This document shows positions 1 through 64,000 of a stretch of 64,000 bases of DNA, piece by piece. The stretch lies in the NCBI GenBank assembly GCA_003024785.1, contig PUQB01000213.1, forward strand, positions 186,001 to 250,000, read 5' to 3'. The notes below the pieces were generated by a model. That model searched no databases. It was not told the DNA's origin and saw only the letters and a list, made by a program, of their open reading frames with translations. The DNA comes from Selaginella tamariscina. Taxonomy: Eukaryota > Streptophyta > Lycopodiopsida > Selaginellales > Selaginellaceae. The translations under genes and the position numbers were made by a program. The number at the start of each line of letters is the position of its first letter. Position 1 is the stretch's first letter.

Positions 1-628
1 CCGTCGAAGAATCTGATTCAGAGGAACCTGACTCTGAGTCATGCTTCTTCTTCTTTTTCCGTGTGTCTGGTTGCGGAACGTCTGGCACTGCCGTATTCGT
101 TGGAATCCGAACGGCAACATTATCGATTCGTCATTCAACCCAAACATCCCCTCGAAGTTCGTTTAGGGCATCCATCATTATTTCACGCCAACCAGGTCGT
201 GCTAACCCTAGGGGGTCGACCTGGATCAGCCATCCATCTCCTCATTTTGAGCCTCTGCGACAGCCCTCTCTGCCTCAGGCTCTGGTTGCTTTCTTTGCTC
301 ATCGTATTGAACCCTAGTTCAACACTCGGAGAATATGCTCGGAATATTCCCAATGTTAAGTTGGAAACACCCTGCACAGGTTGTACACCCACACACATCA
401 GCTTGAACTAGCATAAGACTTTCGGACATACCTAGAATCTCACGCCGACTCACTGAGCAAGTGTTCTCCGAAGTTTGACAACTCACAGGATCAAACTCTC
501 TGCGCAGAATACAGACATGTTAACCAAAGCGATAGAGTAGATCAAGAATTTAGAGTTATCTAAACATTGAAACACTCTATGACTTAAGGTAGTCCTACTG
601 ACCGCAGAGAACTTGCTCCGATACCAAT
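1..628 (-). mobile_element. LTR retrotransposon X1, 5' leader (partial, runs off left edge)
   Basis: This is the untranslated region just inside the 5' LTR of a minus-oriented LTR retrotransposon. It is collinear with the leader of the complete element X2 (about 23930-24064): both share a stretch about a gtt-aaccaaa / gatagagta / caagaattta block followed by tagtcctact and then the primer site. No gag or pol homology is visible; the short open frames here are not convincing. The rest of X1 lies left of the window. Confidence 0.75.
615..628 (-). promoter_or_regulatory. Primer-binding site of X1 (tRNA-iMet type)
   Basis: Read on the minus strand the bases directly after the LTR are ATTGGTATCGGAGC. 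The core TGGTATCGGAGC differs from the standard plant initiator-Met primer site (TGGTATCAGAGC) by one A-to-G change, which would still allow a G-U pair with the tRNA. X2 has the identical site at 24051-24064. Confidence 0.8.
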
Positions 629-1591
629 TGTCAGAGTTTTTACCTGGTGCCACAAAGGCGGCTTGCCAGGTGCCAACCCTGGAATCCCCTCTCTGGAAAC
701 CCCACGGAATCTGGTAAAGTAACCCGTATTAGGAACCCAAGCCTTAGGAACTCAACCCTAACTGACTAAGCCACGAACGAGACTCACCTTGTGAATCAGG
801 ATGCACGGACTAGCCGAGTTTAGGTGTCGTTCCTAGCTTGGCGTGGTTGAGGCGGCCGGAGCAAGGCCTCAACCACTAGTTCTGCGGAACGTGAACTCGG
901 GCAATACCTTTGAGCTTGCGAGCAGGTTTTCGGACCAAGGAATCTGGCTAACTCCTTGGAAGTGACGTGCCCTTGTCTCAAAGGCAAGATCCTGCCAACG
1001 ATAAGGATAGTCTAACCCTAGGGTGGGTTGTACCCCTGTCGTGTGGAAGTTTGGGCGGCACAACAGAGGGTTGCACCTTGACGACACAAGCTTAGCTTGC
1101 ACCGGTAGGAGGTTAACGAGCTCTCTTTTGAACCCAGGAAGCCTCACTACATATACTCTACCTTATTTATGTGACGGACCCCCCCCCCCGTTTACCTAAA
1201 TGAGTAAGTGGGCTGGCACGGAAATGCCAGCCCTTAGAGAAATGGTTGTCCTAACCTAACCCTAAACCTAACCCCTAGGGGGGGGTATTAGGGCGTGGGG
1301 TTAGGGCAACCCTAGGGTTAGGTCAACCCTAGGTGTCCCTAACCCTTATTTTGACAAGCTATACTTTATAACCTAGAACGTCAAACCGGGGGAGAGTTTC
1401 TAGAAGGTAAGTTCTAGCTTCACCTAGAGTTTCCTGCAAATACCTAATGACACCCGGCCGGACCATCACCAGATACCCAAGTGCACTAAGTGGGCCTGTT
1501 TCCTACTACATCTAGGGTTCGTCACACAACTCAGTAGTAACAACAGTCAAACCCCAAAGTAAAGGGTTGAGTCATAGTAAAAACTATGACA
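629..1591 (-). repeat. 5' LTR of retrotransposon X1
   Basis: On the plus strand the repeat runs from TGTCAGAG to CTATGACA, so in native orientation it begins TGTCATAG and ends CTCTGACA, the usual TG...CA borders. It is shorter (963 bp) than the 1,722-bp LTR of X2 and lacks middle segments. It contains an interstitial run of CCTAA/CCCTAA telomere-like units near 1240-1345, a trait of this LTR family rather than a chromosome end. X1 apparently landed in another X copy (1592 onward). Confidence 0.8.
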
Positions 1592-3741
1592 CCTAGTCTG
1601 ATGTAGTTATACAATAACAGTAGATAGGTATAGTAGCAGACCCTTATGTAGGGGTAATGTGAAACATCAAGGGATGTAGAAATGTAGGTTATAATACCAT
1701 AACATGTGAACCATTGGAAAATTTAATAAACACAAAGGTGTTGGTTAAACATTTGAAATGAACTCAAAGTGCTTATTGTGCGGGTCGTCAATAGTGTTTA
1801 TTATTCAGAAATAAAGTAAGGCTTTATTTCTTATTAACTTAGAAACCGAAAAACATTAATTAGAAGCCTCCAATAATAATTCTAATTAAGTAGAGAAATT
1901 AATCATTGTGTTGTCTACGTCAAGTGACAAACTTTATATACATGTAAAGGTCTGCAAGTGACTTCATGTTGCAGGTTCTCAAGTAATTGGCTTGTGTAAT
2001 GTAAAGGGATAATGAAAATTATGTGAACTTTTTACTGACTCCACATAGAGTGATGTTAGTTTTAGTTAATTTTCTAACATTATTTAGTTTTGGAATTAGA
2101 CGTCAACAAGGAAAATGACATTTCAAAGGTAGGAAGTGTATCATAATTTTTATTTGACTTGACATTTTTACTTTGTAGGTTGATTGTTGTTACGTACTAT
2201 ATTATGTTGATGAACCGTAGTAGCAGTGAAAAATAGCCCTGCATAATGCACTTAAGTGTTTAAGGATAATCCGACTTGTTATCCTTAAATATCACGGAAA
2301 CTCTAAGTGAAAGTAGTATTTACTTTCTAAAAAACCCACCCCCATTTTTGACATCCCAGTCAGGCTTATTGGTTATGGTAAATGAGGGTTAGGAACACCC
2401 CTAGGTTGCCCTACACCCCCTTGGTAAGGTTTAGGGGTAGGAGTTAGGTTAATAAACATAAGTTCATCTAATTTAATTAAAAGGCTAGAATTCCGTGCCA
2501 GCCCACTTACACATATAGGAAACAAGGGAGGGGGAGGCTCTCCGTCACATAAATAAGGTAGGGTATATAGTAGTAGAGTTCCTGGGTTCATGACTGAGCT
2601 TGTTACTCTTAAATTTAGTTTGTGTCATTAAGGCACAACCCTTGTTGTGCTGCCCTAACTTCCAGATCATAGGCCACCTTCGGATAACCTACCCTAATGG
2701 TGGTGAATCCATAACTAAAATGTTTTGTCAGAATGCATGTTCCAATGGACAAAAGTTGATGCATGTCTCTAACCTCCCTCCACATGAAGCTAGGTGTAGC
2801 ACCCGCATATAAAGGCACATCCGTGTCCTTGTTCAATTGTGTGTGTAGGATCTTGGCTGACAAGTTCTTGCTACCCAATTTCTGAGGGTTCACTGAGGGG
2901 TTTTAGACTTGACACTTAAGAACCATGTTCATAGTTATAGGTAACTCTTAAATCTAAGGGGCTAGACATAGTAGCCCACATAGTGTCACATGAAGATGTG
3001 ATACTAGGCTAAACAACTCACAGTACAATGCTCGAGGCATGCCCTTTGGAATTGTGTCATGGGGTTGTCTTTAAGGGGTTGGATACTTTAGCAAATTACA
3101 TGTTTGCTTGCACTAGGTTGCTAAGTCTTAAGCATCAATTCAAGGGAGGTTGGTCTCGTAACTAGGTGTGATTTGCACATTTGGCTAAGGAGTGTTTTCC
3201 TTTGGATCCAAAGGCTAAACAACCCCAACTCATTAATAGGAACCCTTTCGTGAGGCACTCGCAAGGTTATGTACTTAAAGTTATCCAAACCTAACCTTAG
3301 GAGTTCGCTTAGAGAACACTCATGTTTACTTACGACGAGCTTTAGGTCTAAGGTATGACTTGGCCACTCAAACCCTTAGGGGATCCTTTGTCATCTTAAA
3401 GAGGTGTACTCCCAGATGATGGTGATTCCTTAAAGGGTAAGTGATAATGCTTTAACTCTGTTATGGGGTATGTAAAGGCACATCTTCTTAGAGCATAAAC
3501 CTATCTAAGTCTATTGAGACATGATTCTAAAGTTTATTTAGGTTATCCTCTAGGGTTCAGGGGATGGTCATTCTAAGAGATTTAGAGAACTCTGAGTTTT
3601 CTACTTAATTAGGTATATAAGTTAGATTTTATGAGTCATCTTAAAAGACTTAACGTTGTTCACACAAGGTAATGACCACTGAATTGCCACTTGATAATTA
3701 CGTGTTATCACGTGTTAACCCTTCAAGTTAAAACTCTGATA
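1592..3741 (+). mobile_element. Retrotransposon X3a, 3' end: internal remnant plus LTR
   Basis: This plus-oriented remnant matches, in reverse complement, the 3' part of X2. Positions 1592-2138 are the end of the internal region, finishing in a purine-rich tract (AAAGGTAGGAAGTG). The LTR runs 2139-3741 (TATCATAA...CTCTGATA, about 1.6 kb). A second copy with the same borders lies at 38554-41585. The left border is cut at the X1 LTR, so X1 probably inserted here. No protein-coding capacity was recognised; the short open frames at 2373-2893 lie in the LTR. Confidence 0.8.
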
Positions 3742-3795
3742 AATAATAAAATTAAATTTTTGATTTCCTAATTAAAAACTAATGCAATTGAATAG

Positions 3796-4912
3796 TTAAT
3801 TAGTGGTCTCCTTTTAAAGCTCGTGTAAGACATGGGTCAAAATTTAAGGTAGCGCACCCATGAGGCAACCTCATAAATTTTGTTTAAGAAAAAATGAAGT
3901 CTTAATAACACTTAATATACACATTTTAAATATATATATAATTCATATTTTATAAACTTGATTTATGCATTATTGATTATATTAATTACTAATATATTGT
4001 GTATATCTACAATTTAAAGTTCTAAAAACTCTATAGATTTAACTTGAATAACCCGAACGTCTAAATTTAATTTAAGTTTAACAATAAAGATTAAATTGTT
4101 TACAACCAATAGGTTCGTTCACACTCAATAATCTTATCATTATTTTTCTAATTTAAATTTAATAATGGAAATCAAATTATTTACAATCGATGCAGTTGAT
4201 AAGCTCACTCACATTCATTTAATAATGTTATAATTATTCTGGTATAACATCAATATTTAATTATATATTCTTATAAATGATGCTTTGCAACTATACATGT
4301 ACATTTGCGTATGCTATATATATACATAATATATATGTGTGTGTGTGCAAGTGCAACTACATACACACGTGCGTACATGTGCCTCACATGCATACAAACA
4401 CATAATACATACTCAAACATACATAGATGAAGTGATAAACACACATGTATCACATAATCGATGCGACATGTGAAAATATAATATTGATTTATCGAAGGAT
4501 TAAAGATGTAAACCCTTCGTGTTTCCAACTATAACACTCAAAACTCGCCTCTTTTTAAAACACACATGTTCATATTATACACTTCATCTATGTATATATA
4601 TTATGTGTGTGTATGCACATGCATGTGTGTATGTAATTGCACTCACATACATATTATGTATATATATAGCTTACATAGATGCCATGGATCATTTATAATA
4701 ATATATAAGTAAATATTGACTATAATTAATCAATAATGTATAAATCAAGTTTGAATTAATATAATATATTACAAATGTTATTTACCTTAAGATTTAGGAC
4801 TTACTCTTTCTTAGACAGAATTTATGAGGTTGCACATGGGTTGGGCAGCCAACACATGAAATTTAAATTTAAACCCAAATCTTGTATGAGTTTTAAAAGG
4901 AGACTCACCTAG
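3796..4912. repeat. Long foldback (inverted-repeat) element
   Basis: The left arm (about 3796-4450) and the right arm (about 4565-4912) are imperfect reverse complements. Matching landmarks are GTCTCCTTTTAAA against TTTAAAAGGAGAC at the ends, AACCTCATAAATT against AATTTATGAGGTT, ATGCATTATTGAT against ATCAATAATGTAT, and ACATAGATGAAGTG against CACTTCATCTATGTA near the centre. (TG)n and (CA)n runs lie in both arms. No coding sequence was recognised. The same element, slightly truncated, is at 41641-42705. Confidence 0.7.
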
Positions 4913-5117
4913 TGTTATCTGACGTAGATTAATCCCCATGCTATTAGAGAAGAAGATAGTGTAATTTAACACATATTTAAAATACACCTTCACACACATA
5001 TATATGCACACATACACTCGGCACTTGTTCACTTAGTTATGGGTTGAAGCATCACAGGAAGATACTTTTTATTTCGCGTCAAAATTAATTTACCCTAAAT
5101 AGTAATCACGTTTAATA

Positions 5118-5143
5118 AAACCCTAAAACAGGGGTTTAGGGTT
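5118..5143. promoter_or_regulatory. Palindromic telo-box just upstream of gene 1 copy 1
   Basis: AAACCCTAAAAC is followed at once by AGGGGTTTAGGGTT, so the plant telo-box (AAACCCTA) occurs on both strands as a hairpin-capable palindrome, ending seven bases before the ATG at 5150. Gene 1 copy 2 keeps the same module (42836-42861); copy 3 keeps only the right half. In plants telo-boxes sit near start sites of housekeeping genes; a regulatory role here is inferred. Confidence 0.55.
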
Positions 5144-5149
5144 CATACG

Positions 5150-6402
5150 ATGGCCTCCCCTCGGTCGGCAGCCCAGAGAAGCGTGAGGAATGCGTGGTCT
5201 TCCTTCATGGTCTTCTGCCTCTGTTAATGGCTGCCACTGCTCTTGTCAATGCCTCCCTCAATCAGGAGTAAGCTTTCCCCATATTCGACACATCCCAGAT
5301 TTGTTCCGCATTCATGTATAGTGTGTAGGTGTGTATACAACATATATAACATGTATACTAGTATACAAAACAAAATTTTTATCAACGACACGCGCACACA
5401 CACACACACTTGCAGATTCATGTCTTCGATGGACCTGGTGTGTTGAATGATATGAAGTCCATTCGTTCCAGAGCCAAAGAGAAGCTCTCTAAGCAGCAGG
5501 TTAATGACTTTCATCTCCGATTACACTCTCTAAGCCACGTTTAACACAGATTGGCTACCTTGGAAATCTCATCAAGTCTTACAAGAAATGGTACGGTTAT
5601 ATGTGTGTGTGCGTATGAGTGTGTGTGTATATACTAATGTATATAGGAGGAGGCTACAGCAAGGATAATACATGAAGCCAAATCCATGCGTACATATGTG
5701 AGAAATTATGGTGGCGTTGTTGAGTTCTCAAGTGAGAAGTGTTCAGTGAGGATGCAGGTGATGGATATGGGCATCCTGTCTTCTCTACATTGACACTGCA
5801 GAATCTCGGTATGCAAGTGATATTTATATTTATGTTAGCACGTTAGTATAGTATGATGACATTTCTAATGCAGAGGAGTTAGCGGAAGATATTGCGAAAA
5901 TGCACCTGATAGAACTCACTATCAAGGTATTTATTCTGCTTGTGTGGTGTTAGTGTATGAAGGTATGTTTGTCCTCGTAATGTGCTCCTTACAGTGGCGT
6001 ATTACATCTGAGATGAAGTCTATTCTTCATGAAAAGCCTGAAGAGATTTCAGCAGTAAAGCTTAGAGAACTTGAACTTGCTTTGCCTTGTGATTTGGAAG
6101 AGAGGCTTCTAATTCACCAGCCTGATACTAAGCAGAAGGCAGAAACGTTAGAGGTTGTGTGTGTGTGTGTGTGTGTGTGTGTTATCATAGCTTATGTTGT
6201 TTATTAGGTGTATCTTGCATCTTGGCTTGCAGAAGTGAACATAAACCGGCAAAGGTGAGTTTTTAAACTATCAAAATCTTAAGATTACAACACACACACA
6301 CAAAGAAAGAAACAATCAAACACACAATTTAGCATTAAGAACACTTTGCAGAGTGGAGGAGGTGCTGGCTTTGGTGCATGCAGAGATTAAAATTAAACAG
6401 CA
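5150..6402 (+). pseudogene. Gene 1, copy 1: unknown coiled-coil-like protein (broken)
   Basis: One of three copies of the same eight-exon gene (others at 42868 and 60162). Comparing copies gives exons joined by GT-AG introns whose product would be roughly 250 residues: an Ala/Ser-rich N-terminus, then charged helical segments such as SIRSRAKEKLSKQQ, EEATARIIHEAKSMRTYVRN, ELAEDIAKMHLIEL and KLRELELALPCDLEERLL. I do not recognise the family. This copy has lost about 20 bases after the start codon and a second piece of exon 1, has one-base deletions in exons 2 (about 5440) and 4 (about 5737), and has lost the end with the stop codon (about 6400). Exon 6 (5995-6155) is undamaged. Introns carry (TG)n near the 5' end and (AC)n before the acceptor. 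Confidence 0.7.
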
Positions 6403-7240
6403 AGTCTCTTCATGCATGCGTGTGTGTGTGTGTGTGTGGGGGGGGGGGGGCGATATTAATAATAGCCTCTTAGTGAAGTTATCTTGTATTTTCATTAATT
6501 TAACCGTTGGTAGCTTCTAATAGATTACTGTTAGTAGCGTGTACATATACACCAGGAATCTAACAGTATTACATATTAAATAGAAAGCATCTCTTTCACA
6601 CGCACGCACGCACACAGGTATTCATTTGGTACTAAAGCATTCTTCTGTTATCAATCTTCTAATAGGTAGAAACACACGCGTATATTATATATAATATAGT
6701 ATAATAAATAATGTCAATTGCACAATATATAAAGTGTTGTTATAAAAGAAATTATATCTATAAAATATAAAATTAAAATCATGTTATATATAATTTATAG
6801 ATAAAAAATTAAATCTCTTTTTAATTAATATATTGATCTTTTTAGCTGATGCTCTTAAAATATTTTTATTTTTTTATTTTAATATTTATATCAGGCATTT
6901 GGATATCCACTAATGATGTACAAGGTTGGTAGTTAGATTTGCTGTGAATGTTATGTTGATAGCGTTAGATTTGTTGTGAATGTTATGTTTGATAGCGTTA
7001 TAATTAAATATTGTATTGGTATACACACCGCCTCATGCTAGAGCACACCCACACATAGTTAGATATGTTGTGAATCATAATATTGAATTGTTCAATTTGA
7101 ATTATTAAATTAATTTCATTTTTCTAATTTAAAGATCCCTATTTAATTATATATAATAAATGTAACCTGAAGCTTAAATTAAGAAAATGTGCAAATTTTT
7201 ATGCTTTCTCGAAGATCTTGGTCGAATATAAAAATGGTCT
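6403..7240. other. AT-rich non-coding spacer, duplicated elsewhere
   Basis: No gene is seen. It holds a (TG)n-G12 run near 6420-6450 and two tandem copies of a roughly 40-bp unit containing TTGTGAATGTTATG (6936-7005). Parts recur in direct orientation at 44140-44690 and 61456-62020, and inverted at 18400-18565 and 38341-38553. The motif CACAC at 7024-7028 marks the unoccupied version of the site into which X2 inserted in the inverted copy. Confidence 0.6.
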
Positions 7241-7262
7241 CGCATCTCCAAGTGAATACAAG

Positions 7263-7580
7263 GTACAGATAAGATACGAATTCTTTCTACTCAGTGTATA
7301 ATGTTGTTTATCTCTACTCGTACCATTAACTACGTACGTGTCAAACATTGCCTACTTATATTTGATCAAACGTAATCACAGGCCAAGTAAATACGAATTC
7401 TTTCTACTCTATATATACTACTGTTAACGTGTAGAGATAATCAACATTATATACGGAGTAGAAAGAACGTATTCACTTGATTATGTTTGATCAAACATAA
7501 GTAAGCAATGTTTGACACGTACGTAGTTAACGCTACACGGAGTAGAAAGAATTCGTATCTTATTCTATCTTATCTGTACA
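7263..7580. mobile_element. MITE-like hairpin element
   Basis: The ends are reverse complements: GATACGAATTCTTTCTACTC on the left against GAGTAGAAAGAATTCGTATC on the right, preceded and followed by GTACAGATAAGAT and ATCTTATCTGTAC. The interior is also largely self-complementary (for example CATTGCCTACTTATATTTGATC against GATCAAACATAAGTAAGCAATG), so nearly the whole 318 bp can fold into one stem. No open frame of note is present. Confidence 0.65.
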
Positions 7581-7975
7581 TAACAAACAAAATGGTGATT
7601 CAAACACAAAAGGGTGATTCAAGGAACTCAGTTCCTTTGACTTCACTATATATCTTACACACACATATGGACACACACACACAAACCCAATCAATCTTAT
7701 TGTGTCTTGTCTGTACATAACAAACACAAAATGGTGATTCAATCACAAAATGGTGATTCAATCACAAAATGGTGATTCAAGGAACTCAGTTCCTTTGACT
7801 TTGCTATGTATATTTGATGAAGGTGGGTCATCTCTCTCTCTCATACACACACATATGGCACACACACACACAGAGGTATCAACCCAACCATTGTCTGGCC
7901 CAATCTTATTTTGTCTTATCTGTACATAACAAACACAAAATGGTGATTCAAGGAACTCAGTTCCTCAAAGTTTTA
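7570..7975 (+). repeat. Tandem repeat, about 140-210 bp units, three copies
   Basis: Three units begin with TCTGTACATAACAAAC (about 7573, 7709 and 7918), then one to three copies of AAAATGGTGATTCAA and GGAACTCAGTTCCT. Units one and two also carry (CA)n runs around CATATGG. GGAACTCAGTTCC is itself a short palindrome. The array starts where the preceding hairpin element ends, so the unit may derive from its flank. Confidence 0.65.
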
Positions 7976-8046
7976 CTTCTGTATACTATAGCAAATATTG
8001 GCTTCCTTGAGGAAGCACAGTAGTGTTGATAGATCGAACAATTATA

Positions 8047-9083
8047 ATGGAGTGGTTTTGGATTGTTACAGCAGTCATCAATGCAACGTTCCTCTACATC
8101 CCTATCATCGATAAGAATAAACAGTCTGCGCAAATTCAATTTGTTTGCCCTCACTCTTCTCTTTTGAAACTTCCGTCGACTCTCGTCCCTTGTAATTCTC
8201 TGGCGTTCTCAACAATCACGAAAGGAAGTTTACAACACTCTTGCTCGCCATGTACCGGTATGATCCCCATTCGTATATATTTTCTTCTCTGTCAATATAT
8301 TTGCAGGCTTTTGTCATGTTGAGCATGTACAACGGAGAGCTCAATATGAAAGCATTCATATCTACAAGTCTTTGCAGCTGGATTTCCATCGTTGAAGATG
8401 GTGATCGTGCGGGATACAAGAAACTCAAATCCTGCGGTTTCCTTTGTGCTTTATGCGTTTTCTTGCCAGTCATGTAAGTCTGTTTGTGTTTATTCTCAAT
8501 AGTGACAAAGGACTGCAAATATGTAGTTTGTAGGTGCCTTGTGGTATTCATTGGTGGTGGAGAAGGAAATCAGGTGCACCCGAGAAAATCTGTTCGAATT
8601 ATGGGATTTATGCAACTGCGCTGGAACATGATCTCACGTCAGAAGAGTTTGGTATGTTTGGGCGATACTTGTTTTCGTTATGGTGGGACTTCGAAATCTC
8701 AGGTAACTATTTGCCCCCTTCTTTAATCACAGTTAATTAAATTAATTATTTTAATGATTTTAGAGGACATAAATTAAAAAGACCTTGAACGTTAATTGCT
8801 ATATACATAATTTAAGTTTTTCTTAAATACATATTTTTTTTCTTAATTTTAAATATTTATTAATTAATTAAGTTTTAATTAATTAATTAAAATACAAAAG
8901 GGAGCTGAAGTATGACACCGTCCCTTCCTGTCCCTGTCCATTCCATGTTCATATATATATATGTGTGTGTGTGTGTACGCTTGTAGCTCTTTCGGACAAG
9001 GACTGGACTCACCTACAGAGCTAAGTCAGACTGCATTTGCTACCTTCTGTGGGATTCTGGGGTGTTCTTGTTTGGGAATCTGA
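8047..9083 (+). pseudogene. Gene 2, copy 1: unknown multi-pass membrane protein (broken)
   Basis: Four exons are inferred by comparison with the second copy (45379-46421): 8047-8257, 8307-8473, 8534-8702 and 8987-9083, all with GT-AG borders. The ancestral product would be about 218 residues. It starts with a hydrophobic stretch (WIVTAVINATFLYIPI) followed by a charged loop with DKNK, a second hydrophobic region in exon 2 (MYNGELNMKAFISTSL), and an acidic segment EHDLTSEEFG in exon 3. Exon 1 here has several small deletions relative to copy 2. Exon 3 has one extra base near 8580 that shifts the frame. A very faint resemblance to PQ-loop/MtN3 transporters is not strong enough to name it. The transposon at 9246 lies about 160 bp beyond the stop codon. 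Confidence 0.6.
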
Positions 9084-9245
9084 TTTGGGAGGTAAGTGTG
9101 GCCACTTTAAAATTGTTTTCGATCACGTACATTCCATTTCACAGTTGGCCTCTTGAACCCCATGAGATGCCACAGTCAATTGGTCCTTAAATCATAACTA
9201 TCAACTTAACTGGAACCAGTACAATCTTGATATCATCGTGGAGTG

Positions 9246-9360
9246 GGGTCTCGGCGAAAAGGAGGCTCCGGCTCAGGAGGCTTCATATTATTCTAGTGTA
9301 TTGCAAATTTCCAGGTTTATTCTAGCATATTCTAGAATATTCTCAAGAATATTAGAATAT
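9246..9360 (+). repeat. Left terminal inverted repeat and subterminal motifs
   Basis: The terminus GGGTCTCGGCGAAAAGGAGG pairs with the reverse complement of the right end (GAGTGCCGCCATTTTGGAGG); about 60 percent of the first 20 bases match, with GGAGGCT best conserved. Just inside lie several ATTCTAG / AATATTCT units (9295-9360), mirrored inside the right end at 17160-17205. Such clustered subterminal motifs are typical transposase-binding regions; that role is inferred. Confidence 0.65.
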
Positions 9361-9649
9361 ATAAGTTTTTTTTAATAGCCGACTGGCTTAATAAAGCATT
9401 ATCCTAAACCCTAAACCATTTATCCTTGTAGCACCAGTGGGTCATGAACTCTGCTGCAATTCACCAGCAACGGTGGACCTCCATCTCACTGAGTGATCGC
9501 CTTTGTAGAAAATATGTGACGTCCGGGTTCAAGCCAAGAACACGGCTGTAGACGAAGTACATGTGTACACATGGGCCTCCAACTTTTGTTCTTCTGAAAT
9601 GTAAAACAATTGCATGAATGATAAGTATTAATAATCACCTTTGTAGAGT
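9361..9649. other. Non-coding subterminal region of the transposon
   Basis: No gene is seen. It includes a GCCGACTGG motif (about 9378) related to the leader repeats at 13053-13750, and is otherwise unremarkable. Confidence 0.5.
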
Positions 9650-12570
9650 CATTTCTTGCCGACACAACGAAAGCCTCCTTCCGTCCTTTACTGTCACTTC
9701 AAACATTTCGCACATGACCTAAAAAATGTCTTGACCTTGCGGAAATTCTTCTCTTGTTCCTTAGACATTTTTGTTGGAGTCCGGACCATATGTCCTTCGA
9801 AAGGTGGAATTGTTGTAGATCCAGCTCCACGTGGTGGCGATGGTGTTTTGTCCTTCTGACCCTCATCTACTCTTCCTGCCGTCCCCTGTAAACCTTCCAG
9901 AACAAAGCTTGCATCATGTAGTTCTCTGACCTCCTCACTTGTCAGCCTCGTTTCCTTGAGCACAGGCCAAACCGTTGGTGTTGTGTGGAATTCATGACTG
10001 AAGAATTTTTCTGTTTGGCCGTGTGAAACACCCTAAATCTTTTGGGCAGAACCACATCATCTATTGTACATACTCCTCATTCCCCAAGGCATCAATGTAC
10101 ATTCGTTTTCCATAGAATCTTGGTGCTGGCACTCTGCTTGGATAACCGATTGGTTTTCCACACAGAGCAGTTCCTTCCTGATTCATCCCCAAACACTTAA
10201 CCTTACTGGATGCTCCGATTCGTCTGATGGCCACTCTGTTTGAGCAATCTCTCTCTCCAAAACCTCTTCGAACTTAACCTCTTTCTCTTTGTTTTGAACC
10301 CGCTCTGTGTACTCTACATCATGTCTGTGTGAACGTTGAGCATCAGACTGTTCTGTTCCTGTGATTGTTCTCCTAACAGTTGCACCGAACGTTAGTGGTA
10401 CGTGAACTCCGGGCTGGTCAAGTGTTCCTCGCCTTCCACCAGATTGATAATTGTTGATGGAGATACACTTTTCCCCTCAGAGAGTTTGCGTTGCACTCGT
10501 TCAACAGAGTTCCTTCGAAGGCCCTGACCCTGTATACCTCCCTTCTATTGCCGCTTTCAACTTTGCACTCTACATAACTGCATCGGTGAGTCTAACATTG
10601 TCGCCTCCAGCAATGGTATTCTTTTGGCCAATCTTGCTCTTCTTGCTCTCGCTGAATCACTTCAGCATTGTTTGTAGTGGAACGCTTGCGAGTCCTTCTT
10701 CTGTCATGTCTCCCAGTTCCGCCATTGAGAGTGGTCCTCATGCCTGATTCACCAAGACAGTCATGTCTTCAAAGCTCGAATTTTGATGCTCGTCCTTCCC
10801 AAAAAGACTCGAGAATTGCCAATTGTTCTTTCTTAGATTGTTCATTCAGTGCTGCAGGCCAGGCACGAGCAAGCTTCATGTGTTCTTCGCGATGTTCTTC
10901 TGTGATCCATTTCCTTTGTCACCTGACGCACGGATTGCATAAAGTGAAATAGACAGCTTCTTTCCCTCCCTTTCATCTTTGCCCGTTGTTGAATACTTGG
11001 CGCAAGGCTATCCATATCGCTCCAGCCTCCGACAATGAAACCAGCAAAGTTGACATTCTCCAAACCCTGTTTCTTACAAACCTCTAGCATTGTGTTCAAG
11101 AACTTCAGCACTGCAACATTATCTTCGCGGCACATATCTGCGTAAGCTATAGTCACCATGGATCTGACATTGCAAGAGAGCGTTAGATAACGAAGATTAG
11201 AAAGTGTTATAAAGAGTTTTACAACTTACAATGGGTCATAAAGGTGTATTCCAATTGTCGCCCAGTCTGGTATGCGGTGTGTGTGGTCCAGAACAACCCA
11301 TTGATCATGAAGGTCTCCTCCACTTTGACACCTTCTGATGTACTCAACTCCTGAACCCGGTCCCTCAACTGTCATTTTGAAGATCAGAGGCTGCTCCTCA
11401 GCACCATGCAGTTCCATCCCTGGAACATGTATGACGTGAATGAAAGGTATTGGCAACTTTGTCTTAGCTCCAGAAGACCCTCGTAACCCTCTCTAAAGTG
11501 TGTCTCCTTCTATCTTGATTGTGTAATCCAGTCCCGAGTCCTAAAGGAAAGGTCACGTCAGTGTTTAGAGATCTAAAGAAAAATATCTTCGATGGTTTGT
11601 AAGAGGTTCAAGTTTTAAGAGTAAACCAATGTACGAGACTTCTCCTTCTTCCTTGAAAAGTTCTTCAAAGATGAGCTCACGCGCAGCTTGAAACTCAATC
11701 ACTCGTTGATTGGTTCATGGACTGCTCTTTACCACGTTGTTGACACTAGATCTGGCTCGCTGAACGTTTGAAGCTGACACTGAGGGCTGACTGGATGCTG
11801 ATGAACACCTCTGTGAATGAACAACCTTGTAAAAGAAATGTCGTCTGGTAGAATGTAGTACACATAAGTCGACAAGTGTGCACTAGCAATGGCTCCTCTC
11901 CTCAATGCTTACATTTCATGCCTATTACTTTGCCTGTCTCAGTTGTCTTTGCCTTCTCCACAGCACCCTTGAAGTGACATTCATTTGCTTTCTTCTTAAA
12001 AGCCAAGTAGGGACAAGTAGGATTGATGCATTTGAGATGTCCAACACATGAACTTTGACTGACTCGCGCCGGAACATGCCAGTGTGTTGTGCTCGGGTGT
12101 GTCCAATGGTACAGCTATCCTTGCGATTCATCCCCAAGTACTTCTCTGTGCTTTCTTTCTTTGGGGAAGTTCGTAAATGACATTTTCATTGTATATCTGC
12201 GGTAGTTCAGAGACTCGTTTAACTTCAGATGAACCAATGAGATCCTTCCCTATCCTACATTTGTCTGCTCTTAGAAGACACACCAGCATGGATTCCTCAC
12301 GCTCCTCTGTCCGCAACCTGAAACAACGGGCCCTTTGCCGGGCACAATGTGTAAAAACACAAACTGGTTTGATGCATTGCCTTCTGGTAACAACTCCACA
12401 TCTTTTCCAGAACTCGCAGAAACTAACATCAATTGAACCACATGTATACTGAACCAACAAGGAATGTTGAAAGCAATGTGAAGATCATGTTCAAACACAA
12501 AAGCATTTCCATCTTCATCGACTGGGAAATCTTTGTCAATGCCTTCATAGGTAACTCTGGCCATGACAAC
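9650..12570 (-). pseudogene. MULE-like transposase (heavily decayed)
   Basis: Read from high to low coordinates, conserved blocks appear in different frames. An N-terminal piece has VTYEGIDKDF (about 12560). A cysteine-containing block has GHLKC-INPTCPYLAFKKKA and later VIGMKC (about 12050-11920), resembling the zinc-binding N-terminus of plant MULE-type transposases. Next come IPDWATIGIHLYDPL (11270-11230), then MVTIAYADMCRED (11159 on), LEVCKKQGLENVNFAGF and RERSCLFHFMQSVRQVT (about 10970). The last three have the layout of MULE DDE catalytic regions, in which a short ...FADS... block precedes the (R/K)ERTCxFHW block. Here the expected Asp-Ser is replaced by GGWSD, and the Trp after His is Phe. 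A C-terminal piece has SEEVRELHDASFVLEGLQG (about 9930). Stops and frameshifts separate all blocks, so it cannot be functional. Confidence 0.65.
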
Positions 12571-12847
12571 GCAAGGAGAAAGCTCGGTGTTTTAGGAAAG
12601 CAAAGCAAAAGATTAAACACACTCCCGTTCGCCAAAAAAAAATTATAATCGTTGATAATAAACGTGAATACACATTTGTATATAATTAATTCTACGCTGC
12701 CTAGCTCACAGTGTTCTTAATGCTGTCCTCTCTAGTATCACTGATTTAATTTAATTACTACTTTTATGATTTAAAATATCTTCACCTTTACCAATTATTC
12801 ACATATTTTAAAATAAACCCTAAATATTAATGTCACATTTATTCCGT
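12571..12847. other. Intergenic region between the divergent transposon genes
   Basis: AT-rich sequence between the start of the transposase remnant and the methyltransferase leader. No gene is seen. Promoters for both genes would be expected here, but no clear core motif is visible. Confidence 0.4.
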
Positions 12848-13050
12848 AGGGTTCACTGTTTTCATTGCGGCTAGGGTTTTTTGGTAGATAGGGTTTACTG
12901 TTTCCACTGCGGCTAGGGTTTTTTCAATCTCAGATCTGTTTCCACTGCGGCAGATCCGAGGGTTTTTTCAATCTCAGATCTCAGAGTTACGGTTTCCACT
13001 GCGGCGCATCCATTTCGACTCAATTCGTGCAGCGCCCAAGTATATCAATG
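12848..13050 (+). repeat. Short tandem repeats upstream of the methyltransferase leader
   Basis: The unit is roughly TTTCCACTGCGGC followed by TAGGGTTTTTTCAATCTCAG. It occurs about four times with variation (12850, 12900, 12945, 12990), some units carrying CAGATCT. The repeats end just before the exon-like array at 13053, so they probably span the promoter or transcript start; that is an inference. Confidence 0.5.
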
Positions 13051-13052
13051 GA

Positions 13053-13750
13053 GATTTCTGTGCCGATTTAGATTGTCGGCACCATCCTGCTCAGTTGGCG
13101 CCACAAGGTATGTGCAATTTCTGTAATTGATGATTTGTGGCAGAAAGTATTTCTTTTTTCAGAGATAAAGAATCTTCCCATTTGTGCCGACTGAGAGCGA
13201 CGGCACCATCCTGGTTTAGTCGGCAGCCACAAGGTATTTTCGATTTATTTATTTTTTTCTTTGCGGCTCAAGTATCCGTATCACAATGTTTTTTTTCAGA
13301 GTTAATGTGTCTTCCCATTTGTGCCGACTGAGAGTGACGGCACCATCCTGGTTCAGTCGGCAGCCACAAGGTATTTTCGATTTATTTATTTTTTTCTTTG
13401 CGGCTCAAGTATCCATATCACAATGTTTTTTTTTCAGAGTTAATGTGTCTTCCTATTTGTGCCGACTGAGAGTGACGGCACCATCCTGGTTCAATTGGCA
13501 ACCACAAGGTATTTTGAATTTGTGTATATTTTGCTTTGCGGTCTAAGTATTTCTTTTTCAGAGTTAATGGGTCTTCCCATTTGTGCCGTCTGAGAGGGAC
13601 GGCACCATCCTATCTCAGTCGGCACCATTATCTCTTCAGTGCCATCTGAGAGGGTCGGCACCAACTATCTCAGTCGGCAGGATTTGTTCTTTACATCTCT
13701 ATGCCGACTGAGAGGGTCGGCACCATCTAGCTTGAGTTGGCAGCCACAAG
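13053..13750 (+). repeat. Tandem exon-intron array forming the 5' leader of the methyltransferase gene
   Basis: Five exon-like units are separated by GT-AG introns of 53-68 bp. The first ends at 13107; the next are 13163-13233, 13300-13370 and 13438-13508 (each exactly 71 nt), and the last is an expanded 189-nt unit, 13562-13750. The repeat period is 137-138 bp and includes both splice sites. Each unit ends CCACAAG before GT and begins AG(T/A)TAA after the acceptor. Each holds GTGCCGACTGAGAG...CGGCACC...TCAGTCGGCA, so two competing hairpins can form. At 71 nt the units do not keep frame, so they are best read as 5'-UTR exons. Confidence 0.6.
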
Positions 13751-13828
13751 GTTAGTCATCTTTGTTTGTTTTTTTAATTTTGTCTCCTAATCAATTGACT
13801 TGTGTGTTTGCTTTCCAGAGTTTACAAA

Positions 13829-16800
13829 ATGGTGAGAGCTTCAAAACGTCTACTAGAGACTGCGCCTGATGAAGAGCCACGGGAAGAGAAGAGGATATCG
13901 AAGCAGAAGTGAGGCAAGAGAGGAGAACCATCTAATGTAGCAAAGGAGGATCCTCCAGTGACTCAGTCTGGAGTAGTACCAATTGAGCAGGAGCAGCCTC
14001 CACCAATCATCACAGATTTCCCGGAGAGCTCGTCGCAGTTGCCTCCTTCATCCGTTGAGGTTGCAGTCCTGAACGAGCAAGTGCAGATGACAGAGGCAGT
14101 TGAAGCTAGTTAGGACGACTTGGAGGAGGCAGTCAGCAAAAAGAGAGGCCGCGGGAAAGCTGATCCAAAAGGCAAGAAGGCGAAGAGCGATAAGGAGCCG
14201 AAGGAGTTATACAGCATACCAGCTAGCATGCATTTGGAGAGCTTAGTGAACCTGCTCGACAAATTACTTGTCAAGGGACTTGGTGATCCTCCTGATGTGC
14301 CCATCTGTAGAATGCATTCAAACGAGGTGGTTTGACGAGTGAACCCAGGGGACTTGGACAGGCTGGTGTCATCGTTGAAGAAGGTTGGTTATCTACGCAA
14401 CACGGCCTTGTTCATTCTGTCCATCGGAGATCGACTCACTACGGAGGAGCTATCGGAGCTGTCGAAGGACACGATTCAGTACGAGCAGCACCGGTCTTTC
14501 GAGCAAGCTCTTACTCAGCCGAAGTACAAACAGTGGGCTTCAAGGCTCTCAAACCGGAAGTTCAACTGCTGGGACGGGAACCATAAGCTACAGGCTTTGC
14601 AAAAGCTGTATTGGGAGGATGCAGAGGACAACCAGCGATGGGCTATTCACGTTCGATCAAGTTTCATCTCCACGGAGAACCTTGACAATCTTCAACTGGT
14701 TTCGATGTTCTAATCGATTAACATGTGAGTATTTTCTTTTCTTTTTGTTAAGAGTTTAGACTTACAGTTTCTTTGAACAGATCTTCAGCAACATCTGTGG
14801 AAACAACGCTACCACATATTCTCCTCGCTGTAAAGGCGGTCTGCACTAGTACCGAAGGAACTCAGAAAATCCTCGAGTCACTCACGGAGGTTGATTGTCT
14901 TGAGGTGCGGAAGTGGAAGGAGAGTTCAGTAGGAAAGACGGCTTGGCATCCTCTTTCGAACCTGATCTGTGCAAAGATCCTTTTCAAGGTAACCTCTGAT
15001 TTGATTTATAGGAAAGAAGTTTTTAACTTATTCTATGTGCAGAACGAAATCGACGATGATCTCGACAGAGTAGTCACTAGTGCTAAGGGCAATCCACAAG
15101 TTGAGGTGAACCTGAAGCAGCTAGTGTACAAGAAGCATGACAAGTGTATGCACAAGTTCCTCTCCATCATAGACCCAGACTTGGGGGATGAGTGGTTCCA
15201 AAAGGTGATGAATATCTCTCATAAGCAGTGTCGCTGGATGGCATTGAGAAGTTGTATGCGATGTCAAAGGCGAAGATTCCAAACATGCTGCGACTCCGAT
15301 ATTTGAACAAGCTCACCCGTCTCAAATCCAAGGCAGAACAACAGACACTTGGGCTACCAGGCATGCAGGACAAAGAGTGGATCAAGTGGTTCACCTTAGA
15401 CTTATATTGGAAGGCTGTGCGCGAGGAAGCCATTCAGATCCTTAAGGGGTTGCGAGAGGATGGTGAAGAAGTTGGAACGGATGTCGACTTCATGAGCTGG
15501 TTTGACGAGATGCGAACTCGGAGCAAGTGCCTGGTCTTTCAGCCCTTCCATGACTGCATACGGTTCACTTATTTGATGGAGCTGAATGAGTTTTTGGAGC
15601 GTGAGGAGTCTGCGCATCAGATGATATGGAGGTAAGCTTTCATTCTAGCATTGCTACTGTCTGACTTTGTGTTACAGGTTCATACTAGTGAAGAAACTGG
15701 CACCGTCTCAGACGATGAAGCTGTGGACAGATCATACAAGCGAGCCTCACATGTGGTCGAAGAGAGGAGCTCTAACACCATTCGAACGGGAGCATGTTCC
15801 ATTCTGGCTCGACTGTCCGTCGCAACAGACACCAGCTTGGGAAAGCTCACTATTCGACGTGCACGGCAATGATCTACCAGCGATTGTTTGGGAGTTGGAC
15901 GAAGTAGAGGCTATCAAGAAGAGCAAGATGAAGAAGACGGTGCGGAAGACAACTACACCTACAAAGGGATCGGGTGGGACTAAGCTCTTCTACAGCACCT
16001 CCGCCGGCAATCGACTTTACAATCAATGAGGTGCAGCCACTTGTAGCTAGTTTGGACATCAAGGACGACTTGATGACCTTCATCCCGACCCTGGCTGCAT
16101 CTCGTGGATCCTACGACCTGGCTGTGTGCGATATGGAGGAGATGAGCAGGTCTTTCTTTGAGCCGAGTGCTTCCCAGACAGAGGTGTACACCAAGCTCCG
16201 ACAACAGGTTGACAGACTACATACGGGTGAGTCACAAACGGTGTTCCAGGAAGTGATAGGTGAATACGGCTTCAACCTTATCATCCTCGACTTGCCCAAT
16301 GAGCTTGTATATGGAGGTGCTAGCATCAACAAGGACATTGTGCAACTAGATCCGGTGAAGTTTGAGGAGGCCTTGCAGTTCAGTGGAATGCACTTGGCAG
16401 CGAGTGGTTTCATGGTCGTCTTCGCGAGTTCTTCTTCTGTTTCGGCGGTGATTCAGGCGGCTACAGTAATCAACTTGGAGGTTGCAGGGACTTACAGTGT
16501 CTACCGTGCACAAGGCTGGGGATACCGTGACAAAATTAAGGTAAGCTAGCTATTCAAGTTCAAGTTTAACTTGGTCTATGTGGCAGGATAACTTGTTAGT
16601 TCTCTTGGTGTTGCAAAGCTCTGAGAAGAAGTCGAAGAGGCCAAACCCTCTGGCGTTGACGAACACGATCCTTGTCGACACCGCCGACTGTTTTCAGGAG
16701 GCTTGGTAAGGAAGTACTTTGCTTTGTTTATCCTAATGGAAGTTTGTGTAGGATGACGATTCAACCGAAGAGTGTTCGACTCATGTAGCTTTTGATCGAG

Positions 16801-17076
16801 CATCTCAGTAGACCTGGCGACCTAGTCTGGGATATTGGTTACGGAACCAGGTCATCGTTGTTAGCTGCCGTCGAGCTTGAAAGGAATATTATAGGAACCG
16901 AGAAGAGTTTCGAACTCTCTAGGTTGGCAACAAACAAGCTTGCAGAGAACATTAAACCAGAGGAATTACCTACTCAAACACCTCCACATCCAAGCGTAAC
17001 TGGTGGTTTAAGAACTGTAGCTTTACTTAAAATGAAAAAGAAAACTTTAGTTAATGTATATTCAGTAATAAATTAA
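13829..17076 (+). pseudogene. ParB-like / amino-type (N4/N6) DNA methyltransferase fusion, transposon cargo
   Basis: The start ATG lies ten bases into an exon that follows a clean acceptor (13818). Coding exons are about 13829-14724, 14781-14988, 15043-15631, 15678-16540, 16586-16705 and 16752-17076; introns are only 45-56 bp. The N-terminus is basic and Pro-rich with SKKRGRGKADPKGKKAKS. A ParB/Srx-like domain follows (about 14335-14700) with VNPGDLDRLVSSLKKVGYL and the hallmark WDGNHKLQALQKLYW. After a roughly 400-residue middle region lies a methyltransferase domain in permuted order: IILDLPNELV (about 16280, where DPPY-type motif IV is expected, here degenerate), then SGMHLAASGFMVVF, then C-terminal motif I in GDLVWDIGYGTRSSLLAA (about 16820). 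In-frame stops at 13910, 14111, 14333, 14711 and 16786 and frameshifts near 15215 and 15970 make it a pseudogene. Whether the ancestor methylated C or A cannot be told. Confidence 0.7.
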
Positions 17077-17099
17077 GCTAATATAAAAAGAAAAGATAG

Positions 17100-17236
17100 A
17101 AATACAACAGTTTTACTAGAATTCTTTTTTGCGGACTGAGGTCAATACTACTGCCGACCAGAAAGAATATTCCAAAATATTCTACAATATTTTAGAATAT
17201 TTGAGCCCAGGCCAAGCCTCCAAAATGGCGGCACTC
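17100..17236 (-). repeat. Right subterminal region and terminal inverted repeat
   Basis: A cluster of AATATTCT/AGAATATT units (17163-17205) mirrors the left end, followed by GCCTCCAAAATGGCGGCACT at the border. A GCGGACTGAGG and a GCCGACC motif (17130-17160) echo the leader hairpins. Confidence 0.6.
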
Positions 17237-17245
17237 CGTGGAGTG

Positions 17246-18565
17246 ATGTCAAGCCTTTGGTGGATATTTTTAATTGTTTTGTGAGATACTGTATAATATA
17301 AAACTCTTTATCTTTACGGTTTATACGGTCCGATGCCTATGTTCGGGTGCAAAATCTGCATTTTAAATGCATAATTCCTAAGGTTTTACATAAAATTATG
17401 CATTTTAAATATAAATTTTGCCATTAACATCAACATCTTTGTTTCTTCTGTTTCTTTATCTTTTTTAAGTCAGAATTCAATTTTGCATTCTTTTTAATGC
17501 ATTTTGCTTGAAAATCCTGAAACGCGAGGCAACATTCTCAGAGACAGATCATACTTAGATAGGCCTTCCACTGAGTCTAAGAAGCCATGAGGAATCTCTC
17601 GGTGAATCTTTACGGATTCAGAATTGAATTTTTGTAATGTTTGTTAATTATCATATTATTAAATCCACAATAAATAAATATTGTAATTAAACTAATATTA
17701 CTTAAGCTATTTTATAATACTTTGACATTTGACATGTTTAAGCTGTTCTACGATACAGTTATAAACATATGTAAGAAAGTTACTGTGTCATCCACATTTA
17801 ATATGTACCACGGGGAGTTTACGTTTGATATGAATATGCAGTACATTTAAAGAGTGTTTGTATTATTAAATTTTGATTAAGGTAACTGAAGCATGAAAAA
17901 TATTTTATCATTTGTATTTTATGTATATGTAAATAGGATATTTGAGTAATTTTATTAAATAAATAAGGACATACATGCGAACGTTATAAGATGGAGAGAT
18001 AATTAATGTTATTGGTGTTTAAAATTTTACAACTTTGTATATTATATAATTTATATAGCAATATTATAAATAATTATTAGTGTATACTTGGATTTTTGTA
18101 ATTAGTGATCATTTGCAGATAGCATATATATATTAATTTAAGTAAATTCCCGCATGTATGTGTGGTTTTATTTTCTTAATAATATGTAAGGCTTAAATTA
18201 AATTTAACTGGTTTATATAAACCATGATCATGTTCTTTGCAAGTTCAAACGTTTAATCAAGTGTATTGAGAGTATCCTCTCTTTCTAAAAAAACATTAGA
18301 AAATCTCAACATTTTACCCTTTTGTTATTTGCAACACCCCCTCATATATATACCTTCTTTGTGTGTGACCGTTTTTATACCAAGAAAGTATAAAAATCTG
18401 CACATTTTCTTAATTTAAGCTTCAGGTTACATTTATATATATAATTAAGTAGGGATTTTTAAATTAAAAAACTAGAATTAATTTAATGATTCAAATTTAA
18501 CAATTCCCATATTATGATTCATAACATATCTAACTATTTGTGGGTATGCTTTAACGCGACATGTG
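17246..18565. other. Duplicated non-coding flank between the transposon and X2
   Basis: No gene is seen. The first part (17246-17530) is the reverse complement of about 44930-45217, which directly follows gene 2 copy 2, so it is the natural 3' flank of gene 2. Positions 18230-18350 match the reverse complement of 44700-44830, and 18400-18565 match the reverse complement of 7070-7215. X2 interrupts the block at 18566 and it resumes at 38341. Confidence 0.65.
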
Positions 18566-20287
18566 TGTTAGAGTTTTAACCCAAAGGGCCAACACGTGGC
18601 TGCCAAGTGGCTATTCAGTGTCATCACCTGTGTGAGCAACGCTAAGTCTTCCAAAATAACCTTACAAATCTGGCTCAAGGGCCGAATTAGGTAAAAGACT
18701 TAGAGTCCTACCCTAAGTCCCCTAGAATGACCATCCCTAAACCCTAGAGGATAACCCGAGTAGACTTTAGGATCACGTTTTAGTAGACCTAGACATGCTC
18801 ATGCCCTAACCAAAGAAGATGTGTCTCACACATACCCCCGTGACAGAGCTAAGGCATTGTCACTTACCCCTTGACAAATCACCCTCATCCGGGAGTACAA
18901 CCCCTTTAGGGCGACAACTGGTACCTTGAACCATGACTAACCCCTAAGGGTTTGGGTGGCCAAGTCATACCCTAGACCTAGGCTAGTACTTAGTGAAGAC
19001 ACGAGTGTGCGCCGTAGGCGGACACGAGTGTTCTACTAAGCAACCCTAAGGCTAAGTTTGGATAACCCTAAGTATATGACCTTGCGAGTGCCTCATGAAA
19101 AGCTCATGCTAATAAGCTTAGGTTGTTCAACCCTTGGATTCCAAGGAGAACACTCCCCTAGCCAAGTGTGCCTAAGCACACCTAGTTACGAGACTTAACC
19201 TCCCTTGAGCAAATGCCCAAGGCTTAGCACCCTAATGCAAACACAAGCATGTCTGTTTGGTAGAGTATCCAACCCTTTAGCGACAAGCCCATGACACAAC
19301 CTCAAAGGGCATGCCTCAGGCATTGTGTTGCGTAATGTCTAGCCCAGTGTCACATGAAGCCGGCCTAGTGTCACATCTTCATGTGACACTGCCTTCCACG
19401 ATGTGGGTTATCATGCCATAGCCCTTAGATTCAAGAGTTGCACCAAGTGCCACAAACGTGGCTCTTAAATGCCAACTCTAAAACCCCTCAGTGAATCCTT
19501 AAGAATTACGTAACGTGAACCTATCAAACAAATCCCACGCCCACAGTTGGACAAGGACACAGATGTGCCTTGCTTGGCCGTGAGTGCTACACCTAGCTTG
19601 ACATGGAGGAGGAGGCTAGAGAAGCCTCAACCTTTGCCTGTTGGAACGTGCATCCCAACAAGACCTCCCAGGTATGGATTCGCCAACGTTAAGGGTAAGC
19701 TACCCCGAAGGTGGGACGTACTCCTGTCATCTAGAAGTTAGGGCGACACAACAGAGGGTTGTGCCTTGACGACACAAGCTAGAGCTTGCACCAGGAGAAG
19801 AGTAACAAGCTCAGTCATGAACCCAAGAACCCTCACTCCTACATACTCTACCTTATTATGTGACGGAGCCCCCCCCTCTTTTCCTGAATGTGTATGTGGG
19901 CTGGCACAAATTTAGCTAGCCCCTTATTAAGTTAATGAGAGAATGTTTAACTTAGCCTAACTCTAACCCTAAAACCCTACCCAAGAGGGCGTGGGTTAGG
20001 GCAACCCTAGGGTTAGGTCAATCCTAGGGGTGTTCCTAACCCTGCTGAACTCATTTACATTAACCAATTAGCCTAACTTGGATGTCAAAATTGGGGTGGG
20101 TTTCAGTTCTAGCTTCGCTTAGAGTTTCCTGCAAATGCCTAATGACACCCAGCGGACCATCACCAGATACCCAAGTGCATTAAGCGGGCCTATTTCCTAC
20201 TACATCTAGGGTCCATCAACATAATACAATAGGTAACAATAGTCAACGTCCAAAGTAAAGGGTCGAGTCATAGTAAAAACTATGACA
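18566..20287 (-). repeat. 3' LTR of X2 (1,722 bp)
   Basis: Plus-strand borders are TGTTAGAG and CTATGACA. It contains the intact versions of both sites where A and B landed in the sister LTR: ATGCTCATGCCC near 18793 and CCCGAAGGTGGGAC near 19691. A CCTAA/CCCTAA-rich segment lies near 19955-20045. The open frame at 19547-19741 is within the LTR and is not considered a gene. Confidence 0.85.
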
Positions 20288-20301
20288 CACTCCCCGCCTT
20301 T
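20288..20301 (-). promoter_or_regulatory. Polypurine tract of X2
   Basis: On the minus strand AAAGGCGGGGAGTG directly abuts the LTR start TGTCATAG, as required for plus-strand priming. X3 copies have AAAGGTAGGAAGTG in the same place. Confidence 0.75.
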
Positions 20302-23300
20302 GAAAATGTCAACGTCCTCGTTGACGTCTAACTTCAAGACTAGATAATGTTAAAAAAAATTAACCAAAATTAACATATCACTCTATGTGGAGTCAGCCAA
20401 AAGTTTACATAAGTTTTATTACCCCCCTTGCATTACGCGAAACCAAGTACTCCAGAACCATTGTTCACTGAGTCGTAAACCCAGCTGCCGAAGGCACCAC
20501 CTGCGACATAAAGTCACCTGGAGACCTTTTGCACATCTGCAAAGTCTGTCACCGGCACACACAACACTAGTTAATTTCTTTATTTAACTAAAATTTATAT
20601 TGGAGGCCTATAGTTAGTGTTGTTGCCGGCCCCTTGGTTAATAAGAAATAAAGACTTGCTTTATTCCTTAATATCAAACACTATTGACAACCCTGTCATC
20701 TTAGCACACAATAAGCACTTTGACGTCCATCTCAAGTGCTTAACCAAACGCCTTCTCATTTCTTTGATTTCCCAATGGTCTCACATCTCCACATGTTACA
20801 ATTATAGCTTTACATTTCTGCATCCCTTGGTGTTTCATTACCCCTTTTCATAAGGGTTTGCTACTATACCTATCCCCCTTTAGTATATAGTTACGCCAGA
20901 CTAGGTATGAAACTTTTATTGGAATCAAGCTCTTTTTCGATACTAGAGTACTATTCCCAAACCTTGTTCGTTGTAGACATGTCAATCTGGCTAGAGGTGA
21001 TGACAGATGCGCATGGCTGTACACATGTATACAACAAGGTCATGCCAATCTGCCAAATGCCATCCACTTGGTGTGTCATTAACATAATTTATTCCCGATA
21101 GGAATCAAAATTTAGTCAAATGTGACAGCTCTACCATTCGTCTTTCGTAACCTAGCTTGTACTCTTTCATAACACCAACCAGTTCAGGAACCAGATAAGC
21201 TAACATACATTTCTTACAAACTAATGTGGACACCAGGAAATTCAACCCATCTCTAGTGCCTCAATCAACGACCTTTAGATAACACGTCTTTTATTTGTCA
21301 CTCTCATTGTATTCATTTCACAAAGAGCACATCATACTAGATGCCGTTCAATACTTCCTAACTCTTTATCTCACTAAGTTTAAAAAATACCGAATTCAAA
21401 ACTTAGTTTCCACGATAAAAGTCTCCTTGAACTCGTAATACTTCATGCCGCTATAACATTATATCTATTTTCACTCTCAAAATAAATGTTCCCAAACACT
21501 ATACCAAAGTATAGCATTTTCACTAATTCAAGCAATTAGTGTTTTTTGATAAGCAAGTTCAACCTAATTCTTAATCCATAAATAATTTGCAATTTCGATA
21601 TTGATACTCTTGAATCGATAATAATTGTTTTAACGTTCAAATCCTAAGCTTACCAACTAGTTGTTATACTAACAGATATAAACTTACAATCATATCAATT
21701 TATTAAAATGTTACAACTATAATATAGACATAGTCTTAATTTACATGAACCGAACTTGAATGTTGAAACGGAAATATAATGTCACAACAGTATTCCGAGG
21801 AACTTTATTCAGAGACTAAGAGGAATCATGAACTAGTGTGTTGGTTCATTTAACTGATTTAGTAAGATATCAATTTCCACATAAATGTTATCATAACACT
21901 AAAGTGTTATATTAATTTTATGTTTCAGTTATATCTTATAATTCAGCAAATCTCCCCAAATATGAATAAGATATTTAGTTTAGTACGTTGAACTAAGATA
22001 TACTATTCATTCTAGACATCTAGCAATTATCAGAGTACCACATTGCTCCTCAAGTAATATATTAAGAAACGCATCATTTCTTAACTAACTTGAAAACATG
22101 TTTCAAGTTATAACACTAAGGTAGTGCCTTACCAAAGTGTCGAACTCAAGTCTGCTTGGGTCTTTATATTTCATGATTATGGCCCTCATGTGATCATAAC
22201 CAAGTCTTAATATTGAGCGCTCCAAACTCATATTCAAGAGATACCATACTATACTTTGACAAGTCATTTATAATCAATCTTAAAAGACTGTCAAAATACT
22301 TTCAAAGTCTAAGATATGAATATCTCAATGAATGAGTAATAGGAAACTTCATATTTTTGAATTGGATATTGGACCATACGTTATGGACATTGTATCATAA
22401 TCATTAAGAAGGGAGACCATTTTCTTGAACTAATCTCACCACTGGATATCTCACTTTCAAGGATTTTTGAACTAGACTCAAAGAACACCATCAAACCTTG
22501 AGATAGAATGATAACTAACTCAAGGAATATAATTAAACCTTGAGTCAAAAATAGTTCTATTTTTTGATATTCCAAAGAAACTGAAGATACTTACTTTATA
22601 AGTTTTTGGAGTGCCCACATTTGCAACAATGATGCAAAGTCAAGAAACCGTCTTTGAATAATCGTATTTGACTCAAAAAATGATATTGATATTGAAAACC
22701 AATATCAACTTATAATTCTCATCGAATACCGACTCTCTGAGGAGGTACATGCACTAAAACCTCCAAAATGTATACCCGACTAGCTTCCGACTCATTTGAC
22801 ACCACCACATATAATTTATTAAACTTAACAAATTTCCTTACTTAGTCAATAAGTAGAGTGGAGAATCCCAAATCATGCTCTTCTTAAGCAAGGAATCACC
22901 CTTGTTCAAGAACTTATCCTCACATTACAAACAACATTACAGATTTTAAGATTAAAGAGTTAACAATGAAAATGCACAAGTGTGCGCCAAACACCTTCAC
23001 TATGCAAGTCCTTCATTACTCAAAAAAATTGAAATGTAAACGTATGTTTCCAACATTACTCTTTTTGATATATCACGCCATCTACCCTGAAACTATACCA
23101 ATAAGAAAGCGGAATCCTTAAATTGTTATCCAAATTTCTCTCATTGATCCCATATGAGACACAACTTCATAATCAAGTTAGTCGAGCTAGCTAACTTGAA
23201 TACGAAGTGCGCGCTTATAACTAACTAAGGTTTCAAGTTGTACTTTGTTCAAATTAGGTGACTTGAACTTAGTAAACTATTTCACTTAATGTTACTTGTA

Positions 23301-24050
23301 GCTAGCGTCATCAAAATATTGCGAACATCGAACAATACTTTGATTACATTGGATTTTCGAACCAACTGCTTAACATATTCATCATATGTTAATATCCGAC
23401 ATTCTGTTGTATTATAAGTTCATCACCATAGTCTGCTTTTAGAGTTACACTCTCGGAAACATGCACTATAATAAGAGTTTATTTACACTTTATGTCAAAA
23501 ATGTAATGTTTATTCTTATGTTTGAATATGCCCCTTCTCCCGAAGTCAAAGACGCACATTTAAGATAAGCCTTTCCCCCTTTGAACACTATTGTCGAACC
23601 TGATATTGAATCTTGCCCTAAGCTAAAACTCAATGAAACACTGTCTGTTTCCAAATCATGTGTTATCCCAAATTCAAACACCTTTAAAGAAAAAAAGAAA
23701 AATTTTCGATAATGTGTAGACTTACAAGACCCACCTCACAAGACTTAGTTTATAAGCCAGAACAAACTAATATGCCATGTCTTATAAAAGTATATGGTAA
23801 AGTAACCAAGACGGCCACAAGGTAAAATAACTTGGCATACAACTTGGAAGTTGACTTCCAAGTGTTACTTTTGACATTCAAGTCCATAACCCACACCCAT
23901 TAATGAAGTAGGTGTACTCTAAAGAGTTATAGATCTCAGGACCAACTCTCCATGCAGAATTCAGAGGTTAACCAAAAGTGATAGAGTACTTCAAGAATTT
24001 AAAACTAACTCACCCTACAACTTTAATAGTCCTACTAACCGTAGAGAATG
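20302..24050 (-). mobile_element. Internal region of X2, no recognisable genes
   Basis: This AT-rich 3.75 kb contains no gag, protease, reverse transcriptase or integrase motif on either strand. The best open frame on the native strand is 23490-23681 (63 aa, with FEFGITHDLETDSVSLSFS), near the position of a gag start, but it resembles nothing I know. Parts are repeated in X3a (1592-2138) and X3b (38554-39995), so the interior is conserved across the family despite lacking genes. Confidence 0.6.
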
Positions 24051-24064
24051 GCTCCGATACCAAT
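24051..24064 (-). promoter_or_regulatory. Primer-binding site of X2 (tRNA-iMet type)
   Basis: The minus strand reads ATTGGTATCGGAGC directly after the LTR end CTCTGACA; identical to X1. Confidence 0.8.
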
Positions 24065-24299
24065 TGTCAGAGTTGCCCAAAGGGCCAACACGTGGCTGCC
24101 AAGTGGCCATTCGATGTCATCACCCTGTGTGAGCAACGCTAAGTCTTCTAAGATAACCTTAAGAATCTGGCTCAAGGGTTGAATTAGGCAAAAGACTTAG
24201 AGTCCTACCCTAAGTCCCCTAGAATGACCATCCCCTAAACCCTAGAGGATAACCAGAGTAGACTTTAGGATCATGTCTTAGTAGACCTAGACATGCTCA

Positions 24300-24957
24300 T
24301 GTCACGAACCCGATACAGAATACAGGATTCCGGATACAGGATATGGGTTGCAGGACTTTCCTACAGGATTTCGATACAGGATATGGTTGCAGGACTTTCC
24401 TACAGGATTCCGGATACAGGATATGGGTTGCAGGACTTTCCTACAGGATATTCCTACCAGGATTCCGGACACAGGATTCGGTTGCAGGATATTCCTACAG
24501 GATATGCCACAGGATATGCCATGCCTAGAGGATAAGGGACATGTGGACTCATCTTAGCCTCTGCATGCATGCAATCACTTTTGCATGCATGCAACCACTT
24601 TTAGCACTCATGCCTAGATTAGCTCTTGGAGTTGTGAGCATAAAAGCTCCGACCTAATTGTTGTACAATCAGTTACTATCAACACCAGTCTTACTACGAT
24701 CAATCTCGTCTTGTCTTGTTCTTGTCTTGTTTCCTGTCCTGTCCTGTCTCGCTCCTGTTTCCTGTCCTGCTCCTGGATCCTGTCCTGCCTGTCTTGTCCT
24801 GGATCTGTCCTGTTTTGTCTATCCTGATCCTGTCTTGCTCCTAGATCCGTCCTGTTCCTATTCCTAGTTCCTGTCCTGCTCTCGGTCCTGTTCCTGAGTC
24901 AAGCCTTCCTGTCCTTGGAATCCTGTCTCTTCCTGGTTCCTGGATCGTGGCTTGACA
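24300..24957 (+). repeat. 5' LTR of chromovirus A
   Basis: The U3 part (24310-24530) is built from short tandem units around CCTACAGGATAT and CCGGATACAGGATATG. The U5 part (24710-24950) is rich in CTGTCCTG / GATCCTG units. Twin CATGCATGCAACCACTTTT units lie near 24566-24602. A TATA-like box and the inferred transcript start lie between. Confidence 0.88.
24639..24682 (+). promoter_or_regulatory. TATA-like box and inferred transcript start (R) of chromovirus A
   Basis: CATAAAAG (24639-24646) is followed 31 bases later by CAGTTACTATCAA (24670-24682). That is a normal TATA-to-start distance, and the 13-mer is exactly complementary to the primer site after the LTR. Transcription start at or near 24670 is inferred from this coincidence. 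Confidence 0.6.
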
Positions 24958-24972
24958 GTTTGATAGTAACTG
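24958..24972 (+). promoter_or_regulatory. Self-primer-binding site of chromovirus A
   Basis: The bases after the LTR are GTTTGATAGTAACTG. TTGATAGTAACTG (24960-24972) is the perfect reverse complement of CAGTTACTATCAA at the predicted 5' end of the transcript. No tRNA 3' end ending in TGG complement is apparent. This is the arrangement used for self-primed reverse transcription in Tf1-type elements. Confidence 0.65.
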
Positions 24973-25049
24973 CTTCATAGTTCTCCGTTTTCCAGCTACC
25001 TTTTTCTTGATTCTTTTCCTTCATTTTCCTCCTTTTTCTTTCCTAGATC

Positions 25050-26026
25050 ATGGCTGATTTTGAGCGCTTTCAACGCGAGCACCAAATGTTACTTCATGAG
25101 CTGGCCACTTTGCGCCAAGTGGTCACCGACCTGCAAGGTTCCACCACTGCGGCACATGCAGCTGCTGATGCATCCTCCAAGGCTGCTGCGCAGGCTCTCT
25201 CCCAGGCATCGGTGGTTCCCTCTTCATCAACTTTTCTTCGGAGCCGAAGGTTAGCATGCCAGAGAAGTTCAGTGGCAATCGTGCCGATTTCCAAGGTTTC
25301 CTGAATCAGATCCGGCTCTTGATCCGTATGCAACCACGGCGCTACTCGACTGATGCTCAAAAGGTGGGTCTTTTGGCATCCTTACTAAGTGGATCTCCAC
25401 GGGCTTGGGTTGCCCCCTTGCTGGAGCGTGACGACCCATTGATGGAAGACTTTGAAGGTTTCGTGGCTGCCTTTGAAGCCTGTTTTGGAGATCCTGATAA
25501 GTACCGTTCTGCATGCACGAAGTTACGGAAGCTCACTCAAGGATCCCGACCAGCTTCCGTCTATGCATCCGAATTTCAGCAACTTTGCACGAACATTCCA
25601 TGGGACGAGACTGCATTGATCGAACACTTCCGTTTTGGGTTGAGGGATGACGTGAAGGACCTTCTCCTTACGTTACCGGATGCCCAAACATTAGCGGAGA
25701 TCATGCAACAAGCTGTTCGTTGCGACAACCGTTTGTTCGAGCGTCGTCAGGAAAGATCCCGTCAGCAGTTCCTGCAAACCAATCCTGCAGCTGTGGTACA
25801 TGTTCCTGCACCACCTTCTGGAGTAGTTCCTATGGAGGTTGAGAAATCCAAGCGTGGCTCTCTTTCCGCTGCTGAGAAGCAACGTCGTCGCAGTGAGAAC
25901 CTGTGCTTGTATTGTGGTGGAGCAGGACACAAGGTGGCAGATTGTCCTATTAAAGCCAGGAACTTCAAGACGCGTGAAGTTGAAGCTGAAGTTCAGTCGG
26001 AAAACTCCAATGTCCACTTCGTCTAG
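25050..26026 (+). pseudogene. gag of chromovirus A (frameshifted)
   Basis: The product begins MADFERFQREHQ and has an Ala-rich helical N-terminus. A retrotransposon-gag core follows from MPEKFSGNRADFQGFLNQ through the LLSGSPRAWV and FRFGLRDDVKDLLL regions, ending in one CCHC zinc knuckle, CLYCGGAGHKVADC (about 25909-25950). A single missing base near 25225, seen against copy B, splits the frame between the N-terminus and the core. The core itself (25256-26026) is open. Its stop at 26024 precedes protease, as in many Gypsy elements with separate or frameshifted gag and pol. Confidence 0.85.
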
Positions 26027-26099
26027 GAGCCGCGAAGTTGGACGTAGGTGCAGGCTCCATTGGTGCTGCTCATACCATCCCATCACTTAAGTTTCCTGT

Positions 26100-29000
26100 A
26101 CACATTCATCTTAATAATCGAGAGCTCATGGAGTTTGCCTTGTTAGACACTTGCAAATGCATGCTTCATGGATGACACGTTTGCAACTCAACATGGCATT
26201 TCGGTGGTGAAGTTGAAGCGTGCAGTTCCTGTAGAGGTGGCCGATGGGCGTCTATTGCTTCTGGCGCAGTTACCCATGCTACCGAACCTCTCTCCTGCAG
26301 TATGGCACATTCAACTGTTCAATTTCCTTCAACTTGATCAAGACTCGGTCGACTCCCATCATTTTGGGCATGCCATGGTTCGTTGTTGCAAATCCGCAGA
26401 TCGACTGGAGGTCTAGGACGCTCACGTTTTCCTCTCCACAGCTAGGATCAATCCTGTACCTTCCTGTGCAGGATACATCCTTAGTATCTGAGGCAGTACA
26501 AGCTACAGGATTGACCGTGCCTGTTCCTGTACCAGTGTTGAAGACTCCTCCTCGACAGGATTCACCTCATGTCAGTTCCTCAGCACATCCGCAGGCTCTC
26601 TCCACTCCTGTAAGTTTGCGGTGTCCTGTACAGGGTTCTTCCAATCCTGTATCAGTGTCGAAGGTTCCTCCTCAACAGGATCCACCTCCTGTTGATTCGT
26701 CAGCACATTCGCAGGCTTTTCCCACTCCTGCGCAACCACGGACTCCTGTACAGGATTCTTCCAATCCTGTACACTCATCAACACCACACAGGTTTTTTCC
26801 AATCCTGCTCTTTCTGTTACCCTGCTTCTGTTCCACCCCCAAGATCCTTCCTCTTTTTCAGTCACAGCTCCCTCCTTCTCCTCTCCGAGTTCTTACCACT
26901 ACCATGCATGAACTCGCCACTGATCCTGCTCCTTCCACCTTTTTGCCTTTCAAGTAACTCCTACGTCCTCTTCTACCTTTCCTGTATCCGACTCTCCTGT
27001 TTTCTCTTCTCCTCTCCTTCTCCTTCTCCTCCTTCTTCCCTACCATCCAAGTACCACGACTTTAAGGACGTTTTTGACAAGCACAAGGCTGCAGTTCTTC
27101 CTGTTCACAGGTCCTACGACTGTCCTATTGATCTTGCGGAAGGAAAGACTCCACCATTCGGACCGATTTATGCATTGTCACCCACAGAGTTGGAGGTTCT
27201 TCGTCAGTACATCGAGGACAACTTGGCATCCGGCTTCATTCGTCACTCAAAGTCCCCTGCAGGAGCGCCTATCTTCTTTGTGAAGTTGTGGACTACAGGG
27301 GTTTGAATCAAGTCACCATTCGGAATCGGTACCCGTTGCCATTGATCCCGGAACTTCTCGATCGGCTGCGAGGAGCAAAGGTGTTCACGAAGATCGACTT
27401 ACGAGGGCCTACAACCTTGTACGGATTCGTCCCGGCGATGAGTGGAAGACTGCCTTTCGTACAAGGTATGGACATTTTGAGTACACGGTAATGCCTTTCG
27501 GCCTTACCAATGCCCCAGCCGTGTTCCAACACATGGTGAACGACATTTTCGTGACTTCTTGGACCAGTTTGTGGTGATCTACCTCGACGACATCTTGATT
27601 TTCTCCAAGGACCAGGCGGCACATGACAAGCATGTACGACTAGTTTAGAGCGGCTTCGCGAGCATGGCCTGTACGCGAAGTTGGAGAAGTGTTTTTTCGA
27701 TAGGGATTCGGTGGAGTTCTTGGGCTACATCGTCTCTCCTGCTGGCGTTTCCATGGACATGCACAAGGTGAAGACCATCGTGGAGTGGGAGAGGCCCAAG
27801 TCGGTACGAGATGTACAATGTTTCCTTGGCTTTGCAAACTTCTACAGGCGGTTCATACAGGACTTCTCCAAGCGTGTACTTCCACTCACAGAACTCACCA
27901 AGCGCACAGGACTTTTCTCTTGGTCCGACAAGGCGGAACACGCGTTCACAACACTCAAGGACGTTTCACGACAGCTCCGATTTTAGCACATCCTGACCCT
28001 TCTCATCCTTTCTTCATTGAAGCAGATGCCTCGGATTTTGCAGTAGGATCCGTCCTATCGCAAGTTGGAGAGGACAAGTTGCTTCATCCTGTAGCTTTTC
28101 ACTCTCGTAAGTTCCTGTCGGCGGAGATCAATACGAGATTCATGACAAGGAACTCAAGGCCATTGTGGATTCGTTTGAGGAGTGGCGGCATTTCCTGGAA
28201 GGTGCTGCACATCCTGTACAAGTTCTTACGGATCACAAGAACCTGGAGTACTTTCAAACGGCTCGAGTTCTCAGTCGGCGACAGGCTAGGTGGGCAGAGT
28301 TCCTATCACGTTTTGACTTCGTCATCGTCTACAGGCCCGGTTTTCGGAATGGCAAGGCGGACGCATTGTCTAGGCGCTCTTACCTTGCACCAAGCCCGGG
28401 CGATCCTGCATTTGACTGTCAAAGGCAAGTGTTGTTGGGTCCTGATCGTTCCGGCTTGCGGCACTGCAGGTTCATCAGGCTCCAGCAAATTCAACACTCC
28501 TACAGGACGTCCGTTCGCAGTTGGCTACAGACGACTTGGCAAAGAATGTGTTCTCACACATTCATCCTGACGTTGCAAGTTCCTCTTCCTCCAGTTCCCG
28601 TCCAGACTACAACCTGTTCACCATACAGGATGGACTCCTGTACCGGGAAGGTCTCCTGTACGTTCCTGTTGGTATTTCCAGGACTCGTGTGGTACAGGAT
28701 TGTCATGATACCCCGGCTACAGGACATTTTGGTGTGGCCAAGACAGTGGAGTTGGTGACTCGCAACTATTGGTGGCCTGGGTTGCGAGGTTTTGTGGAGA
28801 GGTTTGTACGGAGTTGTGACACTTGTAGCAGGTCGAAGATGCCTCATCATGCACCCTCTGGTCTTCTTCGTCCTCTTCCTGTTCCTTCTGCTCCTTGGAG
28901 ATCCATTTCTATGGATTTCCTCACAGATCTTCCTCCTTCTCGTGGATTTGATGCAGTTCTTGTGGTGGTTGACCGTTTCACCAAGCAGGCTCATTTCCTA

Positions 29001-29978
29001 CCCTGCAACAAGACAGCTACAGGTCAGACAACTGCCGAGTTGGTGATCCGCGAGGTGTTCCGACATCATGGTCTTCCTGAGAGCATTGTTTCCGATCGAG
29101 GTCCACAATTCATGTCCAAGTTTTGGCGAGAGCTTCTTCGGAGTCTACAGGTTAAAGCGGATCTTTCTTCAGGATATCACCCACAAACCGATGGGCAGTC
29201 CGAACGCACAATTCAGACCTTGAACAGTATCTTCGTTGCTTCATCAGTTACCAGCAGGACAACTGGTTGGACCTTCTTCCAATGGCGGAGTTTGCCTACA
29301 ACAACTCCATCACGCATCTACAGGACAGACACCTTTCTTTGCTCTTACAGGCCACCATCCACGTTTTGACTTTGCTCCTCCCGCTTCTCCTTCTTCCGCT
29401 CCTGCAGTACAGGATCGTCTTCAGCATCTTCGGCAGGTACAGGATGATCTCCAGGTTCATCTTCAACAGGCACAGGAACGATACAAGCATCATGCTGATG
29501 CTCACCGTCAGCCGGCACCTGCATACAAGATTGGTGATCTCGTGTGGCTTCTTCGTCGACACATTCGCACCAACAGGCCTTCTTCTAAGTTGGATTTTCA
29601 ACGATTGGGCCCTTACAGGATCGTGGCGGAGGTAAATCCTGTAGCTTTCCGACTCGAGTTACCATCCACGGTGAAACTTCATCCTGTGTTTCACACCTCT
29701 TTGTTGGAGCCGTATCATCCTTCTTCTCTTCCCGGTCGTGTTTCTTCTCCTCCCCTCCTGTGGTCATTGACACGAACCTGAGTACGAAGTTGCAGCCATC
29801 CTTGATTCTCGTCTTCATCGTCACCAACTCCAATACTTGGTGGATTGGAAAGGGTATGCCTACTGATCGCACTTGGGAACCTGCATCCAACTTACTCCAT
29901 GCTTCTTCCAAGGTTGCTGCCTTCCATCGGCATTATCCTGCTAAACCAGGTCCCAAGACTCGTGGAACTCGTCTTTAG
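26100..29978 (+). pseudogene. pol of chromovirus A (broken): PR-RT-RH-IN-chromodomain
   Basis: Protease (about 26100-26430) has lost two bases inside its DTGA active-site motif (26150) and keeps the later ILGMPWF block. A Pro/Ser/Gln-rich linker with roughly 110-bp internal repeats spans 26450-26800. Reverse transcriptase (27050-27640) keeps YLDD but has a 26-base deletion near 27286. RNase H (about 27985-28370) includes [11 protein letters not shown]. Integrase has an HHCC region (GHFGVAK ... CDTCSRSK) and the D,D,E core ([25 protein letters not shown]). The C-terminal chromodomain (about 29770-29950) keeps QLQYLVDWKG and DRTWEPASNL. Chromodomains direct integration toward particular chromatin in related elements. 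Confidence 0.88.
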
Positions 29979-29989
29979 GGAGGAGGTGC

Positions 29990-30665
29990 TGTCACGACCC
30001 GATACAGAATACAGGATTCCGGATACAGGATGGGTTGCAGGACTTTCCTACAGGATTCCGGATACAGGATATGGGTTGCAGGATTTCCTACAGGATATCA
30101 GGATTCAGGATTCGGTTGCAGGATATTCCTACAGGATATTCCTACTAGGATCCAGACACAGGATACGGTTGCAGGATATTCCTACAGGATATGCCACAGG
30201 ATATGCCTAGAGGATAAGGGACATGTGGACTCATCTTAGCCTCTGCATGCATGCAGTCACTTTTGCATGCATGCAACCACTTTTAGCACTCATGCCTAGA
30301 TTAGCTCTTGGAGTTGTGAGCATAAAAGCTCCGACCTAATTGTTGTACAATCAGTTACTATCAACACCAGTCTTACTACGATCAATCTCGTCTTGTCTTG
30401 TTCTTGTCTTGTTTCCTGTCCTGCTCCTGTCTCGCTCCTGTTTCCTGTCCTGCTCCTGGATCCTGTCCTGCTCCTGTCTTGTCCTGTCCTGTCCTGTCTT
30501 GTTCCCGGATCATGTCCTGTTTCTGTCTTATTCTTGATCCTGTCTTGCTCCTGATCTGTCCTGTTCCTGTTCCTAGTTTCGTCCTGCTCTCGGTCCTGTT
30601 CCTGAGTCAAGCCTTCCTGTCTTGGAATCCTGTCTCTTCCTGGTTCCTGGATCGTGGCTTTGACA
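29990..30665 (+). repeat. 3' LTR of chromovirus A
   Basis: It matches the 5' LTR with scattered substitutions and small indels, mostly in the ACAGGAT and CCTGTC arrays. The TATA-like box and R start are conserved (about 30320-30370). The LTR differences mean the insertion is not brand-new. Confidence 0.88.
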
Positions 30666-30670
30666 GCTCA

Positions 30671-31557
30671 TGCCCTAACCCCACAAAAAGAGATGTGTCT
30701 CACACATACTCCCGTGACATAACTAAGGCATTATCACTTACCCCTTGAGGAATCACCCTCATCCGGGAGTACAACCCCTTTAGGGCGACAAGGGGTACCA
30801 TGAACCATGACTAACTCCTAAGGGTTTGGGTGGCCAAGTCATGCCCTAGACCTAGGGCTAGTACTTAGTGAGGACACGAGTGTGTGCCGTAGGCGAACAT
30901 GAGTGTTCTGCTAAGCAAACTCCCTAAGGCTAGGTTTGGATAACCCTAAATACATGACCTTGCGAGTGCCTCACGAAAAGGCTCATGTTAACAAGCTTAG
31001 GTTGTTCAACCAAGGAGAACACTCCCCTAGCCAAGTGTGCTTAAGCACACCTAGTTAACAAGACCTAACCTCTCTTGAGCAAATGCCTAAGGCTTAACAC
31101 CCTAATGCGAACACAAGCATGTCTATTTGCTAGAGTATCCAACCCCTTGGCGACAAGCCCATGACACAACCCCAAAGAGCAAGCCTCAGGCATTGTGTCG
31201 CGTGACATCTAGCCCAATGTCACATCTTCATGTGACACTGCCTTCCATGATGTGGGCTATCATGCCATAGCCCTTAGATTCAAGAGTTACACCAAGTGCC
31301 ACAAACGTGGCTCTTAAATGCCAACTTTAGAACCCCTCAGTGAACCCTTAGGAACTAGGTAACATGAACCTATCAAAATCCCACATCCACAGTTGAACAA
31401 GGACACATATGTGCCTTGCTTGGCCGTGAGTGCTACACCTAGCTTGACGTGGAGGAGGAGACTAAGACAAGCCTTAACCTCTGCCTCCTGAAATGTGCAT
31501 CCCAACAAAACCTCCCAAGCATGGATTCGCCAATGTTAAGGTAAGCTACCCCAAAGG
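30671..31557 (-). repeat. Middle part of the X2 5' LTR between A and B
   Basis: This 887-bp stretch aligns with the intact LTR from about 18798 to 19695, with one deletion near 31215. No gene is present. Confidence 0.8.
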
Positions 31558-32126
31558 TGTCACAACCCGATACAGGATGCAAGATTCCGGATATAGGATA
31601 CAGGATACAGGATACCGGATATGCAGATATTCCTACAGGATATGCCTATAGGATATTCCTACAGGATATGCCTAGGATATTCCTACAGGATATGCCTATA
31701 GGATATGCTACAGGATATGCCTAGAGGATAAGGGACACTATTCTTAGCTCATGACTAGATTAGACTCATGACCATTAGCTTGGAGTTGTGAGCATAAAAG
31801 CTCCGACCTAATTGTTGTACAATCAGTTACTATCAACACCAGTCTTACTACGATCAATCTTGTCTTGTCTTGTTCTTGTCTTGTCCTTGCTCTGTTCTCT
31901 CTGTCTCGCTCCTGGATCTGTCCTGTCCTGTCTGCTCCTGGATCCTGTCTGCTCTTGTCTCGCTCTGGATCCTGTCTTTCCTGTCTTCTATCCTGATCCT
32001 GTCCTGCTTCCTGTCTTGCTCTGGATCCTTCCTGTCCTTCTTGTCCTGTTCCTATTCTGTCCTGCCTCGTCCTGTCTGAGTCAAGCCTTCCTGTTCTCTT
32101 CCTGGTTCCTGGATCGTGGCTTGACA
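31558..32126 (+). repeat. 5' LTR of chromovirus B
   Basis: The U3 is a tandem array of TTCCTACAGGATATGCC-type units (31620-31730); U5 is CTGTCCTG-rich (31860-32090). It lacks the CATGCATGCAACC twin units of A, so A and B belong to two LTR subtypes. Confidence 0.88.
31793..31836 (+). promoter_or_regulatory. TATA-like box and inferred transcript start of chromovirus B
   Basis: CATAAAAG (31793-31800) lies 31 bases before CAGTTACTATCAA (31824-31836), the same spacing as in A. Confidence 0.6.
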
Positions 32127-32141
32127 GTTTGATAGTAACTG
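32127..32141 (+). promoter_or_regulatory. Self-primer-binding site of chromovirus B
   Basis: GTTTGATAGTAACTG follows the LTR directly; its last 13 bases are the exact complement of the predicted transcript start, as in A. Confidence 0.65.
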
Positions 32142-32221
32142 CTTTCATAGCTCCGTTTCCAGCTACTTTTTTTTCTTCTTGATTCTTTTCCTTCGTTTTT
32201 CTCCTTTTTCTTTCATAGATC

Positions 32222-33181
32222 ATGGCTGATTTTGAGCACGCGAGCACCAAATGTTGCTTCATGAGCTGGCCACTTTGCGCCAAGTGGTCACCGATCAAAG
32301 GTTCCACCATGCGGCACATGCAGCTGCTGATGCATCCTCCAAGGCTGCTGCGCAGGCTCTCTCTCAGGCATCGGTGGTTCCCTTTTCATCGAACTTTTCT
32401 TCGGAGCCGAAGATCAGCATGCCAGAGAAGTTCAGTGGCAATCGTGCCGATTTCCAAGGTTTCCTGAATCAGATCCGGCTCTTGATCCGCATGCAACCAC
32501 GCCGCTACTCGACTGATGCACAAAAGGTTGGCCTTTTGGCATCCTTACTAAGTGGATCTCCACGGGCTTGGGTTGCCCCCTTGCTGGAGCGTGACGACCC
32601 ATTGATGGAAGACTTTGAAGGTTTCGTGGCTGCCTTTGAAGCCTGTTTTGGAGATCCTGATAAGTACCGTTCTGCATGCACGAAGTTACGGAAGCTCACT
32701 CAAGGATCCCGACCAGCTTCCGTTATGCATCCGAATTTCAGCAACTTTGCACGAACATTCCATGGGACGAGACTGCATTGATCGAACACTTCCGTTTTGG
32801 GTTGAGGGATGACGTGAAGGACCTTCTCCTTACGTTACCGGATGCCCAAACATTAGCGGAGATCATGCAACAAGCTGTTCGTTGCGACAACCGTTTGTTC
32901 GAGCGTCGTCAGGAAAGATCCCGTCAGCAGTTCCTGCAAACCAATCCTGCAGCTGTGGTACATGTTCCTGCACCACTTCTGGAGTAGTTCCTATGGAGGT
33001 TGAGAAATCCAAGCGTGGCTCTCTTTCCTGCTGAGAAGCAACGTCGTCGGTGAGAACCTATGCTTGTATTGTGGTGAGCAGGACACAAGGTGGCAGAATG
33101 TCCTATAAAGCCAGGAAGTTCAAGACGCGTGAAGTTGAAGCTGAAGTTCAGTCGGAAAACTTCAATGTCCACTTCGTCTAG
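32222..33181 (+). pseudogene. gag of chromovirus B (broken)
   Basis: The N-terminus is damaged at about 32237 by a small deletion. The main core is open from 32251 to about 32720, where a one-base deletion (before ATGCATCC) shifts the frame, and it resumes 32728-32987. The zinc knuckle region (33060-33100) has further deletions that remove the regular CCHC spacing. The sequence is otherwise close to gag of A. Confidence 0.82.
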
Positions 33182-33239
33182 GAGCCGCGAAGTTGGACGT
33201 AGGTGCAGGCTCCATTGGTGCTGCTCATACCATTCCATC

Positions 33240-36200
33240 ACTCAAGTTTCCTGTACACATTCATCTTAATAATCGAGAGCTCAAGGAGTTTGCCTGTTAG
33301 ACACTGGTGCAAATGCATGCTTCATGGATGACACTTTTGCAACTCAACATGGCATTTCGGTGGTGAAGTTGAAGCGTGCAGTTCCTGTAGAGGTGGCCGA
33401 TGGGCGTCTGATTGCTTCTGGCGCAGTTACCCATGCTACCAACCTCTCTCTGCAGTCATGGCACATTCAACTGTTCAATTTCCTTCAACTTGATCAAGAC
33501 TCGGTCGACTCCCATCATTTTGGGCATGCCATGGTTCGTTGTTGCAAATCCGCAGATCGACTGGAGGTCTAGGACGCTCACGTTTTCCTCTCCACAGCTA
33601 GGATCAATCCTGTACCTTCCTGTGCAGGATACATCCTTAGTATCTGAGGCAGTACAAGCTACAGGATTGACCGTGCCTGTTCCTGTACCAGTGTTGAAGA
33701 CTCCTCCTCGACAGGATTCACCTCATGTCAGTTCCTCAGCACATCCGCAGGCTCTCTCCACTCCTGTAAGTTTGCGGTTCCTGTACAGGGTTCTTCCAAT
33801 CCTGTATCAGTGTCGAAGGTTCCTCCTCAACAGGATCCACCTCCTGTTGGTTCGTCAGCACACTCCAGGCTTCCCACTCCTGCAACCACGGACTCTGTAC
33901 AGGATTCTTCCAATCCTGTACACTCGTCAACATCCACACAGGTTTTTTCCAATCCTGCCTCTTTTGTTACTCTGCTTTGTTCCACCCCCAAGATCCTTCC
34001 TCTTTTTCAGTCACAGCTCCCTCCTTCTCCTCTCCGAGTTCTTACCACTACCATGCATGAACTTGCCACTGATCCTGCTCCTTTCCACCTTTTTGCCTTT
34101 CAAGTAACTCCTACGTCCTCTTCTACCTTTCCTGTGTATCTGACTCTCCTGTTTTTCAATCTCCTTCTCCTACTCCTTCTCCTTCTCCTCCTCTTCCCTA
34201 CCATCCAAGTATCACTTTTAAGGACGTTTTTGACAAGCACAAGGCTGCAGTTCTTCCTGTTCACAGGTCCTACGACTGTCCTATTGATCTTGCGAAGGAA
34301 AGACTCCACCGTTCGGACCGATTTATGCATTGTCACCCACAGAGTTGGAGGTTCTTCGTCAGTACATCGAGGACAACTTGGCATCCGGCTTCATTCGTCA
34401 CTCAAAGTCCCCTGCAGGAGCGCCTATCTTCTTTGTCAAGAAGAAGGATGGGAGTTTACGTTTGGTTGTGGACTACAGGGGTTTGAATCAAGTCACCATT
34501 CGGAATCGGTACCCGTTGCCATTGATCCCGGAACTTCTCGATCGGCTGCGAGGAGCAAAGGTGTTCACGAAGATCGACTTACGAGGGGCCTACAACCTTG
34601 TACGGATTCGTCCAGGCGATGAGTGGAAGACTGCCTTTCGTACAAGGTATGGACACTTCGAGTACACGGTGCCTTTCGGCCTTACCAATGCCCCAGCCGT
34701 GTTCCAACACATGGTGAACGACATCTTTCGTGACTTCTTGGACCAGTTTGTGGTGATCTACCTCGACGACATTTTGATTTTCTCCAAGGACCAGGCGGCA
34801 CATGACAAGCATGTACGATTGTTTACAGCGGCTTCGCGAGCATGGCCTGTATGCGAAGTTGGAGAAGTGTTTTTTCGATAGGGATTCTGTGGAGTTCTTG
34901 GGCTACATCGTCTCTCCTGCTGGCGTTTCCATGGACATGCACAAGGTGAAGACCATCGTGGAGTGGGAGAGGCCCAAGTCTATACGAGATGTACAATGTT
35001 TCCTTGGCTTTGCAAACTTCTACAGGCGGTTCATACAGGACTTCTCCAAGCGTGTACTTCCACTCACGGAACTCACCAAGCGCACAGGGTTTTCTCTTGG
35101 TCCGACAAGGCGGAACATGCATTCACAACACTCAAGGACTTCACGACAGCTCCGATTTTAGCACATCCTGATCCTTCTCGTCCTTCTTGAAGCAGATGCC
35201 TCGGATTTTGCAGTAGGATCCGTCCTATCACAAGTTGGAGAAGACAAGTTGCTTCATCCTGTAGCTTTTCACTCTCGTAAGTTCCTTTCGGCGGAGATCA
35301 ATTACGAGATTCATGACAAGGAACTCAAGGCCATTGTGGATTCGTTTGAGGAGTGGCGGCATTTCCTGGAAGGTGCTGCACATCCTGTACAAGTTCTTAC
35401 GGATCACAAGAACCTGGAGTACTTTCAAACGGCTCGAGTTCTCAGTCGGCGACAGGCTAGGTGGGCAGAGTTCCTATCACGTTTTGATTCGTCATCGTCT
35501 ACAGGCCCGGTTTTCGGAATGGCAAGGCGGACGCATTGTCTAGGCGCTCTTACCTTGCACCAAGCCCGGGCGATCCTGCATTGACTGTCAAAGGCAAGTG
35601 TTGTTGGGTCCTGATCGATTCCGGCTTGCGGCACTACAGGTTCATCAGGCTCCAGCAAATTCAACACTCCTACAGGACGTCCGTTCGCAGTTGGCTACAG
35701 ACGACTTGGCAAAGAATGTGTTCTCACACATTCATCCTGACGTTGCAAGTTCCTCTTCCTCCAGTTCCCGTCAGACTACAATGTTCATACAGGATGGACT
35801 CCTGTACCGGGAAGGTCTCCTGTACGTTCCTGTTGGTATTTCAGGACTCGTGTGGTACAGGATTGTCATGATACCCCGGCTACAGGACATTTTGGTGTGG
35901 CCAAGACAGTGGAGTTGGTGACTCGCAACTATTGGTGGCCTGGGTTGCGAGGTTTTGTGGAAAGGTTTGTACGGAGTTGTGACACTTGTAACAGGTCGAA
36001 GATGCCTCATCATGCACCCTCTGGTCTTCTTCGTCCTCTTCCTGTTCCTTCTGCTCCTTGGAGATCCATTTCTATGGATTTCCTCACAGATCTTCCTCCT
36101 TCTCGTGGATTCGATGCAGTTCTTGTGGTGGTTGACCGTTTCACCAAGCAGGCTCATTTCCTACCCTGCAACAAGACAGCTACAGGTCAGACAACTGCCG

Positions 36201-37139
36201 AGTTGGTGATCCGTGAGTGTTCCGACATCATGGTCTTCCTGAGAGCATTGTTTCCGATCGAGGTCCACAATTCATGTCCAAGTTTTGGCGAGAGCTTCTT
36301 CGGAGTCTACAGGTTAAAGCGGATCTTTCTTCAGGATATCACCCAAACTGATGGGCAGTCAACGCACAATTCAGACCTTGGAACAGTATCTTCGTTGCTT
36401 CATCAGTTACCAACAGGACAACTGGTTGGACCTTCTTCCAATGGCGGAGTTTGCCTACAACAACTCCATTCACACATCTACAGGCAGACACCTTTCTTTG
36501 CTCTTACAGGCCACCATCCACGTTTTGACTTTGCTCCTCCCGCTTCTCCTTCTTCCGCTCCTGCAGTACAGGATCGTCTCAGCATCTTCGTCAGGTACAG
36601 GATGATCTCCAGGTTCATCTTCAGCAGGCACAGGAACGATACAAGCATCATGCTGATGCTCACCGTCAGCCGGCACCTGCATACAAGATTGGTGATCTCG
36701 TGTGGCTTCTTCGTCGACACATTCGCACCAACAGGCCTTCTTCTAAGTTGGATTTTCAACGATTGGGCCCTTACAGGATCGTGGCGGAGGTAAATCCTGT
36801 AGCTTTCCGACTCGAGTTACCATCCACGGTGAAACTTCATCCTGTGTTTCACACCTCCTTGTTGGAGCCGTATCATCCTTCTTCTCTTCCTGGTCGTGTT
36901 CTTCTCCTCCCCCTCCTGTGGTCATTGCTGGTGAACCTGAGTACGAAGTTGCAGCCATCCTTGATTCTCGTCTTCATCGCCGCCAACTTCAATACTTGGT
37001 GGATTGGAAAGGTTATTTGCCTACCGATCGCACTTGGGAACCTGCATCCAACTTACTCCATGCTTCTTCCAAAGTTGCTGCCTTCCATCGGCATTATCCT
37101 GCTAAACCAGGTCCTAAGACTCGTGGAACTCGTCCTTAG
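33240..37139 (+). pseudogene. pol of chromovirus B (broken): PR-RT-RH-IN-chromodomain
   Basis: The protease DTGA motif is present (33300-33312), but a base is missing just upstream. Reverse transcriptase is open over 34330-34850, including [16 protein letters not shown] and YLDD, then shifts. RNase H is open across 35249-35490. The integrase zinc region (GHFGVAK ... CDTCNRSK) and core start (SMDFLTDLPP) lie in the frame at 35852-36220, after which a lost base disrupts the second catalytic block. The chromodomain is open at 36918-37139 with EYEVAAILDSR and YLVDWKGYLPTDRTWEP. Confidence 0.88.
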
Positions 37140-37150
37140 GGAGGAGGTGC

Positions 37151-37732
37151 TGTCACAACCCGATACAGGATACAGGATTCCGGATACAGGATACAGGATA
37201 CGGGTACAGGATATGCCTGCAGGATATTCCTAAGGATATCCTACAGGATATTCCTACAGGATATCCTATAGGATATTCCTACAGGATATGCCTATAGGAT
37301 ATGCTACAGGATATGCCTAGAGGATAAGGGCACTATTCTTAGCTCATGACTAGATTAGCTCATGACTAATTAGATCATGACCAGATTAGCTTGGAGTTGT
37401 GAGCATAAAAGCTCCGACCTAATTGTTGTACAATCAGTTACTATCAACACCAGTCTTCTACGATCATTCTTGTTCTTGTCGTTTTTGTCTTGCTCCTTGC
37501 TCTTTGTCTCTTGTCTCGCTCCTGGATCCTGTCCTGCTCCTGTCTGCTATGGATCCTGTCCTGCTCCTGTCTCCTTATCCTGTCTTGTTCCTGATCCTGT
37601 CCTGCGCCTTCCTGTCTTGCTCCGGATCCTATCCTGTTCTTTCTTGCTCCTAGTTCAGTCTGTCCTGCTCTCTGTCTTGCCTTGAGTCAAGCCTTCCTGT
37701 TCTCTTCCAGTTCCCTGGATCGTGGCTTGACA
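37151..37732 (+). repeat. 3' LTR of chromovirus B
   Basis: Matches the 5' LTR of B with indels in the ACAGGAT array and in the CCTGTC-rich U5. Confidence 0.88.
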
Positions 37733-38340
37733 AAGGTGGACATACCCCTGTCATCTAGAAGTTAGGGCGGCACAACAGAGGGTTGTGCCTTGACGACACA
37801 AGCTAGAGCTTGCACCGGGAGAAGAGTAACGAGCTCAGTCATGAACCTAGGAACCCTCACTCCTACATACTCTACCTTATTTATGTGACAAAGCCCCCCC
37901 CCCCCCTCTTTTCTTGAATGTGTATGTGGGCTAGCACAAATTTAGCTAGCCCCTTATTAAGTTAATGAGAGAGTGTTTAACTTAAACCCTAAAACCCTAC
38001 CCAAGGGGTGGGGGTGTTTAGGGTGTGGGTTAGGGAAACCCTAGGGTTAGGTCAACTCTAGGGGTGTTCCTAACCCTACTAAACATGCTGAACTCATCTA
38101 CATTAACCAATCAGCCTAACTGGGACGTCAAAATTGGGGGTGGGTTTTTAGAAGGTAAGTTCTAGCTTTGCTTAGAGTTTCCTACAAATACTTAATGACA
38201 CCCGACCGAACCATCACCAGATACTCAAGTGCACTAAGCGGGCATATTTCCTACTACATCTAGGGTCCATCAACATAGTACAGTAGGTAACAACAGTCAA
38301 CATCCAAAATAAAGGGTCGAGTCATAGTAAAAACTATGAC

Positions 38341-38553
38341 GTGTGTATACCAATACAATATATTAATTATAACGCTATCAACATAACATTCACAACAAAT
38401 CTAACTTCCAACCTTGTAAGCACGTTTTACATCGTTAGTGTTATAAACTGGATATCCAAATGCCAAATATATATATTAAAATTAAAAATAAAAAATATTT
38501 TAAGAGCATCGATTAAATATGTCACATGCTAAAAAAGATCGATATATTTTGTT
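38341..38553. other. Right flank of X2: inverted copy of gene 1 downstream sequence
   Basis: Reverse complement of about 6888-7028, including GTTATGTTGATAGCGTTATA and the ATATCAGGCATTTGG region. It continues the block interrupted at 18566. No gene is seen. Confidence 0.65.
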
Positions 38554-41500
38554 TGGGGAGATGTACTAAATTATAAGATATGATTAAAACATGAAGTTAT
38601 TGTGGCACTTAATATCATAATAACATTAGTGTAAAAGATAATATCTATTAAATCACTTAGATGAACCAAATATTAATTTATAATTCCTCTTAATTTCTAA
38701 ACAGTTTCTTAGAATATTGAAGTAACAATATATTTTCATTTTAAAATTAAACATCAATTCATATAAATTAAGACTATGTCTATATTATTATTTGTAATAT
38801 TTGATAAATTAATACAATTGTAAAGTTATATCCGCTAATGTAACAACACTAGTTAGTAAATTTGATATTTAAACATTAAGAGGATTGTTATTAGTTCAAA
38901 AGTATCAATATTAATGTTGGAATTGTTTATGGAATAAGGATTAGTTTAAAAAGTTGCTTGTCAAAACACTAATCATTGGAAATGTTATACTTTAGTATAG
39001 TGTTAGAGGAACATTATATAATTAATTTGAGAGTTGAAAAAAATATAATGTTACAAAGGCATGCAGTATTCTGAGTTTAGGGAGACTCTTATTATGGAAA
39101 TTAAATTTTGAAATTTAGTATTTAAACTTAATGATATAAGAAGTTAGGAATTATTAAATTTGCGTAATTGTTGTGCTCTTTGGAGAATGAATACAATAAA
39201 AAACATGTCAATTGAGACTTGTGATATCTAGAGATTACCGATTGAGGCACGTTGAGTTTTTTGGTTTCCACATTAAGTTAATAAAAAGGTATGTTAGCTT
39301 ATATATGTTCCATGAACTAGTTGGTGTTATTAAAGAATATAACATCGGTTGTGAAAAGTAAATATTAATGCTATGACACTTTGATTGTATATTTGACCTA
39401 AATTTGATTCTCATTCGGAATGAAGTTGTGTCAATGACATATCAAGTGAATGCATAGTCTGACGTAGTTATACACTAACAACAGATAGGTATAGTAGCAG
39501 ACCCTTGGTAATGTGAAACATTAAGGGATGTAAAATGTGAGGCTATAATACCATAACATGTGGAACCATTGCAAAATCCACACAAAGGCGTTGGGTTAAG
39601 CATTTGAGATGAACTTAAAATGTTTATTGTGCGGGTTTTTAATAGCATTTATTATTCAGAAATAAAGTAAGGCTTTATTTCTTATTAACCTAGGGGCCAT
39701 AAACATTAACTAGAAGCCTCCAATATAAATTCTAGTTAAGTAAAGAAATTAACCATTGTGTTGTCTGCGTCAAGTGATAGACTTTATATACATGTAAAAG
39801 GTCTGCAAGTGACTTCATGTCGTAGGTTCTCAAGTACTTGGCTTCGTGTAATGTAAAGGGGATAATGAAAATTATGTGAACTTTTTGTTGACTCCACATA
39901 GAGTGATATGTTAGTTTTAGTTAATTTTTCTAACATTATTTAGTTTTAAAATTAGACGTCAACGAGGAAAATGACATTTTCAAAGGTAGGAAGTGTATCA
40001 TAATTTTTATTATGACTTGACCTTTTATTTTGTATGTTGATTTTGTTACGTACTGTTTATGTTGATGAACCCTAGATAGTGAGAAACAGCCCTGCATAGT
40101 GCACTTAAGCGTTTAAGGGTAGTTTGACTTGCTATCCTTAAATATCACGAGAAACTCTAAGTGAAGGTAGCATTTACTTTATAAAAAACCCACCCCCGAT
40201 TTTGACATTCCAGTTAGGTTTATTGGTTATGGTAGGTTGCCCTAACCCACGCCCTAAAATCCCCACCCCTTGGTAAGGTTTAGGGGTAGGAGTTAGGTTA
40301 AACATAAGTTCATCTAATTTAATTAAAAGGCTAGAATTCCGTGCCAGCCCACTTACACATATAGGAAACAAGAGGGGGGAGGCTCTCTGTCACATAAATA
40401 AGGTAGGGTATATAATAGGAGAGTTTCTAGGTTCATGACTAAGCTCGTTACTCTTAAGTTTTAGTTTGTGTTGTTAAGGCATAACCCTATGTTATGTTGC
40501 CCTAACTTCCAGACCATAGGGGTACATCCCACCAACCTACCCTTAATATTGGTGAACCCATAACTAGAATGTTTTGCTAAAATGCATGTTCCAATGGACA
40601 GAGGTTGAGGCATGTCTCTAGCCTCCCTCCACATCAAGCTAGATGTAGCACTCACATCTAAAGGCACATCCGTGTCTCCAATTGTGTGTGTGGGATCTTG
40701 ACTAACAAGTTCTTGCTACCCAATTCCTGAAGGTTCACTGAGGGGTTCTAGAGTTGACACTTAAGAGCCATGTTAGCAGTACTTGGTGTAACTCTTGAAT
40801 CTAAGGAGCTATGACATAGTGTCACATGAAGATGTGATACTAGGCTAGACAACTCATGGTACAATGCTCGAGGCATGCCCTTTGGAGTTGTGTCATGGGG
40901 TTGTCTTTAAGGGGTTGGATATTTTAGCAAACATGCATGTTTGTGCTCGCACTAGGGTGTTAAGCCTTGAGTATCAACTCAAGGGAGGTTAGATCTTGTA
41001 ATTAGGTGTGATTTGGCACATTTGTCTAGGGGTGTTTTCCTTAGGATCCAGGGGCTAAACAACCCCAACTCATTAATAGGAACCCTTTCGTGAGGCACTC
41101 ACAAGGTTATGTACTTAGGGTTATCCAAACCTAACCTTAAGAAATTCACTTAGTAGAACACTCGTTTAACTACGACGAGCTTTAGGTCTAGGGTATGACT
41201 TGGCCACTCAAACCCTTAGGGGATCCCTTGTCACCCTAAAGAGGTTGTACTCCCAGATGACAGTGATTCCTCAAAGGGTAAGTGATGATACATTAACTCT
41301 GTCATGGGGATATGTATAAGGCACATCTTCTTAGGCATGAGCCTATCTAAGTTTATTGGGACTGGATCTTAAAGTTTATTTGGGTTATCTTCTAGGGTTC
41401 AAGGGATGGTCATTTTAAGGGATTTAGAGTAGGACTCTGAATCTTCTGCCTAATTAGGCATATGAGTCAGATTCCATGAGTCATCTTAAAAGACTTAACG

Positions 41501-41585
41501 TTGTTGACATAAGATAATGACACTGGATGGCCACTTGATAATTACGTGTTGTCACGTGTTAACCTTTCAAATTAAAACTTTAACA
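38554..41585 (+). mobile_element. Retrotransposon X3b, 3' part: internal region plus LTR
   Basis: The internal remnant 38554-39995 matches the reverse complement of X2 about 20290-21960 and ends in the purine tract AAAGGTAGGAAGTG. The LTR is 39996-41585. It is the counterpart of X3a (1592-3741), with longer internal sequence, so both stem from one segmental duplication. No coding capacity was recognised. Confidence 0.78.
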
Positions 41586-41640
41586 AATAATAAAATTAAA
41601 TTTTGATTCCTAGTTAAAAACTAATGCAATTGAATAGTTA

Positions 41641-42705
41641 ATTGGTGGTCTCCTTTTAAAACTCATTAATACATGGGTCAAAATCTAAGGTAGCGCACCC
41701 ACGAGGCAACCTCATAAATTTTGTTTAAGAAAAAATGAAGTCTAATAACACTTCAATCTTAAGGTAATATACACATTTATAAATATATATATAATTCATA
41801 TTTTATAAACTTGATTTATGCATTATTGATTATATTAATTACTAGTATATTGTGTATATCTGCAATTTAAAGTTCTAAAAACTCTATAGATTTAACTTGA
41901 ATAACCTGAACCCTAAATTTAATTTAAGTTTAACAATAAAGATTAAATTGTTTACAACCAATAGGTTCATTCACACTCAATAATCTTATCATTACTTTTT
42001 TAATTTAAATTTACTAGTGGAAATCAAATTATTACAGCAGTTGATAAGCTCACTCACATTCATTTAATAATGTTATAATTATTCTGCTATAACATCAATA
42101 TTTAATTATATATTCTTATAAATGATGCTTTGCAACTAGCTATATATTTATATACATAATATATAGTGTGTGTGTGCAAGTGCAACTACATACACATGTG
42201 CGTACATGTGCCTCACATACATAGATGAAGTGATAAACACACGTGTATTACATAATCTATACGACATGTGAAAATATAGTATTGATTTATCAAAGGGTTA
42301 AAGATGGAAACCCCTCGCGTTTCCAACTATAACACTCAAAACTCGCCTCCTTTTAAAACACACACGTACATATTATACACTTCATCTATATATGTATATT
42401 ATGTGTGTGTATGCACAGGCACATGCATGCATGTGTGTATGTAATTGCACTCACACTCACATACACACGCATACATATTATGTATATATATAGCTTACAT
42501 GTATAGATGCCATGCATCATTTATAAGAATATATAAGTAAATATTGATTTAATTAATCAGTAATATTAATAATGTATAAATCAAGTATGTAGAATTGAAT
42601 TATATATAATATATATATATATATTTACAAAATGTGTATATTACCTTAAGATTGAAGTTTGATTAGGACTTACTCTTTCTTAAATAGAATTTATGAGGTT
42701 ACACC
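41641..42705. repeat. Foldback element, second copy (right arm truncated)
   Basis: Collinear with 3796-4850, including both (TG)n/(CA)n arms and the AAGTGATAAACACAC centre. The outer part of the right arm, with TTTAAAAGGAGAC, is missing, and the sequence jumps to the CACACATACACTC segment found at 4998. Confidence 0.68.
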
Positions 42706-42835
42706 TACACACACTATATATGCACACATACACTCAGCACTTGTTCACTTAGTTCATGGGTTGAAGAACAATCGGAAGATAAGTTTTTATTTCGTGTCAA
42801 AATTAATTTACCCTAAAGAGTAATCACATTTAATA

Positions 42836-42861
42836 AAACCCTAAAACAGGGGTTTAGGGTT
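42836..42861. promoter_or_regulatory. Palindromic telo-box upstream of gene 1 copy 2
   Basis: Same paired AAACCCTAAAAC and AGGGGTTTAGGGTT module as at 5118-5143, six bases before the ATG at 42868. Confidence 0.55.
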
Positions 42862-42867
42862 CATACG

Positions 42868-44138
42868 ATGGCCTCCCCTGCTTCTGATCGGCTATGCAGG
42901 TCGGCAGCCCAGAGAAGCGTGAGGAATGCGTGGTCTTCTATCTCAGCAGCGTTTCTTCATGGTCGTCTGCCTCTGTTAATGGCTTGTCTGCTGCCACTGC
43001 TCTTGTCAATGCCTCCCTCAATCAGGAGTAAGCTTTCCCCATATTCCACACATCCCAGATTTGTTCCGCATTCATGTATAGTGTGTAGGTGTGTATACAA
43101 CATATATAACATGTATACTAGTATACAAAACAAAATTTTTATCAACGACACGCGCACACACACACACACTTGCAGATTCATGTCTTCGAGAAGTCCATTC
43201 GTTCCAGAGCCAAAGAGAAGCTCTCTAAGCAGCAGGTTAATGAGTTTCATCTCCGATTACTCTCTCTAAGCCACGTTTAACACAGATTGGCTACCTTGGA
43301 AATCTCATCAAGTCTTACCAAGAAATGGTACGGTTATATGTGTGTGTGCGTATGAGTGTGTGTGTATAACTAATGTATACAGGAGGAGGCTACAACAAGG
43401 ATAATACATGAGGCCAAATCCATGCGTACATATGTGAGAAATTATGGTGGCGTTGTTGAGTTCTCAAGTGAGAAAGTGTTCAGTGAGGATGCAGGTGATG
43501 GATATGGCATCCTGTCTTCTCTACATTGACACTGCAGAATTTCGGTATGCAAGTGATATTTATATTTATGTTAGCACGTTAGTATAGTATGATGACATTT
43601 CTAATGCAGAGGAGTTAGCGGAAGATATTGCAAAAATGCACCTGATAGAACTCACCATCAAGGTATTTATTCTGCTCGTATGGTGTTAGTGTGAAGGTAT
43701 GTTTGTCATCCTAATGTGCTCCTTACAGTGGCGTATTACATCTGAGATGAAGTCTATTCTTCATGGAAAGCCTGAAGAGATTTCAGCAGTAAAGCTTAGA
43801 GAACTTGAACTTGCTTTGCCTTGTGATTTGGAAGAGAGGCTTCTAATTCACCAGCCTGATACTAAGCAGAAGGCAGAAAACGTTAGAGGTTGTGTGTGTG
43901 TGTGTGTGTGTGTTATCATAGCTTATGTTGTTTTATTAGGTGTATCTTGCATCTTGGCTTGCAGAAGTGAACATAAACCGGCAAAGGTGAGTTTTTAAAC
44001 TATCAAAATCTTAAGATTACACACACACACACACACAAAGAAAGAAACACAATTTAGCATTAAGAAACACTTTGCAGAGTGGAGGAGGTGCTGACTTTGG
44101 CGCATGCAGAGATTAAAATTAAACAGCAAGTTTTGTAA
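42868..44138 (+). pseudogene. Gene 1, copy 2: unknown coiled-coil-like protein (broken)
   Basis: All eight exons are present in order with intact GT-AG borders and a terminal QVL plus stop (44136-44138), which copy 1 lacks. Exon 1 keeps its start and most of its Ala/Ser-rich N-terminus. Exon 2 (43176 on) has lost about 26 bases, and exon 4 has a one-base deletion near 43506, so the frame is broken. The (TG)n in the exon 6 donor intron and the (AC)n in the next intron differ in length from the other copies. Confidence 0.7.
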
Positions 44139-44690
44139 GTCTCTTCATGCATGTGTGTGTGTGTGTGTGTGGGGGGGGGGGGGGAAATATTAATAATAGC
44201 CTTGTCTTTTATGTATAGTTTTTCCTTGTCACTTAATGAAAGTTATCTTATATTTTCATTAATTTAATTGTTGGTATAATAGATTACTGTTAGTAGCGTG
44301 TACATATACACTAGGAATCTAACAGTATTACATATTAAATAGAAAGCATCTCTCTCACACGCACGCACGCACACAGGTATTCATTTGGTACTAAAGCATT
44401 CTTCTGTTACGTTTTACTTTATGACATATCAATCTTCTAATAGGTAGAAACACACGTGTATATATATATAATATAGTATAATAATAACAATGTCAATTAA
44501 AGATGTGCACAATATATAAAGTGTTGTTATAAAAAGAAATTATACATATATAAATATAAAAATTAAAATCATGTTATATATAATTTATAGAAAAAAAATT
44601 AAAATCTCGTGTATAGATTAATTAAGAAAATGTGCAATTTTTATGCTTTATTGAAGATCTTGGTCGAATATAAAAATGGTCAGACACGAA
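44139..44690. other. AT-rich spacer downstream of gene 1 copy 2
   Basis: Collinear with 6403-7240 and 61456-61860 (G-run after TG repeat, CACGCACGCACGCACACAGG motif). No gene is seen. At about 44690 homology with copy 1 stops abruptly and continues in inverted orientation. Confidence 0.6.
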
Positions 44691-45378
44691 AGAGGGGTGT
44701 TGCAAATAACAAAGGGTAAAATGTTGAGAATTTTTTAATGTTTTTTTAGAAAGAGAGGATTACTCTCAATACACTTGATTAAATGTTTGAACTTGCAAAG
44801 AACACGATCATGGTTTATGTAACCAGTTAGATTTAATTTAAGCCTTACATATTATTTAAGAAAAAAAAAACCGCACATACATCCCCGGGAATTTACTTAA
44901 ATTAATATATATGCTATCTTGCGTTTCAGGACTTTCAAGCAAAATGGATTAAAAAACTTAAAAAGAATGCAAAATTGAATTCTGACTTAAAAAACATATA
45001 AAGAAACAAAGATGTTGATGTTAATGGTGCTTATTTTTTTGTGCAAAATTTGTATTTAAAATGCATAATTTTATGTAAAACCTTAGGAATTATGCATTTA
45101 AAAATGCAGATTTTGAACACAAGATAGGCATCGGACCGTGTAAACCGTAAAGATAAAGAGTTATATATTATACAGTATCTCACAAAATAATTAACTATAT
45201 CCACCAAAGCTTGACATCACTCCACGATGATATCAAGATTGTACTGTTCCAGTTAAGTTGATAGTTATGATTTAAGACCAATTGACTGTGGCATCTTGTG
45301 GGGTTCGAGAGGCCAACTGTGAAATGGAATGTACGTGATCGAGAAACAATTTCAAAGTGGCCACACTTACCTCCCAAA
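44691..45378 (-). other. Inverted 3' flank of gene 2, including the unoccupied transposon site
   Basis: Reverse complement of 17246-18350. CACTCCACG at 45218-45226 is the single copy of the 9-bp target CGTGGAGTG (minus strand) that is duplicated around the transposon at 9246-17236. No gene is seen. Confidence 0.75.
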
Positions 45379-46421
45379 TCAAATTCCCAAACAAGAACAC
45401 CCCAGAATCCCACAGAAGGTAGCAAATGCAGTCTGACTTAGCTCTGTAGGTGAGTCCAGTCCTTGTCCGAAAGAGCTACAAGGTACATATATATATATAT
45501 ATTATATATATGAACATGGACAGGAACAGGAAGGGACGCTTTCATAATTCAGCTCCCTTTTGTATTTAATAATAATAATTAAAACTTAATTAATTAATAA
45601 ATATTTAAAATTAAGAAAAGATATGTATTTAAGAAAAGCTTAAATTATGTATAGCATTAACGTTCAAGGTCTTTTTAATTTATGTCCTCTAAAATCATTA
45701 AAATAATTAATTTAATTAACTGTGATTAAAGAAGGGGGCAAATAGTTACCTGAGATTTCGAAGTCCCCACCATAAAGAAACAGTATCGCCCAAAATACCA
45801 AACTCTTCTGACGTGAGATCATGTTCCGGCGCAGTTGCATAAATCCCATAATTCAAACAGATTTTCTGGGTGCACCTGAGTTCCTTCTCCACCACCAATG
45901 AATACCACAAGCACCTACAAACTACATATTTGCAGTCCTTTGTTACTATTGAGAATAAGCACAAACAGACTTACATGACTGGCAAGAAAGGCATAAAGCA
46001 CAAAGGAAAACCGCAGGATTTGAGTTTCTTGTATCCCGCAAGATCACCATCTTCAATGACGGAATCCAGCTGCAAAGACTTGTAGATATGAATGCTTTCA
46101 TATTGAGCTCTCCGTTGTACATGCTCAACATGACAAAAGCCTGCAAATATAATTGACAGAGGAAAGAAAATATATACGAATGGGAATCAGTCATACCTGC
46201 AAGGCCGGTACAATGGCGAGCAAGAGTGTGTAAACTTTCTTTCGCGATTGTTGAGAGCGCCAGAGAATTACAAAGAGACGAGAGTCGACGGAAGTTTTCA
46301 AAAAGAGAAGAGTGAGGGCGGGAACAAATTGAATTTTTGCAGAATTTTTATTCTTATCAATGATAGGGAGGTAGAGGAACGTTGCAGTGATGAATGCTGT
46401 AATAATCCAAATCCACTCCAT
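45379..46421 (-). pseudogene. Gene 2, copy 2: unknown multi-pass membrane protein (one frameshift)
   Basis: Exons (descending) are 46421-46197 (75 codons), 46140-45975, 45914 to about 45752, and 45475-45379, with GT-AG borders and consistent phases 0, 1 and 2. Exon 1 is open and hydrophobic at its start (WIWIITAFITATFLYLPI). Exon 2 continues MYNGELNMKAF; exon 3 has ALWYSLVVEKE and EHDLTSEEFGILGD; exon 4 ends GILGCSCLGI. One base is missing at the start of exon 3 relative to copy 1, which instead has an extra base about 50 nt later, so each copy is broken once in this exon. The gene is inverted relative to gene 1, unlike copy 1. I cannot name the family. Confidence 0.6.
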
Positions 46422-47720
46422 TATAATTGTTCGTTCGATACTAACAGAGTATATACAGGACAACAATTGTTTTTAATATAATTATAATACTGTTTTGCGT
46501 ACGAACAGAAAGCGGATCAGTGTAGATCAACAGGACAACAATGGGAACTTGTTTGTTTTATTGACAGCACACAATAAAGGTTTAAACCCGTTTTTTTTAA
46601 TATTTAAAATAATTTAATTTATGAACTAGATTTGTCTTCATAATAATTATATTTTATTTACAAGAAAACATGCTAAATTTTTAAGTGACGATCGGTTGTT
46701 TTTTAATATATATATATAATATTATGTTAATTATAATACTGTTTTGCGTTAATGGTATGTTGGATTTATTTATTATATAATCGTCGTGATGTTGGATTAT
46801 TGTGTGCTGTCAATAAAACTTTTGAAGCTTTACATAAAAGTTATTCACTATTCACTACGATTTATACATATACATACATTCACTATAATCGTAGTGAATA
46901 TTACTTGTAATGTTATATTACTTGTATGGTTAATTATAAATTATAAAAGAATAAAATGTCAATAAATATTAAAAAAAAACTTATGAAAAATACTTTTATG
47001 AAGATAATTTTCTTATCACGTGGATTAATGTTTTTATATGATATTTATATTTTAATAAAAGCATTTACACGTGAATACTTCTTCGAAAAGATCTTGCTTA
47101 TGAGTCCCACCGTGTATGAAACTGTAAATTATTTTAATTGTTTGGATAAGTAAAATATAATAAACTACTACAGCCTATATATGAGATTTAATATTTTAAA
47201 GTTCTGAAATATTAATATAAATTTGAATTTGAAATTAACTTGAATTTCAAATCATTTAAGTTGAATTTATTAAATTTGTTATAACCGTTAAGATTAAATT
47301 CTTTACAGCCGTTGATGGGTTTATTCATACTCACTTAATAATCTTATTAAGCAGTGATTCCAAATTTGTCGTTATACGGAGTAGAGATCAGCACCAACAG
47401 CGAAGGCACATTCCGCAATTTGTAGTTATACACAGTCATGGAAACCAAAACATTTTATATTTGAAATGTCACTCAGCTGAATTTTACGGAGATCTACACG
47501 TTTTAATGCCGCACGTATCTGACTTAATACACCTCCCTCACGTGTGCCATCCTTAGTGCCTTGGTAGTTGGTTCAAAACCATTAAATTTAACTTATTAAT
47601 AGCTGTCGTTGTTGGTCTGTACATGTTTATACGTCCTCACTTATCCGTTTGGCCTCCCTTTTGGATTGTCGCTCGTTCGTGCCAGTTGACCTAATAAAGG
47701 CTATTACAAATGCATATTAT
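46422..47720. other. AT-rich region without recognised genes
   Basis: No gene is supported. The open frame at 46956-47153 is Lys/Ile/Phe-rich and probably fortuitous. The region holds the MITE at 46554-46819 and a short inverted pair around GTATGTATATGTATAAATCG (46850-46900). Confidence 0.5.
46554..46819. mobile_element. 266-bp MITE with perfect 22-bp terminal inverted repeats
   Basis: The left end 46554-46575 and right end 46798-46819 are exact reverse complements over 22 bases, containing TTGACAGCACACAA and TTGTGTGCTGTCAA. The interior is AT-rich and non-coding. A clear target duplication is not visible. Confidence 0.65.
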
Positions 47721-48002
47721 CTAAAAGTAAATTTCATGTGTACCACTCCAGCTTGAATGGTACTGAATTGAGTAAATTAGAAACATTATTCAATTGTCCT
47801 GTTTTAAGTATCACTTGACCTCCAGTGGTACCTATTAACATGTTTTGAAACATAGGTATAGTTTCTAAAACACTCTATTTGGTACCACTCAAGCTCGAGT
47901 GGTACCAAATAAAGTGTTTTTAATAATTAGTGTTTCATTATTAAGTACCACTCGAGTGGTATCAAATAATTTTTTTTTTAATAGTTATTATATTAATGGA
48001 CG
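47720..48002. repeat. Cluster of GGTACCACTCGAGTGGTACC-type palindromes
   Basis: Near-palindromic units occur at about 47740, 47820, 47880 (GGTACCACTC, six-base loop, GAGTGGTACC) and 47951 (GTACCACTCGAGTGGTATC). They end just before the left arm of the inverted-arm region. Related units appear beyond the right arm at 58204 and 58283. Confidence 0.65.
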
Positions 48003-49500
48003 TTGTAACTAAATGGGCATGATATATGAAAATGGGAATATAAAAATAAATTACTAATTAATACTTAAGTTTTAATTATTAATTAATTATTTAATTAATA
48101 TATAATTAAGCCTTAAATATTAATTAATTAATAATTAATCCTTCAATAACCTTACTTAGTAAGGAATATTCCTAAAATATTTAGAATATTCATATTATTC
48201 TTCATTATAAAAATATTTAAATAATTAAAAATACTATCAAACATAATTACAAATGAAATCATTTCCTTATCAACATGTTAATAATACTTTCTCCTTAACA
48301 TACATAAAAATCTCCTTATTTTGTCTAAATCATCATCTCCGGATTAATCAATCATTTTGGTCAATATCTTATGTTGTTGCCACACCTAACACTCTCACGA
48401 ATGCAATTGGAGTTGCCATCCTTGTTAATACATAAGTGTGATAAGAACATCTGCATAAAGGCTTATTAAAAATGACGTTCCTTAAGAATAATATTTAAAG
48501 CGCCGGTTGCTATCTCTTCATTTTATAAAATTCAAAATCACGAGAAAGAAAAGCTCAGGAAATGTTTGATATGGTGGATATTGCTCACAAAAATTTTCGA
48601 ATTCTTCTTTCTGAGGCACGTATCCAAGTAGTTCACTAGCTCATCCATGATATTATATCAGAATATGGATCGAAAGTGATTGGATGAATACAAGCAATGT
48701 TTTGGTTGAGCATAGCCTTTGAGGAGAGTCGTTTACCACTAAATATGTGCATTCTTAATCCTTAACTGATTGATCTCCCCATGAACCCAATTAATCTTTC
48801 ATTCTTGAAAGAAGTATGGCTTGCTTTCCTTTCTTATATTAAATTCGAAGGTTTATAACATATTCTTGTCAAAAATCCAATCTTTACGAATCACCTCTTC
48901 CACTACAATGTTTCTTAAGTAAATTCAACAGCGGTGTTAAGTTATGAATCTGCATGCATGACCAAATCCCCACAAGTGCACCCATCTCCTTAAGAAAGAG
49001 TCCAACCCTGGGAAAAATAATATCATATCGAAATTTACCATGACAAGGAATGAAATCTCCTTGTTTGATTTCTTTTTTTCTATCCTCGGGCCTTTGTCGA
49101 TGAAGCAGAACACCATTGACATCCAACAACACAATATGGCCATGGTAACAAGGGTAGCGTTGCCTCTTGAATGCTTTGCAACTCACTTGTTTGCTCCCTT
49201 TCACATTTATCTGTTAACGCTATATCGTTGCCTATCCCTTTATCATTTAATTGTACATCATCCTTACAAGATTCAGATATTGCAGGCTGAAGAAAGATTT
49301 TGGAACTGAAGCAATAGAAATGGTGATGAAAAAACTGAAGTGGTCCCCATGGTAAGATGTTTTGAGCTGCATTATTATCCATTTCCTGCATGAACTCTGT
49401 CATTCTGACATGTGGCACAAGAAATTTTGCCAAACCCCTCTCTTACCTCATGCCAATGCTGAAAATCCATGTTCTCAACTGTTTCATTACATCTGCAAAA
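48003..49500 (-). repeat. Left inverted arm of the FCP1-bearing region
   Basis: Reverse complement of about 56700-58158 over its whole length with moderate divergence. The outer terminus is GTTGTAACTAAATGGGCATG. The same terminus occurs inside at 55032 (GTTGTAACTAAAATGGGC) and, inverted, at the right end (GCCCGTTTTAGTTACAAC, 58141-58158). The arm contains the minus-strand FCP1-like remnant. Confidence 0.7.
48450..49470 (-). pseudogene. FCP1/NLI-IF-like phosphatase domain gene (left arm, broken)
   Basis: Read downward, a short first exon MDFQHWHE ends at a GTAAGA donor (49447). The largest open stretch (49204-48884) has HIVLLDVNGVLLHRQRP, then FIPCHGKFRYDIIFPRVGLF and ALVGIWSCMQIHNLTPLL. After a frameshift come DWIFDKNM, then NDSPQKAMLNQN (about 48710) and MDELVNYLDTCLRK. 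This is the FCP1-homology (HAD) layout: catalytic DxDG-like motif, FxRP-like block, GIWS block, late NDSP block. The second Asp of the motif is Asn (DVNG), so catalysis is doubtful even in the ancestor. Frameshifts and an odd 5' part make this copy a pseudogene. Confidence 0.6.
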
Positions 49501-52500
49501 TGATAGTTAGCTGACCTTAAATTATCAAGGTATATTATTTACCTTGTTAATGTGTGACCCATGTTTGAACTAAAAGCTTCATTAATCCTTGAGAATTTAT
49601 TTTCTGTACAAATATAAACGAAATATACAAAAATGCCTTATGTTACACTCATTTACAACTATTCATCACTCTAAATTCATTAACAATTCTTCTTCGCTAT
49701 TACCTTCTGAGTGAGGCGAAGAAGGTCTAAGCCGCTTGGAGATCTTCATGATCTTCCGTATCTTCTATTGATGTTTCCATGGTAATGGAGTATGTGAATG
49801 TTCTGTACTCCTCGAGATAACTTCCGGTCTAATATCTGATTGAAGATTGTCCTCAGACTCCGACATTGAACCAGATTCCTCTTCAGAGCTATCGCACTTC
49901 TCGGAGGGAACTTTCCAAATACTCCTGTATGGGTTTGTTGGGGTAGTCAGTTGAGAACCTCTCTATCCACTTGTTCAGGTCCTCAACCATGGTCTTATCC
50001 TTTTCAACGGCAAACACACATGTATCCCGAAGGTAACACTCCTTCAAGACGACCCCTAGTGCAGTAGTAAAAACCCATGCATCACTGTGTGATCAAGTTG
50101 ACGATGCTCCGTGCCGCTTGACTTGTAATGTTTGGATAACGTACATTGCCAATACGTCCCTCTCAGCTATCGTGTATCATGGAGGTTCAGGCCGTTGGAG
50201 TGCAAACAGATGCCTGGCCAGTCATTTGGAAGTTTGAAATTGTTTGGCGCATTCCTAACAACCAAGTGAACAACCGTATCAATGCACTTGGGATCAGCAT
50301 CGTTCATATAAAATCAACGATGTTTATTCTTCTTGGCGAAGGCGAAGGCAAAAGTATCGGTGACATGAGCAAGAATCAAGAAATAAATACCTGAAAAAGT
50401 ATCAGTTAAAGTGCAAGCATGAATTCAATAATAAATACCTTCTTGTACATGCTTGCACACTAAGTTTCTCCACCAAATCCTCTAGTGCCCTATCTGTGAA
50501 GGATCCATCACGAACAATTGAAACGGTTTCCTACAAGCAGTGATGTTACCCCATAAAGTCTCCGAATCCACAACAAACATCTGTAGGGCTTGTCGTGATT
50601 CGTAGCATCCTCCTTTATAAGGTTCAACTTCTTTGCTGCTGAAGGACTGCCATAAGAGAAGGCGTCATCGCAATGTTCTCCTTTTTGGCGTTGGCGTGCA
50701 ATAGATTCTTGCCTAGATCTTCCGATTGGTTCACCCATTCGACAAGCATATCATCATCGTCACATGCAAATATTTGCTGACCTCTTCGTATGTTGAAGCC
50801 AGGTCCAACCCAGTTTGACAGTGTATTCCCAACCACTCCTTGAAGTGCCTGACCGTCTTCAACTCCATTGCCTTGACATGAAAAGGAGAGGTGGGGCTGC
50901 TATTGTTAATCTGTAGTTTGCCATCAATCACCAAATCAGCTAAGACATCCATATCCTCCATCATTGTTCCGCTTCAAACATGTGAGCTTGAAATCGTTGT
51001 TTACATCCTTTGTAAATTGAACAGACTTAGCTTTGCTGTCTTACTGGGTTTCTTTGCAGACTTCTCCAGGGCTCCTCACTTGTTGCTTCTTCTTTAGTGT
51101 TCTTTTTGCAAACGATTCCATAATCCCCACCATTTGGCAAAGATCTTGTCCTCGAGGCAGGAAATTAACATCATCAGAAAGGATGTTTCCTTCCCGCCCA
51201 CATGGGCAAAATGAACTGCTGCAATTTCTTTAGCTCTGTACAAAAAAAAAAAAGAAACAGATTAATATACTGGCGAGATAAATCTCATCAAGATATTTAC
51301 TTGCCCAGTATTCCGCACATTGTTTTCTCCCTACAGTAGCTCTTTGTGGTCGCCCAAGATTTTCCCACATGGATCACGTGTGTTTGAACTTCTCCCATAT
51401 TTTTCTGTTGTAGTGACTGGTGTCGACAGTGTCCCATTCCATCGATAACTTATGGTACTGCTCGGTTGTGCTTAGCTAAAATGCCAATCTTTTTGTCAGC
51501 TTCTCAAGGGTATGTTTGAAAAGTTTTGTTGCCATCGTTCCTTTTTGTGTTCATCAAGAAGTCGTTGGGCTACCATTATCGTGTGCTTGCCACTAATAAT
51601 GTAATACCTGTTTGATTTTCTTTCTCCGTCTGAATCTTCGTAATTTGTTCTGGTGTTGTCACCCACACTATCTTAGTGCCTTTCTTTCTTTCATAATATG
51701 AGTACAAAACAGCATTATGTGGAACAGTGTAAGAATTGTCGTCCTTCATCTTCTCCATGAGCTTAGCTACATGTTTTGGTTGAGTGGCCTGTAAATAAAG
51801 TTTAGGTTGACGCTAGAATACTTAACCCTACACTCGTAAATCCTATCATCCAACATCATTTCCTTGTGGCTTATTGCAGCATGGGATGCCACAGGTGCAG
51901 TTAACAAAACGACAGATGATTTCTTCTGTGATCATAATCAACATGTGTGACTGCAGTTGTTCTAATGTTTTCAGCACACTTTTCCAGCTCCCAAAGATTC
52001 TTAAACAAATTGAACATGATCTTTAAAGATTGCTCAACTTGTGAATATTTTGTATTGTGAAGCAATATCTACTGAGAATACACCTACTCTATGATATGGA
52101 AATCTTCAAAGTAGACATCTAATTGGATCCCCTCCATAGATGGGATTTCTTTAGTTGAAGAAGAACTCCAGGGTTAACATCATTAGTAAAAACGTGAACG
52201 TCATTTTCCACAAGTCGACAAAGCCACCCGAGATTCTTGTCGTAATTGGCAACCTCTAGATCTGATAATGTGACATTGGATATAACAAGGCATATGTGTC
52301 GAGCATTGTCCAATCTGGGTTCACATCCTGTTTTCGGGTGCTTGATTAATAAATCCAGTTTCTATTGTTTTGCTTGTCCATGCGATGTGACAGAGGTTAG
52401 TTTGACAACAACCATGGTTGCTACAATGTACTTCCCATTTATTTTGAAATATGGCCAAGTTATTTCCAGAATCCCCCTGCCCATCTCATTTCCTCCTCTT

Positions 52501-52650
52501 ATTTTCAATGTCACCTCAATTCCACATCTGAATATAAAAATAATTAATTCTTCAAGCACATATCCGAGTATAACAAATTTTATTTTAATTCTTACTCAAA
52601 ATTTAATGACGACTCCATACTAATGACTGAATCTCCTTGTTTGATCAAAC
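49501..52650 (-). pseudogene. Decayed minus-strand coding region, family not identified
   Basis: Several open blocks on the minus strand alternate with GT-AG-like gaps. They are IEVTLKIRGGNEMGRGILEI (52530), LSDLEVANYDKNLGWLCRLV (52260), SYYERKKGTKIVWVTTPEQI (51690), MEDMDVLADLVIDGKLQINN (50960), CDDDDMLVEWVNQSEDLGKN (50760), NDADPKCIDTVVHLVVRN (50310) and an acidic tail EEESGSMSESEDN (about 49860). I see no domain I can name. Position between inverted arms suggests a mobile-element protein. Stops and shifts between blocks make it non-functional as it stands. Confidence 0.35.
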
Positions 52651-52979
52651 CGTCTTTCTGCACAATATACACTATGAATACAATTCAAATAAAAAAGCAC
52701 ACACACTTGTATAAACCCGAATATACAAAATTAATACACTAATAAATTCACATACACCCTTCTTTATCTCATAGATAAGTGGACGGGATTAATTGTCTGA
52801 AGTTCACCTTTGTGATAGTGCAAAAGACTGATAATAATTGGTTTTAAAACTACCACAAATGTGAATTTTGAATAGTTTCACATGGTTTATTGGTTTTTAT
52901 TCAAAATATTATGATAAGATGATAGAAATAATAAAATGAGATAAACAACTTATATTATTAATAGACATATACATTCACA
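52651..52979. other. AT-rich spacer
   Basis: No gene or distinct repeat is seen between the decayed coding region and the palindrome array. Confidence 0.5.
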
Positions 52980-54740
52980 TGGAAGGGGAGGCAGGATTAA
53001 TCTTGCCACCCCTTATATGCCTCCTGAAATGGTGGGCGGGATTAATCTTGCCACCCTTTGCAGTCTCTTGAAAGGGTGTGTGGGATTAAACCCGCACCCT
53101 TCTCCGTCTCAAAAAGAATTAGGTGGGATTGATTTAGCCCACCCATTCAGGGGACCGAAAAGGGTGGCAGGATTAATCTCGTCCACCATGAAAGGGATGG
53201 CGGGATTAATCCCGCCACCTGAAAGGGTGTGCGAGATTAATCCCGCCACCCTTCTCTGTCTCAGAGAGAATTGGGCAGGATTGATTTGGCCCACCCATTC
53301 AAGGGGACCAAGAAGGGTGGCAGGATTAATCTCGCCCATCATGAAGGAATGGCGGAATTAATCTCGCCACCCTTCTCGGTCCCCTGAAAGGGTGTGTGGG
53401 ATTAATCCGCCATCCTTCTCTGTCTCAGAGAGAACTAGGTTGGATTGATTTGGCCTACCCATTTAGGAGACTCAAAAGGGTGGCGGGATTAATCTTGCCC
53501 ACCATGGAAGGGATGGCGGGATTAATCTCGCCACCCTTCTCAGTCCCCTGAAAGGGTGTGTGGGATTAATCCCACTACCCTTCTCGGTCTCAGAGAAAAT
53601 TGGGTGGATTGATTTGGCCCACCCATTCAGGGGATCAAGAAGGGTGGCGGGACACCCTTCTCGATCTCATAGAAAACTGGGCGGGATTGATTTGGCCCGA
53701 CCAAGAAGGGTGGCGGGATTAATCTCGCCCATCATGAAGGAATGGCGGAATTAATCTCGCCACCCTTCTCAGTCCATGAAATGATGTGCAGTAGTAATTC
53801 CACCACCCTTCTCCGTCTCAAATAGAAGTGGTCGAGATTAATTTGGCTCACCAATTCAGGAGACAAAGAAGGGGGTGGGATTAATCCCACCACCCCTTCC
53901 ATGCCTGATGAACGGGATTAATCCTCCCACCACCTCCACGCCTCATCCAACGGTCGCCGGGATTGATCCCACCCACCAGGCATGGAAGGGTCGGCGAGAT
54001 TAATCTCGCCACCCTTTATGTCTCAATGAGTGTGGGGCGGATTAATCCCGCCCACCAAGCATGGAACGGTCAGCGGGATTAATCCCGCCATCCTTCACTC
54101 AGGTCTTTGGTTAGCCTCATGAGTGACGGGATTAATAGCGCCTCCCTGCATGCAAGTCATGGGCGGCGGGATTATTCATGCAGGTCTTTGGTTAGCCTCA
54201 TGGGCGACTGGATTAATAATGCATCTCTGCACACAGGTCATGGGTGGCGAGATTAATCCCGCCACCCTTCACATAGGTCTTTGGTTAGCCTCATGGCGGC
54301 GGGATTAATCTTGCCACCCTCCATGCAGGCCATGGGCGGCAGGATTAATCCACTGCCCATGAGGCTAACCAAAGAGCCTGCGTGAAGGGCGGCGGGATTA
54401 ATCTTGCCGCCCATGAGGCTAACCAAAGAGCCTGCGTGAAGGGCGACGGAATTAATCCCGCCACTCCTGACCTGCGGGAAGGGCCTACATAAAGGGTGGC
54501 AAGATTACTCTCGTCGCTCATGACCTGCGTGAAGGGCGGTGGGATTAATCCTGCCGCTCATGAACTACGTGAAGGACCTGTTGTGAAGGGCGGCGGGATT
54601 AATCTCGTTGCTCATGACATGCATGAAGGGCAGCGGGATTAATCCCACCGCTCATGACCTACGTGAAGGCAGCGGGATTAATCCCACCGCTCATGACCTA
54701 CGTGAAGGGCAGCGGGATTAATCCCATCGCCCTTTGGTTA
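52980..54740. repeat. Satellite-like array of the palindrome GGCGGGATTAATCCCGCC
   Basis: Roughly forty variants of G-GCGGGATTAATCCCGCC-type units occur, spaced 25-60 bp apart. In the left part they sit in a higher-order unit of roughly 180-230 bp with CACCCTTCTC-GTCTCAGAGA and TTGATTTGGCCCACCCATTC (53100-53880). In the right part they are joined to TTTGGTTAGCCTCATG and ACCTGCGTGAAGGGC (54100-54730). GC content is far above the surroundings. The open frames across it are repeat-driven and not taken as genes. Confidence 0.8.
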
Positions 54741-54748
54741 ATCCCGTT

Positions 54749-54779
<31 letters not shown>

Positions 54780-54876
54780 GTGTGTGTATGTATATACAAG
54801 AATGTGCGTGTGTGCCAAAGATAGATAAATCAATAAGATTATCAGATACACACACAGATATATATATATATGTATG

Positions 54877-54931
<55 letters not shown>

Positions 54932-55030
54932 ATATGTATATCATGTGTGTGCATGTGTGCTAAATAAATTAAATTATACAGATACACACATATAATATAT
55001 GTATGTAATAGGTATATATATATATATATA
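54749..55030. repeat. (TA)n/(TG)n microsatellite tract
   Basis: A long (TA)n run (54872-54929) is flanked by (CA)n, (TATG)n and further TA runs up to the GTTGTAACTAAAATGGGC terminus at 55032. Open frames here are translations of the repeat. Confidence 0.85.
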
Positions 55031-55031
55031 C

Positions 55032-55681
55032 ATGTTGTAACTAAAATGGGCATGTCTATAGTCCCATTTCTTAATACTTAGAATTTTAGTTATTTAATTA
55101 GCATTTTCTAATATTAAAGGAATATTCTTTAAATTATATATTTGAAGACAGAATATTCTTTAGAATATTCTATTTTGTAATCGACCCTTTAATAAATTAT
55201 AGCATTCATGGACCAAAAATTAATAACATTATAAAAGTAGAAGGTATTAAATTATATAATATATTATATTTAAGATTGTATGGGCCTAATATAAAAATTA
55301 AGGAAGAGCAGAGGTACATTATATAAATGTTGATGTTGTTATTAAAATATTAATATTTAAATATAACATTATTAATTAAAATTTTGTACTAGTACTAATA
55401 TATATATAATATACAAATCCTATAATAATATAGTCAATCTTCCATATTTTTTTTATAAATTATATAGTTAAGTAAACAATTTGGTATTATTATTAAAGAG
55501 TTTATAAAATTATGAATATTAATATATGATATTTTATAATTTTGTAATGCTTTAAGCTTTAGAAAACATACATTCTCTTACAGTTTTGTTAATCGTGACT
55601 TTATCAATGCTTTTTGACATCCACTCATATCGAATGGATTTAACATTTATAAAACATGCTGGGTGAGAGACTATGTTTTCT
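55032..55681. other. Internal terminus of the GTTGTAACTA family and AT-rich spacer
   Basis: It begins GTTGTAACTAAAATGGGCATG, the same terminus as at 48003. The next 100 bases share the TTAATACTT, GGAATATTC and AATATTCT motifs of the arms but are diverged. This suggests a separate element end, possibly pairing with 58158 to delimit a 3.1-kb unit. No gene is seen. Confidence 0.45.
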
Positions 55682-56600
55682 TTAGGCATCCATTATATCT
55701 TTCACTCTCCTTTTCATGTCACCTTTTTGTGGTTTGAACCATGCAACCTTAACCATATTATTTTTTGTGATTACTTCAGGTGTATCGATAATTTGACCCA
55801 TCCAAATAGACTGATTATATGACACATCTAGAGTAGTGAGGACCATCATTAGTTTTTGAATATCCATGCAGCAATCAAAGTATGCTTTAGATTTTTAGTT
55901 CCTTTATCCAACAAAGTGTGGGGTTTGCACTTCCACATCACTATTGACTTCTATATCGTCTGTGCTCAGTGATTCATTTCAATCTCCTCTCGCCACTTTA
56001 TTTTAGGCCAAAAAGAATGTTGCACTTCTTAGGCCCTTATAACTCTCGAACAATAATCAATCACATGTTTATATAATTCTGAGTACCAGTTGCCTTATCA
56101 GAATTCTTTGGCATTAATTTTTGAACTCATGCCACATATTTTTTAATGTCATCAATAGTAAGTTCTTGTTCCTTGAGCGGGAACTCAATGGAATAGGGTA
56201 TGGTTGTCCTTCTGGGAGAAGTGGCTTTCCATCCTTTCCACTTTTGAAGAGCATTAAGCCCTCTTTGGTAACCACTTCTGCTCTAATGACCATAACTTGT
56301 ACTGCATAATAGGTATACCATCTCTTATGGACCTATTTTTGTTCTCGCTTGCACAATTATCCATTTGTAAAAGCAAATGACAAAGGAAGTTTATTTGATG
56401 TTGAGGACACATGTACACTATTTGAGCTAGATCCCTCCACTGAACCAAAACTCTCAACAAGGCCATCTGTTTTTTGTGCAGGCTACTGACAATGCCTCTC
56501 ATATTCCCAAGTAGCCTCAAGGCAGATGTGTTCATGAGAGCATTATGTAAAGGTTAAAGGTGTTGTTTCTTCACTTTGAGATCACTCATAAGACTTGTTT
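55682..56600 (-). pseudogene. DUF7869-like fragment (MDNCASENKNR motif)
   Basis: Read downward, 56535-56257 is open and contains LLQMDNCASENKNRSIRDG. The (L/M)DNxxxENKNR block is the signature of DUF7869-type proteins, large integrase-like proteins often found in mobile DNA, where it is followed by a GHTHxxID block. That second block is missing here. Further down, after shifts, come a WLPKRALMLFKSGKDGKPLL block and, at 55867-55682, IIDTPEVITKNNMVKVAWFK with a basic C-terminus. Only a fragment remains. The assignment rests on the one motif. Confidence 0.4.
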
Positions 56601-56699
56601 ATGAGTGGGCTTCAAGGTTTAGGGTGAATTTATGACCCAAATAGTGAATTGGAGTCGCTAGACCAATGTGGAAGTGAAAAGTGTCCATATGATTCACAA

Positions 56700-58158
56700 C
56701 CATGTCCATGTGTTAGCACACCTATTAGAACATGGATTTTCAGCATTGGCATGAGGTAAGAAAGGGGTTTGGCGAAATTTCTTGTGCCACATGTCAGAAT
56801 GATAGAGTTCTTGTAGGAAATAGATAATAATGCAACTCAAAAATCCTTACCATGGAGACCACTTCAGTTTTTCATCATTATTTATATTGCCTTCAGTTCT
56901 AAATCACTTTCTTCAGCGGCCTGTAATATCTGAATCTTGTAAAGATGATGTACAAGTAAATAATAAAGGATAGGCAACATGTAGTGTTAGCAGATAAATG
57001 TGAAAGGACCAAACAAGTGAATTGCAAAACATTCAAGAAGCAATGTTACCCCTTGTTACCCATGGTCATATTGTGTTGTTGGATGTCAATGGTGTTTTTG
57101 CTTCATCGACAAAGGCCCAAGGATAAAAAAAAAAGAAATCAAAACAAGAAGATTTCATTCCTTGTCATAGTAAATTTTAATATAATATCATTTTTCGTCC
57201 AGGGTTGGACCATCTCTTTTAAAAGCTTAAGAAGATGAGTGCACTTGTGAGAATTTGGTCATGCATGCAGATTTACATGTCAAAAATCCAATCTTTACGA
57301 ATCACCTCTTTTGCAACATTATAATGTTTGTTAAGTAAATTCAGGAGTGGTGTCAAGTAGTGAATATGTTATAAACCTCTCGAATTTTACGATATAAGAA
57401 AAGAAAAGCAAGCTATACTGCTCCAAGAATGAAAGATTTATTGGGCTTTCATGGGAGATCAATCAATTAAGGAATTAAGAATGCACATATCTTAGTGGTA
57501 GACAACTCTCCTCAAAAGGCTATGCTCAACCAAAACATTACTTGTATCCATCCAATCATTTTCGACCCATATTCTGATATCAATACCATGGATGAGCTAG
57601 TGAACTACTTGGATACATGCCTTAAAAAGAAAAATCTCGAAAAGCTTTTGTCAATATCCACTATATCAAACATTTCCTGACGCTTTTCTTTCTTGTGATT
57701 TTGAATTTTTAAAATGAAGGAGAGCAACCTTATATATTAACAAGGATGACAAATTCATGATAGTGTTAAGTGGTGACAATAACATAAAGAATTGGCCAAA
57801 AATTATTTGATTAATCTGGAGAGTGATGACTTAAACAAAATAAGGAAATTTCTATGTATTGTTAAGGAGAAGCATTATAAATAAATAACATATTGATAAG
57901 GAAATGATTTCATTTGTAATTATGTTTGATAGTTTTTTAATTATTATAAACTATTTTTACAATGAAGAATAATATGAATATTCTAAGATATTTTAGGAAT
58001 ATTTCTTACTAAGTAAGGTTATTGAAGGATAATTTGCTAATTAATTAATATTTAAGACTTAATTATATATAATTAAATAATTAATTAATAATTAAAACTT
58101 AAGTATTAATTAGCAATTATTTTATATTCTAATTTCATGTATCTGCCCGTTTTAGTTA
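56700..58158 (+). repeat. Right inverted arm of the FCP1-bearing region
   Basis: Mirror of 48003-49500. It ends GCCCGTTTTAGTTACAAC. The flanks (ATGGAC before 48003, GTGCAT after 58158) do not form a clear target duplication. Confidence 0.7.
56732..57680 (+). pseudogene. FCP1/NLI-IF-like phosphatase domain gene (right arm, broken)
   Basis: The start is MDFQHWHE with a GTAAGA donor (56755), as in the left arm. The frame at 56984-57238 covers the region of the catalytic block, but shifted; VDGN-type LLDVNGVF is readable at about 57075. The C-terminal exon (57495-57680) is clean, with VDNSPQKAMLNQN, FDPYSDINTMDELVNYLDTC and a stop. Together the two arms show they derive from one gene. They point outward from the centre, away from each other. 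Frameshifts make this copy non-functional. Confidence 0.6.
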
Positions 58159-60004
58159 CAACGTGCATATATGCTACAGTGCCAAAATTCTTCTTAGTAC
58201 GGGTACCACTCAAGCTCGAGTGGTACCAATTTAAGGAATTTCAATATTGTAGCTATAGTTTTATTATTAGTGCATTTGGTACCACTTGAGTACTAGATGG
58301 AAAATTTTAAAATTGTAAATCAACACATATTATTTAAATATTTTAAAAGTAAATTGATTATTTTTTCCTATAGGTGGTTAAGGAAATATTAACAAAAAAA
58401 ATCAAAGTTATGTCACCTTTAACATCGAGAGTAAAGACCTTTGATTTGGAACGTATAATATACACAAAACTATGGGCCAAAGCATTGACATTTTACAAGT
58501 TGATAATTATTCCATGATGGTTAGATTGAACAAACTAGTTATTGTCCAGACTTTGAGGAGTATAAGAGCATCACCACAAGCATGATTTCTAGCTATTAAA
58601 AAGAACAAGTGGTATAGGTGACTTTAGAGATAGAGGGTACCGTTGCTTCACGAGCATGCAAGTCTCCAAGAAAAACATGAGGGAGCAAAACAATAAAAGA
58701 AAATTAGTAGGAAGAGGATGAGGGACTAGGTAAGTAATTTGTGACAATCCAGTAACAACTAAAATAAAGGTAGAAGTAGTGAACATGATTGACATATACA
58801 AGGACATGATCAACGTTGTACATGAAACATGTTGAAAACTATTATGGAATAGTGCAACAAGATGGGAAGTACGTACATGTATTGTAAGAAAGTTAGAAAA
58901 TTACGTTGCACATTTAGTTTTGGCCAAGATACGAATAAGGTTTTACATGGGAAGGATGATATGGTAAAGGTTTGGAATATGTACAGTAAAGATGTAGTCC
59001 AGATTTTAGTGGGTTTGTCAGTGAAAATTGTGAATGACAACGAATGAATGATGTTCACTTTGAATGGACAAGGAGAGAGCATGGATTGAAAAAAGGTAAA
59101 GTTATTGGGTTTAAGACGATAACTTTGGATATATTTACACAATATTGGAACAATAAAGGTAAAACATAGTCATATTTAGAATTTATTATTTAATTATTTA
59201 TTTAATTGCATTACTAGCTTACACAATAGAATCCAAATCTTGCATTTATTGTAACATACTACATAATAATGACCTCAACAATGATTGTTTCACAATAAAA
59301 CTTGATAAGAATCCATAAGAACACATCAAAAAAGGTACGACTATATGTAATACATTACCAAAGGATGTGTAGGGATTTTGTATGTAACTTTGGTTCAGCT
59401 ATACCCAATGTTGCAAGATCAGGTATACATTACATAGAACTAAAGAAGGACAGAAACTTATACCATAATACACGAGTACATGATCAAGAGTTTATTCTAT
59501 CACATGAGTAGGTGGGATTTCAAATTGTTTGAAACTATTGTGGTTCATTTTATGCCTAAATCACCATAACTATGTAAATATAATACACTGTCTAATTTAA
59601 TTATTTAATAATAATTTATTAATTTATGAATTTTTAACCTAATTGTTATCCTTAATTTAATGAGTTTATCCCTAAATTAATTGTTATCCTTAATCTTCCT
59701 AAATTGATTATTATCCTTAATTTAATGAGTTGAATCCTTAATATAAATGTTATTTTAATCTTAAACTCTTAGGTTTACCTTTACCTAATTTTAATATTGG
59801 AATTGTTATTCTTAATTTAATAAATTTATCCTTAAGTTATGATTAATTATTTAACGAACTTTTTTATTCCTAGGTTAAACCCTTAATTTAATATAACCCA
59901 CATATGAACCAACGGGCCCATTATGGGGTGTTCACGACGTACACATGTTAAATAAACTTATTATATAAGATAATTTGTAAATAAATTACATATATTCTAC
60001 AATG

Positions 60005-60046
<42 letters not shown>

Positions 60047-60120
60047 CCGATTTATATTATATTAATCATAATTATAATATATGTATTTTAAAACTGTATT
60101 AGAACTCCATATAAAAATTT
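58159..60120. other. AT-rich region with no recognised gene
   Basis: Palindromic GGTACCACTCAAG/CTCGAGTGGTACC lies at 58204-58230 and a relative at 58283. Short open frames at 58862-59047 and 59302-59511 (with FVCNFGSAIPNVARSG) match no family I know and may be chance or the trace of an old gene. Several TTAATTGTTATCC-like units repeat at 59640-59830. An (AT)n run covers 60007-60045. Confidence 0.45.
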
Positions 60121-60161
60121 AAGAAATTAATTCCCTGAAACAGGGGTTTAGGGTTCATACG

Positions 60162-61183
60162 ATGGCTTCTGATCGGCTATGGAGGTCGGCAGCCCAGAGA
60201 AGCGTGAGGAATGCGTGGTCTTCTATCTCAGCAGCGTGTTCTTCATGGTCGTCTGCCTCTGTTAATGGCTTGTCTGCTGCCACTGCTCTTGTCAATGCCT
60301 CCCTCAATCAGGAGTAAGCTTTCCCCATATTCCATACATCCATGTATAATCAAGAAACACATGGTGTATACATGTATGTGTGTAGGTGTGTATACAACAT
60401 ATATAACATGTATATACAAAACAAATTTTTTATCAACAACACGCGCGCACACACACACACTTGCAGATTCATGTCTGCGATGGACCTGGGTGTGTTGAAT
60501 GATATGAAGTCCATTCGTTCCAGAGCCAAAGAGAAGCTCTCTAAGCAGCAGGTTAATGAGTTTCATCTCCGATTACCCTCTCTAAGCCACGTTTAACACA
60601 GATTGGCTACCTTGGAAATCTCATCAAGTCTTACCAAGAAATGGTACGGTTATATGTGTGTGTGCGTATGAGTGTGTGTGTATAACTAATGTATATAGGA
60701 GGAGGCTACAGCAAGGATAATACATGAGGCCAAATCCATGCGTACATATGTGAGAAATGATGGTGGCGTTGTTGAGTTCTCAAGTGAGAAAGTGTTCAGT
60801 GAGGATGCAGGTGATGGATATGGGCATCCTGTCTTCTCTACATTGACACTGCAGAATTTCGGTATGCAAGTGATATTTATATTTATGTTAGCACGTTAGT
60901 ATAGTATGATGACATTTCTAATGCAGAGGAGTTAGCGGAAGATATTGCGAAAATGCACCTGATAGAACTCACCATCAAGGTATTTATTCTGCTCGTGTTA
61001 GTGTATGAAGGTATGTTTGTAATCCTTACAGTGGCGTATTACATCTGAGATGAAGTCTATTTCACGGAAAGCCTGAAGATTTCGGCAGTAAAGCTTAGAG
61101 AACTTGAACGTTTTTGCCTTGTGATTTGGAAGAGAGGCTTCTAATTCACCAGCCTGATACTAAGCAGAAGGCAGAAACGTTAG

Positions 61184-61222
<39 letters not shown>

Positions 61223-61455
61223 CATAACTTATGTTGTTTTATTAGGTGTATTTGCATCTTGGCTTGCAGAAGTGAACATAAACCGGCAAAGGTGAGTTTT
61301 TAAACTGTCAAAATCTTAATATTAACTTACACACACACACACACAAAGAAAGAAACAACCAAACACACAATTTAGCATTAAGAACGCTTTGCAGAGTGGA
61401 GGAGGTGCTGGCTTTGGTGCATGCAGAGATTAAAATTAAACAGCAAGTTTTGTAA
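60162..61455 (+). pseudogene. Gene 1, copy 3: unknown coiled-coil-like protein (broken)
   Basis: The best-preserved copy in its 5' half: exons 60162-60313, 60467-60551, 60602-60643, 60699-60861 and 60927-60979 are in frame with GT-AG borders and consistent phases, giving EFMSAMDLGVLNDMKSIRSR, IGYLGNLIKSYQEM and EEATARIIHEAKSM. Exon 6 (61032 on) has several small deletions (near 61061, 61077 and 61110), and exon 7 lacks one base near 61250. The last exon ends QQVL plus stop at 61455. No functional copy is present in the window. Function unknown; the helical, charged sequence suggests a structural or adaptor protein. Confidence 0.7.
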
Positions 61456-62440
61456 GTCTCTTCATGCATGTGTGTGTGTGTGTGGATATTAATAATAGCC
61501 TTGTATTTTATGTATAGTTTTTCCTTGTCACTTAGTGAAAGTTATTATATTTTCATTAATTTAACTGTTGGTAGCCTCTAATGATTACTGTTAGTAGCGT
61601 GTACATATATACTAGGAATCTAACAGTATTACATTAAATAGAAAGTAGCTCTCTCACACGCACGCACGCACACAGGTATTCATTTGGTACTAAAGCATTC
61701 TTCTGTTACGTTTTACTTTACTTATATGTTTATAATTCAATCTTCTAATAGGTGCGTATATTATATATAATATAGTATAATAATAACAATGTCAATTTAA
61801 AGATGTGCACAATATATAAAGTATTGTATAAAAAGAAATTATAATCTATAAAATATAAGTAAGCCAACCAAATATGACATATCTAATTGATTCTCTGAAA
61901 TTTTTTTATTTTTTAATTTTAATATTTATATCAGGCATTTAGATATCCAGTTCATAACACTAATGATTTAGAACGTGCTTACAAGGTTGATAGTTAGATT
62001 TGTTGTGAATGTTATGTTGATTTTAATATATAAATAATTAATTCTTATTCATGATTACCCCTTACACTTAATTTTACTATTATGTATATGTGTTAGATGC
62101 ATCAAGCTATGTGCAATACAAGATGTGTTTAACATACATTGTAATATAATACAATACAGGATGTGTTTAAACATAGATTTGAATATTATTTGTTTATCTA
62201 CATATCTATATAAATATCTAAATTGTTACCTTGTTAAGAAAGTTACATGTGCATGGGAGATGTATAGGTGGATCTGTATATGTGTGTGTGTGTGTGTCTA
62301 TACATGTGTGTATGTGTATATTAAGGATTACCGCGTAGGAGTTATATGAAGACCATGTCCTCAACATTCTATATGTTAAACTTGTTTACGAAAACCCTCA
62401 CACACAACACACACACACAGCACACACAACAAAAAATTTA
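61456..62440. other. AT-rich spacer between gene 1 copy 3 and the ABC gene
   Basis: Up to about 62025 it is collinear with the other gene 1 downstream spacers. Then unique sequence follows, with a short tandem duplication around ACAATACAGGATGTGTTT (62116-62175) and (TG)n/(CA)n runs. No gene is seen. Confidence 0.55.
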
Positions 62441-62443
62441 TTA

Positions 62444-63111
62444 TCAAGTTATTAAATTCATCGAAAAAAATTGCCTCGAAGCGGGAAAGTCTATCTGCTT
62501 AAGCTGCTCAATGGTTCCAGTTCTAAACACGGAGCCCTCGTGTAGAAACGTCACTATATCAGCTATTCTCTCAACCTGCAGTGGTTAATAGTTAATGTTT
62601 GATTCTAATTCTAAATGGTTAATAGTTAACGTTTTGATCTAATTCTAAATGTTAATAGTCGAAATGGTTAAGTTACCTGCTGCATATTATGAGAAACCAG
62701 AATAACAGTCATGCCATCTCTTCGTAGCTCCGTGACTGTGTTCTCCACAAGTCCAGTTGACATAGGATCAAGTGCACTGAAAATGTCCATTTTACTCTCT
62801 CTCTCTATACACACACGCACACACGCACGCACGACCTCGTGGGCTCATCAAGCAATAGAACCTCTGGCTCATTTGCTAGTGTTCGAGCAATAGATACACG
62901 TTGAGCTTCACCACCTGATAATTCCCTGTCCGACTTCGTTTTTGAAACTATTGCTTGGATCCGTTATACCCGCCCTTAGCAGGAATTCTTCAACCTTCTC
63001 ATCTGTCAGCATTTCCCCCCTCAATAAAGGGCCATACCTTACATTATCCGCAACACTCCCTATATACAATCTTTGTTAGCAGTGTCCGTGCGTGTGCCTG
63101 ATAATCTTGTA

Positions 63112-63154
<43 letters not shown>

Positions 63155-63454
63155 GCACACACTCTACCAGGAAACAAACAGGCAGACTGGAAAACCATTC
63201 CAATGCGTCGTCTTAACCCGAGAACACTAATATTTGTAATATCTGCATTGTCCAGAAAGACAGAGACCGGGGGAGGCTCCCATAGCCTGTTCAAGGCACG
63301 GAGAACAGTGGATTTCCCGCTCCCAGAAGGCCCAATTAAACCATGTATTGTCCGGATTCGATCTCAAAACTTACATTGGACAACAGTGTAGCTCCACTCG
63401 ATGATAGCCTCCGTAGATTTTCTACCTTGATCTTCACATTCTTCCTTTCCTGCT
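62444..63454 (-). CDS. STAR1-like ABC transporter ATP-binding protein (ABCI type; possible frameshifts)
   Basis: Exons read downward: 63454-63168, 63059-62836, 62776-62677 and 62575 to a stop at 62444. Walker A is GPSGSGKST. Next come [30 protein letters not shown] (Q-loop), [14 protein letters not shown], the signature [16 protein letters not shown], Walker B VLLLDEPT with ALDPMS, and the H-loop VILVSHNM. This order and the RALNRLWEP block match plant STAR1 (ABCI17), the ATPase half of a bacterial-type transporter linked to aluminium tolerance and UDP-glucose export with ALS3/STAR2. Single-base shifts lie just before Walker A (about 63345) and before the signature (about 62945). They may be sequence errors or real damage. 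The start codon is not resolved; a candidate 5' exon lies near 63530-63590. Confidence 0.75.
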
Positions 63455-63834
63455 CTGCAACAAAATGTGTATGTGTGTGCGTGTGCGTGTGTGTGTAGAG
63501 AGAGAGAGAGAGAGTATTCTCACATGAATAGGAGCTTGGGCGCTGCATATGTGTCTTTGTGTGGCGCATCCTCCACCAAGCATGATGAGATAGGCAGGAT
63601 TAATTTTTAAATCGAAAGCATATATTTTGGTAAACAAAATTCTACCGTTAGATTTAGAATAGATCAACGGTGCAAGACTAAACACAAAATTACCATTAAT
63701 GAAAATGCTTACACCTGATTATCTTGGGATCAGAAAAACCTTCCAGAAAGTTCCGATAGGCTGAGAGATCTCCCGATATAAAGCCCTAACGAGCGATCGC
63801 TCCCCACTAGTCAGTCAGCTGTAGAAAGAAATCC
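63455..63834. promoter_or_regulatory. Divergent upstream region of the ABC gene and Cu/Zn SOD
   Basis: It contains the (GA)n/(TG)n intron upstream of the first resolved ABC exon and then about 240 bp that must hold the promoters of both genes. No confident TATA box or plant copper-response element (GTAC core) was identified. Confidence 0.4.
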
Positions 63835-63916
63835 ATGGCGCCGCTCAAGGCAGTAGCTGTTCTCACTGGAAGCGATGGCGTGAATGGAGTCGTAAGCTTC
63901 CTGCAAGACGGTGAAG
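63835..63916 (+). CDS. Cu/Zn superoxide dismutase, first exon (runs off right edge)
   Basis: The exon encodes MAPLKAVAVLTG, then SDGVNGVVSFLQDGEG, matching the N-terminus of cytosolic plant Cu/Zn SODs (KAVAVL-x-G/S-x-x-GVxGxxxFxQxGxG). It ends at a GT donor after GAA G, the position where plant CSD genes also have an intron. The enzyme dismutates superoxide to oxygen and hydrogen peroxide. No transit peptide precedes the conserved start, so a cytosolic form is likely. The intron begins GTGTGTATACTGCGTGCGTG, again TG-rich. The metal ligands and active site lie beyond the window. Confidence 0.85.
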
Positions 63917-64000
63917 GTGTGTATACTGCGTGCGTGCGTGTGTAGATCCGTGTTTTGTATGGGAATTACGGGAGATTTATGGGATTCTGGGGGATTTTGC

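Follow-up and report, generated by a model that had tools for sequence, protein, structure and literature searches.

In this study, a degraded copy of what is most likely a MULE-like transposon with two divergent genes, one for a transposase and one for an accessory protein, was found in a 64,000-nucleotide stretch of Selaginella tamariscina DNA (the window). Judging by its sequence, the accessory protein most likely has a ParB-like part at its N-terminus and an amino-methyltransferase domain at its C-terminus, separated by a middle part peculiar to this protein. The gene encoding it is an old, selected component of the transposon and no chance passenger. The conservation of this ParB-like-methyltransferase gene, together with palindromic site arrays in the element, suggests that the element marks or regulates its own copies.

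The window copy is a 7,991-bp insertion at positions 9246-17236, assigned to subfamily A of the family and recognized by its target duplication, an empty site and 18 other listed copies. A perfect 9-bp target duplication, CGTGGAGTG, lies on the plus strand at 9237-9245 and 17237-17245, and the empty duplicate of the target site carries CGTGGAGTG on the minus strand at 45218-45226. CGTGGAGTG occurs five times in the window, where 0.24 occurrences are expected; the remaining two are at 27779 and 34957. When the flanks are joined, they align without a break to the empty duplicate at 45.2 kb. The 9-bp duplications and the unoccupied site at 45218-45226 had been claimed in an earlier sequence-only reading of this DNA, and are borne out by the positions of CGTGGAGTG and the joined-flank alignment. 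The inverted ends reported in the same reading are present, but are weak and imperfect (in L017, a young copy, 16 of 26 positions agree), and they are followed by AATATTCT-rich stretches. A left subterminal site, GCCGACTGG, is found at 9378-9386 (plus strand), where L017 has tandem GCCGACTGG-type sites. The right subterminal sites (17130-17158, plus strand) comprise GCCGAC (17153-17158) and, before it, a degraded form of TGCGGACTGAG (17130-17140), and L017 has an intact TGCCGACTGAGG here.

The transposase gene is on the minus strand, and is degraded in the window copy and intact elsewhere. According to the gene model transferred from the intact L017, it has three exons, at 11587-12564 (broken here), 11230-11540 and 9417-11169, the last with a possible SWIM-like zinc finger near its end. 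Between the two genes, at 13056-13740, lies an array in which GCCGACTG-type sites form inverted pairs and are in part organized into 137-bp units. The accessory gene follows on the plus strand with six exons: 13829-14724, including the ParB-like segment from about 14201; 14781-14988; 15043-15631, which encodes the middle part and has no Pfam match; 15678-16540, with motif IV (DLPN) at 16289-16300; 16587-16705; and 16752-17055 (end approximate), with motifs X and I and the match to PF01555. This gene is broken in the window by a stop at the 28th codon, and its motif I, DIGSGTGSS in intact copies, has decayed to DIGYGTRSS (16831-16857).

The sequence-only reading had proposed a genome search with the element; in the 300.7-Mb genome, this search revealed at least 18 further copies besides that of the window, intact ones included. 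Of 18 subfamily A copies that were fetched, 16 are 99.0-100% alike. Both ends were available for 15 further A copies: the 9-bp duplication is perfect in eight of these, agrees at 8 of 9 positions in three (one needing both ends shifted by 3), and shares at most 5 of 9 positions in four. A perfect duplication also flanks both copies examined of a second subfamily, B. An intact 992-residue accessory protein, with GT-AG introns, is encoded by 6 of the 18 fetched A copies, and one of these six (L017) also encodes an intact 1,019-aa transposase. The family has apparently been active recently and is apparently autonomous.

The methyltransferase gene is found at one constant place in all 18 fetched A copies. 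It also adjoins the transposase in 6/6 further loci that were found via the methyltransferase profile and fetched whole, a count that leaves out two methyltransferase pieces, namely one lying at the L042 edge and L047, fetched without its neighbouring stretch. Genome-wide, all 150 places scored from 739 candidates exceeded the PF01555 cut-off. Subfamily B has two divergent genes, as in A, and its accessory protein is 56% identical to that of A; between the two, the accessory gene differs at 30% of nonsynonymous and 84% of synonymous sites, the latter being saturated. Because the same two divergent genes persist in B despite this saturation, the methyltransferase is regarded as an old component under selection. 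The accessory gene has a dN/dS of 0.35 between the window copy and L017; the value of 0.71 for the L025 transposase is unreliable, as that copy is mosaic or truncated. (The dN/dS, Pfam, phage search, profile alignment and A/B comparison used a 991-residue model, one codon short of 992 at the first splice site.) The gene might have been a chance co-insertion or a Pack-MULE-like captured fragment, but the copies examined gave no support for this, and the constant linkage, the intact frames and the purifying selection within A and between A and B refute chance co-insertion for the sampled copies, so that such an origin is now exceedingly improbable. The earlier claim that the gene belongs to the transposon is thereby upheld. 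Methyltransferase genes lying outside such elements had been named as evidence that would speak against it; this was checked in part, and the fetched copies favoured the claim.

The MULE-like label of the sequence-only reading agrees with the 9-bp duplications (in the window, 8/15 A and 2/2 B copies), but the Pfam MULE profile matched neither the intact 1,019-aa transposase nor its pieces nor four relatives from the protein database. A candidate C-terminal SWIM zinc finger gave E=0.04 in L017 and 0.0027 in P0005, one of the relatives, and neither value reaches the curated cut-off. Candidates for the DDE triad, namely D, D and a CxxH block, were picked out by eye in L017 and its relatives.

The assignment of an amino-methyltransferase, also made from the sequence earlier, stands for motifs X and I and fails for the expected motif IV. 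PF01555 (N6_N4_Mtase) matched the window piece with E=1e-6, an intact A copy with 1e-8 and B with 5e-9; the scores of 35.9 (A) and 36.8 bits (B) exceed the curated cut-off of 26.7 and cover only motifs X and I. Motif I is DIGSGTGSS in B and in 17 of the 18 fetched A copies, L014 being the exception; the window copy, which is not among the 18, also deviates. Motif IV is DLPN in all 19 aligned A copies, the window included, and in B; the canonical (D/N/S)PP(Y/F/W) is absent from these, and the profile alignment sets DLPN opposite DPPY. Against PHROGs, the C-terminal part matched DNA methyltransferase families (best 2.9e-6). When phage records were searched with the methyltransferase part, the window piece found 39 at E<=1, and the intact copy found 202 at E<=0.1, of which the best shown had 2e-4 and most aligned over motifs X and I. 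PDB gave four weak matches (best 0.015). In the protein database, no relative was found at E<=0.01 among 7,999 candidates scored for the window accessory protein, or at E<=1 among 6,192 scored for its C-terminal part. Two pieces gave 37 and 5 pattern matches in IMG/VR, none confirmed, and NCBIfam profiles gave nothing near their cut-offs.

Phage ParB-N6/N4 methyltransferase fusions (eight fetched, e.g. MK448667, PV036426 and MW202867) likewise have a ParB-like part followed by a methyltransferase. The starts of the two profile-matched stretches are separated by 144 residues in the element protein and by 145 in the phage profile, although the stretch around motif IV does not reach significance by itself (E=0.24). 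The phage proteins measure 411-812 aa and seven of the eight have DPPY, whereas in the element protein the middle part is large and motif IV reads DLPN. DLPN has no counterpart to the aromatic residue of DPPY, and catalytic activity may therefore have changed or disappeared. The domain could thus be a non-catalytic SAM-binding one, in a sequence-specific regulator or anti-silencing factor that leaves no base mark, as with VANC or TnpA; DLPN in both subfamilies fits this, as does the finding that VANC works through motif arrays (PMC5735166). However, DIGSGTGSS and motif X have been kept despite saturating synonymous divergence, as have the D and P of motif IV, and we consider the loss of catalysis possible but rather unlikely. 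If active, the accessory protein would be expected to methylate cytosine-N4 or adenine-N6.

The ParB-like block of the plus-strand gene, WDGNH, had been noted earlier, and CWDGNHRL is conserved in A and B, but family membership was not established by profiles. The Pfam ParB profile matched neither the accessory protein nor its pieces in A or B, and with a phage-ParB profile the score of the whole protein did not rise above those of shuffled sequences; on these grounds, a ParB domain is not regarded as proven. After post hoc removal of a loop, the phage-ParB profile gave a weak collinear match, equalled by 6 of 5,000 shuffles for A and 146 of 5,000 for B. The ParB-like piece had no match in phages by tblastn, nor the ParB-like part in PHROGs. 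Bacterial ParB reads parS through its helix-turn-helix part, and no such part was identified in the accessory protein. The ParB-like assignment is therefore suggestive, as it is made on a motif.

Subfamilies A and B carry different arrays of GCCGACTG between the two genes; near each end, too, lies GCCGACTG or a closely matching site. In the B array, a 22-bp palindrome recurs every 39-40 bp. GCCGACTG was counted 18 times in A (L017) and 20 (L041) and 25 times (L046) in B; simulated sequences gave means of 0.15-0.17 and a maximum of 2 (200 runs each). In the window, GCCGAC occurs 15 times inside the element and 8 times in the other 55,991 bp. Genome-wide, there are 3,376 occurrences of TGCCGACTGAG and 9 of its reversal; the comparison with element places covered part of the 3,376. 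The A array was also considered as merely a duplicated leader exon; this was rejected as a full account because a different 39-40-bp unit surrounds the same site in B. The GCCGACTG arrays did not figure in the sequence-only reading, and are the best hint at possible self-targeting.

In Ac and En/Spm, the sites of the transposase or TNPA lie near the element ends. En/Spm TnpA, also an accessory protein, has CCGAC-containing sites that are repeated in the subterminal regions, and plays a part in epigenetic state; En/Spm belongs to a different superfamily, and TnpA has no methyltransferase domain. The GCCGACTG sites could similarly be bound by the transposase, like the subterminal repeats of other plant DNA transposons, with the methyltransferase acting elsewhere or generally. 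The sites, or near-matches to them, at both ends in A and B would suit this, and the transposase is conserved along with them; most GCCGACTG sites, however, are intergenic, upstream of the accessory gene and distant from the ends, which leaves transposase binding a doubtful alternative.

The favoured explanation is an apparently autonomous MULE-like family whose ParB-like-methyltransferase reads its own GCCGACTG sites and modifies or coats element DNA, a reading that we consider evenly poised between right and wrong. The accessory protein would recognise GCCGACTG half-sites, in the array at the divergent promoters and in single sites near both ends, and would there modify or coat the DNA of the element. 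As a result, the promoters would stay active against host silencing, or the timing of end cutting would be set. Both the binding of GCCGACTG by the accessory protein and a self-marking or anti-silencing effect are predictions at this stage. A more elaborate version is put forward tentatively: a complete self-marking system resembling a bacterial partition locus, with parS-like palindromic arrays at the promoters and ends and a ParB-like-methyltransferase that, with its changed catalytic motif, would write a non-5mC mark only on site-bearing copies. Because motif IV is unusual, the substrate cannot be read from the sequence, and the enzyme might methylate host DNA at large or RNA, in which case self-targeting would be wrong; this is improbable, given that the arrays inside the element, and the enrichment of their sites, already supply a simple target within the element.

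Algal transposons with ParB-methyltransferase accessory genes have been published before, namely Sola1-1_Ec32 of Ectocarpus and green and red algal cases cited with it (PMC12477816). The present element is therefore a variant, and what is new is the MULE-like carrier and the candidate target arrays. The accessory protein of Sola1-1_Ec32 is comparably long, at 1,104 aa, and combines a ParB-like domain with an N4C/N6A methyltransferase domain; its gene and that of the transposase are on opposite strands. Sola1-1_Ec32 is a 21.5-kb Sola1 element, whereas the present one measures 8 kb and has 9-bp duplications and a MULE-like transposase, the two being compared by description; the available part of that account mentions no palindromic short-site arrays (PMC12477816). 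VANDAL elements are likewise of MULE type, with an accessory gene and element-specific short-motif arrays in noncoding DNA that were expanded by tandem repeats (PMC5735166), and this feature of motif arrays in noncoding DNA is present here. The VANDAL motifs have the same orientation, whereas those found here are palindromic or in inverted pairs; in contrast to the present protein, the available text does not present VANC as ParB-like or as a methyltransferase (PMC5735166). Fungal DNA transposons carrying TET/JBP also encode a DNA-base-modifying enzyme, in that case a dioxygenase acting on 5mC and not an amino-methyltransferase (PMC12730594).

Whether eukaryotic transposons write their own base marks is an open question. 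Since an enzyme gene, many near-identical copies of young age and a candidate for the short target site are available, binding and self-methylation are directly testable. If the proposed self-marking is true, the accessory protein would stand as the writing counterpart of the anti-silencing and demethylating proteins already known from transposons, and 4mC or 6mA would have a natural function in a eukaryote.

The element at 9246-17236 of the window is a single insertion with CGTGGAGTG at both borders, and an empty CGTGGAGTG site is present in a duplicated segment at 45.2 kb; this bears out the sequence-only reading of an insertion with a 9-bp duplication and an unoccupied duplicate. The empty site comes from one of the window's segmental duplications (1594-9245 versus 39455-46433, and 60133-61858; 87-92% identity). 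The window also contains a pair of long copies, 95% alike (24601-30031 and 31760-37192), whose frames look by eye like gag-pol of a Ty3-type LTR retrotransposon.

The proposed transposon proved to have further copies. A DNA search of the host genome (300.7 Mb, 1,391 contigs; best 19 of 1,377 candidates scored) revealed at least 18 besides the window copy in its subfamily, A, and all 18 were examined; every copy number here is a minimum. Sixteen of them are mutually 99.0-100% alike, and the window copy is 95.3-95.8% alike to 17 and 92.3% to the remaining copy, L025. Among the 15 A copies with both ends in the fetched stretch, the 9-bp duplication is perfect in 8, matches at 8 of 9 positions in 3 (in L018 only after shifting both ends by 3), and at 5 or fewer in 4. 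Two fetched copies, L015 and L016, share an identical 20-bp left flank, differ in their right flanks, and lack a target duplication; recombination or faulty assembly could leave such a pattern. The window's contig carries a second A copy, which is damaged, ~13 kb before the window (G000:C520:166437-173371).

The plus-strand accessory gene has six exons, and 6 of the 18 fetched A copies preserve its uninterrupted 992-residue frame with GT-AG introns. The other 12 have it broken, in some cases by single-base differences within runs that may reflect assembly errors. The transposase on the minus strand, 1,019 residues from three exons, has an open frame in one of the 18, and this copy, L017, also carries the intact plus-strand gene. 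Full-length transposase matches of 2,316-2,319 bits were found at five or more places in the genome, the intact copy included (best 45 of 3,362 candidates scored); four relatives with 28-31% identity were found in the protein database among 7,999 candidates scored.

PF01555 was over the cut-off at all 150 scored places (best 150 of 739 candidates in the genome). Six out of 20 selected methyltransferase loci were sampled, picked from the list and not at random, and transposase and methyltransferase matches adjoin in all six: four resemble A (one of them truncated, another rearranged) and two, L041 and L046, represent a second subfamily, B. The A and B proteins show 56% identity over 982 aligned residues, with saturated synonymous sites and a nonsynonymous difference of ~30%. 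Within A, the window copy and L017 give a dN/dS of 0.35 in the methyltransferase; the transposase gives 0.44. Together, these divergences indicate that the two genes have travelled and been retained together over a long time.

Some loci have unusual structures. In L044 (C516:751700-761600), an A-type copy, internal segments are inverted, which puts portions of the two genes on the strand opposite to the expected one. L042 holds an additional methyltransferase piece on the opposite strand (9609-9887; 63% identical to A), just beyond the A copy and at the border of the sequence retrieved. This piece and L047, a 4.5-kb A-like methyltransferase piece seen without its neighbouring stretch, stand outside the linkage count. 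At synonymous sites, L025 (C682:264625-271100) differs from L017 by ~1% in the methyltransferase half and 15.6% in the transposase half; it is either a mosaic of two elements or a misaligned truncation.

The accessory protein had been read as a ParB-methyltransferase fusion. The methyltransferase part stood: Pfam N6_N4_Mtase matches residues 897-952 of the 991-residue A model (E=1e-8) and the same part of B (E=5e-9). The ParB-like block CWDGNHRL is kept between A and B, and a ParB domain was not established by any profile test run on the protein. Of the 18 fetched A copies, 17 have DIGSGTGSS as motif I, which has decayed to DIGYGTRSS in the window copy; motif IV is DLPN in all 19 A copies and in B. 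In a profile alignment with eight phage ParB-methyltransferases, DLPN is set opposite DPPY with nearly equal spacing from motif I; the motif X/I stretch gave E=0.00015, and the motif IV stretch by itself was not significant (E=0.24). DLPN lowers confidence in ordinary catalysis by the predicted enzyme, although the D and P of motif IV persist, as does the SAM-binding motif.

The intergenic region of A contains 137-bp units with inverted pairs TGCCGACTGAGAG...TCAGTCGGCA. By eye, the units at 13056-13740 of the window show GT...AG-like borders, and they may represent leader exons and introns of the accessory gene that have been repeated. In B, the intergenic region holds palindromes GTCGGCNNGCCGAC, most of them CCCAGTCGGCATGCCGACTGGG, 10 in L041 and 13 in L046, mostly every 39-40 bp. 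Close to the left end, the sites of A are GCCGACTG at positions 137 and 156, those of B GCCGACCA at 137 and GCCGACTA at 169; close to the right end, GCCGACTG lies 114 bp from the end in A and 134-135 bp in B. This shared site and its positions stand out, since no match was otherwise found between the noncoding DNA of the two subfamilies. GCCGACTG occurs 18 times in L017, 20 in L041 and 25 in L046 (simulated maxima, 2); each of the 18 fetched A copies has 9 to 20, counting incomplete copies too. Genome-wide, TGCCGACTGAG has 3,376 occurrences versus 9 for the reversed pattern. When the first-listed motif places were compared by eye with the 150 methyltransferase places, eight pairs were separated by 198-208 bp, the distance that the element's right end would give; for other motif places there was no methyltransferase partner among the matches listed, and each list covers a part of the places.

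Algal transposons with ParB-methyltransferase genes are already described in PMC12477816, which cites Iyer 2011 and Petroll 2025 for known cases. Neither a ParB-methyltransferase gene in a MULE nor target arrays for one appeared among the matches listed from titles and abstract openings of the open-licence literature; on that basis, the MULE-like carrier and the candidate target arrays are new here. MuDR elements of oomycetes with SET-domain genes and fungal transposons carrying TET/JBP genes are known (PMC12730594). VANC of VANDAL elements acts via motif arrays (PMC5735166), and the protein proposed here would likewise mark or shield its own element through arrays. Candidate target sites are located at both promoters and both element ends, and the site has been multiplied in different repeat units in A and B. 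Considering this placement, the different units and the conservation of the accessory gene, the simplest reading is self-targeting, in which the protein would mark or shield the element that encodes it.
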